Positions 1 to 45,838 of a stretch of 45,838 bases of DNA are shown one piece after another. Within the stretch, counting starts at the first letter, position 1, and each line of letters opens with the position of its first letter. This DNA is from an uncultured Mediterraneibacter sp. (GTDB lineage: Bacteria > Bacillota > Clostridia > Lachnospirales > Lachnospiraceae): positions 1 to 45,838 of the forward strand of contig CALWDM010000014.1 in NCBI GenBank assembly GCA_944376695.1, read 5' to 3'. The notes below the pieces were generated by a model. The model was given only the letters and a program-made list of their open reading frames with translations, made no database searches and was not told the origin of the DNA. Both the position numbers and the translations under genes were made by a program.

Positions 1-2
1 AC

Positions 3-575
3 TACAACAACACTGGGAATTGCCTGCTGCTTCGAAAATATCTTCTTGACGAGACAAGCATCTTTAATGTGAACGCCATTTTTTCTGGCTATTATGAAAA
101 CAGCGAAATAGATCAGATGCTGGAACAGGATTTTCTCCGTAAGCTGTCTCCAGACGCGTCCGATCTCATCGTTCCCACAGAGATCCCCATTACCGCAAGG
201 GAAAGTCTGCACGTTGGCGGAGACACTGTTATTGAGATCGAACGCAAAATCTTTCTGCTGTCAGCCACTGAAGTGGGGAAACCAGGGTCCAGAACCATTT
301 TAACTGAAGGAGAAGCCCTGAAGTACTTTTTCAATAATGAGCAGCGAATTGCCTGTTTCGAAACTGGTGAAGCAGTACCCTGGTGGCTGCGGACTCCTGT
401 TGCCTGGTACGACAATGTGGTCTGCGGCGTAGGAAGCAATGGTATTATAGGAATCGGCGGTGTGGGCACCATTAATGGGGATGAAAAAAATGGAGTCCGC
501 CCTGCCTTTTGCATGCCCGCGGATATTCCGATATACCTTGGAGATGATGGATATTATATCTTAGGAAATCTCTGA
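3..575 (+). CDS. DUF6273-like domain protein, C-terminal part (5' end outside window)
   Basis: The reading frame is open from the first bases of the window, so the true start lies upstream. The GTG at 69 is inside the domain and is not a convincing start. The visible 190 residues contain features I associate with DUF6273-type extracellular domains: an N-terminal LLLRKYLLDE stretch, then a YYENSEIDQMLEQDFL segment, a WWLRTP motif, a glycine-rich stretch and a GVRPAFCM motif near the end. Such domains occur in secreted or cell-surface proteins of gut Clostridia; their biochemical role is not established. The protein ends with GYYILGNL. It lies 118 bp before the large surface protein at 694, with no clear terminator between them, so the two may be co-transcribed. 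The family call is from motif memory and is fairly confident; function is unknown. Confidence 0.6.
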   Translation, partial: YNNTGNCLLLRKYLLDETSIFNVNAIFSGYYENSEIDQMLEQDFLRKLSPDASDLIVPTEIPITARESLHVGGDTVIEIERKIFLLSATEVGKPGSRTILTEGEALKYFFNNEQRIACFETGEAVPWWLRTPVAWYDNVVCGVGSNGIIGIGGVGTINGDEKNGVRPAFCMPADIPIYLGDDGYYILGNL

Positions 576-693
576 TTATATAGAAATGAAGAAGACATAT
601 GTTATTGTATCCTGTTGCCACGGGAGAAAACGAGACCCTCCCCATCAACGCTGGATAAAAAATTTTACAATCTGATAAAAGGAGAAAATTCAA

Positions 694-3600
694 ATGCGGA
701 AAGTATTTAAACGTTTTACAGCTCTGTTTCTGGCACTGGTACTGAGTATCAGTATTCTGCCGCTTACGAGCATGGCTGAAGAAATCAGTGATTTCACTGA
801 GCCTGTGTCAGATACATCCACAACTGCAGAGAATACCAGTGATCTGAATACAGAAGATCCGGCACCTGGATCTGCGGAAACAACTGACAAATCAGCCTCT
901 GATGTAGATGACGGTGATCAGGATCAAGATATTACAAAAGATGAATATCTTACTGCTGATGGGCTTACTGTAGAAAAAAATACTGCACAGGAATACAGTA
1001 ATCAGAATGCTTTAAACGAAGATACAGGGTTCTCTCGCTATACCGTGCTAATTCTGGATACTTCCGGAAGTATGGGCGGAACTCCCAGAACAGTACAGAA
1101 GGAGGCAGCGATTAAATTCTGCAGTGCAGTTCTCAATGCCAGTGGCACAAACTATGTTGCTATCGTCAGGCTGAACACCAGTTCTTCTGTCGGCTGTACT
1201 TTTACTAATAACATTGACACTTTGACGAATTATATTAACAGCATTCCCGCAAATGGCGGTACGAACACCAATCAGGCTCTGCAGAGAGCAGAAGAGCTGC
1301 TTGATGGTATCCCTGCGGGCGAAAATGCCCAGATAATCAAAAATATTGTTCTTTGTTCAGACGGTCTTCCTGGATCCGGTTCAACTTCTGCTTCGGGTAA
1401 ATATACCAGTTCTGATCATAGCAGCTACAGATATGCCAATGCTGCCTATGATACTGCGGCGGGGATCAAAGAAAAAGGATACACGATCTATTCCCTTGGT
1501 TTCTTCCACAGTCTTTCCGGTACAAATCTTGATTTTGGCCAGTTGTTTATGTCGGATCTGGCCAGTGATGGATGTTACTATGAAGTAACAAATGCTGATG
1601 ATCTGGAGTTTGTCTTTGGAGAAATTGCGGCAGAAATAACAGTTTCCCCTTATGAATTCAGTTTTGCCGGTTATCTCGTCAAAGATGACGTAACTGAAAC
1701 CTGTTATTACTCCGACGGATATTTCTTAAAAGACTCTGCCACTTACAACAGCCATCTGGCGACCATGTCTTTGTGTTTTTAATTGACTACCTGGTCCAGA
1801 TATTCCGGCAGTTGGGCGACGGATGAACATGGAAATGACGTTCCTGTGGATGCGGAAAATACTCGTTGGATGAATGCGTATAAGCTGCTGACTGATTTAG
1901 GGTATGATAATTTTAAATTAAATGATTTCTGGGATGCTGAGCCTGCAAAAGATTCCGTTGGCGCGGTAGCTGCATCAAAAATAAATCAGTACGACAATAG
2001 TACCATGATCGCTGTTGGGGTGCGCGGCGGTGGTTACGGTCAGGAATGGGCCAGTAACTTTACTGTCGGAAAGACCGGTGAGCATGCCGGCTTCTCTGAA
2101 GCGAAGCAGAATGTCCTCAACTTCCTGAAAGAGTATATCGCAGACAATCATATTACCGGCGAAATCAAAATCTGGCTTGTCGGTTACAGCCGCGCAGGCT
2201 GTGTTGCAAATATGGTTGGAGGTGAATTAGTCGACGGCTACTCTCTGGGAGAGAATGTAACGGTAGCTCAGGATGACTTGTTTGTCTATACATTTGAAGC
2301 TCCTCAGGGCGCGTTGATAAGCGATACCTCCGGCGGAGATTATTCCAATATTCACAATATCATCAATCTGAATGATATTGTTCCTCTTGTTGCGCCTTAT
2401 TCCTGGGGATTTGGCAGATATAACACTGACCGCTGGCTTCCCAGCGCAGAGACATCAGGCAGCTTCTATTCCCAGCGTTCCAATATGCTGAGCTACTATG
2501 AAGATTTTGAGGGAGATACGTCTTATAATATTCCGGAATATGGAACTCAGTTTGAGATTGTTGCCGACTGGTCAAAAATCCTTCCCGGCGGAGCTCCCTT
2601 TATTTCCATTAATTATTATGATGTTCCTACCAGAGAGATATTGGACGGATCTTCGACCTTCCTGTTTGATGGAGCGATCGGAGGCAGGGAAACCTATTAC
2701 TATGATTTTCAGGCGGGTATCCGTGAAATTATGGCATTGCTGAACGGAGGAGCATTGACAGATCTTCTGGACGAAGAAATATCCGCTGAGAAGTTTTTTG
2801 AAAAGTTCTTTGGCGAACTGACGGTTAACCGGATCGTCGAAATTGTAAGTCCTATGGTTGCTCTGAATTTTGACAGCTTTGAAATTCGTAAGGAGAAAGT
2901 AAAGGACAATCTTTCTGATTTTGTGAAAGATGTTCTGGGTGACTCTGATCTGTGGGGGACGGCTGCTTTCGCGGCAGGTTTTGGCGATACGCTGACAGAT
3001 ACGCTTTGGCGCATCTTTGCAAGTATTCTTGACGATCTGTTTAACAAGAATACAAATACCCTGCAATACCTTGCTAATCTGATCACGATGGTAGCTGAAG
3101 GAGGCCTTGCGCAGGCCCATTATCCTGAACTCACGCTGGCATGGGTTATGTCACTGGATAGCTACTATGAAGAGAATCAGACGGATTTCTCCTGTACAAA
3201 TTACCGTATTATACATATCAATTGTCCTGTGGATGTGGAAGTATACAGAACAGATACCAACACTCTTGCGGCGGCGATTACTGAGGATACTGCGCAAGAT
3301 ATCCCCGAAAGTTCTGTCTATGCGTATCTGAATGCGGATGGCGAGAAAATCATTATTCTGCCTTCTGATACTGATTATTCGCTTACTATTACAGCTACTG
3401 ATGACGGTACTATGAGCTATGCCGTAGACGAGTATGATCTGACCAGTTCTTCCAACACCCGAATCGTCTGCTATTTCGATGTGGAAATTGCTGAGGGCGA
3501 TATCCTGACTGCGATCGTTCCTGCACTGGAAGAATCCGAACGGCAAATCGCCATTCCTGAAGGTTCTTCCGCTGCATATACTCTGACTGCGGGAGATGGC

Positions 3601-4500
3601 CGCGGGATCACTCCCGACAGTAACGTTACCGGCGCCGCTGCCTCAAATGCTGTCTATACCGTCAGTGTTTCCAGCAACAGTACCGCCGGAACTGTGTCCG
3701 GCGGCGGTTCGTACACATTGGGAAGTTATGCAAAGGTAACTGCAGACCCTATGAATGGATGCACCTTTTTGGGATGGTATCAAGACGATGTTCTTGTTTC
3801 TGAGGATCTTACATATCGATTCGCTGTAACTGAGGATACTGCGCTTGTAGCACACTTCAGCAGTGCTGAAACTTATACATTGACAGTAGTTAAATCCGGT
3901 GACGGTACTGTTTCCAATGAACCGGTCCAGGTGACTGCAGGCACACAGATTTATCTGGAAGCAATTGCCGGAAATGCGGACGGTTTTATCTGCTGGTCGG
4001 CTTCTGCTGGGGAATTTGAAGATATCAATAGCGAAGTGACGTGGTTTACTATGCCTGAATGTGACGTTACGGTAGTCGCCTCTTTTACTTTCAATATCAC
4101 GGTAAAAGATACTGAAGATGGAGAGGTTAAGATTGACAATGATTCTCCTGGTGCCGGCGAAAATGTGACTATCACCGTCACTCCTGATGAAGGAAAAGAG
4201 ATTGCTGAAGTTATAGTCATGGATGAAAACGGAAATAAGATCGCAGTGACTGACAACGGTAATAACACCTATACTTATTTGCAGCCTGACAGTGATGTAA
4301 CGATTGAAGTTATTTTCAGGAATATACAGAGTCCAGGTTCCGTTGATCCTTCTGGGAATTCTTCTGAAGGTACAACCGCTAACGCGGCCTCCCTGGCTAC
4401 AGGCGATCACGCACCGGTTGCATTGTGGTCTGTTGTTCTCTTAGCGGCTGCAGGTATATTAATTGCACTGCTGGGAATTGTGAAGCGTTACAATCGTTAA
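694..4500 (+). pseudogene. Secreted VWA / lipase-like surface protein interrupted by in-frame TAA at 1780-1782
   Basis: Two open stretches in the same frame (694-1782 and 1783-4500) read as one protein of about 1,268 codons broken by a single TAA. The first part has a signal peptide (residues 1-28, MRKVFKRF then a hydrophobic run ending SMA), an acidic Ser/Thr-rich linker, and a von Willebrand A domain with a full MIDAS set: DTSGS at 122-126, Thr190, Asp223. The second part has a GYSRAG nucleophile elbow (Ser499 in joined numbering) typical of lipase-type alpha/beta hydrolases, then InlB-B/Flg_new-like repeats (motif GWYQDD) and a C-terminal hydrophobic helix followed by KRYNR after a TGD motif, like a degenerate sorting signal. 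The second part has no ribosome site or signal peptide of its own; its TTG at 1783 directly follows the stop. I read this as a nonsense-mutated gene, though readthrough or a sequence error is possible. RBS AAAGGAG precedes ATG 694. Confidence 0.8.
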
Positions 4501-4588
4501 ATGCCTGTTTAAAAGAGTAGAGCTGAAAATTGGAATTTCCCTTGAGATAACAGGTTAATCAAAACGATTGGCAAATATATGGCTGTAC

Positions 4589-4636
4589 GACGCATTTAAC
4601 TGACTAAAAAAGAGCAGGCAGTTAAATGCGTCTTTT
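4589..4636 (+). terminator. Rho-independent terminator after the surface protein
   Basis: A perfect 14-bp stem (GACGCATTTAACTG at 4589-4602 paired with 4619-4632) encloses a 16-nt loop and is followed by TTTTG. It sits between the plus-strand surface protein and the minus-strand kinase-like gene, so it probably ends the former. Confidence 0.75.
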
Positions 4637-4652
4637 GTTATAAATATACCAT

Positions 4653-5138
4653 TTAAATATATTCGCATTTCTCAAAATAATGCATCAGGATATCCGCGCA
4701 GTTCTCCACGCCCAGTTCGGAAGTGTCCAGGATCATGTGGTAATCATTTACATCACCCCAGGTCTTTCCGGTATGTTCATAATAATAGGAGGCTCTCTCC
4801 TCGTCAGTTCTCTCCACCTTTTCCTTTGCCTCATCATAGGTCAGGCCTTCCTTGCCCATGATCCTGCGGATGCGGTCTTCTCTGTCAGCGCATATGAAGA
4901 TGTTCAGTACATTCATCCTGTCTTTCAGAATGTCAGAAGCGCACCTTCCAAGGATAATGCAAGGCTTTTCCGCCAGCTTGCGGATGGCTTCCGCCTCGCT
5001 CTCATACATATGATCGTGAAGCTGCTCTTCGATGTATGCCTTGTCATATACAGGAATATCGAGACGCTCGGAAAGTTCTTCTGCGATGATGCTTGCTCCG
5101 GTTCCGAAACGTCTGCTCATGGTGATCACTAATTTCAT
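4653..5138 (-). CDS. Cytidylate kinase-like family protein
   Basis: The 161-residue protein starts MKLVITMSRRFGTGAS, matching the glycine-rich phosphate-binding loop of the cytidylate-kinase-like family (Pfam Cytidylate_kin2). A central ILGRCASDIL segment and a LNIFICADREDRIRRI segment follow, as in that family. Members resemble nucleoside monophosphate kinases, but their substrate is generally not proven. The protein is shorter than the roughly 200 residues I expect, mostly by missing sequence between the first helix and the central strand, so part of the NMP-binding region may be reduced. The start is supported by an AAGGAGGAG site a few bases upstream. It lies 42 bp downstream of the flavodiiron gene on the same strand and is probably co-transcribed with it. 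Confidence 0.8.
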   Translation of the reverse strand: MKLVITMSRRFGTGASIIAEELSERLDIPVYDKAYIEEQLHDHMYESEAEAIRKLAEKPCIILGRCASDILKDRMNVLNIFICADREDRIRRIMGKEGLTYDEAKEKVERTDEERASYYYEHTGKTWGDVNDYHMILDTSELGVENCADILMHYFEKCEYI

Positions 5139-5180
5139 AAGAACTCCTCCTTCGTAAGTTAAAATGTGAGATACCTGTTA

Positions 5181-6383
5181 TTATAACACTTCTTCCGCGA
5201 TTTGTCCTGCAAGAGATATGATTTCTTCCATCTGGGAATCTTTTACAGCGGATTTGATAGTCACAGATCCGGCCAGCAGCCTCATATTTTTCATCTCGCC
5301 GATCTTTGAGGTTATGAGTTTGGTGGACTGAGGAGCCCAAGTGCCGTTCCCGAGGACTGCCACTGTGCGGTTCTGAAGCACCAGTGCCTTCATGTCTTCA
5401 AGGTAATTATCCATGAGCGGGTAGAGACTGTTGTTGTAGGTGGGAGCCGCCAGGACGATGTGACTGTACTTAAAGCTGTCGGAAATCAACTCGGACACAT
5501 GCGTCTTGGAGATATTGTGCATCCGGATGTTCCTGACGCCTGCCTCAGCGAGGGATACTGCGAAGATCTCAGCTACATTCTCTGTGTTTCCGTACATGGA
5601 CGCATAGGCAATCATGACACCATTCTCCTCAGGTTCATATCTGCTCCAGATATCATATTTTCCGATGATATAGTCCAGATCTGTGCGCCAGATCGGCCCG
5701 TGGAGAGGGCAGATGACGCTGATATCAAGCCCGGCGGCTTTTTTCAGCACGTTCTGGACCTGCATGCCGTATTTTCCTACAATATTTGTATAGTAGCGGC
5801 GTGTCTCGTCCAGCCAGTCTCTGTCAAAATCAAGTTCGTCATTGAAAATATTTCCGCCAAGTGCCCCGAAGGTTCCGAAAGCGTCGGCAGAGAAGAGGAT
5901 CCGGTCTGTCTCATCGTAAGTCATCATTGCTTCCGGCCAGTGGACCATGGGAGCCATGACAAAATGAAGGGTATGCTTTCCGCAGGAGAACGTATCCCCT
6001 TCTTTTACAGTGACAGTCCTGCCTTCCAGATCAAAGTCGAAGAACTGGCTGATCATGGGGAAGGTTTTGGCATTGCCGATAATCTGCATATCCGGATAAC
6101 GGAGCGCCAGGTCATCGATCATAGCGCAGTGATCCGGCTCCATGTGATTCACTACGAGATAATCCAGGGTGCGTCCGTCCAGAACGGCTTTTACATTTTC
6201 AAGAAACTGGCGGCCGATGGCATGGTCTGCAGCGTCAAAGAGCACGGTCTTCTCATCGAGAAGCAGGTAGGAGTTATAGGAAACTCCCTTTGTGAGCGGG
6301 AAAATGTTTTCAAACAGTTCCAGTCTCCGGTCGTTTCCTCCAACCCAGTACAGATCCTCAGTTACTTTCCTAAAACAGTGCAT
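5181..6383 (-). CDS. fprA: FprA-type A flavoprotein (flavodiiron protein)
   Basis: The 400-residue protein has the two-domain layout of flavodiiron proteins: an N-terminal metallo-beta-lactamase-like domain holding a di-iron site and a C-terminal flavodoxin domain binding FMN. Visible iron ligands are His80, Glu82, Asp84 and His85 in the HMEPDH motif, His148 and Asp167. The flavodoxin domain starts near residue 250 with the FMN loop motif SMYGNTENVAE. Family members in anaerobes reduce O2 to water, or NO to N2O, in the cytoplasm using rubredoxin or related electron donors. No extra rubredoxin domain is present at the C terminus, so the donor must be encoded elsewhere. RBS AAGGAGG precedes the ATG. 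Confidence 0.95.
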   Translation of the reverse strand: MHCFRKVTEDLYWVGGNDRRLELFENIFPLTKGVSYNSYLLLDEKTVLFDAADHAIGRQFLENVKAVLDGRTLDYLVVNHMEPDHCAMIDDLALRYPDMQIIGNAKTFPMISQFFDFDLEGRTVTVKEGDTFSCGKHTLHFVMAPMVHWPEAMMTYDETDRILFSADAFGTFGALGGNIFNDELDFDRDWLDETRRYYTNIVGKYGMQVQNVLKKAAGLDISVICPLHGPIWRTDLDYIIGKYDIWSRYEPEENGVMIAYASMYGNTENVAEIFAVSLAEAGVRNIRMHNISKTHVSELISDSFKYSHIVLAAPTYNNSLYPLMDNYLEDMKALVLQNRTVAVLGNGTWAPQSTKLITSKIGEMKNMRLLAGSVTIKSAVKDSQMEEIISLAGQIAEEVL

Positions 6384-6445
6384 GATATTTCCTCCTTATA
6401 TAATGACCGCACTCCGCGCGGCCGGCAAAATCTTAAGACGTATCT

Positions 6446-6473
6446 ATTCTAACATAAAAGCAAAAATTCGCAA
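6446..6473 (-). promoter_or_regulatory. Probable promoter of the flavodiiron gene
   Basis: Read on the minus strand: TTGCGA (6468-6473), a 16-bp spacer, then TAGAAT (6446-6451) preceded by TGT as an extended -10. It lies about 60 bp upstream of the fprA start. Confidence 0.55.
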
Positions 6474-6619
6474 TATGTCAGGGACAACTGGAATGTATTT
6501 ATTTGAGAGCAGAGAGCAGATAAAGAGAAAAACAGGATAAATTGAAGATGAAGCTTCAGAAATTCTGTGGTAATATAGTGGCAGATCATCTAAAAATGAG
6601 AAGAAAGGTGGAAAGAAAT

Positions 6620-6970
6620 ATGTTATTTCTATGCTATCCCAAATGCAGCACATGCATAAAAGCAAAAAAATGGATGGAGGAAAAAGGACTGGAGTATGTG
6701 CTCCGTGATATTAAAACAGATCATCCCACTGCAGAGGAACTCAGAGAATGGCGCCGTAAGAGCGGACTGCCTCTGAAGCGTTTTTTTAACACAAGCGGAA
6801 ACCTGTATAAAGAGCTGAAATTAAAGGACAGGCTTCCGGATATGGATGAGGAAGAACAGGCGGAACTCCTTGCTTCGGACGGAATGCTTGTAAAGCGCCC
6901 CATCCTTGTGGACGGAGAAAAAGTTCTGGTAGGATTCAGGGAAAAAGAATGGGAAGAAAATCTGATTTAG
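6620..6970 (+). CDS. ArsC/Spx-like thioredoxin-fold protein
   Basis: The product is 116 residues from the ATG at 6620, chosen because an AAAGGTGG ribosome site lies just upstream and the family starts with a short beta strand before the cysteine motif. MLFLCYPKCSTCIKAKKWM resembles the ArsC/Spx/YffB family, with a CxxC pair (KCSTCI) near the N terminus. Later motifs RRKSGLPLKRFFNTSG, a central YKELKLKD, and RPILVDGEKVLVGF match the family's C-terminal half, where the Arg-Pro motif lies. These proteins are arsenate reductases, glutathione- or thiol-linked oxidoreductases, or transcription-interacting Spx factors. The CxxC is shared by Spx, but the residues contacting RNA polymerase cannot be judged by eye. 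It stands alone, divergent from the flavodiiron gene, which would fit a redox-stress role (inference). Confidence 0.85.
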   Translation: MLFLCYPKCSTCIKAKKWMEEKGLEYVLRDIKTDHPTAEELREWRRKSGLPLKRFFNTSGNLYKELKLKDRLPDMDEEEQAELLASDGMLVKRPILVDGEKVLVGFREKEWEENLI

Positions 6971-6973
6971 CAC

Positions 6974-7002
6974 TTTAACCTGAAAAAGCAATGTGGTATA
7001 CT
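6974..7002 (+). promoter_or_regulatory. Probable promoter of the paaK-ior operon
   Basis: An extended -10, TGG followed by TATACT (6997-7002), lies about 110 bp before the paaK start. The -35 region (TTTAAC, 6974-6979, 17-bp spacing) is poor, so the extended -10 probably matters most. The block ATGTGGTATACTGATA is nearly repeated upstream of ptsH. Confidence 0.5.
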
Positions 7003-7114
7003 GATATCAGTTCTGCCATGCGGAGGGATGCGGAACGGCTGCTTTGCATTAAGCGCCATGCAGATGCAATGGTTCCGGATTTTCCGCAATGGCATATTGA
7101 AGGAGGTATACACA

Positions 7115-8425
7115 ATGATATGGGCAAAGGAAGAGACTCTGCCGAGAGATGAGATCGAAGCCATACAGTTCGCGAAGCTGAAAGGCACGGTCCGGTATAT
7201 CTATGACAGAGTAAAGCCTTACCGTGAGAAAATGGATGCGGCGGCGGTAAAGCCGGAGGATATCCGCTCACTGGACGATCTGAGGAAGCTGCCGTTTACA
7301 TATAAGGCGGATTTCAGGGATCACTACCCGGACGGCCTGTTCGCGGTGGACAAAAAGGAAATCGTGCGCTATCATGCCAGCTCCGGTACGACCGGCAAGC
7401 CAACCGTCGTGGGATACACGCGAAACGATCTGGATCTGTGGCTGAACAATGTGGCAAGACTCGCCTGTATGGGGGGAGCGACAGCAGACGATGTAGCTCA
7501 GATCTCGTTCGGATACGGCACGTTCACAGGTGCCCTGGGTCTTCACGGCGGGCTTGAGAAGATCGGGGCGTCTGTGATCCCCATGTCGTCGGGAAATACG
7601 AACAAACAGATCATGTTCCTGCAGGATATGGGCGTGACTCTTCTCGTGGCGACTCCTTCCTATGCGCTGCATCTGGGCGAGGAGATCCGGAAGAGAGGCA
7701 TTGACCCCGCAAAAGACTTAAAGCTGCATATCGGGCTGTTCGGCGGGGAAGGCATGACTGAGCCAATGCGTGATGAGATGCACCGGGTCTGGGGAGATCA
7801 GTTTATCTGCACCCAGAACTACGGAATGAGCGAACTGTGCGGGCCGGGCGTGGCAGGTGAATGTACAGAGCTTTGCGGCATGCATGTCAATGAGGACTGG
7901 TTTATCCCGGAGATCATTGATCCGGAGACCGAAGAAGTGCTTCCTCCGGGTGAACTGGGTGAACTGGTCGTAACCTGTCTCGGCAAAGAAGCGCTGCCCC
8001 TGGTCAGGTACAGGACTGGCGACCTGACAAGGCTGATGTACGAGCCGTGTAAATGCGGCCGCACCACATGCAGGATCGAGAATATCTCCGGGCGCGCGGA
8101 CGACATGCTTGTGATCCGCGGCGTCAATGTATTCCCGACTCAGATAGAGGAGGTGCTCCTGAAGATCGAAGAGATCGGACCGCACTATGAGATCCTCGTT
8201 GAGAGAAAAAACCGGCTGGATGTCATGACCATCACTGTGGAGCTGATCGATGACAGGCTGCTCGACAGCTACGGAAAACTGAGTGAACTGGAGAGCAGCA
8301 TCCAGAGAGCCCTGCGGTCACAGTTAGGGCTAGCTACCCAGATTCGTCTGGTAGCTCCGAATACGCTGAAGCGGTTTGAGGGTAAGGCAAAGAGAGTGAC
8401 AGATTTACGAAAGGATGGACTGTAA
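7115..8425 (+). CDS. paaK: Phenylacetate-CoA ligase family protein (first copy)
   Basis: The protein is 436 residues from ATG 7115, which has AGGAGG at 7101-7106; the upstream extension of this frame has no family similarity. It belongs to the ANL adenylate-forming superfamily, PaaK group. The P-loop motif SSGTTGKPTVVGYT, the QNYGMSELCGPGVAGEC segment, the YRTGDL motif and the C-terminal hinge region around GRADDMLVIRGVNVFPTQIE are all present. The enzyme interconverts aryl-acetates and aryl-acetyl-CoA with ATP. Because iorAB follow directly, it may run in the acid-forming direction and conserve the CoA thioester as ATP (inference). The gene is 2 bp from iorA. A second copy lies in the same operon. 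The KCGRTTC segment contains cysteines also seen in the second copy. Confidence 0.93.
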   Translation: MIWAKEETLPRDEIEAIQFAKLKGTVRYIYDRVKPYREKMDAAAVKPEDIRSLDDLRKLPFTYKADFRDHYPDGLFAVDKKEIVRYHASSGTTGKPTVVGYTRNDLDLWLNNVARLACMGGATADDVAQISFGYGTFTGALGLHGGLEKIGASVIPMSSGNTNKQIMFLQDMGVTLLVATPSYALHLGEEIRKRGIDPAKDLKLHIGLFGGEGMTEPMRDEMHRVWGDQFICTQNYGMSELCGPGVAGECTELCGMHVNEDWFIPEIIDPETEEVLPPGELGELVVTCLGKEALPLVRYRTGDLTRLMYEPCKCGRTTCRIENISGRADDMLVIRGVNVFPTQIEEVLLKIEEIGPHYEILVERKNRLDVMTITVELIDDRLLDSYGKLSELESSIQRALRSQLGLATQIRLVAPNTLKRFEGKAKRVTDLRKDGL

Positions 8426-8427
8426 AA

Positions 8428-10185
8428 ATGGCAGAGAAAGTGATTATGCTGGGTAACGAGGCGATCGCCCGCGGAGCATACGAGGCGGGAGTGAAGGTAT
8501 CCTCCGCATACCCGGGGACTCCCAGCACAGAGATTAGCGAATACCTTGTCCAGTACAGGGACGATGTATATGAGGAGTGGGCGCCGAACGAGAAAGTGGC
8601 GGCTGAAGTTGCCGTAGGAGCGAGCCTTGCGGGGGCGCGCGCTATGGCGTGCATGAAGCATGTGGGGCTGAATGTGGCGGCTGACCCGCTGTATTCAGTG
8701 TCCTATATGGGGGTGAACGGAGGTCTTGTTATCGTGGTGGCAGACGACCCGGGATTGTACAGCTCCCAGAACGAGCAGGATACAAGGATGGTGGCAAGGG
8801 CTGCGCAGGTTCCTGTGATCGAGCCGTCGGACAGCGCGGAGGCAAAAGATTTCTTTAAGACCGCCTTTGAGCTGAGCGAGCAGTTTGACCGGCCTTTTAT
8901 CTTCCGGACAACTACAAGACTGTCCCACTCTCAGGGGCTTGTAGAATTGTGTGACCGTGTGGAGCCGGAGGATAAGCCCTATGAGAAAAATGTGACAAAG
9001 AACGTTATGATGCCGGGCAATGCGAAAATCCGTCACATTGAGATCGAGAAGCGCAATCTGGAGCTGGCGGAAGCCGCCAATACACTGCCTATCAATGTGG
9101 TGGAAATGAATGACACAGAGATTGGCGTTATTACCAGCGGCATACCATACCAGTATGTGAAGGAGGCGCTGCCGGAAGCGTCCGTTCTGAAGCTGGGTAT
9201 GGTGAATCCGCTCCCGAGAAAGCTGATCGAAGACTTCGCGTCAAAGGTCCATACATTATATATAGTAGAAGAGCTGGATCCGGTGATCGAGGAACAGGTG
9301 AGATCCTGGGGGATCAAAGCCATCGGAAAAGAGATCTTTACCGTGCAGGGCGAGTACAGCGCCAATATGTTAAGAGAGGCAGTCCTGAAACAGGAACTGA
9401 ATCTGGAAGAGCCCGCGAAAGCTCCGGGCAGGCCGCCCATCCTCTGTCCGGGATGCCCCCACAGAAGCGTGTTCCATGTACTCAATAAGCTGAAGCTGCA
9501 CGCGGCGGGAGATATCGGCTGCTACACACTGGGCGCGGTGGCGCCGCTGAGCGTCATTGACACGACCATGTGTATGGGCTCCAGCATCTCCACACTGCAC
9601 GGGATGGAGAAGGCAAAAGGCAAAGACTACATAAAGAACTGGGTGGCAGTGATCGGGGATTCCACATTCATGCACACGGGCGTGAATTCTCTGATGAACA
9701 TGGTATACAACAACGCTACAGGCACGGTCATCATCATGGATAACTCAACCACAGGCATGACGGGTCAGCAGGACCATACTTCGACAGGGAAGACTCTTCA
9801 GGGAGATCCGGCCTACGCGATCAACATTCAGGCGCTCTGCCGCGCTATCGGAGTGAAGAATGTGTATGAGGTCAATGCATTCGACCTGCCGCTCCTGGAG
9901 AAGACGATCAAAGCGGAAAATGAGAAGGACGAGGTGTCTGTCATCATTACAAAGTCGCCCTGTGTGCTTCTTGACAAGCAGAAAAAGCCGCTCTATATCG
10001 CCCATGCAGACAAATGCAAAAAGTGCGGCATGTGCATGAAGCCCGGATGTCCGGCGATGACAGAGAATCCGGACGGAACGATCTACATCGACGACACGAT
10101 GTGCACAGGCTGCGGGCTGTGCAAAGATCTCTGTAAATTTGACGCCATCGAGCTTGTAAAGGAGGGAGAAGAATTATGGCAGTAA
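8428..10185 (+). CDS. iorA: Indolepyruvate:ferredoxin oxidoreductase, alpha subunit
   Basis: This 585-residue subunit carries an N-terminal pyruvate-oxidoreductase-like domain (SSAYPGTPSTEISEYL), a C-terminal thiamine-diphosphate-binding domain (ILCPGCPHRSVFHVL, then GDIGCYTLG and GDSTFMHTGVNS) and a terminal ferredoxin domain with two [4Fe-4S] motifs from about residue 530: CKKCGMCMKPGC and CTGCGLCKDLC. With IorB it oxidatively decarboxylates aryl-pyruvates (indolepyruvate, phenylpyruvate, hydroxyphenylpyruvate) to aryl-acetyl-CoA and reduces ferredoxin in the cytoplasm. Length and domain order are normal for the family. It overlaps iorB by 10 bp, which suggests coupled translation, and lies between two aryl-CoA ligase genes. 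Confidence 0.97.
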   Translation: MAEKVIMLGNEAIARGAYEAGVKVSSAYPGTPSTEISEYLVQYRDDVYEEWAPNEKVAAEVAVGASLAGARAMACMKHVGLNVAADPLYSVSYMGVNGGLVIVVADDPGLYSSQNEQDTRMVARAAQVPVIEPSDSAEAKDFFKTAFELSEQFDRPFIFRTTTRLSHSQGLVELCDRVEPEDKPYEKNVTKNVMMPGNAKIRHIEIEKRNLELAEAANTLPINVVEMNDTEIGVITSGIPYQYVKEALPEASVLKLGMVNPLPRKLIEDFASKVHTLYIVEELDPVIEEQVRSWGIKAIGKEIFTVQGEYSANMLREAVLKQELNLEEPAKAPGRPPILCPGCPHRSVFHVLNKLKLHAAGDIGCYTLGAVAPLSVIDTTMCMGSSISTLHGMEKAKGKDYIKNWVAVIGDSTFMHTGVNSLMNMVYNNATGTVIIMDNSTTGMTGQQDHTSTGKTLQGDPAYAINIQALCRAIGVKNVYEVNAFDLPLLEKTIKAENEKDEVSVIITKSPCVLLDKQKKPLYIAHADKCKKCGMCMKPGCPAMTENPDGTIYIDDTMCTGCGLCKDLCKFDAIELVKEGEELWQ

Positions 10186-10751
10186 AGAATATTATGATCG
10201 TCGGCGTGGGCGGTCAGGGAACTCTCCTCACAAGCCGTATTTTAGGCGGCCTGACGATCGCGGGAGGCTATGACGTAAAGCTGTCCGAGGTACACGGGAT
10301 GGCGCAGAGAGGGGGAAGCGTCGTCACCTTTGTGCGCTACGGCGACAAAGTGGCAGAGCCCATTGTGGAAGAAGGCCAGGCTGACGTGATCATCGCGTTT
10401 GAGCGGCTGGAAGCCCTCAGGTACGCGCATTACCTGAAAAAAGACGGGGTGCTCATCGTCAATGACTGGCGGATCGATCCCATGCCGGTCGTCATCGGCG
10501 CGGCGCAGTATCCGGAAAATATACTGGAAAATCTCGAAAAGGATCATAAAGTCTATAAGGTCAATGCCACAGAAGAGTCAAAGAAGCTGGGGAATCCCAG
10601 AGTGTTCAACCTTATCGTGCTGGGGATCGCCGCTCAGCATATGGACTTTACAAAAGAACAGTGGTATGAGGTGATCGAAAAGACCGTGCCTCCGAAGACG
10701 GTAGAGATCAATAAGAAGGCATTTGACGTTGGTTACAGCATTGCGCAGTAA
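10176..10751 (+). CDS. iorB: Indolepyruvate:ferredoxin oxidoreductase, beta subunit
   Basis: The 191-residue product is the gamma-type (POR gamma fold) partner of IorA. It begins MAVKNIMIVGVGGQGTLLTSRIL, the glycine-rich start typical of IorB, followed by the SEVHGMAQRGGSVVTFVR motif. The start lies inside the end of iorA, with AAGGAGGGAG as ribosome site. It completes the alpha2-beta2-type enzyme. Length fits the family. Confidence 0.97.
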   Translation: MAVKNIMIVGVGGQGTLLTSRILGGLTIAGGYDVKLSEVHGMAQRGGSVVTFVRYGDKVAEPIVEEGQADVIIAFERLEALRYAHYLKKDGVLIVNDWRIDPMPVVIGAAQYPENILENLEKDHKVYKVNATEESKKLGNPRVFNLIVLGIAAQHMDFTKEQWYEVIEKTVPPKTVEINKKAFDVGYSIAQ

Positions 10752-10795
10752 CCGGGACTGGAATAAATTTTTTATACAGAAGGGCGGTGATAGCA

Positions 10796-11215
10796 ATGAT
10801 CAGGCAGATATCAGTTTTTGTGGAAAATCAGCCGGGCAGCATGATGAATGTGACCTCTGTCCTTACGGAGGAACATGTGAATATCCGCGCGATCTCAACA
10901 TTTGACACGCCGGAATTCGGCATCCTGCGCCTTGTAGTCGATGATCCTGTCCGAGCAAAAGACAGCCTTACAAAGAGAGGGTTCGTCACCCGGGTGACTG
11001 ACGTGATCGGCACAGAGCTCAAAGATGAAAAAGGAAATCTCAATCAGATGCTCAAGATACTTGCAGACGGACAGATCAATGTGAATTATATTTATTCTTT
11101 TGTGATCCGCGAAGGAAAAGCTCCTGTCATGGTATTTCATACGGATGATTTCGAGAGAGCGGAAAATGTCCTCCGGGCTGCCGAAGTAAAGCTCGTGGAG
11201 GAAGAAGAATTATAA
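10796..11215 (+). CDS. Tandem ACT-domain protein (first copy)
   Basis: The 139-residue protein (ATG 10796; the GTG three codons earlier overlaps the ribosome site GGGCGG) contains two ACT domains. The first starts at IRQISVFVENQPGSMMNVTSVL and the second around residues 70-135, with the motif QINVNYIYSFV. ACT domains bind amino acids and regulate enzymes. Small proteins of this layout often sit next to PaaK-type ligases. It could sense an aromatic amino acid and modulate the ligase or oxidoreductase (inference from context). It lies between iorB and the second paaK. No DNA-binding domain is present, so a direct repressor role is unlikely. Confidence 0.85.
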   Translation: MIRQISVFVENQPGSMMNVTSVLTEEHVNIRAISTFDTPEFGILRLVVDDPVRAKDSLTKRGFVTRVTDVIGTELKDEKGNLNQMLKILADGQINVNYIYSFVIREGKAPVMVFHTDDFERAENVLRAAEVKLVEEEEL

Positions 11216-11239
11216 GGATATCAAAGGAGAAATAATAAT

Positions 11240-12574
11240 ATGGCGGCAGTATCATTGGAAAACTGGGCAGAGCGGATCCGTGATCCGAAGATTGAATGTA
11301 TGAGCAGGGACGAGATGGCGGACCTTCAGAGCCGGCGTCTTGTGGATGTGGTAAAGCGAGTATACGATAACGTGGAATTTTACCGCAGAAAAATGCAGCA
11401 GAAAGGCGTGGAGCCGGGAGATATCAGATCCATCGAGGATATCGGGAAGCTTCCGTTCACTACAAAGGAAGATTTAAGAGACAACTATCCTTTCGGACTC
11501 CTTGCAGTCCCGATGAAAGATGTGGTGCGTGTGCAGGGGACTTCCGGAACCACCGGAAAGCTCACCATTGCGCCCTATTCCAAGAAGGATGTGGATGTGT
11601 GGGGAGAGTGCGTGGCAAGAGGGCTCACCATGGCGGGACTTACAGATGAAGATATCATTCACGTCTGCTATGGGTATGGACTTTTCACAGGTGGAATGGG
11701 ACTGGATTACGGCGCAAACGCGCTGGGCGCGACAGCCATCCCCATGTCAGCGGGCAACACGAAACGGCAGATGATGTGCATGGAAGACCTGGGCGCTACG
11801 GCGTTCGCGTGCACGCCTTCCTATGCCCTCTACCTCGCGGAGTCCATCCAGGAGGCAGGTCTTGTCGACCATATGAAGCTAAAGGCAGGTATCCACGGGG
11901 CAGAGCCGTGGACAGAGGAGATGCGCAAGAAGATCGAGAGCATCCTCCACATTAACTGCTTCGATATCTACGGCCTTTGCGAGATCACCGGGCCGGGTGT
12001 TGCCCAGGACTGCATCCACAAGGCAGGGCTTCATGTGCACTGGGATTATTTCTATCCGGAAGTTATCGATCCGTCGACCAGTCAGCACTGTGCGGACGGT
12101 GAGACTGGCGAACTGGTATTCACGACGCTGGCGAAGGAGGCAATGCCCCTGATCCGCTACCGCACGAAAGACCTGACCAGCATTGACCACAGCACTTGCG
12201 AGTGCGGGCGTACGCTTCCGAGGATCTCCAAGTTCACCGGAAGGACAGATGACATGAAAGTCATCCGCGGAGTCAATGTATTCCCGACCCAGGTGGAGAC
12301 AGCGCTCCTGTCCATAGGCGGCGTGGTAGCTCCTCACTATCTGATGATCGTTGACAGAGAGGACAATATGGACGTCCTGACCGTTATGGTGGAAGTGGAC
12401 GAGAGCGTATTCTCCGACGAGATCCGCAAGCTGGACGCGCTGCGCAATAAGATTGCGGCAGCCTTAAAGACAGCGCTCGGCGTCTCCGTGAGGGTGAAGC
12501 TGGTAGAGCCAAAGTCGATCCAGAGAAGCGAGGGCAAGGCAGTCCGCGTGATCGACAACAGGGATTTGAAATAG
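11240..12574 (+). CDS. paaK: Phenylacetate-CoA ligase family protein (second copy)
   Basis: At 444 residues it aligns along its length with the ligase at 7115: shared motifs are GTSGTTGKLTIAPYS, IYGLCEITGPGVAQDC, YRTKDL and FTGRTDDMKVIRGVNVFPTQVE. The two copies clearly differ in sequence throughout, so the duplication is old rather than recent. This suggests different acyl substrates, for example indoleacetate versus phenylacetate (inference). An AAAGGAG ribosome site precedes ATG 11240. It is followed after 18 bp by its own ACT protein, repeating the ligase-ACT pairing. Confidence 0.93.
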   Translation: MAAVSLENWAERIRDPKIECMSRDEMADLQSRRLVDVVKRVYDNVEFYRRKMQQKGVEPGDIRSIEDIGKLPFTTKEDLRDNYPFGLLAVPMKDVVRVQGTSGTTGKLTIAPYSKKDVDVWGECVARGLTMAGLTDEDIIHVCYGYGLFTGGMGLDYGANALGATAIPMSAGNTKRQMMCMEDLGATAFACTPSYALYLAESIQEAGLVDHMKLKAGIHGAEPWTEEMRKKIESILHINCFDIYGLCEITGPGVAQDCIHKAGLHVHWDYFYPEVIDPSTSQHCADGETGELVFTTLAKEAMPLIRYRTKDLTSIDHSTCECGRTLPRISKFTGRTDDMKVIRGVNVFPTQVETALLSIGGVVAPHYLMIVDREDNMDVLTVMVEVDESVFSDEIRKLDALRNKIAAALKTALGVSVRVKLVEPKSIQRSEGKAVRVIDNRDLK

Positions 12575-12592
12575 CAGAGGGAGGTAGAAGTT

Positions 12593-13042
12593 ATGGGAAT
12601 CACCATCCAACAGTTATCGGTATTTTTGGAAAACCGTGAGGGAAGGCTGGACGAAGTGCTCTCTGTCCTTGCAGGAAATGATGTGAACATCGTTGCTCTC
12701 AGTCTGGCGGATACAACAGAGTACGGTATGCTCCGCATGATTGTATCCGATCCGAATAAAGGGAAAGCAGTCCTGAAAGAAAACGGTATTACAGCCATGC
12801 TCACTGATGTTGTGGCGCTCAGGGTCCCTCACGAGACAGGATCACTCAGCCGCGCCATGCACCAGATCGTGGAGGGCGAGGTGAATATTGAGTACATGTA
12901 TGCATTTGCCAACGGCGAGGATGCTTCTGCTGTCCTCAAATGCGATGACCCGGCAAGGGTAGTGGATATCCTGCGGGGAAGCGGATTCGACGTGTGGGAA
13001 GCTTCGGAAGCGTATGTGTCCAATATAAAGAGCGCATTGTAA
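12593..13042 (+). CDS. Tandem ACT-domain protein (second copy)
   Basis: A 149-residue paralogue of the ACT protein at 10796, starting MGITIQQLSVFLENREGRLDEVLSVL and with a second ACT domain carrying EVNIEYMYAFANGED. The alignable motifs (FxEN, GxLxxVxSVL, VNIxYxYxF) are shared between the copies, but most residues differ. It ends the operon: a strong terminator follows about 80 bp downstream. Its likely role is an amino-acid-responsive partner of the adjacent ligase; this is inferred from gene pairing only. Confidence 0.85.
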   Translation: MGITIQQLSVFLENREGRLDEVLSVLAGNDVNIVALSLADTTEYGMLRMIVSDPNKGKAVLKENGITAMLTDVVALRVPHETGSLSRAMHQIVEGEVNIEYMYAFANGEDASAVLKCDDPARVVDILRGSGFDVWEASEAYVSNIKSAL

Positions 13043-13120
13043 AGGACACATTGCAAAGAACGCATTGCGAAGAACAGCGTTTTTCCTGTCACACATCCGT
13101 AACAGGTTAAAACAATAAAA

Positions 13121-13183
13121 ACAGAGCTGCCGTATCAAAGGTCGGAAACGATCCAAACCAATGATACGGCAGCTCTGTTTTTT
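13121..13183 (+). terminator. Bidirectional terminator between the aryl-acid operon and csp
   Basis: A perfect 17-bp stem (13121-13137 with 13162-13178) has A residues on the left and a T run on the right (13177-13183). Converging genes on both sides make a two-way terminator likely. Confidence 0.9.
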
Positions 13184-13260
13184 AATCGCATTTCTCAGTA
13201 TAGCTTTTTAATAATAAATCAAGTCTGTTTATATATTAAAAGGTACATTAAAAAATCTGA

Positions 13261-13458
13261 TTAAAGTTTTACTACATTTGTCGCCTGCGGTCCTTTCGCG
13301 CCTTCTGTTACTTCGAATTCCACAGCCTGGCCTTCCTCCAGAGTTTTGAACCCATCCATTACAAGTCCTGAGTAGTGAACGAAGATATCGTTCCCCTCTG
13401 AATCGGAGATGAATCCATAGCCCTTCTGGTTATTAAACCATTTTACTGTACCTGTCAT
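13261..13458 (-). CDS. Cold-shock protein, CspA family
   Basis: A 65-residue single cold-shock (OB-fold) domain beginning [17 protein letters not shown], with RNP1-like KGYGFI and RNP2-like DIFVHY motifs for single-stranded nucleic acid binding. The ATG at 13458 is preferred over an ATG five codons upstream because GGAGGGC lies within those extra codons at ideal spacing. Proteins of this family act as RNA chaperones and may be constitutive or cold-induced. The gene has its own promoter about 70-95 bp upstream and a short A/T-rich leader. It is monocistronic. Confidence 0.95.
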
Positions 13459-13527
13459 TGTGTTGCCCTCCATTTAAGAAAAATAAATAAGTTTCTGTAC
13501 TGCCCTGCTGAGGAACAATACTGGCTC

Positions 13528-13556
13528 AGTGTAGCATGTTTACCAATAAAAGTCAA
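13528..13556 (-). promoter_or_regulatory. Promoter of the cold-shock gene
   Basis: On the minus strand TTGACT (13551-13556), a 17-bp spacer and TACACT (13528-13533) preceded by TGC. The predicted start gives a leader of about 60 nt. Confidence 0.7.
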
Positions 13557-13603
13557 CGGATTTCTATGATGTCCCACAAAATTATACAAAAAACCGGGGA
13601 GGC

Positions 13604-13632
13604 TTGTATTTGCAGAGGCAGTCAATTAGAAT
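13604..13632 (+). promoter_or_regulatory. Promoter of the first Rrf2 gene
   Basis: TTGTAT (13604-13609), 17-bp spacer, TAGAAT (13627-13632), about 34 bp before the ATG at 13666. Confidence 0.6.
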
Positions 13633-13665
13633 GGGGGCAGAAGGTATATGAAAAGAGGAATCGCT

Positions 13666-14091
13666 ATGAAAATTTCAACAAAGGGAAGGTATGCCCTGGA
13701 GATCGCTGTGGATCTTGCGATGCACGCTGATTGCGACCACCGGGAGAGCCTGAAGAATATTGCCCGCCGGCGGGGGCTGTCCGAAAAATATCTGGAGCGG
13801 ATCGTGAAAATGCTGTACAGCGCCGGGATTGTATCCTCCGCCAGAGGCGTCCGGGGCGGATACTGTCTGGCAAAAGATGCGCGGGAGATCACTCTGCTGG
13901 AAATACTGGAGGCGTCCGAGGGTGAGCTCGCACCCGTGCCATGTCTGACGCACAGGCCGGACTGTGGTATCGAATGTGATCGATGCCCCACAAGAGAGAT
14001 GTGGGGGGATATGTGGCAGATCATAAAAAAGGCTGCGGGGGAAGTCACGGTGGCGGATGTGTGCACGAAATCCAGATTTAATTTATATTGA
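13666..14091 (+). CDS. Rrf2 family transcriptional regulator with cysteine cluster
   Basis: The product is 141 residues from ATG 13666, chosen because the family starts MKISTKGRYAL and AGAGGA lies seven bases upstream; an ATG six codons earlier is possible. The N-terminal winged helix contains LKNIARRRGLSEKYLERIVKML and ARGVRGGYCLAKD, typical of Rrf2 DNA-binding domains. Near residues 93-108 are four cysteines (CLTHRPDC, then GIEC, then DRC), a pattern compatible with an Fe-S cluster as in IscR, NsrR or RsrR; the ligand set cannot be fixed by eye. It has its own promoter and lies 78 bp upstream of a second Rrf2 gene that has no cysteine. Targets are unknown. Confidence 0.88.
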   Translation: MKISTKGRYALEIAVDLAMHADCDHRESLKNIARRRGLSEKYLERIVKMLYSAGIVSSARGVRGGYCLAKDAREITLLEILEASEGELAPVPCLTHRPDCGIECDRCPTREMWGDMWQIIKKAAGEVTVADVCTKSRFNLY

Positions 14092-14116
14092 CATAGTGGG
14101 AATTTGCTGGTATAAC
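14088..14116 (+). promoter_or_regulatory. Promoter of the second Rrf2 / sulfur operon with GGAATT repeats
   Basis: A near-consensus promoter: TTGACA (14088-14093), 17-bp spacer, TATAAC (14111-14116). GGAATT occurs inside the spacer (14099-14104) and again at 14147-14152, just before the ribosome site. These are candidate operator half-sites for an Rrf2 protein. Confidence 0.7.
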
Positions 14117-14169
14117 TTATATTATATAATACATATCAAAAAAGTAGGAATTAGGAGTGTGGTGCACAA

Positions 14170-14610
14170 ATGAAGCTGTCTACGAAAGGAAGATATGGAC
14201 TTCGCGCTCTGGTTGATCTTGCCGCAAATGAAGAGGGAGAGGCGGTTTCACTGGCCCGGACTGCGCAGAGGCAGAAGCTGTCGCTGAATTATCTGGAGCA
14301 GGTATTCGGGATGCTGCGCAGGGCGGGAATCGTGGTCAGTGTAAAGGGTTCTGGCGGAGGATTCCGGCTGAAACGGGATATGGATGATATCACAGTGAAA
14401 GAAATACTGGAAGCGCTGGAAGGAAAGTTTTCCATTGCGGAAGATGCCGGCGAGGATACGCAGGATCCGGTTCAGAACGCGCTCAGAGACCTTCTATGGG
14501 ATGAGATCGACAGGAGAGTCAATCAATTCCTCCAGGAAAAAACCCTCGGAAGTCTGGTCAGAGAGTACCGGGAAAATCTGGAAACAGGAACGATCATGTA
14601 TTATATCTGA
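14170..14610 (+). CDS. Rrf2 family regulator, cysteine-free, CymR-like
   Basis: A 146-residue Rrf2 protein: MKLSTKGRYGLRALVDLA, then the recognition region LSLNYLEQVFGMLRRAG and VKGSGGGFRLKRD. It contains no cysteine at all, so it cannot hold the Fe-S cluster of IscR-type members. Cysteine-free Rrf2 proteins include CymR, the cysteine-metabolism repressor that works with CysK in Bacillus and Staphylococcus. Here the next two genes are an O-acetylhomoserine sulfhydrylase and cysK, which makes a CymR-like role the best guess. The gene follows a strong promoter with possible operator repeats, so autoregulation is plausible. The CymR assignment is inferred from context and missing cysteines. Confidence 0.85.
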   Translation: MKLSTKGRYGLRALVDLAANEEGEAVSLARTAQRQKLSLNYLEQVFGMLRRAGIVVSVKGSGGGFRLKRDMDDITVKEILEALEGKFSIAEDAGEDTQDPVQNALRDLLWDEIDRRVNQFLQEKTLGSLVREYRENLETGTIMYYI

Positions 14611-14656
14611 CAATAAGAAGTCTGCTGAACAGAAAATGGGAAAGGAAGGTAACGGG

Positions 14657-15940
14657 ATGGAAAGAGAGTTAAAATTTGAAACACTGCAGCTGCATGCGGG
14701 ACAGGAGGAGCCGGATCCGGTGACGGACGCCAGGGCAGTGCCTATCTATCAGACGACATCATATGTTTTTCGCGACTGCCAGCATGCGGCGGCCAGGTTC
14801 AGTCTGGCAGAGGCGGGGAATATATATGGAAGGCTGATGAACCCTACCCAGGGAGTGTTTGAAACCCGCATTGCGGAACTTGAGGGAGGCAGCGCTGCTC
14901 TGGCGGTGGCGTCCGGAGCAGCGGCGATCACGTATACATTTCAGAATCTCGCAAAAGCGGGAGACCATATTGTTGCTTCAAAATACATTTACGGCGGCTC
15001 CTACAATCTCCTCGAGCATACGCTGAGAGAGCAGGGAATCTCGACAACATTTGTTGATCCGGATGAGGAAGGAAGCTTTGAGTCTGCGATCCGGGATAAT
15101 ACAAAGGCTGTATTTATCGAGTCGATCGGAAACCCGAACGCAAACCTTGCGGACATCCGGAGTGTTGCGGAGACTGCGCATGCGCATGGAATTGCGCTTG
15201 TTGTGGATAATACCTTTGCCACGCCCTATCTGCTCCGGCCTTTTGACTATGGGGCTGATATCATCGTACATTCTGCAACTAAGTTTATCGGCGGGCACGG
15301 GACAGCTCTGGGAGGAGTAATTATAGAGAGCGGGAAGACGGACTGGAAGTCTTACGGCAGATACCCGCAGCTTACGACTCCTGATCCGAGCTATCACGGG
15401 GTGATTTTTGCGGATGCGGCCGGACCGGCGGCGTTTGTGACAAGGATTCGGGCAGTGCTTCTGAGAGATATGGGAGCGGCAGTGGCTCCTCTTCATGCCT
15501 TCCTTTTCCTCCAGGGGCTTGAGACACTCTCGCTGAGGGTGGAGCGGCACATTGAAAATACAGAGAAGGTGGTGGCATTCCTGGAAGCGCATCCAAAAGT
15601 GTCTGTGGTGAACCATCCCTCCCTTTCGGACAGTCCCTATCATGATCTTTATAAGGAATATTTCCCGAAGGGGGGCGCATCGATCTTCACATTTGAAATC
15701 AATGGCACAGAGGAGGATACAAAGAGATTTATCGACCGTCTTAAGATCTTTTCCCTGCTGGCGAATGTGGCGGATGTGAAATCTCTGGTCATCCATCCTG
15801 CAAGCACTACTCATTCTCAGATGACAGCCGATGAGCTGGCAGCCTCCGGGATCCGTCCGAATACGGTGAGAGTGTCTGTCGGTACGGAACATATTGACGA
15901 TATACTCTGGGATCTCGGGCAGGCTCTGGAGACGGTGTGA
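14657..15940 (+). CDS. metY: O-acetylhomoserine sulfhydrylase (aminocarboxypropyltransferase)
   Basis: The product is 427 residues from ATG 14657, placed after AAGGAAGG; this gives the family's usual start ([12 protein letters not shown]) and length. It is a PLP enzyme of the Cys/Met metabolism group. The Schiff-base lysine is Lys209 in [11 protein letters not shown], and TTSYVFRD and YGRLMNPTQ are family motifs. It makes homocysteine from O-acetylhomoserine and sulfide in the cytoplasm; some members also act on O-acetylserine. It lies 46 bp after the CymR-like regulator and 63 bp before cysK, so the three probably form one sulfur operon. Confidence 0.95.
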
Positions 15941-16003
15941 TGTACATGTAACAATGATAGCGTAAATAAAAATGAAAGATTACGACAGAAAGGAAGATGA
16001 ATA

Positions 16004-16930
16004 ATGAAAGTGTATCAGAGCATAACAGAACTGGTGGGGAAGACTCCCCTCCTGGAAGTGAAAAATATTGAAAGAGAAAAGGGACTGAAGGCGAAGGTGC
16101 TTGTTAAGCTGGAATATTTTAATCCGGCAGGAAGCGTAAAGGACCGGGCTGCTCTCAGCATGATTACAGAGGCAGAGAAGTCGGGAAGAATACAGCCGGG
16201 AGCCACCATCATTGAGCCGACCAGCGGCAACACGGGGATCGGTCTTGCCAGCGTGGCTGCGGCAAGAGGGTATAAGGCAGTCTTTGTAATGCCGGAGACT
16301 ATGAGTATAGAGAGAAGGAAGCTCCTGCTCGGATACGGCGCCAGGATCGTGCTCACTGAAGGGGCAAAAGGCATGAAAGGAGCGATAGAGAAGGCTGCGG
16401 AACTGGAAAAGGAAACCGAGAACGCAGTGGTGCTCGGACAGTTTGTAAACCCGGCGAATCCGGACGCTCACTATCGGACGACAGGACCTGAGATATGGGA
16501 GGACACGGAAGGAACGGTAGATATTTTTATCGCCGGCGCAGGAACCGGCGGAACAGTGACGGGTGTTGGCCATTATCTGAAAGAAAAGAAAGCAGGGATC
16601 AGGATCATTGCGGCAGAGCCCGCGGCTTCCCCCGTTCTTTCCGGCGGAAAGCCGGGACCCCATGGACTTCAGGGGATCGGAGCGGGGTTTGTGCCGGATA
16701 TTCTTGATACAAAGGTGTATGACGCTGTCAGCCAGGTGACAGAAGAGGAAGCGTATGAAGCCGCAAGGCTTCTGGCATCAACGGAGGGGGTCCTTGTTGG
16801 GATCACATCAGGCGCGGCGCTGCACACTGCTATCAGGGAGGCTGTGAAACCGGAAAATGAGGGGAAGACGATCGTAGCTGTTCTGCCGGATACAGGAGAA
16901 AGATATCTGTCCACTCCATTATTCAATTAA
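16004..16930 (+). CDS. cysK: Cysteine synthase A (O-acetylserine sulfhydrylase)
   Basis: A 308-residue PLP enzyme with the lysine in NPAGSVKDR (Lys46), the [12 protein letters not shown] substrate loop, the [10 protein letters not shown] phosphate-binding loop and the C-terminal [10 protein letters not shown] motif. All key elements of CysK are present and the length is normal. It forms cysteine from O-acetylserine and sulfide. In Bacillus, CysK also partners CymR as a sensor of O-acetylserine, and a cysteine-free Rrf2 gene starts this operon, so a similar pairing is possible here. No terminator is obvious in the 100 bp after the gene. Confidence 0.96.
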
Positions 16931-17035
16931 CACCGGATACCTACCTTCGTTTACGTGTAGATCTGTGAGGGATGTCATTGCCGGAAAACTCTGTTAAATA
17001 GTGCAACAAATTGCGGTTTCCCGCTGAAACAGCAA

Positions 17036-17064
17036 TTGAAAATTCAGAGGATGTGGTATATACT
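17036..17064 (+). promoter_or_regulatory. Promoter of ptsHI
   Basis: TTGAAA (17036-17041), 17-bp spacer, TATACT (17059-17064), about 39 bp before the HPr start codon. Its -10 region resembles that of the paaK operon. Confidence 0.7.
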
Positions 17065-17102
17065 GATAACAGAATCACGAAGTCAAAGGAGGACAAACAA
17101 TT

Positions 17103-17360
17103 ATGAAAGAATTCAAATACGTGGTTACAGATCCGGAGGGAATCCACGCAAGACCGGCAGGCATCCTTGTGAAACAGGCGGCAGGATATCAGTCAGCTGT
17201 CAAAATCACAAAAGGTGAAAAGACAGCTGATGCAAAGAGAATCTTTGGAGTCATGGGACTGGGTGTCAAGACCGGAGAAGAAGTTACGATCACTGCAGAA
17301 GGAGCAGATGAGGATATAGCGATCGCAGAATTAGAGGCATTCTTCAAAGAGAATTTATAG
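17103..17360 (+). CDS. ptsH: HPr family phosphocarrier protein with Arg at position 46
   Basis: An 85-residue HPr. His15 in GIHARPA is the phosphorelay residue that accepts phosphate from Enzyme I. The regulatory position 46, normally serine (KSIMGVMSLG in Bacillus), is arginine here: the segment reads AKRIFGVMGLG. This copy therefore cannot be phosphorylated by HPr kinase at the usual site. It can still serve sugar uptake, but not CcpA-type signalling through Ser46. It lies 18 bp upstream of ptsI with AAAGGAGG as ribosome site, so it is the PTS-transport partner of this Enzyme I. Confidence 0.95.
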   Translation: MKEFKYVVTDPEGIHARPAGILVKQAAGYQSAVKITKGEKTADAKRIFGVMGLGVKTGEEVTITAEGADEDIAIAELEAFFKENL

Positions 17361-17378
17361 TTTAAGGAGAATCAGGCC

Positions 17379-19001
17379 ATGATTACGATAAGCGGTAAAA
17401 GTGTATTTGGCGGCGTATCTATCGGAAAGCTTATGTTTTATAAGAGAAGCGAGAAGACGATCAAGAGGACGCACGTCGATGATGTGGATTCAGAGTGGAA
17501 GCGATTCCAGGAGGCAAAAGATACAGCGGTATCCCAGCTGAAAGAGCTGTACGACAAGGCGATCGGGGATGTGGGTGAAGCGAACGCCATGATCTTTGAG
17601 ATCCACCAGATGATGCTGGAGGATCTGGATTATCTTGAGTCCATCGAGAATATCATCCGCACTCAGGAGGTCAATGCAGAGTTTGCCGTAGCTACGACCG
17701 CAGATAATTTTGCGCAGATGTTCGCTGCAATGGATGACGCCTATATGCAGGGGCGCGCGGCGGATGTAAAAGATGTCTCCGAGCGCGTGCTGGACATCCT
17801 GTGCGGCGTTGACGCGGGGATGAAAGAGATGACAGAGCCGTGCATTATCGCGGCTGACGATCTGGCGCCGAGCGAGACAGTGCAGCTTGACAAGGATAAA
17901 GTACTTGGGTTTGCGACTATGTATGGGTCATCCAATTCCCATACCGCGATCCTTGCCCGCACGATGAATATCCCTGCCATAATCGGCATGGGAGAAGCGC
18001 TTCTGCCGGAGTACGACGGAAAGATAGCGGCCATCGACGGCTTTACAGGCACCCTTTATATTGAACCTGACGAAGAGACAATGAAAGAGATGCAGGACAA
18101 GCGGGCAAAAGACCTGGAGCAGAAAGCGCTTCTCGAGCAGCTCAAGGGCAAGGAGAATGTGACAAAGAGCGGTCAGAAAATTAATGTATACGCAAATATT
18201 GGAAATGTATCTGATCTGGGGGCGGTACTTAAGAATGATGCCGGCGGCATCGGTCTTTTCAGAAGTGAATTCCTTTATCTGGAGAATACAGATTTTCCGA
18301 CGGAAGACCAGCAGTTCTCTGTCTACAAGCAGGTAGCAGAGAGTATGGCAGGAAAGAAGGTTATCATCCGTACACTGGATATCGGCGCGGACAAGCAGGT
18401 GGATTATTTCGGGCTTGACAAAGAGGATAATCCGGCGCTCGGCTACCGCGCGATCCGTATCTGCCTGACAAGACCGGAAATCTTCAAGACACAGCTCCGC
18501 GCTCTTTACCGCGCGGCAGTTTATGGGAATATTTCCATTATGTTCCCGATGATTATTTCTGTGAGCGAAGTGCGGAAGATCAAAGAAATTATTGCTGAAG
18601 TGAAGGAAGAACTCAGGAGCGAAGGCATTCCGTTTAAGGATAACGTGGAGCTTGGTATCATGATCGAGACTCCTGCTTCCGTAATGGTCAGCCGCGAGCT
18701 GGCGAAGGAAGTCGATTTCTTCAGCGTAGGTACAAATGATCTGACCCAGTATACTCTGGCGATCGACCGTCAGAATTCCAAGCTAGATCCGTTCTATGAT
18801 CCGCATCATCCGGCGGTGCTCGCCATGATCAGGATGGCAGCTGAAAATGCTCACGCCGAGGGGAAATGGATCGGGATCTGCGGGGAGCTTGGCGCTGACC
18901 TTGAACTCACGGAAGAGTTCCTGAAAATGGGACTGGATGAGCTGTCAGTTTCCCCGGCAATGGTACTCCCGCTGAGGAAACGTATCAGAGAGTGCGAATA
19001 A
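17379..19001 (+). CDS. ptsI: PTS Enzyme I (phosphoenolpyruvate-protein phosphotransferase)
   Basis: At 540 residues it is slightly shorter than most Enzyme I proteins but complete. It has an N-terminal HPr-binding helical region, the active His188 in SSNSHTAILAR, the PEP-binding barrel with GGIGLFRSEFLYL and TLDIGADKQVDYF, and the signature DFFSVGTNDLTQYTLAIDR. It transfers phosphate from PEP to HPr in the cytoplasm. It is co-transcribed with ptsH. Its TAA stop (18999-19001) is the first three bases of the palindromic element's terminal repeat. Confidence 0.97.
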   Translation: MITISGKSVFGGVSIGKLMFYKRSEKTIKRTHVDDVDSEWKRFQEAKDTAVSQLKELYDKAIGDVGEANAMIFEIHQMMLEDLDYLESIENIIRTQEVNAEFAVATTADNFAQMFAAMDDAYMQGRAADVKDVSERVLDILCGVDAGMKEMTEPCIIAADDLAPSETVQLDKDKVLGFATMYGSSNSHTAILARTMNIPAIIGMGEALLPEYDGKIAAIDGFTGTLYIEPDEETMKEMQDKRAKDLEQKALLEQLKGKENVTKSGQKINVYANIGNVSDLGAVLKNDAGGIGLFRSEFLYLENTDFPTEDQQFSVYKQVAESMAGKKVIIRTLDIGADKQVDYFGLDKEDNPALGYRAIRICLTRPEIFKTQLRALYRAAVYGNISIMFPMIISVSEVRKIKEIIAEVKEELRSEGIPFKDNVELGIMIETPASVMVSRELAKEVDFFSVGTNDLTQYTLAIDRQNSKLDPFYDPHHPAVLAMIRMAAENAHAEGKWIGICGELGADLELTEEFLKMGLDELSVSPAMVLPLRKRIRECE

Positions 19002-19404
19002 ATCTGTATTTGCGGGAGAGTCCTCCGATTGGTTAAACGGACGAAAACCGTCGATTTGATCGGGGAGATTTTCGCCGCGGGCTGGGATATGGCTCTGGTT
19101 CCGGTTCCGTAATCCGGGAAAGACGTAAAAGGGAGAAAGTGTGGCTAAAAGCAATTGTCCGGCTGGAGATTCGCCTGTGGCTCAGGCATCCGCCGGACAA
19201 TTAACGCCGCGCTTTCTCCTTTTTACGTCTTTCCGGCTATAAGTTTCTGCTTTTAGCATTGTTCTGGATTTTGCAGTGATACTTACCTCGTGGAGCGGAG
19301 CCGATGCCAGCCATATCCCCGCGCTGAAAACGTCTTCAGCACAGCTGCGCTTCACTGTTTTCGAACGTTTGCCAATAGAATACTCCCCCGCAAATACAGA
19401 TTTA
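18999..19404. repeat. Palindromic intergenic element, copy 1
   Basis: About 400 bp without a plausible gene. It has perfect 18-bp terminal inverted repeats, TAAATCTGTATTTGCGGG at 18999-19016 and its complement at 19387-19404. Inside these, two arms roughly match each other in inverse order. A 23-bp inner stem follows (19117-19139 with 19212-19234, one mismatch), then an 11-bp stem (19153-19163 with 19192-19202) and an apical hairpin GCCTG-TGGCT-CAGGC (19173-19187). The whole element could fold into one long hairpin. The left repeat holds the ptsI stop and the right repeat holds the stop of the minus-strand ABC gene. The right arm shares a perfect 26-bp block (19291-19316) with copy 2 (28001-28026, inverted). 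I do not recognise the family; a non-autonomous mobile repeat or structured RNA is possible. Confidence 0.85.
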
Positions 19405-21123
19405 CATATTATAGTAGTGGGCGTATACGCCTCCTTTTGCGAGCAGGCTCTCATGTGTCCCCCGCTCTGCGATCCCGTCTTCGGTGATGACGATGATCTC
19501 ATCCGCGCCCCGGATCGTGGACAGCCTGTGAGCGATGGTGATGGTCGTCCGGTCTTTGGAAAGCTCTTCCAGACTCTGCTGAATCCAGCGCTCGCTTTCG
19601 TTGTCAAGGGCGCTTGTCGCTTCATCCAGGATCAGGATGGGCGGGTTTTTCAGGAAGACACGGGCAATGGAGATGCGCTGTTTCTGTCCCCCTGAGAGAC
19701 GGGCGCCGCGTTCTCCCACACAGGTGTCATACCCGTCCGGGAGTTCCCGGATAAAGTCGTGGATATTGGCGCGTTTTGCCGCCTCGATGATCTCGTCCAT
19801 GGAAGCGCCGGGCTTTCCGTAAGCGATGTTGTCCCGGATCGTACCCTCAAAGAGATAAACATCCTGCTGGACCATGCCGATCTGGCTTCGGAGGCTTTTC
19901 AGTGTCAGAGTGCGCACATCTTTGCCGTCGATGGTGATCTTTCCGCCGGTCACGTCGTAGAATCGGGGGAGGAGAGAGCAGATCGTTGTCTTCCCGCTCC
20001 CGGACGGGCCTACAAGGGCGATGGATTTCCCGGCAGGAATCTCGATGGACACATGGGACAGGACCGGTGTGTCATCGTCGCTGTAATGGAAGGATACGTC
20101 TTCATAGCAGACCCTTCCCTTTACATTTTCCAGAGGGCGGGCATCAGGGGCATCCTTGATTTCCGGCTCTGTCTCCATGACGTCCAGGAAGCGGCGGAAT
20201 CCGGCCAGGCCTTTCTGCATCATCTCGATGAGCTCTACGAGGATCTGGATCGGGCTGATGAAGATGCCGATATAAAGGGCATACATGGCGAGATCTCCGG
20301 CGTTCATGAGACCTTTGGCGATCAGGTACCCGCCGAATACCAGTGTGACAAGATACATCATGCCCTGGAAGAACAGGTTCCACCCCATAAAACCGCCCAT
20401 GCAGTTATAGTTGTTTTTCTTTGAAATCAGGAATGCATGATTGCTCTTTTTAAACTTTTCCCTCTCGATCTCCTCGTTGGCAAAAGACTGGACTACGCGG
20501 ATGCCTGCCAGCGTATCCTGGAGGCTGGAGTTTACATCCCCGATCTTCCGGCGGTTTTCCATAAATGTCTCCTGCATCCGCCGGTTCTGGCGGAAGGAGA
20601 AGACAAACATACAGAGCACCAGCGCGACGAGCGGCAGGGCAAGCCTCCAGTTGATCAGGAAGAGAAAGACAAAGGAGCCCGCGATCTTTACCACAGAGAT
20701 GAACAGATTTTCCGGGCCGTGGTGCGCGAACTCAGCGATGTCAAACAGATCAGACACGAGCTTGCTCATCATCTGGCCGGAATTGTTCCGGCTGTAATAG
20801 GAGAAAGAGAGCTTTTCGTAATGGTCAAACAGCTGCTGACGCATATCCCTCTCCATGTGCGCGCCCATCATATGCCCCTGGTAGCTCACATAATATTTGC
20901 ACAGGCTCTGGGTGACGTACATGATGAGAAGCCCTGCCGCGAGGAGGGGCAGAGCGCTCAGGATATCAGCGCTGTCCTTTGTGAAAAGCGTGTTTGTCAT
21001 AGTGCGCAGGATCTGAGGATATGCCAGATCCACTAAACTGATAAAAGCGGCGCAGATCAGGTCAATAAAAAAGACCGTCTTATACGGCGCGTAATAGCTG
21101 ATAAATTTTCTGAGTGTGTGCAT
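19402..21123 (-). CDS. ABC transporter, fused permease and ATP-binding protein
   Basis: A 573-residue half-transporter of the exporter type. The N-terminal membrane domain (roughly residues 1-310) has about six helices, starting KTVFFIDLICAAFISLV. The nucleotide-binding domain has Walker A GPSGSGKTT near residue 372, signature LSGGQKQR, Walker B ILILDEATS and a switch AHRLSTIR. Such proteins act as homodimers or heterodimers in export of lipids, drugs or peptides. The substrate cannot be read from sequence, and no second half-transporter lies beside it, so a homodimer is likely. An AAAGGAG ribosome site precedes ATG 21123. The gene's TAA lies in the terminal repeat of the palindromic element. 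Confidence 0.93.
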   Translation of the reverse strand: MHTLRKFISYYAPYKTVFFIDLICAAFISLVDLAYPQILRTMTNTLFTKDSADILSALPLLAAGLLIMYVTQSLCKYYVSYQGHMMGAHMERDMRQQLFDHYEKLSFSYYSRNNSGQMMSKLVSDLFDIAEFAHHGPENLFISVVKIAGSFVFLFLINWRLALPLVALVLCMFVFSFRQNRRMQETFMENRRKIGDVNSSLQDTLAGIRVVQSFANEEIEREKFKKSNHAFLISKKNNYNCMGGFMGWNLFFQGMMYLVTLVFGGYLIAKGLMNAGDLAMYALYIGIFISPIQILVELIEMMQKGLAGFRRFLDVMETEPEIKDAPDARPLENVKGRVCYEDVSFHYSDDDTPVLSHVSIEIPAGKSIALVGPSGSGKTTICSLLPRFYDVTGGKITIDGKDVRTLTLKSLRSQIGMVQQDVYLFEGTIRDNIAYGKPGASMDEIIEAAKRANIHDFIRELPDGYDTCVGERGARLSGGQKQRISIARVFLKNPPILILDEATSALDNESERWIQQSLEELSKDRTTITIAHRLSTIRGADEIIVITEDGIAERGTHESLLAKGGVYAHYYNM

Positions 21124-21157
21124 GAAAAATCTCCTTTCTTAACGACAACACAAGTAA

Positions 21158-21206
21158 CAGTTCAGCCGCGCCATTCGGAAAAACGCAAAGCCCGATGGCT
21201 GAACTG
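21158..21206 (-). promoter_or_regulatory. Stem-loop in the ABC transporter leader
   Basis: A perfect 10-bp stem (CAGTTCAGCC at 21158-21167 with GGCTGAACTG at 21197-21206) sits in the predicted 5' leader, between the promoter and the ribosome site. An inner CCAT...ATGG pairing may extend it. There is no T run after it on the minus strand, so it does not look like a plain terminator. Confidence 0.5.
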
Positions 21207-21217
21207 CTGCCAACACA

Positions 21218-21246
21218 ATATTAGCACATGATTTTCTGATTGACAA
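21218..21246 (-). promoter_or_regulatory. Promoter of the ABC transporter gene
   Basis: On the minus strand TTGTCA (21241-21246), 17-bp spacer, TAATAT (21218-21223) preceded by TGC. The leader would be about 88 nt. Confidence 0.6.
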
Positions 21247-21407
21247 GAATGCCGGGGATGTAATAAGGTAGTGACTGATACGGCGGCTGACGGGCGGACG
21301 CAGAGACTGGTCCCTGTTGGCACAGAACGGTACAGAACGCTGATGTACAGATCCAGGAGTCAGGAGAGCAGAGGATAAAAACAGGGAAGAAGAACGGGAG
21401 AGAACAT

Positions 21408-22346
21408 ATGAAGATTTATCTTGCCCCACTGGAGGGGATCACAGGGTGGATATTCCGCAGCGCGGTCCATGAGTGCTTCGGAGGGTTTGACAAATATTTC
21501 GTGCCTTTTATCAGGCCGAACCAGATGGGACATTTCAGCGCCAGGGAGAAGAAGGACATCCTTCCGGAGCATAATAAGGGCATGAGGACAGTGCCCCAGA
21601 TTCTTACCAACAGGGCGGATGATTTTCTCCGCACGGCTGAGAAGCTGAAAGACTATGGGTATGAGGAGGTCAACCTGAACCTGGGGTGTCCGTCAAAGAC
21701 TGTGGTGACAAAGGGGCGGGGCGCCGGATTTCTCGCGGAACCTGAGAGACTGGACCGGTTCCTGGGAGAGATCTTTGACAAATGTCCCATCAGGATCTCG
21801 CTTAAGACAAGGCTTGGTATGGAAGATGCGTCTGAGTTTGCGTCTCTGATGGAGATCTATAATAAGTACCCGGCGGAAGAACTGATCATCCATCCGAGAG
21901 TCCAGAAGGAGTTCTATAAAAGTACACCGGATCTTGGAGCATTTGCCGCGGCGGCGGACAGCAGCAGGAGTCCGGTATGCTACAACGGCGACATTTTCTC
22001 TGTGGAAGACTATGAGCGGTTGAAAGAACGTTTCCCGGAGACAGACCGGATCATGACGGGCCGGGGCATCCTGAAGGATCCGGCCCTTGGGAGAAGGCTC
22101 CGGGGCGGGAGAGGAGCGGACAAGGCGGAGCTGCGCCGGTTCCATGATCTTCTGTATGCAGGATACTGCGAGGAAATGTCAGGGGACAGGACGATTCTGT
22201 ATAAGATGAAGGAGCTGTGGACGTACCTTGCCCCATTGTTCACTGATTCGAAAAAATATGCGAAGAAGATAAAAAAGGCGGAGAAATGTGCTGTGTATGA
22301 ACAGATCATAGATGAATTATTTTCAGAGACAGAAGTTCAGCCATGA
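21408..22346 (+). CDS. tRNA-dihydrouridine synthase family protein
   Basis: A 312-residue flavoprotein of the Dus family: MKIYLAPLEGITGWIFR at the start, the catalytic cysteine Cys94 in NLGCPSKTV, and later IHPRVQKEFYK and CYNGDIFSVEDYERL segments that match the FMN-binding barrel. It reduces uridines in tRNA with NADPH. It differs from the DusB copy usually next to nifR3-type operons in having FVPFIRPNQMGHF after the first helix, so the exact subgroup is uncertain. A GGGAGAG ribosome site precedes the ATG. The gene is divergent from the ABC transporter and convergent with pyrG. Confidence 0.92.
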   Translation: MKIYLAPLEGITGWIFRSAVHECFGGFDKYFVPFIRPNQMGHFSAREKKDILPEHNKGMRTVPQILTNRADDFLRTAEKLKDYGYEEVNLNLGCPSKTVVTKGRGAGFLAEPERLDRFLGEIFDKCPIRISLKTRLGMEDASEFASLMEIYNKYPAEELIIHPRVQKEFYKSTPDLGAFAAAADSSRSPVCYNGDIFSVEDYERLKERFPETDRIMTGRGILKDPALGRRLRGGRGADKAELRRFHDLLYAGYCEEMSGDRTILYKMKELWTYLAPLFTDSKKYAKKIKKAEKCAVYEQIIDELFSETEVQP

Positions 22347-22365
22347 GGGAAATCTCATGGCTGAA
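22336..22365 (+). terminator. Hairpin between converging dus and pyrG
   Basis: A perfect 12-bp stem (22336-22347 with 22354-22365) with a 6-nt loop overlaps the dus stop codon and ends 7 bp from the pyrG stop. The following T tract is weak on both strands, so termination strength is uncertain. Confidence 0.5.
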
Positions 22366-22372
22366 AGCATTT

Positions 22373-23980
22373 CTATTCCTGCTGTCTTTTCAGGGCGGCT
22401 TCCACAAACCCTTTGAACAGCGGGTGCGGCCGGTTCGGTCTGGATTTTAGCTCAGGATGCGCCTGGGTGGCGATAAACCACGGGTGGGACGGGATCTCGA
22501 TCATCTCGACAATGCGGTTGTCAGGAGAAAGGCCGCACAGTGACATGCCGTGGCTTTCCAGATCTTCACGGTAGTCGTTGTTTACCTCATATCTGTGGCG
22601 GTGGCGTTCACTGATTTCCTTTTTCCCGTACAGGCGGGCAGCCAGGGAGCCGTCCTTTAATACACACGGATAGGCGCCGAGGCGGAGCGTGCCCCCGATA
22701 TCTTCTACGCCGATCTGATCCTCCATGATGTGGATGACCGGGTGGGTCGTGTCAGGCTTTAACTCCATGCTGTGAGCATCATTGTAGCCAATCGCCTCCT
22801 GTGCGAATTCCACGATCGCAAGCTGCATCCCGAGGCATAGGCCGAGGAAGGGGACGCCGTGAGTGCGGGCATAGCGGATCGCCTCGATCTTGCCGTCGAT
22901 CCCGCGGTGGCCGAACCCTCCTGGGACGAGGATGCCGCTTACACCGGAGAAAATCTCATCTGCGTTTTCCGCGGTTACTTTTTCAGAATCCACCCATTTG
23001 ATGTTCACTGTTGTGTGGGAATAGATCCCACCGTGTTTCAGCGCTTCCACGACACTGATATAGGCATCGTGGAGCTGGATGTATTTCCCCACAAGGGCAA
23101 CCGTCACTTCCTGTGTCGGATGTTTCAGCTTATCCACCATTTCAGTCCAGTCTTTCAGGTCCGGTTCCGGGCAGTCCAGATGGAGGCACTCGCAGACAAC
23201 CTGCGCCAGACGTTCCTTTTCCATTGCGAGAGGGGCTTCGTAAAGGTATTCCACATCGAGGTTCTGAAGCACATGGCTTGCGGGAAGGTTGCAGAACAGG
23301 GAAATCTTGTCCTTCATGTCAGAGGTCAGCGGATACTCGGAGCGGCATACGATGATATCCGGCTGGATGCCCATGCCCTGGAGCTCTTTTACGCTTGCCT
23401 GGGTCGGTTTCGTCTTCATCTCCTGTGAAGCGCGGAGATAGGGGATAAGCGTCACATGGATGAGGATGACGTTTTCCCGTCCTTTTTCGTGCTGGAACTG
23501 GCGGATGGATTCAAGGAAAGGCTGGCTTTCGATATCTCCGACAGTGCCGCCAACCTCGATGATGGCGATCTCCGTATCCTCAGCAGCGGGATTGCGGTAG
23601 AAGCGGCTTTTGATCTCATTGGTAATGTGGGGGATGACCTGGACCGTGCCCCCGCCGAAGTCTCCGCGCCGTTCTTTCTGGAGCACAGACCAGTAGATCT
23701 TCCCGGTTGTGACGTTGGAATTCTTTGTCAGGCTCTCATCGATGAAACGCTCATAGTGTCCCAGGTCCAGGTCTGTCTCGGCCCCGTCGTCTGTGACGAA
23801 CACTTCCCCGTGCTGGACCGGGTTCATTGTGCCTGGGTCGATATTGATGTAAGGGTCGAACTTCTGCATGGTCACTGTGTATCCCCTTGCCTTCAAAAGC
23901 CGTCCCAGGGAAGCGGCTGTGATCCCTTTTCCCAGTCCGGATACGACGCCGCCTGTTACAAATACATATTTTACTGCCAT
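22373..23980 (-). CDS. pyrG: CTP synthase
   Basis: A 535-residue two-domain enzyme. The N-terminal synthetase domain begins [16 protein letters not shown] and has [11 protein letters not shown]. The C-terminal glutamine amidotransferase domain has the nucleophile in [11 protein letters not shown] (near residue 380) and the [10 protein letters not shown] motif. It makes CTP from UTP, ATP and glutamine in the cytoplasm. Length and all key motifs are normal. The ribosome site is AGGAGG just before ATG 23980. Its leader holds a strong hairpin with a T run, suggesting attenuation. Confidence 0.98.
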
Positions 23981-24020
23981 TGTACATGCCTCCTGTGTGT
24001 GATAATATTGAAACTTTCCC

Positions 24021-24096
24021 TTAAAAAAGAGTACAGCCTGACTATGGGAAGGAAGCCGCTCCGTTGCGGTCCTTTGTCCCAGGGTAGTCAGACTGT
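24021..24096 (-). terminator. Terminator-like hairpin in the pyrG leader (possible attenuator)
   Basis: On the minus strand the outer stem ACAG-t-CTGACTA pairs with TAGTCAG-g-CTGT (24033-24096), and an inner stem GGGACAAAGGACCGC pairs with GCGGCTTCCTTCCC. A run of six T residues follows (24021-24030 region). It lies between the pyrG promoter and its ribosome site. It could end readthrough from the upstream DUF1846 gene, regulate pyrG, or both. Confidence 0.7.
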
Positions 24097-24120
24097 AATA
24101 TGACTTAAAAATACTTTACT

Positions 24121-24149
24121 AGTATACACCCCGAAATGGGAAAATACAA
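24121..24149 (-). promoter_or_regulatory. Promoter of pyrG
   Basis: On the minus strand TTGTAT (24144-24149), 17-bp spacer, TATACT (24121-24126). It lies between the stop of the DUF1846 gene and the leader hairpin. Confidence 0.65.
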
Positions 24150-24155
24150 TCTTTT

Positions 24156-25628
24156 TTAAAGGATCGTGTGCTCGTATACTGCCTCGCATGTAAGCTGTAC
24201 GCCCAGCTTCTTAAAAATCTTGATGTCAACGTCTGAGAGCATGACCGAGGTATGAGCCTGACAGCCATACAGCTTCGGGAGCTGGGAGAGGGCAAGCCTT
24301 GCATCCGGGCTGGCTGCCGCGCTGGCAGAGAGCGCGATCAGCACTTCGTCCGTGTGCAGGCGCGGATTTTTGCTCTTTAAGTAATCGACTTTCAGCTTCT
24401 GGATCGGTTCGATGGACTCCGGTGAAATGATGTGGAGAGCATGATCCAGCCCTGCCAGCTCCTTTAATACATTGAGGAGGAGGGCAGCGGAGGCGCCGAG
24501 CAGGTTTGTTGTCTTCCCGGTGATGATCCTGCCGTCTTCAAGCTCCAGGGCAGCGGCAGGACCGCCGGTCTCTCTGGCGCGCTCCAGCGCTTTGACAGCC
24601 ACGGCGCGGTCAGCGACCGTGATCCCTGCCATGTTCATGAGCAGTTCGATCTTCTGCGCTTCCTTGTCAGACGCATCTCCCTTAACAAGCGAATTCAGGG
24701 CCGCGTAATAACGGCGGATGATCTCCTGCTTTGAAGCTTCCCCGCATGCCTCGTCGTCACAGATACAGTTCCCGGCCATGTTCACTCCCATGTCCGTGGG
24801 GGATTTGTACGGGCTTTCGCCGTAGATCTTCTCAAAGATCGTATTGAGGACAGGGAAGATCTCAACATCTCTGTTGTAGTTGACCGTTGTCTCACCGTAT
24901 GCTTCCAGATGGAAGGGGTCGATCATATTTACGTCATTCAGATCCGCTGTCGCCGCTTCATAGGCCAGGTTGACCGGGTGCTTGAGCGGCAGATTCCAGA
25001 TGGGGAAGGTCTCAAATTTCGCATAGCCCGCGTGGATCCCTCTTTTGTGCTCGTGGTAGAGCTGTGAGAGGCAGGTCGCCATCTTTCCGCTTCCGGGACC
25101 CGGGGCAGTCACAATCACAAGCGGACGGGTCGTGCGGATATAGTCATTTTTTCCGTATCCCTCATCGCTGATGATGAGAGGGACATTTGAAGGATACCCG
25201 GGGATCACATAGTGCAGATACACCGGGATATCCAGCTTCTCCAGCCTGTTTTTGAACAGGAGCGCGCTTTCCTGGCCGGAAAACTGTGTGATCGTCACGC
25301 TTCCCACATAGAGCCCCTGCTCCCGGTAGGTGTCGATCAGGCGGAGCACATCTGTGTCGTAGGTGATGCCAAGATCCCCGCGGATCTTATTCTTTTCGAT
25401 GTCTTTTGCGCTGATCACGATCACGATCTCCGCCTGGGCGCTCAGCTCTTTTAAAAGGCGCAGCTTGCTGTCCGGCGCAAAGCCCGGAAGCACGCGGGAC
25501 GCGTGATAGTCGTCGAACAGCTTTCCGCCAAATTCAAGGTAAAGCTTGTTGTCGAATTTGTTGATCCTGCTGCGGATGTGCTCAGACTGCATTTTCAGAT
25601 ACTTTTCATTGTCAAAACCGATTCTCAT
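24156..25628 (-). CDS. DUF1846 domain protein
   Basis: The 490-residue protein (MRIGFDNEKYLKMQSEHIRSRI) matches the DUF1846 family over its full length. Around residues 165-185 is a P-loop-like segment, IVTAPGPGSGKMATCLSQLY, suggesting nucleotide binding, and later come VNMAGNCICDDEAC and LLGASAALLLNVLK segments typical of the family. The biochemical function is not established to my knowledge, and nothing in the neighbourhood settles it. It is divergent from ftsH and has its own promoter. Confidence is high in the family and low in any role. Confidence 0.88.
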   Translation of the reverse strand: MRIGFDNEKYLKMQSEHIRSRINKFDNKLYLEFGGKLFDDYHASRVLPGFAPDSKLRLLKELSAQAEIVIVISAKDIEKNKIRGDLGITYDTDVLRLIDTYREQGLYVGSVTITQFSGQESALLFKNRLEKLDIPVYLHYVIPGYPSNVPLIISDEGYGKNDYIRTTRPLVIVTAPGPGSGKMATCLSQLYHEHKRGIHAGYAKFETFPIWNLPLKHPVNLAYEAATADLNDVNMIDPFHLEAYGETTVNYNRDVEIFPVLNTIFEKIYGESPYKSPTDMGVNMAGNCICDDEACGEASKQEIIRRYYAALNSLVKGDASDKEAQKIELLMNMAGITVADRAVAVKALERARETGGPAAALELEDGRIITGKTTNLLGASAALLLNVLKELAGLDHALHIISPESIEPIQKLKVDYLKSKNPRLHTDEVLIALSASAAASPDARLALSQLPKLYGCQAHTSVMLSDVDIKIFKKLGVQLTCEAVYEHTIL

Positions 25629-25750
25629 TTTCCATTCCCCACTTATCTAGTTTCTCTGTTTGGTATATATGACAGACCTCGGGCGGACCCGCCGGACGGC
25701 GCGGTATGCTCACCGCAGAGCAGACCGCCGGGAGGACATATTTCGTACCC

Positions 25751-25780
25751 AGTATACTATAAAAAGTCATGGTTTTACAA
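25751..25780 (-). promoter_or_regulatory. Promoter of the DUF1846 gene
   Basis: On the minus strand TTGTAA (25775-25780), 18-bp spacer, TATACT (25751-25756). The long GC-rich leader (about 120 nt) contains CCGGCGG and CCGCC repeats that may pair. Confidence 0.5.
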
Positions 25781-25799
25781 TGTTTTCATAATCTTTTTA

Positions 25800-25828
25800 T
25801 TGATTTATGCAAAACCTGTACTTATAAT
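25800..25828 (+). promoter_or_regulatory. Promoter of ftsH
   Basis: TTGATT (25800-25805), 17-bp spacer, TATAAT (25823-25828), 29 bp before the start codon. Confidence 0.75.
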
Positions 25829-25856
25829 GGTAATATCTGATTTTAGGAGGAAAAGA

Positions 25857-27914
25857 ATGGATAACCAGAACAATAAGAATAATCCTAAAAATAACCGGCA
25901 GGGCTGGGGAGTGATTCTCATTACAACCCTGCTGGTCACTTTTATGGTATTGGGATTTTATTCTCTGATGCGCGGCACAGGTCCTGAGGAGATCAGTTAT
26001 GATAAATTCCTGGAGCTGGTCGACGATAAAAAGGTTGAGGAAGTCAGGCTGAACAGCAGCCGGATTTATATCGTCCTCACCGATGAGGCGAGGATCGAGG
26101 AGGCGAAGGAACGGGCGGAGAAACAGCAGCAGAGCGGCGGGATCCAGGGCGTGATGGGACAGTTTCAGGATCAGTTCCTCAGCCAGCTCCAGAACCAGGA
26201 GCAAAACCAGGGGCAGAACCAGGAACCGGAGGCCGATGATGCGGAGAAATCCCCGGATTATTATACGGGGTATGTCAATGACTATACGCTGGCGCAGAAA
26301 CTCGATGACGCTGGCGTAAAATTTAAAGGCGAGGTCCCGGATACAATGGGGCAGGTGTTCTTTGAGCTGTTCGTGACCATCCTTCTTCCGCTGGGACTGA
26401 CGGCGCTTCTGCTGTTTTATGTCATGAAGCGGATGACAAAGGGAAGCGGCATGATGGGCATCGGAAAGAGCAACGCCAAGATGTATATGGAGAAGGAGAC
26501 CGGCGTGACCTTCCAGGATGTGGCCGGGGAGGACGAGGCAAAGGAATCTCTGCAGGAAGTGGTCGATTTCCTGCATAATCCGGGCAAATACAGCGGCATC
26601 GGCGCAAAGCTGCCAAAGGGCGCGCTCCTCGTGGGACCGCCGGGAACCGGAAAGACGCTGCTCGCAAAGGCAGTGGCAGGCGAGGCAAAGGTACCCTTCT
26701 TCTCTCTGTCCGGTTCCGCGTTTGTGGAAATGTATGTGGGTGTGGGCGCTTCCCGTGTGCGCGACCTGTTCAAGCAGGCCCAGCAGATGGCGCCGTGTAT
26801 CGTATTCATCGATGAGATCGATGCCATCGGAAAGACCCGTGACACGGCAATGGGAGGCAATGACGAGAGGGAACAGACCCTGAACCAGCTCCTTGCCGAG
26901 ATGGACGGTTTTGATACAAACAAAGGGCTCCTCATCCTGGCGGCGACGAACCGTCCGGAGATTCTGGACCCGGCTCTTCTGAGACCGGGTCGGTTTGACC
27001 GGAGGATCATCGTGGATAAGCCGGATCTGAAGGGGCGTATCGACATTCTGAAAGTACATGCAAAAGATGTACGCATGGATGAAAGCGTAGACCTGGAAGC
27101 CATCGCCCTCGCCACGTCCGGAGCGGTTGGCTCAGATCTGGCGAATATGATCAATGAGGCTGCCATCAACGCGGTAAAACACGGGCGTCAGGTGGTAAGC
27201 CAGAAAGATCTCTTCGAGGCAGTGGAAGTCGTCCTTGTGGGAAAAGAGAAAAAAGACCGTATCATGAGCAAAGAGGAGAGAAGGATTGTCTCCTATCACG
27301 AGGTCGGACACGCCCTTGTGACAGCGCTCCAGAAAAATACAGAACCAGTCCAGAAGATCACGATCGTGCCGAGGACAATGGGGGCTCTGGGGTATGTGAT
27401 GCAGACTCCGGAGGAAGAGAAGTTCTTAAATACGAAAAAAGAGCTGGAGGCAATGATCGTAGTCGCTCTGGGAGGACGCGCGGCGGAGGAGCTCGTGTTT
27501 GACACGGTGACCACGGGCGCTGCAAATGATATCGAGCAGGCCACAAAGATCGCCCGCGCCATGATCACCCAGTACGGGATGTCAGACCGTTTCGGTCTGA
27601 TGGGACTTGAGTCCATCCAGAATAAATATCTGGACGGAAGGGCAGTATTAAACTGCGGAGAGGCAACGGCAGGAGAGATCGACGAAGAGGTCATGAAGAT
27701 GCTGAAAGCCGCTTACGCAGAGGCTAAGAGACTGCTCGGAGAAAACAGAGAAGCCCTGGATAAGATCGCAGCCTTCCTGATCGAAAAAGAGACGATCACA
27801 GGCAAAGAATTCATGAAGATATTCCGCGAGGTAAAAGGGATACCCGAGCCGGAAGAAAACGAAACAGAAAAAACCGGAGAAAAAGAAGGAAGGATCTCAA
27901 TGAAGCAAGAGTGA
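25857..27914 (+). CDS. ftsH: ATP-dependent zinc metalloprotease FtsH
   Basis: The product is 685 residues from ATG 25857, with AGGAGG at 25845-25850. It has a first membrane helix at about residues 18-36 and a second near 170-190. Between them is an extracytoplasmic domain with an unusual Gln/Asn-rich stretch (residues 88-125, including QNQEQNQGQNQE). The AAA domain has Walker A GPPGTGKT (from Gly260), Walker B IVFIDEIDAIG and an arginine-finger region RPGRFDRR. The protease domain has HEVGH (His481-His485). It degrades membrane and some soluble proteins. The C terminus is charged, with Glu/Lys repeats. Its TGA stop begins the second palindromic element. Confidence 0.97.
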   Translation: MDNQNNKNNPKNNRQGWGVILITTLLVTFMVLGFYSLMRGTGPEEISYDKFLELVDDKKVEEVRLNSSRIYIVLTDEARIEEAKERAEKQQQSGGIQGVMGQFQDQFLSQLQNQEQNQGQNQEPEADDAEKSPDYYTGYVNDYTLAQKLDDAGVKFKGEVPDTMGQVFFELFVTILLPLGLTALLLFYVMKRMTKGSGMMGIGKSNAKMYMEKETGVTFQDVAGEDEAKESLQEVVDFLHNPGKYSGIGAKLPKGALLVGPPGTGKTLLAKAVAGEAKVPFFSLSGSAFVEMYVGVGASRVRDLFKQAQQMAPCIVFIDEIDAIGKTRDTAMGGNDEREQTLNQLLAEMDGFDTNKGLLILAATNRPEILDPALLRPGRFDRRIIVDKPDLKGRIDILKVHAKDVRMDESVDLEAIALATSGAVGSDLANMINEAAINAVKHGRQVVSQKDLFEAVEVVLVGKEKKDRIMSKEERRIVSYHEVGHALVTALQKNTEPVQKITIVPRTMGALGYVMQTPEEEKFLNTKKELEAMIVVALGGRAAEELVFDTVTTGAANDIEQATKIARAMITQYGMSDRFGLMGLESIQNKYLDGRAVLNCGEATAGEIDEEVMKMLKAAYAEAKRLLGENREALDKIAAFLIEKETITGKEFMKIFREVKGIPEPEENETEKTGEKEGRISMKQE

Positions 27915-28273
27915 GATTTGTATTTGCGGGGAAGCCAGCTGATTGATGAAACGTCCGAAAACACCGAAGCAGATGTATCGAAGACGTATTCAGCGCGGGA
28001 ATATGGCTGGCATCGGCTCCGCTCCATGAGGCAAGTATAACAACAAAATCCGGAACTATGCGAAAAGCAGAAACTGGCAGGGGGCAACCCACCTTCGGCT
28101 CAGACAATCCCCTGCCAGTTTCAACGCATAGTTCCGGATTTTCAGTTATACTAAGCCTCATTCCGAAGTCGCCTCAACCAGCCATATCCTCGCGCTGAAA
28201 GGTGTTCGAAAAGGCGCTTCGCTGTTTTCTGGTTTTGCTCAAGACGGAAGGCTCCCGGCAAATCCAGATTTCA
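27912..28273. repeat. Palindromic intergenic element, copy 2
   Basis: This region lies between the ftsH stop and the uvrC promoter and holds no plausible gene. Its ends are imperfect inverted repeats (TGAGATTTGTATTTGCGGGG left; TGAAATCTGGATTTGCCGGG read from the right end). Inner stems are a perfect 18-bp pair (28045-28062 with 28125-28142) and a perfect 13-bp pair (28071-28083 with 28109-28121). The loop contains TTCGGCTCAG; copy 1 has GGCTCAG in its apical hairpin. Outer arms match copy 1, including a perfect 26-bp block (28001-28026), but the inner stems have different sequences in the two copies. The element may also end ftsH transcription. Confidence 0.85.
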
Positions 28274-28276
28274 CGA

Positions 28277-28305
28277 TTGATTTTTGAATTTGAAAACCGT
28301 ATAAT
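28277..28305 (+). promoter_or_regulatory. Promoter of uvrC
   Basis: TTGATT (28277-28282), 17-bp spacer, TATAAT (28300-28305). The -10 ends only 7 bp before the uvrC ATG, so transcription should start at or next to the start codon. Confidence 0.7.
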
Positions 28306-28312
28306 TATCTGC

Positions 28313-30163
28313 ATGGAAAACACAAATTTTGATATACAGGAAGAATTGAAAAAACTCCCCGCCAGACCCGGGGTATATATTATGCATGACGAAAAGGACC
28401 ACATTATCTATGTGGGCAAGGCGATCAGTCTGAAGAACCGTGTGAGGCAGTATTTCCAGAGCAGCCGGAACAAGGGCGTCAAGATCGAACAGATGGTGAC
28501 CCATATCCGGCGGTTTGAGTATATTGTGACGGATTCGGAGCTGGAAGCGCTTGTGCTGGAGTGCAACCTGATCAAGGAGCACCACCCCAAATACAATACC
28601 ATGCTCATGGATGACAAAACCTATCCTTTTATCAAGGTGACGACCAATGAGCCGTTCCCCAGAGTGATGTTATCCAGGAAGATGAAGAAGGACAAGGCAC
28701 GGTATTTCGGGCCATATACGAGCGCCCAGGCGGTGCGGGACACCATCGACCTGATCCACAAGCTGTACCATGTGAGAAGCTGTAACAGGAGCCTGCCCAG
28801 GGATATCGGGAAGGAGCGGCCCTGCCTTAACTATCATATAAAGCAGTGCGACGCCCCGTGCCAGGGGTATATTTCCCAGGAGGAATACAGGAAATCCATC
28901 GACGAGGTGATCCGGTTCCTGAACGGGAATTATGACGGCATTTTAAAAGAGCTGGAGGAGAAGATGAACGCCGCGTCCGAGGCGCTTGAATTTGAGCGGG
29001 CGATCGAGTACCGGGAGCTGCTGAACAGTGTGAAGAAGGTGGCGCAGAAGCAGAAGATCACGGATTCCAGCGGAGAGGACAGGGATGTGCTCGCCGTGGC
29101 GTCGGGAGAGGAGGACGCGGTGGTCCAGGTGTTCTTTATCCGGGGCGGCCGGCTGATCGGACGCGACCATTTCTATCTGCGGATCTCGAAAGGCGATACT
29201 CCTTCGGAAATCCTTGACAGCTTTATCAAGCAGTATTACGCGGGGACTCCCTATATCCCGGGAGAACTGATGCTCCAGGAAGAAGTGGAAGACCGGGAGC
29301 TCCTTGAGACATGGCTTACTTCCAAAAAAGGACAGAAGGTGTCGCTCCGGATCCCGAAGAAAGGGACAAAGGAGAAACTGGTGGAACTGGCGGCTGAAAA
29401 TGCCAGGCTGGTACTCAGCAAGGATAAAGAGCGGCTGAAGCGGGAAGAAGGGCGCACGATCGGAGCGGTGAAAGAGATCGCTGCCCTGCTGGACCTGGAC
29501 GAGGTCGCCCGCATGGAAGCTTATGACATTTCAAATACAAATGGTTTTGAGTCAGTGGGCTCTATGATCGTCTACGAGAGAGGAAAGCCAAAGCGCAATG
29601 ATTACCGCAAGTTTAAGATCCGCGGGATCAAGGGGGCGGACGACTACGGCAGCATGAGAGAAGTGCTGACCAGGCGGTTTACCCATGGGCTCAGGGAGCG
29701 GGAAGAAAACGCGGAACTGGGGAAATTTACTGTGTTTCCGGATCTGATCCTCATGGACGGGGGAAAGGGGCAGGTCAATGTGGCTCTCCAGGTATTGGAT
29801 GAACTGCATCTGGACATCCCGGTGTGCGGCATGGTGAAGGACGACCACCACCGTACGAGAGGGTTGTATTACCAGAATGTGGAGATCCCCATTGACCGGT
29901 CTTCGGAGGCATTCCGCCTGATCACGAGGATACAGGATGAAGCGCACCGGTTTGCCATCGAGTATCACAGGCAGCTCAGGAGCAAAGGGCAGGTGCATTC
30001 GATCCTCGACGACATCGAGGGGATCGGACCGGCGCGGAGGAAGGCGCTTATGCGCCATTATCTCAGCCTGGACGCGGTCAGGGAGGCGAGCGTGGAGGAA
30101 CTGGCGAAAATTCCTTCCATGAATGAAAAAGCCGCTGAATCAGTATACAAGTTTCTGCATTAA
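28313..30163 (+). CDS. uvrC: Excinuclease ABC subunit C
   Basis: The product is 616 residues from ATG 28313, the point where family similarity begins ([17 protein letters not shown]). It has an N-terminal GIY-YIG nuclease domain ([18 protein letters not shown]), a central UVR motif ([14 protein letters not shown]), a C-terminal RNase H-like nuclease ([22 protein letters not shown]) and helix-hairpin-helix motifs at the end ([15 protein letters not shown]). It makes both incisions in nucleotide excision repair with UvrB. No ribosome site precedes the ATG, and the -10 element is 7 bp away, so the mRNA may be leaderless. A GTG at 28202 lies in the repeat element and gives only repeat-derived residues. 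Confidence 0.96.
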
Positions 30164-30247
30164 TATGTTATGATAGAAAAAGGTGATGGGCGCAGGCACT
30201 GTAAGGGAATGTGCCCGGACAGGAAATGAAAGATAAAGGAGAAGATT

Positions 30248-31180
30248 ATGGGACACGGGATCAGATTAAGCGAAATTGTAGAAAAGATGGATTTGAAGAA
30301 TCTCACTCCCGAGGTGGATACAAGCGAGACGGAGGTGCATATCCCTGATGTGAACCGTCCGGCCCTGCAGCTGGCAGGATTTTTTGATCATTTTGATTCA
30401 AACCGGGTGCAGATCATAGGAAATGTGGAGTACACATATGTGCAGACCCTTACGGATGAGCGCAGAAGAGAGATCTATGACAGGCTTCTGCAGCATCCCA
30501 TCCCCTGTATCGTATTCTGCAGGGATATGCAGCCGGAGGAGGAGTTCCTCGAACTGGCAAGGAAGCAGGGAGTTCCTGTTTACAAGACTGCGAAGCAGAC
30601 CTCTGATTTTACGGCGGAGATTATCCGCTGGATGAACGTCAGGCTTGCGCCCTGCATCTCCATTCACGGCGTGCTTGTAGATGTGTACGGCGTGGGCGTC
30701 CTGATCATGGGAGAGAGCGGCATCGGAAAGAGTGAGGCAGCCCTGGAGCTGATCAAGAGGGGGCACCGTCTTGTGACAGACGATGTGGTTGAGATCCGGA
30801 AGGTGAGCGATGAGACGCTTGTAGGTTCCGCGCCGGATATCACAAAGCATTTTATCGAGCTGCGCGGCATCGGCATCGTGGATGTGAAATCCATGTTCGG
30901 TGTGCAGAGCGTCAGGGAGACGCAGAACATCGATCTGGTTATTACTCTGGAGGACTGGAGCAGGGATAAAGAGTATGACAGGCTGGGCCTGGAAGAAGAG
31001 TATACGGAATTCCTCGGGAACAAGGTTGTATGTCACAGCATCCCGATCCGGCCGGGAAGGAACCTGGCGATCATCGTAGAGTCAGCGGCCGTAAACCACA
31101 GACAGAAACAGATGGGGTACAATGCGGCACAGGAGCTTTACAAGAGAGTACAGGAGAATCTTGCGAAGAAGATGAAATAA
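30248..31180 (+). CDS. hprK: HPr kinase/phosphorylase
   Basis: A 310-residue bifunctional enzyme. The C-terminal kinase domain has Walker A GESGIGKS at residues 155-162 and the HprK signature ELRGIGIVDVKSMFG. The N-terminal domain begins IRLSEIVEKMDLKNLTPEVD. It phosphorylates and dephosphorylates HPr (or Crh) on Ser46 as a signal of glycolytic state. The HPr encoded in this window lacks Ser46, so the substrate must be encoded elsewhere. AAAGGAG precedes ATG 30248. It follows uvrC by 84 bp and precedes a glucokinase. Confidence 0.97.
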   Translation: MGHGIRLSEIVEKMDLKNLTPEVDTSETEVHIPDVNRPALQLAGFFDHFDSNRVQIIGNVEYTYVQTLTDERRREIYDRLLQHPIPCIVFCRDMQPEEEFLELARKQGVPVYKTAKQTSDFTAEIIRWMNVRLAPCISIHGVLVDVYGVGVLIMGESGIGKSEAALELIKRGHRLVTDDVVEIRKVSDETLVGSAPDITKHFIELRGIGIVDVKSMFGVQSVRETQNIDLVITLEDWSRDKEYDRLGLEEEYTEFLGNKVVCHSIPIRPGRNLAIIVESAAVNHRQKQMGYNAAQELYKRVQENLAKKMK

Positions 31181-31220
31181 AAGCTGTTAAAAGAAGATTT
31201 GGAAAGGAGAGGGAAAGACT

Positions 31221-32156
31221 GTGAAATATTGTTTTGGAGTAGACGTCGGGGGGACAACAGTGAAAATAGGAATCCTCGAGGAAAACGGGACGATCGTGGA
31301 CAAATGGGAGATCACAACAGATACGTCAGAGGAGGGCAGGTCGATTCTTCCGAATATTGCTGCTTCCATAGCGAAAAAGACCGAGGAGCATCAGATCGCA
31401 AAAGAAGATATCGTGGGAATCGGAGTCGGCGTCCCCGCGCCGGTGACAGCGGACGGAGTTGTCAATGGAAGCGCGAATCTCGGATGGAAATATAAGGAGG
31501 TCAAACGGGAGCTGGAAGAGCTTACCGGACTTAAGGCTGAGATCGGAAATGACGCCAATGTCGCTGCGCTCGGCGAGATGTGGAAAGGCGGCGGCGCAGG
31601 AGAGAAAAATATGATCATGGTGACTCTGGGCACAGGAGTCGGCGGAGGCGTGATCATTGAAGGGAAGATGCTCGTGGGACAGAACGGCGCAGGAGGGGAG
31701 ATCGGTCACCTCTGTGTGAACTATGAGGAGACGGACCGCTGCGGATGCGGAAACAGAGGCTGTCTCGAGCAGTATGCGTCGGCCACAGGGATCGTAAGGC
31801 TTGCCAAGCAGAAGCTGGGGCAGGAGATGAGGCCGACCATCCTGAACAAAGAGGACGTGACAGCAAAAGACGTATTTGACGCCGTAAAAGCAGGAGATGA
31901 AGTGGCAAAAGAGATTGCTGTGACGTTTGGAAGATACCTGGGATACGGTCTTGCCAATCTTGCGGCAGTGGCGGATCCGGCGGTGTTTGTCATCGGCGGC
32001 GGCGTGTCAAAGGCAGGAGAGGTGCTGATTCCGTATATCAGGGAGCCCTATATGGAGAGGGCGTTTTTCGCGAATAAAAAGGTAAAATTCGTCCTCGCAG
32101 AGCTTGGAAATGACGCGGGAATCTGCGGCGCGGCAAAGCTTGTGCTGGATGCGTGA
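31221..32156 (+). CDS. glcK: ROK family glucokinase
   Basis: A 311-residue sugar kinase with a GTG start at 31221, supported by AAAGGAGAG upstream and by the N-terminal FGVDVGGTTVKIGIL phosphate motif. Catalytic and sugar-binding regions NDANVAALGE and GTGVGGGVI are present, followed by the ROK zinc motif CGCGNRGCLEQYAS. It most likely phosphorylates glucose with ATP in the cytoplasm; other hexoses are possible in this family. It lies 40 bp after hprK and ends the uvrC-hprK-glucokinase group at a terminator. Confidence 0.92.
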   Translation: MKYCFGVDVGGTTVKIGILEENGTIVDKWEITTDTSEEGRSILPNIAASIAKKTEEHQIAKEDIVGIGVGVPAPVTADGVVNGSANLGWKYKEVKRELEELTGLKAEIGNDANVAALGEMWKGGGAGEKNMIMVTLGTGVGGGVIIEGKMLVGQNGAGGEIGHLCVNYEETDRCGCGNRGCLEQYASATGIVRLAKQKLGQEMRPTILNKEDVTAKDVFDAVKAGDEVAKEIAVTFGRYLGYGLANLAAVADPAVFVIGGGVSKAGEVLIPYIREPYMERAFFANKKVKFVLAELGNDAGICGAAKLVLDA

Positions 32157-32180
32157 GAGAATCTTGCTGAGATGAGACAG

Positions 32181-32227
32181 AAAAGAAAAAGCAGTGAAAC
32201 CAGAAATGGTTTCCTGCTTTTTCTTTT
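32181..32227. terminator. Bidirectional terminator between glucokinase and PBP
   Basis: A long stem AAAAGAAAAAGCAG / CTGCTTTTTCTTTT plus an inner GAAACC / GGTTTC closes on a 5-nt loop (32181-32227). The genes converge and the A/T runs are symmetrical, so it can act both ways. Confidence 0.85.
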
Positions 32228-32250
32228 ACTCTGAGAACAGAGGTGTGTGA

Positions 32251-34827
32251 TCAGGTGGAAGGGGGTGGGGCGATCTCACCAGAGTCATTTCCGCCGGAGC
32301 CTTCTTCGCCGGAACTTCCTCCTTCACCGGAGCCTTCCCCGCCGCTTCCGCCTTCGCCGGAACCTCCGTCATCAACGGAAGGAGCGTCGGGGGTATCTGG
32401 AGTATCCGTATTATTCCCGTCATTGCCGTCGGTATTTTCCTCTTCGTCCTCCGGTTCTTCCGGCACTGTGATTCGGTGCCCCGCGCAGGTCTCCTTTACC
32501 ACAGTATCTTTGTCAAAGTATTCCGTGAGCGACGGGCATCCGCTAACCGCGAGCTTTCCTGTCTGAGTACAGATCGTTTTCTGGACTACAGAAGACGGGA
32601 TCGTGAAATCCTTATACTCAAGCCCTTCATGGATGCGCTGCATGATATTTCTCCAGATGACCATATGCCAGGACTGATCCATGTTTTCCATATGTTTATT
32701 CCTGTCGTATCCGCCCCATACAGAAGCCGTATAGTAAGGAGTGTATGCGGAGAGCCAGAGGTCTGTGCTGTTTTCGGTCGTGCCTGTCTTCCCTGCCACA
32801 GGCATATTGCTCAGTCTCGCAGTTGTACCGGTTCCTCTTGTGATAACATCTTCCATAGCGCTTGTCAGCAGATAAGCTGTGGAATCTTTGATCACTTCAT
32901 GGGTTTCCGGAGCCGTATTGTCGATCAGCACATTTCCGTCGTGGTCCAGAATCTCTGTGTAAAGGATCGGCTCTGTGTACACGCCGCCGTTCGCGATCGC
33001 TGCATATGCGGCTGTCATCTCAAGATTGTAGACACCGCGGGTAATACCGCCAAGTGCGGTAGCCTGCGCAACGTCTGTCTGGCCCGGATAATCCGGATCG
33101 TTGTTTACCAGTGTTGTAAATCCGAATTTCTGAAGATACTGATAGCCTTTTTCAAGTCCTACAGTCTCTGTCAGCGTACGTACTGCACAGACGTTCATAG
33201 AGTGCTCGATCGCATAGCGCACCCTTGCCTGGCCGATATATTTGCCGTCCCAGTTGTTGACCTGCTGGCCGCTGGCATAGCGGTACGGCTCGTCCTTGAT
33301 CGTAGTGGCCAGCGTCATGCCGCATTCATTCAGGCCTGGCGCGTAGGTTGAGAGAATCTTAAAGCATGAGCCGGGCTGCTTGGGCGAATCCGTCGCCCTG
33401 TTCAGCGAGAGGCTGGTGGTCTTTGTGCCCCGTCCGCCTACGATCGCTTTGACCTGTCCTGTATACTGATCCATGACAACGACAGAAGTCTGGGGCTGGA
33501 GTGAGACTGTCAGGTTTTCATCCAGGATATCCCCGGCTTCTGTATTAATGCCAAGTGTACCTTTGTATTCTTCGACCATTGCGCGCGCTTCTTCTTCTGA
33601 ACTGAAGACCAGCGGATTTGAATCACCGTAAGTTCTGCTGATATAGTCTCCGAGAGTCTCTGTGTAATAATTTTCCGCTGCGCCGTCCGCGCGGTGGATC
33701 GTAAGAGCGTATTCTACGCCGTATTCTGCGATCGGATAGAGGGATTCGTCGGCCACTACCTCGTCGCAGATCTGCTGGATGGCCAGATCCTGGGTGGACC
33801 TGATCGTGAGGCCGTTGCTGTACAGCTGGTTATATGCCTGAGTTTCGGTATAACCTTTTTCCTCCATGAGGTCATTGATCACATCTTCGATCATGGCGTC
33901 AGTAAAGTAGGAATACGGCGTCGTATCCTCTGTGATCGCCGCAGTCTGGAGGATCCGGTCGTAGACAGCGTCTGCCATCGCTTCATCATACTCAGCCTGA
34001 TCGATGTAGTCCTGCTCCAGCATTTTGTTCAGGACTTGTTCCCGCCTTTTGGCATTCTCTTCAGGATTGGTCACCGGGTCATACCGGGTCGGATTCTGTG
34101 TGATTGCCGCAATGGCCGCGCACTCAGAGAGAGTCAGGTCAGACACATTTTTATTGAAATACCTTGTGGAAGCAGTCTGAACACCGAGACAGCCCTGTCC
34201 CAGGTTGATTGTATTCATATAGGCTTCAAGGATTTCCTCCTTGCTCATTTCTTTTTCAAAAGCAAGCGCGAGATACTGTTCCTGCAGCTTGCGCTCTACC
34301 CGGTCAAAGAGAGTATTTTCATTGACAAAGTCCGGGAATATGTTGTTTTTGATCACCTGCTGGGTGAGGGTGCTGGCGCCTTCCGTGAAGTCAAAACCAT
34401 TGGTAATGCCCACAAGGCCGGCGCGGATGATACCCTGGATATCAATTCCGTTATGTTCATAGAAACGCTCGTCCTCGATGGCCACAAATGCATGGGGAAG
34501 ATAGTCCGAATTTGCCGTGATCTCCTCATAAGTCTTGTATACACGGTTAGAGTCGGAATCCTTCAGCGTATCGATTACAGTCCCGTTCTGGTCCACGATG
34601 GTGGTCGTAAATCCTTTGGGTTTGATATCGTCCGCTGAAACGGCCGGAGAATCATCGATAATTTTTTTGACAAAGACCGCTCCTCCGATGACACTGATAA
34701 CTGCCAGAAGGAGAATACAGACGATCAGGGCTTTAAAAAAGCGGACGCCCACGCGTTTCTGTTTCATCTTCTTTTTTGAAGAAATATTTTTCTTTCGCCT
34801 GGAAAGATTTTTTTTCCCGTAATTCAC
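32251..34827 (-). CDS. Class A penicillin-binding protein (PBP1a-type transglycosylase/transpeptidase)
   Basis: The start is set at GTG 34827 because AAAGGAGG ends 9 bases upstream; the ATG nearer the site has no spacing and a TTG lies before it. The 858-residue protein has a very basic N terminus, one membrane helix (about residues 30-52), and a GT51 glycosyltransferase with VAIEDERFYEH and EGASTLTQQ. Its transpeptidase domain has SCFK with Ser487, HSMN and GKTGTT. It polymerises and cross-links peptidoglycan at the outer membrane face. The C terminus is a long acidic tail, then Gly/Ser/Glu repeats (GGSGEGGSGGEGSGEGG), likely disordered. Confidence 0.95.
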   Translation of the reverse strand: MNYGKKNLSRRKKNISSKKKMKQKRVGVRFFKALIVCILLLAVISVIGGAVFVKKIIDDSPAVSADDIKPKGFTTTIVDQNGTVIDTLKDSDSNRVYKTYEEITANSDYLPHAFVAIEDERFYEHNGIDIQGIIRAGLVGITNGFDFTEGASTLTQQVIKNNIFPDFVNENTLFDRVERKLQEQYLALAFEKEMSKEEILEAYMNTINLGQGCLGVQTASTRYFNKNVSDLTLSECAAIAAITQNPTRYDPVTNPEENAKRREQVLNKMLEQDYIDQAEYDEAMADAVYDRILQTAAITEDTTPYSYFTDAMIEDVINDLMEEKGYTETQAYNQLYSNGLTIRSTQDLAIQQICDEVVADESLYPIAEYGVEYALTIHRADGAAENYYTETLGDYISRTYGDSNPLVFSSEEEARAMVEEYKGTLGINTEAGDILDENLTVSLQPQTSVVVMDQYTGQVKAIVGGRGTKTTSLSLNRATDSPKQPGSCFKILSTYAPGLNECGMTLATTIKDEPYRYASGQQVNNWDGKYIGQARVRYAIEHSMNVCAVRTLTETVGLEKGYQYLQKFGFTTLVNNDPDYPGQTDVAQATALGGITRGVYNLEMTAAYAAIANGGVYTEPILYTEILDHDGNVLIDNTAPETHEVIKDSTAYLLTSAMEDVITRGTGTTARLSNMPVAGKTGTTENSTDLWLSAYTPYYTASVWGGYDRNKHMENMDQSWHMVIWRNIMQRIHEGLEYKDFTIPSSVVQKTICTQTGKLAVSGCPSLTEYFDKDTVVKETCAGHRITVPEEPEDEEENTDGNDGNNTDTPDTPDAPSVDDGGSGEGGSGGEGSGEGGSSGEEGSGGNDSGEIAPPPST

Positions 34828-34956
34828 GAATAACATCCTCCTTTTCAACTCTTATGATTATATCAAATATCATGTTTCAAATAAAGAAAAAAATAAAATC
34901 TTCATATTTTCTTAGGAATGTTTAGGGTTGTAAAACGCCGGGGACAGCGGTTTATA

Positions 34957-34985
34957 TTGTGCATTTTTTGTCAGTCTGGTATAGT
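34957..34985 (+). promoter_or_regulatory. Possible promoter of the YigZ-like gene
   Basis: TTGTGC (34957-34962), 17-bp spacer, TATAGT (34980-34985) preceded by TGG as an extended -10. Confidence 0.45.
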
Positions 34986-35031
34986 AGTATCAGTTTGGGC
35001 AGGGCGGGGCGCGCCGCCGGAGGAGGTCACA

Positions 35032-35679
35032 ATGGATTTTTACCGTACGATATATAAGGAGGGCGCCGGTGAGATCGTGGAAAAGAAATCCCGGTTTATC
35101 GCAGAGGCATATCCCGTTGCAGGAGAGGAGGAAGCGTTTGCGCATCTGGAGGAAGTAAAAAAGAGGTACTGGGATGCAAGGCACCACTGCTGGGCTTATG
35201 TAACCGGGCGGAATCCGGGGCAGGAGCGAATGAGTGACGACGGGGAGCCGGCGGGGACTGCCGGGAAACCCATACTGGAAGTGATACGCGGCAGAGAACT
35301 GACAGATATCTTTATTGTGGTCACCAGATATTTTGGCGGGACGCTGCTGGGGACAGGCGGGCTTGTAAGGGCATACACTTCGGCTGCCGCTGAGGCGCTT
35401 GCGCACACTGAGATTATAACCAGGATACACGGTTTTAAACTGAAGGTCACCGCGGACTATACCGGACTGGGAAGGATCCAGTATATTCTGGGGCAGAGAG
35501 GGCTCGCGGTGCTGGACACTTTATACACAGACCGGGTGGAGGTCACCGTGCTTGTCCCGGACGGGGAAAGAGATGGGCTGAGGAAAGCGCTTATGGAAGG
35601 GACCAACGGGCAGGCGCGGATGGAAGAACTGGAAAGCTGCTGGTTCGCGGAGACAGCGGATGGACTTCAGCTTGACTGA
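35032..35679 (+). CDS. YigZ/IMPACT family protein
   Basis: The product is 215 residues from ATG 35032 after GGAGGAGG; the upstream frame extension has no family similarity. It has the N-terminal UPF0029 domain of the YigZ/IMPACT family, with KKSRFIAEAYPV, ARHHCWAYV, SDDGEPAGTAGKPIL and VTRYFGGTLLGTGGLVRAY. The second half is the smaller C-terminal ferredoxin-like domain. The bacterial function is not settled; eukaryotic IMPACT affects Gcn2 signalling. The gene is divergent from the PBP and ends at a terminator facing hpf. Confidence 0.9.
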   Translation: MDFYRTIYKEGAGEIVEKKSRFIAEAYPVAGEEEAFAHLEEVKKRYWDARHHCWAYVTGRNPGQERMSDDGEPAGTAGKPILEVIRGRELTDIFIVVTRYFGGTLLGTGGLVRAYTSAAAEALAHTEIITRIHGFKLKVTADYTGLGRIQYILGQRGLAVLDTLYTDRVEVTVLVPDGERDGLRKALMEGTNGQARMEELESCWFAETADGLQLD

Positions 35680-35705
35680 GATAAAATTGTACTGAGACAA
35701 AATGT

Positions 35706-35757
35706 AAAAGCCTTAAACCGCGATCCCGCCTGAGCGGGGCATTGGTTTAAGGCTTTT
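35706..35757. terminator. Bidirectional terminator between the YigZ-like gene and hpf
   Basis: A 14-bp perfect stem (AAAAGCCTTAAACC at 35706-35719 with 35744-35757) encloses a smaller CCCGC/GCGGG hairpin. The flanking A and T runs fit both directions. Confidence 0.85.
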
Positions 35758-35819
35758 GAATACTTTACTGTTTTATGGCCTTACGTGAGATCCTGCAAGT
35801 AGTTGATCCTGTAAGTACC

Positions 35820-36377
35820 TTATGAAAATTCCGGCTCGATCAGCCCGAAGGAGCCGTCTTTTCTCTTGTATACGACATTGACTTCCTCGGTATCCGCGTT
35901 GGAGAAGACGAAGAAGCTGTGGCCGAGCAGTTCCATCTGTAGGCACGCGTCCTCCGGGAACATCGGCTTGACGCCGAATTTCTTTGTGCGCACGATACGG
36001 ATCTCGTCGTTTTCCGGGGATTCGTCTTCAGACTCGATGAATTCGGTACGGATACTTCCGGAAGGAGTGGCTGCCGTGGGATGTCCCTGGCTCTTTGAGA
36101 CCAGCTTGTTCTTGTATTTGCGGAGCTGGCGCTCAATGACCTCCTCCACGAGATCGATGGATACGTACATATCATTGCTTGTCTGCTCAGAGCGGATGAT
36201 GCTGCCTTTGACAGGGATTGTTACCTCGATCTTCTGACGTCCCTTCTCCACGCTGAGCGTTACGATGATTTCTGTTTCAGGAGTGAAGTACCTTTCAAGT
36301 TTTCCTAATTTCTGCTCAATTGCATCTCTGAGCCCCCGGGTTACCTCAATGTTCTTTCCGCTGATGATAAAATTCAT
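35820..36377 (-). CDS. hpf: Ribosome hibernation-promoting factor, long form
   Basis: The product is 185 residues from ATG 36377; AAAGGAG is 9 bases upstream, and a TTG three codons earlier is too close to it. The N-terminal domain (FIISGKNIEVTRGLRDAIEQKL) binds the ribosome near the decoding centre. After a linker (about residues 95-125) the C-terminal domain (IVRTKKFGVKPMFPEDACLQMELLGH) dimerises ribosomes into 100S particles, as in long-form HPF of Firmicutes. Length is normal. It is separated from the upstream PsiE-like gene by about 87 bp. Confidence 0.95.
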   Translation of the reverse strand: MNFIISGKNIEVTRGLRDAIEQKLGKLERYFTPETEIIVTLSVEKGRQKIEVTIPVKGSIIRSEQTSNDMYVSIDLVEEVIERQLRKYKNKLVSKSQGHPTAATPSGSIRTEFIESEDESPENDEIRIVRTKKFGVKPMFPEDACLQMELLGHSFFVFSNADTEEVNVVYKRKDGSFGLIEPEFS

Positions 36378-36464
36378 GATGTTCAACTCCTTTTGTCAAT
36401 GTTTAACATAAACCTGTGAAAAATATGGGTTTATATTATGTAAATATTATAACATGGAACCGCG

Positions 36465-37079
36465 TCAATGTATAGAACGAATCACTTCGATCCGGGTAAT
36501 TTTTCCATCTCTGATCTTGGCGATGCGCAGCCCCAGGTCCGCAAAATATACACAGGCTCCTGTGCCGATTTCTGTGCCTTCCTCCTCCATCCTGTGCATG
36601 AGCACGTCAAGAAGCGTGTCATCCTCATCCAGGCAGGGGATGTTCATCCGGAACAGGCGGTTGATCTGGCGGATTTTCTGCGTCGCGCGGAACACGGTCT
36701 TGTCCGTCTCATCAAAAGAAGAGAAGAGAAACTTTCTTGTGGCGAACAGGATAGATATGGCGATCACCCCCAGCAGGCTGTTTACCGGTGAGGAGTGGTC
36801 GATGATGATCTGTCTTGCGATGGCAAACATCAAAACCTCAAACACTGTGAGCGGTGTGTGCAGATAGAGCATGCGGATCAGCTCCACGCCGATGATCAGG
36901 TTAAAGCAGGCGGTGAGCAGATCATCATAGTTCGGGTAGGTGCTGGCGTCTGTCAGTTCCCCCATGGAGAACCCGAGCTTGATGGTCATGATGATAATGC
37001 CGCAGGCAAGCAGGGCGGCGATTACGAACTCCAGTATCTTTGTAAGGTATTTCAGAAAAAGATGTGCGTATTTCTGCAT
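36465..37079 (-). CDS. PsiE-like membrane protein with C-terminal soluble domain
   Basis: The 204-residue protein has about four predicted membrane helices in the first 118 residues: near 14-34, around LLTACFNLIIGVELIRMLYL, then the FEVLMFAIARQIII helix, and SLLGVIAISILFATR. This part resembles the PsiE (phosphate-starvation-inducible E) family. The remaining 85 residues form a soluble domain ending YFADLGLRIAKIRDGKITRIEV, reminiscent of transporter-associated or CorC-like tails; that likeness is weak. Function is unknown. AAGGAGG precedes ATG 37079. It follows typA by 75 bp on the same strand; that gap holds a CCCGCG/CGCGGG stem (37103-37137) without a T run. Confidence 0.65.
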   Translation of the reverse strand: MQKYAHLFLKYLTKILEFVIAALLACGIIIMTIKLGFSMGELTDASTYPNYDDLLTACFNLIIGVELIRMLYLHTPLTVFEVLMFAIARQIIIDHSSPVNSLLGVIAISILFATRKFLFSSFDETDKTVFRATQKIRQINRLFRMNIPCLDEDDTLLDVLMHRMEEEGTEIGTGACVYFADLGLRIAKIRDGKITRIEVIRSIH

Positions 37080-37154
37080 ATGCGTCCTCCTTCTAAGGGC
37101 GCCCCGCGTTTTCCCTGAAAATGTGGGAGAGCGCGGGTGCGGTATCCCGGATCT

Positions 37155-38981
37155 TTATTTCATATTGCTTCGCTTGCGCAGCCTGGAGTCAAGGATCTTT
37201 TTGCGGATGCGCAGTGACTCTGGGGTGACTTCCAGAAGCTCGTCTGTGTCGATAAAGTCCAGCGCCTGTTCCAGGCTTAAGATTCTGGGAGGCGTGAGGC
37301 GGAGCGCTTCGTCCGCGCTGGAGGAGCGGGTGTTGGTCAGATGCTTTGTCTTGCAGACATTGAGCTCGATATCCTCAGCCTTGCCGTTCTGGCCGATGAC
37401 CATGCCCGCGTATACTTTTTCCCCGGGCCCTATGAACAGTGTACCACGCTCCTGGGCGCTGTACAATCCGTAAGTCACAGATTCGCCGGTTTCAAATGCG
37501 ATGAGAGAACCCTGTTTGCGGTACTGGATGTCGCCCCTGTAAGGCGCATAACCTTCAAAGCTTGTGTTTAAGACTCCATTTCCCTTTGTATCAGTGAGGA
37601 ATTCTCCGCGGTAGCCGATCAGACCCCTGGATGGGATGGAGAATTCCAGGCGGGTGTATCCCCCGTTTGATACGCTCATATTGCGAAGCTCGCCTTTTCT
37701 CTGCCCCAGTTTTTCGATCACAACGCCTGTGAATTCATCCGGTACGTCGATATAAGCCGTCTCCACAGGCTCAAGCTTCTTCCCGTTTTCATCGGTGTGA
37801 AAGAGAACTTCTGCCTTGCTCACCGCGAACTCGTAGCCTTCGCGGCGCATGTTTTCGATGAGAACGGACAGGTGGAGCTCTCCTCTTCCGGATACTTTGA
37901 ACCCGTCTGTGTTCTCTAGCTCTTCCACACGGAGACTGACGTCTGTGTTCAGCTCGCGGAACAGGCGGTCGCGCAGATGGCGGGAGGTCACGTATTTCCC
38001 CTCCTGGCCCGCGAAGGGGCTGTCATTGACAATGAACTGCATGGCGATCGTCGGCTCGGAGATTTTCTGGAAGGGGATCGCTTCCGGATTTTCCGGGGAG
38101 CACAGCGTATCTCCGATGGAGATGTCCGAGATCCCGGAGATGGCAACGATGGAACCGATAGACGCCTCTTTGACCTCCACTCTATTCAATCCGTCAAATT
38201 CATAGAGGCGGCTGATCTTGACTTTTGCCTGTTTGTCCGGGTCGTGATGGTTGACGAGTACCATATCCTGGTTTACTGAAATGGTTCCGTTGTCAACTTT
38301 TCCGATGCCGATGCGCCCCACATATTCATTGTAGTCAATGGTACTGATGAGTACCTGTGTGGGCGCTTCCGGATCTCCTTCCGGAGCAGGAATATAGTCC
38401 AGGATCGTCTCAAAGAGAGGCTTCATGTCCCGTTCTTCCTCTGTAAGGTCGAGCACGGCTACGCCTGCTTTTGCGGATGCGTAGACGAACGGACAATCCA
38501 GCTGTTCGTCGGATGCCCCGAGGTCGATGAAGAGTTCCAGCACCTCATCGATCACTTCGGCCGGCCGCGCTTCCGGCCGGTCGATTTTGTTGATGCACAC
38601 GATGACCGGGAGGCTTAATTCCAGCGCTTTCCTCAGGACGAATTTTGTCTGGGGCATGGCTCCCTCAAAAGCGTCCACCACGAGGATGACCCCGTTTACC
38701 ATCTTGAGTACACGTTCAACCTCACCGCCGAAATCCGCATGGCCGGGGGTGTCGATGATATTGATTTTGACTCCCTGATAGTGGACGGCAGTGTTTTTGG
38801 ACAGGATGGTGATGCCGCGCTCCCGCTCGATATCATTGGAATCCATGATGCGCTCCGCCACCTCCTGATTTTCGCGGAATACGCCGCTTTGTTTTAACAG
38901 CTCGTCGACCAGGGTCGTCTTGCCGTGGTCAACATGGGCAATGATCGCAATATTTCTTACATCTTCACGTTTTGTCTTCAT
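37155..38981 (-). CDS. typA: Translational GTPase TypA/BipA
   Basis: The product is 608 residues from ATG 38981, chosen because the family starts close to REDVRNIAIIAHVDHGKTTL; a methionine 11 codons upstream lacks a ribosome site. It has G-domain motifs AHVDHGKTTL, DTPGHADF and NKIDRPEAR, then domains II and III, and the C-terminal TypA-specific region with YRGEFLTDTKGNG. It binds ribosomes and aids 50S assembly and stress growth, especially at low temperature. The length matches the family. A promoter lies about 60-80 bp upstream. Confidence 0.97.
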   Translation of the reverse strand: MKTKREDVRNIAIIAHVDHGKTTLVDELLKQSGVFRENQEVAERIMDSNDIERERGITILSKNTAVHYQGVKINIIDTPGHADFGGEVERVLKMVNGVILVVDAFEGAMPQTKFVLRKALELSLPVIVCINKIDRPEARPAEVIDEVLELFIDLGASDEQLDCPFVYASAKAGVAVLDLTEEERDMKPLFETILDYIPAPEGDPEAPTQVLISTIDYNEYVGRIGIGKVDNGTISVNQDMVLVNHHDPDKQAKVKISRLYEFDGLNRVEVKEASIGSIVAISGISDISIGDTLCSPENPEAIPFQKISEPTIAMQFIVNDSPFAGQEGKYVTSRHLRDRLFRELNTDVSLRVEELENTDGFKVSGRGELHLSVLIENMRREGYEFAVSKAEVLFHTDENGKKLEPVETAYIDVPDEFTGVVIEKLGQRKGELRNMSVSNGGYTRLEFSIPSRGLIGYRGEFLTDTKGNGVLNTSFEGYAPYRGDIQYRKQGSLIAFETGESVTYGLYSAQERGTLFIGPGEKVYAGMVIGQNGKAEDIELNVCKTKHLTNTRSSSADEALRLTPPRILSLEQALDFIDTDELLEVTPESLRIRKKILDSRLRKRSNMK

Positions 38982-39036
38982 AATATTTTGCACTCTTTCT
39001 TTAATATATGTCATTTTTCATAACCGCAGCTCTCTT

Positions 39037-39064
39037 ATTCTATCACAAAATATTTATTTTACAA
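39037..39064 (-). promoter_or_regulatory. Promoter of typA
   Basis: On the minus strand TTGTAA (39059-39064), 16-bp spacer, TAGAAT (39037-39042) preceded by TGA. Confidence 0.55.
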
Positions 39065-39208
39065 GACCGCGGGCAAGTCCTGATGTCGAAAGGAGAGCAG
39101 ATTTTGTCGTACGATTCACGGGGCAGAGAGGTTCTGCCGGAATGTTCTGGCGCATACATTTAGTAGTGACTCAAAAATACCGAAAAGAGGAAGGGAGAGC
39201 TACAGATT

Positions 39209-39838
39209 ATGTCAGATAAGATCATTGAGAACAATCAGGTAACAGTCATAGGGATGGTGGTGTCGGAATTTACATACAGCCACGAAGTGTTCGGAGAGGG
39301 ATTCTATATGGTAGATATCCTGGTAAGAAGACTGAGCAGTTCAAATGACAGGATACCCGTGATGGTGTCGGAGCGGCTGATCGATGTGACGCAGGATTAC
39401 CGGGGGAAATGCATCATGGTATCCGGCCAGTTCCGGTCGTACAACCGGCATGAGGAACAGAAGAACAGGCTGGTGCTGTCCGTATTTGCCCGGGAGATCG
39501 AGTTCATCGACGAAGAGCCGGATGGGGCGAGGACGAACCACATCCTCCTGGAAGGGTATATGTGCAAGCGCCCGGTGTACCGAAAGACCCCTCTGGGGCG
39601 CGAGATCGCGGATCTTCTGCTGGCGGTGAACCGGCCGTACGGAAAGTCCGACTACATCCCGTGCATCTGCTGGGGGAGGAATGCCAGATATGCTTCCGGG
39701 TTCGACGTGGGTGAGCATGTGCGCATCCTGGGGCGGATCCAGAGCCGGGAATATGTGAAGAAGCTGTCTGAGACGGAGACAGAGACAAGGACTGCCTACG
39801 AGGTGTCTGTGAGCAAGCTGGAGTGCATGGATGACTGA
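39209..39838 (+). CDS. Single-stranded DNA-binding-like protein with two OB folds
   Basis: The 209-residue protein contains two SSB-type OB folds and lacks the acidic DDDIPF-type tail of the housekeeping SSB. Domain 1 (about residues 8-100) has VTVIGMVVSEFTYSHEVFGE and a IMVSGQFRSYNR strand. Domain 2 (about 108-205) is closer to normal SSB, with ILLEGYMCKRPVYRKTPLGREIADLLLAVNR, then IPCICWGRNARYASG and VRILGRIQSREY. One chain could thus supply two of the four OB folds of a standard tetramer. A cellular role is not known. It is divergent from typA, with GGGAGAG before the ATG. Confidence 0.8.
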   Translation: MSDKIIENNQVTVIGMVVSEFTYSHEVFGEGFYMVDILVRRLSSSNDRIPVMVSERLIDVTQDYRGKCIMVSGQFRSYNRHEEQKNRLVLSVFAREIEFIDEEPDGARTNHILLEGYMCKRPVYRKTPLGREIADLLLAVNRPYGKSDYIPCICWGRNARYASGFDVGEHVRILGRIQSREYVKKLSETETETRTAYEVSVSKLECMDD

Positions 39839-39910
39839 GAGGCAGGGTCAGTAAGACTGAGAGACGAGTCAGTAAGCGAAGAATAAAAAACGAAAAATAA
39901 TGTGTTTGTT

Positions 39911-39959
39911 AAAAGGATATCATATATTGAGATGAAGTCTCAGATGTGGTATCCTTTTT
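39911..39959 (+). terminator. Terminator after the SSB-like gene
   Basis: Stem AAAAGGATA...TATCCTTTT with an inner TGAGA-TGAAG-TCTCA hairpin (39911-39959) followed by T residues. It lies about 75 bp after the gene and 80 bp before dapB. Confidence 0.7.
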
Positions 39960-40041
39960 ATATGATTCGCGGCAGAGGACTGAATATACAGTTTGAGTCT
40001 GATGCATGTGCTGACGACTAAGAGACAGGAGGATGGATGCT

Positions 40042-40800
40042 ATGATAAAGATTTTAATGCATGGATGCAACGGAAAGATGGGAAGGATGATCACAGAGAT
40101 CGCAGAGGGAGACGACAATGCCGTGATCGCCGCAGGAGTGGACGCATATACAGGAGCGCCGAATGATTATCCGGTGTTTGAGTCCATTGAAAAATGCGAT
40201 GCAGACGTGGATGTGGCGATCGATTTTTCTACTGCCGGAGCAGTGGACAGGCTGCTGGATTACTGCGTGGAAAAGAAGCTTCCGCTCGTACTGTGCACGA
40301 CGGGGCTTTCGGAGGAGCAGCTTAAGAAAGTGGATGCATCGTCAGAGAAGATCGCGATCCTGAAATCCGCCAACATGTCACTTGGGATCAACCTGCTCCT
40401 GAAACTGTTAAAAGATGCGGCCAGGGTGCTGGCGCCGTCAGGATATGACATTGAGCTGGTGGAGCGCCATCATAATCAGAAGCTGGACGCTCCAAGCGGA
40501 ACCGCGCTGGCTCTGGCGGATACAGTGAATGAAGCACTGGAAAATGAGTATCATTATGTATACGACAGAAGCCAGGTGCGCAGAAAAAGAGAAAACAAAG
40601 AGATTGGCATCAGCGCGGTCCGCGGCGGCACGATCGTGGGAGAACACGAGGTGATTTTTGCGGGTGCGGACGAAGTGATCGAATTTAAGCACACCGCGTA
40701 TTCCAGAGCCGTGTTCGCAAAAGGCGCTGTCGAGGCGGGAAAATTCCTGGCGGGAAAAGCGGCCGGAATGTACGATATGGGAGACGTGATTGGCCTGTAA
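40042..40800 (+). CDS. dapB: 4-Hydroxy-tetrahydrodipicolinate reductase
   Basis: The product is 252 residues from ATG 40042; AGGAGG at 40027-40032 directly abuts an earlier ATG (40033), so the later one has proper spacing and gives the family start IKILMHGCNGKMGRM. The substrate motif ERHHNQKLDAPSGTALALA and the CTTGLSEEQL nucleotide-domain segment are present. It reduces the dihydrodipicolinate precursor with NAD(P)H in lysine and diaminopimelate synthesis. It stands away from other dap genes and precedes fbp by 27 bp. Confidence 0.96.
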   Translation: MIKILMHGCNGKMGRMITEIAEGDDNAVIAAGVDAYTGAPNDYPVFESIEKCDADVDVAIDFSTAGAVDRLLDYCVEKKLPLVLCTTGLSEEQLKKVDASSEKIAILKSANMSLGINLLLKLLKDAARVLAPSGYDIELVERHHNQKLDAPSGTALALADTVNEALENEYHYVYDRSQVRRKRENKEIGISAVRGGTIVGEHEVIFAGADEVIEFKHTAYSRAVFAKGAVEAGKFLAGKAAGMYDMGDVIGL

Positions 40801-40827
40801 AAGCAGGATCGCTGTTGGAGGAATCAC

Positions 40828-42780
40828 ATGAAAGACTTAGAGACCAGATATCTGGAACGGCTGTCAGACCTGTATCCGACCATTGCGGCCGCTTCCACGG
40901 AGATCATCAACCTCCAGTCCATACTGAACCTTCCGAAAGGGACGGAAAATTTCCTCACAGACGTGCATGGAGAATATGAGGCATTTTCTCACGTACTTAA
41001 AAATGGCTCCGGATCCGTGCGGCGGAAAATCGAGGATGTGTTTGGAAACCGCATGAGTGACAGGGACAAGCGTTCCCTGACCACGCTGATTTATTATCCG
41101 AAGGCAAAGATGGATCTGGTCCGTCAGGAAGAGCCGAATATGGAAGACTGGTACAGAGTTCACCTGTATCTGCTTATTGAAGTGAGCAAGCGGGCGGCGA
41201 GCAAGTACACCAGGTCCAAGGTCAGGAAGGCGCTGCCCAGGGATTTTGCCTATGTGATCGAGGAGCTGATCACGGAAAAAGCAGAGGTCAGCGATAAGGA
41301 ATCCTATTATAATGAAATTATTTCCACTATTATCAGGATCGGCAGGGCGGAAAAATTTATCTGTGCGATCTCAGAGCTGGTCCAGAGGCTTGTTGTGGAT
41401 CACCTGCATATATTGGGAGATATTTACGATCGTGGACCGGGACCGCATATTATTATGGATAAACTGATGTCATATCACTCTGTGGACATCCAGTGGGGAA
41501 ACCATGATGTAGTATGGATGGGCGCCGCTGCCGGCCAGAGAGGCTGCATTGCCAATGTGATCCGCATTTGCGCCCGGTATGGCAATCTGGATATCCTTGA
41601 AGACGGGTATGGAATTAATCTGATCCCGCTGGCGGCATTTGCCCTGCGCGTGTACAGAGATGATCCATGTACCTGTTTTAAGCTCAAGATTTCTGACAGA
41701 CAGGATTCGGAGGAGATGCAGATGAACCTGAGGATCCATAAGGCCATCTCCATTATCCAGTTTAAACTGGAAGGACAGATTATCCGCCGGCAGAAATCTT
41801 TTCATCTCGAGGATCGGGCGCTCCTGCACAGGATCGACTATGAGAAGGGAACCATCACTCTGAATGGGAAAAAATACCAGCTTCTTGATACGAATTTCCC
41901 GACAGTTGATCCGCAGGATCCCTACGCGCTCAGTGAGGAAGAGGAGGAGATCATAGAGCGGCTGGAGAGGGCGTTTGAGAACTGCGGGAAGCTCCAGCAG
42001 CATATGAGATTCCTTCTGGCAAAGGGCGGGCTGTATAAGGTGTATAATGACAATCTTCTGTATCACGGGTGCGTGCCCCTGACAGAGAGCGGCGAGCTGA
42101 AAGAAGTTGAGGTATACGGGAAGAAGTACCGCGGAAAGGAGCTGTATGACGCTCTGGATGCCTGTGTGAGAAAGGGGTTTTTCGCCCTGGATGAAAAGGA
42201 GCGCCAGGACGGGAAAGACATCATGTGGTATATCTGGCTCCATCCGGATTCTCCTCTGTTTGGCAAGAACAGGATGGCAACTTTTGAGAGATATTTTCTT
42301 GCGGAGAAAGAAACTCATTTTGAAAAGAAAAACCCATATTATGATCTGATCGAAAACGAGGAGGTCATAGACCGGATCATGAGAGAATTCGGTCTGGACC
42401 CCGCGGGCGCACATATCGTGAACGGACATGTGCCGGTCAGGAGAAAGGATGGGGAGAGTCCTGTAAAATGCGGCGGAAAGGTGCTTGTCATTGACGGAGG
42501 ATTTTCAAAAGCGTATCAGAAACAAACCGGGATCGCGGGATACACGCTGATATACAACTCTTACGGGATTCGTCTGGTGGCGCTGGAACCCTTTGAGTCT
42601 GCGGAAGCCGCCATCAGAAAAGAAATCGATATCCATTCTGAGATGACGGTAGTGACCAGGGCGAGAGACCGCTGTCTTGTAGGCGGCACGGATGTGGGAA
42701 GGGAGCTGAAGGAGCAGATCCGGGATCTGGAGCGTCTCCTGGCAGCATACAGAAACGGAGAGATTACAGAAAAGATATAG
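40828..42780 (+). CDS. fbp: Fructose-1,6-bisphosphatase, class III
   Basis: The product is 650 residues, the normal length of the class III (YydE/Fbp) enzyme of Firmicutes. Near residue 190 come the metallophosphoesterase-like motifs LHILGDIYDRGPGPHIIMD and QWGNHDVVWMGA, and later HIVNGHVPVRRKDGESP and VIDGGFSKAYQ. It hydrolyses fructose-1,6-bisphosphate for gluconeogenesis with divalent metal in the cytoplasm. GGAGG precedes ATG 40828. It lies between dapB and a sigma-factor gene (15-bp gap), all in one direction. Confidence 0.97.
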   Translation: MKDLETRYLERLSDLYPTIAAASTEIINLQSILNLPKGTENFLTDVHGEYEAFSHVLKNGSGSVRRKIEDVFGNRMSDRDKRSLTTLIYYPKAKMDLVRQEEPNMEDWYRVHLYLLIEVSKRAASKYTRSKVRKALPRDFAYVIEELITEKAEVSDKESYYNEIISTIIRIGRAEKFICAISELVQRLVVDHLHILGDIYDRGPGPHIIMDKLMSYHSVDIQWGNHDVVWMGAAAGQRGCIANVIRICARYGNLDILEDGYGINLIPLAAFALRVYRDDPCTCFKLKISDRQDSEEMQMNLRIHKAISIIQFKLEGQIIRRQKSFHLEDRALLHRIDYEKGTITLNGKKYQLLDTNFPTVDPQDPYALSEEEEEIIERLERAFENCGKLQQHMRFLLAKGGLYKVYNDNLLYHGCVPLTESGELKEVEVYGKKYRGKELYDALDACVRKGFFALDEKERQDGKDIMWYIWLHPDSPLFGKNRMATFERYFLAEKETHFEKKNPYYDLIENEEVIDRIMREFGLDPAGAHIVNGHVPVRRKDGESPVKCGGKVLVIDGGFSKAYQKQTGIAGYTLIYNSYGIRLVALEPFESAEAAIRKEIDIHSEMTVVTRARDRCLVGGTDVGRELKEQIRDLERLLAAYRNGEITEKI

Positions 42781-42795
42781 AAAAGCGAGGCAGAG

Positions 42796-43632
42796 ATGGA
42801 AAAAGAACATCAGATTTCAACAGAAGAGACCGTATCAGAACCGCTTAAGATCTATCTGCGGGAGATCGGACAGATCCCACTCCTTACTGAGGAGGAGGAA
42901 AAAGAACTTGGAAAAAGGAGTGCGGCGGGGGATGAGTCGGCGCGCCGCAGGCTGGAGGAGGGCAATCTCCGCCTGGTAGTTTCTCTGGCCAAACGATATA
43001 CCGGGAGAGGCGTGCAGCTCCCGGATCTGATCCAGGAAGGGAATATGGGACTGATGCGGGCCGCGGAGAAGTATGACTATACAAAAGAAAACCGTTTTTC
43101 TACTTACGCAGCCTGGTGGATCAAAGAGGCGATGCAGCGCGCCATTGACCAGCAGTCCAGAGAGATCCGGGTACCGGTCCATGTGGCGGAAAACATGAAA
43201 AAAGTGCAGAAGACAGCGAAAGAGCTGCAGCAGGAGCTGGGGAGAGACGCCACCCCGAAAGAGATTGCAGAGAAAATGGGGGATCGCTCAGAGGAGGATG
43301 TGAAGAATATTCTTACGTATCTGCAAAGTCCGGTATCTCTGGAAACACCCATCGGCGAGGACGGTGAGGACAGCCTGGGGGATCTGGTGGAAGACCGGTC
43401 AGAGGCAACGCCTGAGGAAGCTATGGATGTGCTTGTGCGGAAAGAAGAAGTAAAGGAACTGCTCGAGGCGCTCAGCGACAGGGAAAGTCAGGTGATCCGG
43501 CTGAGGTACGGGCTGGAGGACAGCAGGTCCCACACTTTGGAGGAGATCGGCGAGATGCTGGGAGTGACCAGAGAGAGGGTGCGCCAGATCGAATCGCGGG
43601 CTATGGAAAAACTGCGAAAAAAAGCAAAGTAA
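42796..43632 (+). CDS. Primary-like (RpoD-related) sigma-70 factor without region 1.1
   Basis: The 278-residue protein has sigma region 1.2 ([19 protein letters not shown]), region 2 ([54 protein letters not shown]), region 3, and region 4.2 ([20 protein letters not shown]). It lacks region 1.1 and the non-conserved insert, so it looks like a group 2 sigma rather than the housekeeping factor. At the positions of E. coli sigma70 Gln437 and Thr440, which read the -12 base pair, it has Glu111 and Gln114. The region 4.2 residues that read -35 are conserved. It follows fbp by 15 bp. Its regulon is unknown. Confidence 0.9.
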
Positions 43633-43720
43633 AACAAAATAAAACGTTTCCTGTGCATAAATATTGAAAAAGTGCAGATAGTAGAGATACAACAATATTT
43701 ATGGAAAGGGAGACAATCTT

Positions 43721-44083
43721 ATGAAGAAAATGAAAAAACTTCTTGTGCTCATGACCTGCGCCTTTGTGCTGTTCGGGACTGCTGCATGCGGCAGCAGGGA
43801 TAATGCTGACAATGGAGCTGATCAGTCAGCGACTGATAATTCTGCTGCAGACAAGAACAAGACAGATAATGATAAGACGGATGACAGCATGGACAATGCA
43901 GACACAAACGACCGTACTATGAATGACGCTACTGAGGGAGACGGGATTCTGGACGATGCCGTACACGATGTGACAGACGGCGTGGATGATGTCACGGATG
44001 ATGTGACAGACGGCGTTGACAGGGCAACAGACGAGATGACTGATGATAATGGAGTACAAAAAGATATGCAGAATAATCGATAA
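43721..44083 (+). CDS. Small Asp/Thr-rich lipoprotein
   Basis: A 120-residue protein starts MKKMKKLLVLMTCAFVLFGTAACGS, a lipoprotein signal peptide with lipobox GTAAC (Cys23). The mature part is hydrophilic and rich in Asp, Asn, Thr and Ser. Near the end is an imperfect repeat, VTDGVDDVTDDVTDGVDRATDEM, with an exact 17-bp DNA repeat at 43967-43983 and 44000-44016. I recognise no domain. It should be anchored to the outer face of the membrane. A GGAAAGGGAG ribosome site precedes the ATG. It is in line with the sigma gene (88-bp gap), but may have its own promoter. Confidence 0.85.
   Translation: MKKMKKLLVLMTCAFVLFGTAACGSRDNADNGADQSATDNSAADKNKTDNDKTDDSMDNADTNDRTMNDATEGDGILDDAVHDVTDGVDDVTDDVTDGVDRATDEMTDDNGVQKDMQNNR
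43967..44016 (+). repeat. 17-bp direct repeat within the lipoprotein gene
   Basis: The sequence GATGTGACAGACGGCGT occurs exactly at 43967-43983 and 44000-44016, 33 bp apart (11 codons), encoding DVTDGV twice. Confidence 0.85.
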
Positions 44084-44120
44084 TGAAAATTCATAAGTGC
44101 TCCGGGGGTTATAAGAGGCT

Positions 44121-44189
44121 CCGGACAGGAGGTACAGCTGCCGCGGCGCCTGGGATTTCCCCAGGTCCGGCGGCAGCCGGCATGTCCGG
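44121..44189 (+). other. GC-rich structured intergenic segment
   Basis: Between the lipoprotein and hisA there are nested pairings: CCGGACA (44121-44127) with TGTCCGG (44183-44189), GCTGCCG (44137-44143) with CGGCAGC (44171-44177), and GCCTGGG (44148-44154) with a partner at 44160-44166. No T run follows, so it is not a standard terminator. It could be an mRNA leader structure for hisA. Confidence 0.5.
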
Positions 44190-44282
44190 GACATTGCCGT
44201 TCAGTCAGATACGGCAGATACGGGCGGCAGGTGTGGAACGAATGCGGGTTATGTTCAGAAAAGAAAAAGGAGATTGGGAACC

Positions 44283-45062
44283 ATGAGGTTCAGACCGTGT
44301 ATTGACATACATAACGGAAAAGTAAAACAGATCGTCGGAGGAAGTCTGCGGGATGAAGGGGACAGCGCCAGGACGAATTTTTCGTCGGAACTGGGAGCTG
44401 ATTATTATGCCCGGTTGTACCGGGAAGATGGGCTGAAAGGCGGGCATATCATCATGCTGAACCATGCGGGGTCCGGGTATTACGAGGCCACCAGGCAGCA
44501 GGCTTTGTCGGCGCTGGCCGCCTATCCGGATGGGATGCAGATCGGCGGCGGGATCACGGCTGAAAATGCGGCAGGATATCTGGAGGCAGGCGCAAGCCAT
44601 GTGATCGTCACATCCTATGTTTTCCGGGACGGCGCCTTCTGCCGGAGAAAGATGGAAAAGCTTGTGTCCGAGGTGGGAAAGGAGCACATTGTCCTTGATC
44701 TGAGCTGCCGGAAGAGATCGGGGGAGTATTATGTGGTGACCGAGCGGTGGCAGAAGTTTACAGATATGCGCGTGACTACGGAAACATTGACGGAACTGGC
44801 GGCGTACTGCGGGGAGTTTCTTATCCATGGAGTCGATGCGGAGGGGAAACGTTCCGGAATGGAAGAGGAGCTGGTATATATGCTTGGAGAATGGAAGGAA
44901 ATCCGGCAGGATATTCCTGTGACATATGCAGGCGGGATCGGATCAGCAGAGGATTTGGAACGGTTCCGTAAGATCAGTGAGGAAAAGCTTGACTTTACGA
45001 TTGGAAGCGCTCTGGATCTGTTTGGGGGAAATATCCCATATGAAGCATTAAAAAAGGGGTAG
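44283..45062 (+). CDS. hisA: HisA (ProFAR isomerase) of eukaryotic HIS6 type
   Basis: The product is 259 residues from ATG 44283, with AAAAGGAG upstream at good spacing; a TTG three codons earlier is too close. The sequence follows the plant and fungal HIS6/HISN3 pattern rather than bacterial HisA: FRPCIDIHNGKVKQIVGG, GGHIIMLN, QIGGGI, ASHVIVTSYVF, LDLSCRK, TERWQKF, HGVDAEGK, VTYAGGI and GSALDLFGG. It would isomerise the aminoaldose ProFAR in histidine synthesis. No other his gene is near. Such HIS6-like proteins are known in some bacteria, so transfer between domains of life is likely old. All expected motifs are present, so it is probably active. Confidence 0.92.
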   Translation: MRFRPCIDIHNGKVKQIVGGSLRDEGDSARTNFSSELGADYYARLYREDGLKGGHIIMLNHAGSGYYEATRQQALSALAAYPDGMQIGGGITAENAAGYLEAGASHVIVTSYVFRDGAFCRRKMEKLVSEVGKEHIVLDLSCRKRSGEYYVVTERWQKFTDMRVTTETLTELAAYCGEFLIHGVDAEGKRSGMEEELVYMLGEWKEIRQDIPVTYAGGIGSAEDLERFRKISEEKLDFTIGSALDLFGGNIPYEALKKG

Positions 45063-45195
45063 CGATCTATGCTGTCTCTTTTTTTATGCCTGCATATCGT
45101 TCAGGAATGTCAGCAGAAGCCTTTTTCCAGCAGATCAGAGCGAGACCGTAACAGTTCTTATTTTGATGCATATTGATAGTAAAAGGGAGACAGAA

Positions 45196-45288
45196 ATGCC
45201 AGACACAATTATGTGGTGGAACGGATCTGCCTTTTCAAAGAAAAAGGCCAATCACAGAATTGAAGATTTGGAAAGGAAAGTGGTATAA
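45196..45288 (+). CDS. 30-residue ORF coupled to holin
   Basis: A short ORF encoding MPDTIMWWNGSAFSKKKANH followed by RIEDLERKVV starts 6 bases after AGGGAG (45184-45189). Its TAA stop overlaps the holin ATG by one base (TAATG at 45286-45290), a sign of coupled translation. It has no recognised domain. The end resembles a charged helix. Small proteins of this kind precede holins in many phage lysis cassettes. Confidence 0.6.
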   Translation: MPDTIMWWNGSAFSKKKANHRIEDLERKVV

Positions 45289-45581
45289 TGGAACAAATCA
45301 TGAATTATGTAAAACCGGAACTGATCGTTGTCGCGGTGGTGTTATACTTTATCGGCATGGGACTTAAAAAGGCGGAAGCTGTGCCGGATAAATATATCCC
45401 GCTGATTCTGGGCGGGATTGGTATTGCCTTATGCGCCCTGTGGGTGCTGGCGAAGGGGCCATTGACATCTGGATCAGAAATCATGATGGCCATATTTACA
45501 TCAATTATACAGGGAATACTTATAGCCGGGCTGAGTACTTATGTGAATCAGATCATCAAGCAGCTTAATAAGACAGAGTAG
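45288..45581 (+). CDS. Phage holin family protein
   Basis: The 97-residue protein has three hydrophobic segments: LIVVAVVLYFIGMGL, then IPLILGGIGIALCALWVLA, and IMMAIFTSIIQGILIAGLSTY. It ends in a polar NQIIKQLNKTE. This fits Hol44-type phage holins, which make lesions in the inner membrane to release an endolysin. It overlaps the upstream small ORF and lies 57 bp before a putative amidase. No capsid or tail genes lie within the window; those could be beyond the right edge. Confidence 0.8.
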   Translation: MEQIMNYVKPELIVVAVVLYFIGMGLKKAEAVPDKYIPLILGGIGIALCALWVLAKGPLTSGSEIMMAIFTSIIQGILIAGLSTYVNQIIKQLNKTE

Positions 45582-45638
45582 ATCAGGAGGGCGTGCGGCA
45601 GCGCCGTTTTGCCGTGACACTGCAAAGGAGGAGAACAT

Positions 45639-45838
45639 ATGAAAATAGGCTTAAGAGGCGGGCACAGCCCGAACTGCAAAGGTGCGATGGGATATCTGGA
45701 CGAACAGGCGGAAGTCAGGAAGATTTATTATGAGCTGGCCCCTATGTTGCAGGCACAGGGGCATACAGTAATTGACTGTAATTCCAATGCATCTACAGTA
45801 GACGGAGAGTTATTGGAAGGAACGAACAAGGCAAATTC
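45639..45838 (+). CDS. N-acetylmuramoyl-L-alanine amidase-like endolysin, N-terminal part
   Basis: The 66 visible residues begin MKIGLRGGHSPNCKGAMGYL after AAAGGAGGAG, then EQAEVRKIYYELAPML and GHTVIDCNSN. The early RGGHS with His and the later acidic helix match Amidase_3-type zinc hydrolases found in clostridial phages, which cut the bond between muramic acid and the peptide. The gene runs off the window end. With the holin just upstream it forms a lysis pair. Confidence 0.75.
   Translation, partial: MKIGLRGGHSPNCKGAMGYLDEQAEVRKIYYELAPMLQAQGHTVIDCNSNASTVDGELLEGTNKAN

Follow-up and report, generated by a model that had tools for sequence, protein, structure and literature searches.

What is the large palindrome that fills the space between ptsI and an ABC exporter gene in an uncultured Mediterraneibacter sp.? 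The locus lies in a window of 45,838 nucleotides (the whole stretch of DNA analysed, contig C14 of the 103 contigs of the 2.67-Mb genome G000). The preliminary description had presented the palindrome as a 0.4-kb element, either a non-autonomous mobile palindrome or a large folded RNA. The palindrome, here named W1, is real. Its terminal inverted repeats (TIRs) contain the perfect 18-bp arms reported and are 96% complementary over 23 nt, and a fold of 441 nt reached -208.5 kcal/mol against -133.8 (sd 6.3) for shuffled sequences (z -11.9; 0 of 100 shuffles as low). The inner stems, described as 23 and 11 bp, are present, but their arms are longer, at 29 nt (19117-19145 with 19206-19234, 90%) and 14 nt (19081-19094 with 19309-19322, 93%). 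W1 proper covers 19000-19403; the adjoining T at 18999 and A at 19404 are part of the stop codons of ptsI and the ABC exporter gene, with each of which W1 has two bases in common. As had been stated, W1 holds no transposase and no plausible gene of its own, the overlapping ORFs (at least 80 aa) being extensions from reading frames of the flanking ABC gene. A terminator scan restricted to loops of 3-8 found no terminator-like site within 19000-19403. Rfam 15 gave no match in the window, and nine matches in seven loci at E up to 5 all stayed below the gathering score, in line with the statement that this is not a recognised RNA family.

The 0.4-kb unit itself did not hold up. The full composite of the family measures about 0.96 kb and consists of two hairpins of about 350 bp (A and B) in opposite orientation, flanking a centre of about 250 bp. 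The longest regular copies span about 0.72-0.96 kb, and in copy L032 hairpin A occupies about 1-352, the centre about 250 nt and hairpin B 603-956. Full-length copies (e.g. L032, L047, L156) carry the A core on one strand and the B core on the other, and the conserved element end, taken from a position table, is AAATCTG...CAGATTT. Judged by its homology to such copies, W1 is not a self-contained unit of 0.4 kb; it is a chimera of the composite in which an A side is followed by a B side (Table 1), and the chimera lies at a synteny breakpoint.

Table 1. Coordinates of the palindromes, their parts and associated genes. Positions are those of the window except in the last row; E-values of the core model R2 are rough.
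Feature	Position	Strand	Remarks
ptsI, PTS enzyme I	17379..19001	+	stop codon overlaps W1
W1, A-side/B-side chimera of the composite palindrome	19000..19403		404 bp
Left TIR of W1	18999..19021	+	its AAA forms positions 2 and 3 of the ptsI stop codon (TAA, 18999-19001)
Segment homologous to the left 239 nt of hairpin A in full-length copies	18999..19237	+
Core hairpin of W1, A type	19136..19215	+	unpaired TAAAAGCA / AAC and CTCAGGCA motifs; R2, E 1.2e-7
Segment homologous to the outer part (~160 nt) of hairpin B in full-length copies	19242..19404	+
Right TIR of W1	19382..19404	-	forms positions 2 and 3 of the stop codon of the ABC exporter gene (19402-19404)
ABC exporter gene	19402..21123	-	convergent with ptsI; best NCBIfam match MsbA family, under the family cut-off
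W2, stand-alone hairpin B	27914..28271		358 bp
Core hairpin of W2, B type	28052..28135	+	R2, E 1.7e-19
408-aa transposase gene in the centre of a full-length palindrome	L088 (G000:C4:59500-64000) 1728-2952	-

Derivatives of the composite comprise lone A hairpins, lone B hairpins, mixed A/B forms and remnants as short as 43 bp. From their make-up, the shorter copies, W1 included, look like products of deletion or recombination. TIR pairs were sought up to 1000 bp, and 133 pairs were reduced to 73 by flank identity. Among these 73 unique pairs, 36 span 345-363 bp, a class of single hairpins of which some are halves of longer copies, and the longest spans 958 bp. The centre was matched in 13 of the 14 copies of at least 800 bp, and no gene was found in it. 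Stop-free stretches in it extend to at most 81 codons in L032 and, in another frame, to 92 in L047; since 45 of 200 shuffles of the L032 centre attain 77 codons, the length of the open frame is by itself uninformative. In the centres of L047, L162, L169 and L036 one frame is open for 73-92 codons with similar translations, and it is broken in other copies.

The hairpin core was described by a model of 85 nt (R2) built from ten B hairpins and two diverged relatives, with no A-type sequence among them. It contains 29 pairs, and 25 of them show changes in both partners; the paired share of cells is 91%, falling to 33-45% when the partner is slid by 1-3 columns. Unpaired bases of the core are conserved as well, the B type having TAAAAACA opposite AAC, and AACTC opposite TCAGACA. 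R2 also finds the core of W1, whose A type was absent from its training, at a rough E of 1.2e-7.

The per-genome copy count proposed in the preliminary description was run with R2 over 58 genomes of the genus Mediterraneibacter. The core was present in 47 of them, in 45 with at least two copies, and the richest genome held at least 77; these counts are lower bounds, with at most 77 candidates scored per genome and stricter filters. The 11 genomes in which R2 found no core include two single-contig assemblies. The genome of the window has at least 43 core copies by R2. Its 17-base end pattern gave 82 matches with at most three mismatches against 3 for the reversed pattern, which bears out the repeated family that had been implied, and a nucleotide search of it with W1 returned at least 100 matches, several per copy. 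A similar end pattern matched 113 times in the relative G042 and its reversed form not once. Within the window, the TIR pattern (at most three mismatches) has 4 matches against 0.05 expected, and these are both ends of W1 and of a second copy, W2. The first base of W2 is the A of the TGA stop codon (27912-27914) of an FtsH-like gene. Immediately downstream of W2, at 28277-28305, lies a sigma-70-like promoter (TTGATT, 17, TATAAT).

Records with TIR stretches belonged mostly to Mediterraneibacter or to Lachnoclostridium sp. An76 (80 listed of at least 107 found), and phage and plasmid records searched with a full-length copy gave no match. One TIR match in viral contigs and six in unrelated named genomes (L207, L208, L220, L228, L231, L250) were set aside as chance, because they have no core and match only over about 20 end bases and shorter or weaker stretches. 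Many of the genomes are draft metagenome assemblies with contigs that end in repeats, and gene calls are from ORFs only. Many draft contigs of G071, G014 and G042 begin or end within palindromes, so the palindromes break assemblies of the genus. Among the papers listed from the open-licence literature of PubMed Central none treats this palindrome family, which does not imply its absence from print.

Copies are fixed to the 3' ends of genes, and the final base or two of an adjacent stop codon come from their AAATCTG termini. After removal of inner ends (by a flank filter) and of near-identical flanks, 281 ends were reduced to 217 unique outer ends; in 183 of these a frame of at least 60 codons ends nearby, and 34 are without an ORF. 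At 105 of the 183 ends the neighbour's stop codon shares one or two bases with the element; it starts at -1 for 73 of these ends and at -2 for 32. A stop codon starts within -3 to 0 at 118 of 183 family ends, compared with 7 of 66 control AAATCTG sites outside the family (4 at -1 and 3 at -2; the 66 are those with an ORF among 150 occurrences). Divided by type, TAA occurs 70 times at -1 and 15 times at -2, TGA 17 times at -2, and TAG 5 times at -3, 3 times at -4 and 3 times at -1, each type mostly sitting at the greatest overlap possible with AAATCTG. The rule has misfits, as stop codons lie outside -3 to 0 at 65 of the 183 ends.

ORF calling round 64 of the 73 copies (those with flanks of at least 330 nt) showed that the facing gene ends are 3' in 100 cases and 5' in 26, a count that includes inner ends of composites and ORFs entering the repeat (-18 to -20). 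The 62 classified sites comprise 37 convergent, 24 tandem and 1 divergent, against 6, 24 and 6 for adjacent ORFs of the window. In relatives that have no element at a given gene, the stop codon stands at the same place (G062 at L045 left, L048 right and L038 right), so the genes beside those elements have not been shortened. A misfit is the left gene of L038, which stops several codons earlier than in G062. At that locus G062 has, instead of the element, a stretch of 57 bp that ends in a T-run. At both sites compared in detail, L038 and ptsI in G042, the element occupies the position of the native intergenic region.

Comparison of ptsI among relatives gave a similar picture for a single gene end. 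The protein aligns to its last residue, followed by the stop codon, in all 30 loci inspected, and what comes after the stop differs. Many loci have an ordinary short intergenic region. A family element follows in G042, the start of an element at the contig end in G071, a diverged element in G060 and an element nine bases further on in G014, and G010 and G015 have short hairpins that are also matched by the core model. One gene end therefore bears different family members in different species. The site is kept between species and the A/B orientation is not. Typed pairs of orthologous ends were of the same type in 29 cases and swapped in 28 (6 and 11 for G000 against G042 alone), where typing left out 148 of 295 ends and 93 of 150 orthologous pairs, the pairs of several genomes at one site are not independent, and two of the same-type pairs compare G071 with Ca. 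M. tabaqchaliae, possibly one genome. Same-type ends had a mean identity of 0.87 for orthologous sites (29 pairs), 0.81 for paralogues of one genome (69) and 0.79 for unrelated sites in different genomes (562).

At W1, ptsI adjoins a gene that is located elsewhere in three relatives. Synteny breaks there against G042, G062 and G010, and this threefold breakpoint may reflect one event in the lineage of the window. Positions 4657-19237 correspond to 409-424 kb of G042, and 19383-27920 to 512-520 kb of the same contig. The two sides of W2 are 5.5 kb apart in G042, 3.2 kb in G062 and only 0.4 kb in G010. At the other edge of the first block is a hairpin with 17-nt arms (4589-4605 and 4616-4632; feature region 4589-4657); co-linearity with the fetched stretches of G042 and G062 ends beside it, at about 4650, and G010 is co-linear through it. 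In G042, ptsI adjoins an element of 812 bp and the ABC gene a palindrome of 43 bp. The latter (G042:C1:520341-520383) is near-perfect, has the ends of the family and is overlapped by the stop codon of the ABC exporter gene. Because each of the two genes thus adjoins an element of its own in G042, the simplest account of these sequences is that W1 arose by an exchange of partners between two elements, which would also account for its A/B make-up. Both flanks of an element were found at most about 1 kb apart at 6 of 10 sites in G042, 2 of 8 in G010, 1 of 6 in G062 and 0 of 3 in G012; these counts cover 11 of 16 sites, contain false breaks added by draft contigs and stand without a matched control of ordinary gene pairs.

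How such a family came to occupy so many sites was considered under several explanations. Under a classical MITE model, the palindromes would be deletion derivatives of an insertion sequence with the same ends, cut and pasted by its transposase. Their sharp TIRs (AAATCTG...CAGATTT) and many copies suit that model, which we nevertheless consider improbable, given that 31 elements showed no target-site duplication at the boundary (lengths 2-12, offsets -6 to +6; z -0.8 to 1.5), that no longer version with the same ends was seen in the loci scanned, and that an exact overlap with stop codons is not expected from random insertion. The largest z of the duplication table, 3.0, falls at an offset inside the element, and the set includes one element, L060, that begins at an inner end. 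Facing TIR pairs of more than 1 kb turned up in only two cases among 129 fetched loci of at least 4 kb, namely the chance locus L228 and L372 of G042, which encloses a stretch co-linear with ordinary genes in the window; neither pair has a transposon inside. TIR pairs of G042, matched by eye, did not exceed about 963 bp among the matches listed, several listed ends being without a partner. The preliminary description had suggested looking for a related transposase with matching ends; no autonomous partner of that kind was seen in those 129 loci or among the matches listed for G042. No new insertion was caught, as all nine flanks checked in G042 run into family sequence there too. With no duplication, no autonomous partner and no new insertion seen, the earlier term "non-autonomous mobile palindrome" keeps its descriptive half, for the family is repeated and carries no transposase, and its mobility is a matter of interpretation.

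A source of mobility outside the palindromes was considered in two forms. A REP-associated tyrosine transposase (RAYT) might move the family, as RAYT-like Y1 genes exist in the same genome and in relatives (NCBIfam REP_Tyr_transpos 69.1 and 64.4 bits, below the cut-off of 80), and REPs likewise sit at 3' ends with stop-codon overlap (PMC3733652). We regard this as very unlikely. The surroundings of 11 Y1 loci, up to 1.5 kb on each side, have no family match, and the RAYT-like genes of G000 and G042 bear GGGGTCTGACCCC at the 3' end instead. Any Y1 gene occurs in 41 of 47 genomes with the core and in 8 of 11 without it (p 0.35), a RAYT-like gene of at least 245 aa in 32 of 47 and 5 of 11 (p 0.18), and G057, at 100% completeness, has 29 core copies and no Y1 match. 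With no adjacency in the 11 loci and no co-occurrence over the 58 genomes, RAYT/Y1 was rejected as the driver. The RAYT-like Y1 gene with the GGGGTCTGACCCC repeat lies at 1441-2244 of L327 (G000:C19), and G042, G071 and G060 carry another RAYT-like type, 284 aa long. The other form would make the palindrome part of an insertion sequence found within one copy. The 408-aa gene in the centre of the copy at G000:C4 encodes what we take to be an IS110-family transposase, and the same junction recurs at the ends of contigs C56 and C40. Other fragments of this IS, judged by eye, lie outside palindromes (C84, C83, C28, C67), and a protein search of the genome returned one full copy and two distant relatives. 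It is extremely improbable that the palindrome belongs to this IS, which was rejected as the driver and appears to be a lodger, with fragments outside palindromes too.

A different kind of explanation is a structured RNA or transcription boundary, in which a big 3'-UTR hairpin would have spread by duplication or conversion and been selected as an RNA terminator or stabiliser. A position where genes end (37 of 62 sites convergent, 24 tandem, 1 divergent), covarying stems with conserved loop bases, and the element at ptsI of G042 in the place of the native terminator region all accord with it. The strand on which an RNA would fold was compared through its G.U and A.C pairs. In the structure of one strand, G.U and A.C number 36 and 44 for hairpin A and 93 and 41 for hairpin B; among pairs predicted on both strands, they number 22 and 39 for A and 31 and 39 for B. 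On the core strand with the TCAGACA motif, G.U against A.C was 51/151 (123 rows, of 128), 25/46 (44 rows) and 16/23 (25 diverged rows), and 47/120, 23/39 and 15/18 without the strongest column, so that this strand carries no RNA signature in the form of a G.U excess. Read on the complementary strand, the same counts are a G.U excess in favour of an RNA (151/51, 46/25 and 23/16), clear in the redundant set and small in the diverged rows.

The "large folded RNA" of the preliminary description is thus weakened, with an ambiguous signal on the complementary strand and none on the motif strand, where G.U does not exceed A.C. We judge the RNA explanation unlikely. Pairs predicted on both strands lack a motif-strand G.U excess and reach only 39 against 22 and 39 against 31 on the other strand, there is no Rfam match, and W1 has no terminator-like site. 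Since a single copy carries its A core on one strand and its B core on the other, and orientation at orthologous sites is swapped in about half of the pairs, no fixed strand faces the neighbouring genes, and for the same reasons we favour a role of the hairpin as DNA. Covariation in a palindrome can also arise from hairpin-templated correction, as an alternative source to selection.

On balance, and with moderate confidence, we favour a family of REP/BIME-like extragenic palindromes, about ten times the size of REPs, that is kept at the 3' ends of genes and undergoes reshuffling through recombination. In this REP/BIME-like family the hairpin would matter as DNA, as a cruciform or a single-strand hairpin, and its unpaired bases, being conserved, point to recognition of the folded DNA by a putative trans-acting protein. 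Copies would invert in place and exchange with one another by recombination, and such exchange and inversion would reshuffle genes tail to tail while leaving them undamaged. The element would probably also terminate the transcripts of its neighbours, because the flush stop codon leaves no room for another terminator.

The comparison with REPs draws on PMC3733652, in whose main text the words Clostridi and Firmicutes do not occur. Like the REPs and BIMEs treated there, which adjoin 3' ends between convergent and tandem genes, the family is intergenic, of high copy number and placed at the 3' ends of convergent or tandem genes, and like BIMEs it pairs its units in opposite orientation. Its termini overlap stop codons as do those of GTAG REPs, which often supply the TAG stop codon of a flanking ORF (PMC3733652). 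Unlike REPs of 20-40 bp, its hairpins measure about 350 bp and its composite 0.96 kb; its ends are AAATCTG, with no GTAG or CGTC tag, and complete TAA and TGA; and it has conserved internal-loop motifs (PMC3733652). No RAYT is linked to the family, and CGTC REPs are likewise without associated transposase genes (PMC3733652). IS110-family elements target REPs (PMC1525189), and the IS that we assigned to IS110 sits in the centre of three copies; unlike those, it also occurs outside palindromes, so its preference for them is partial. With MITEs (reviewed in PMC10969869) the family has TIRs, many copies, strong folding and no gene found inside in common, and it differs in having no target-site duplication, no parental IS found and termini merged with stop codons. 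The family works like REP/BIME, and we do not file it as a member of that class.

A bolder version of the stop-codon link is possible, although we hold it to be doubtful: the hairpins would enter at stop codons, where a putative enzyme, of the host or of the element, would read the conserved unpaired bases of the folded core and swap the native terminator for a family hairpin, and later exchange and inversion between sites would make 3' ends interchangeable ports of rearrangement throughout the genus. If such entry were true, the element itself would be the end of the gene.

Because many draft contigs end within these repeats (e.g. in G071), gene order beside them should be read with care. For palindromes of the REP kind, 20-40 bp is the usual scale; here each hairpin takes about 350 bp and each copy about 1 kb, dense in one gut genus. 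The family marks a place of gene rearrangement, and its base-exact overlap with stop codons is a testable signature of how repeats choose, or come to occupy, the ends of genes.
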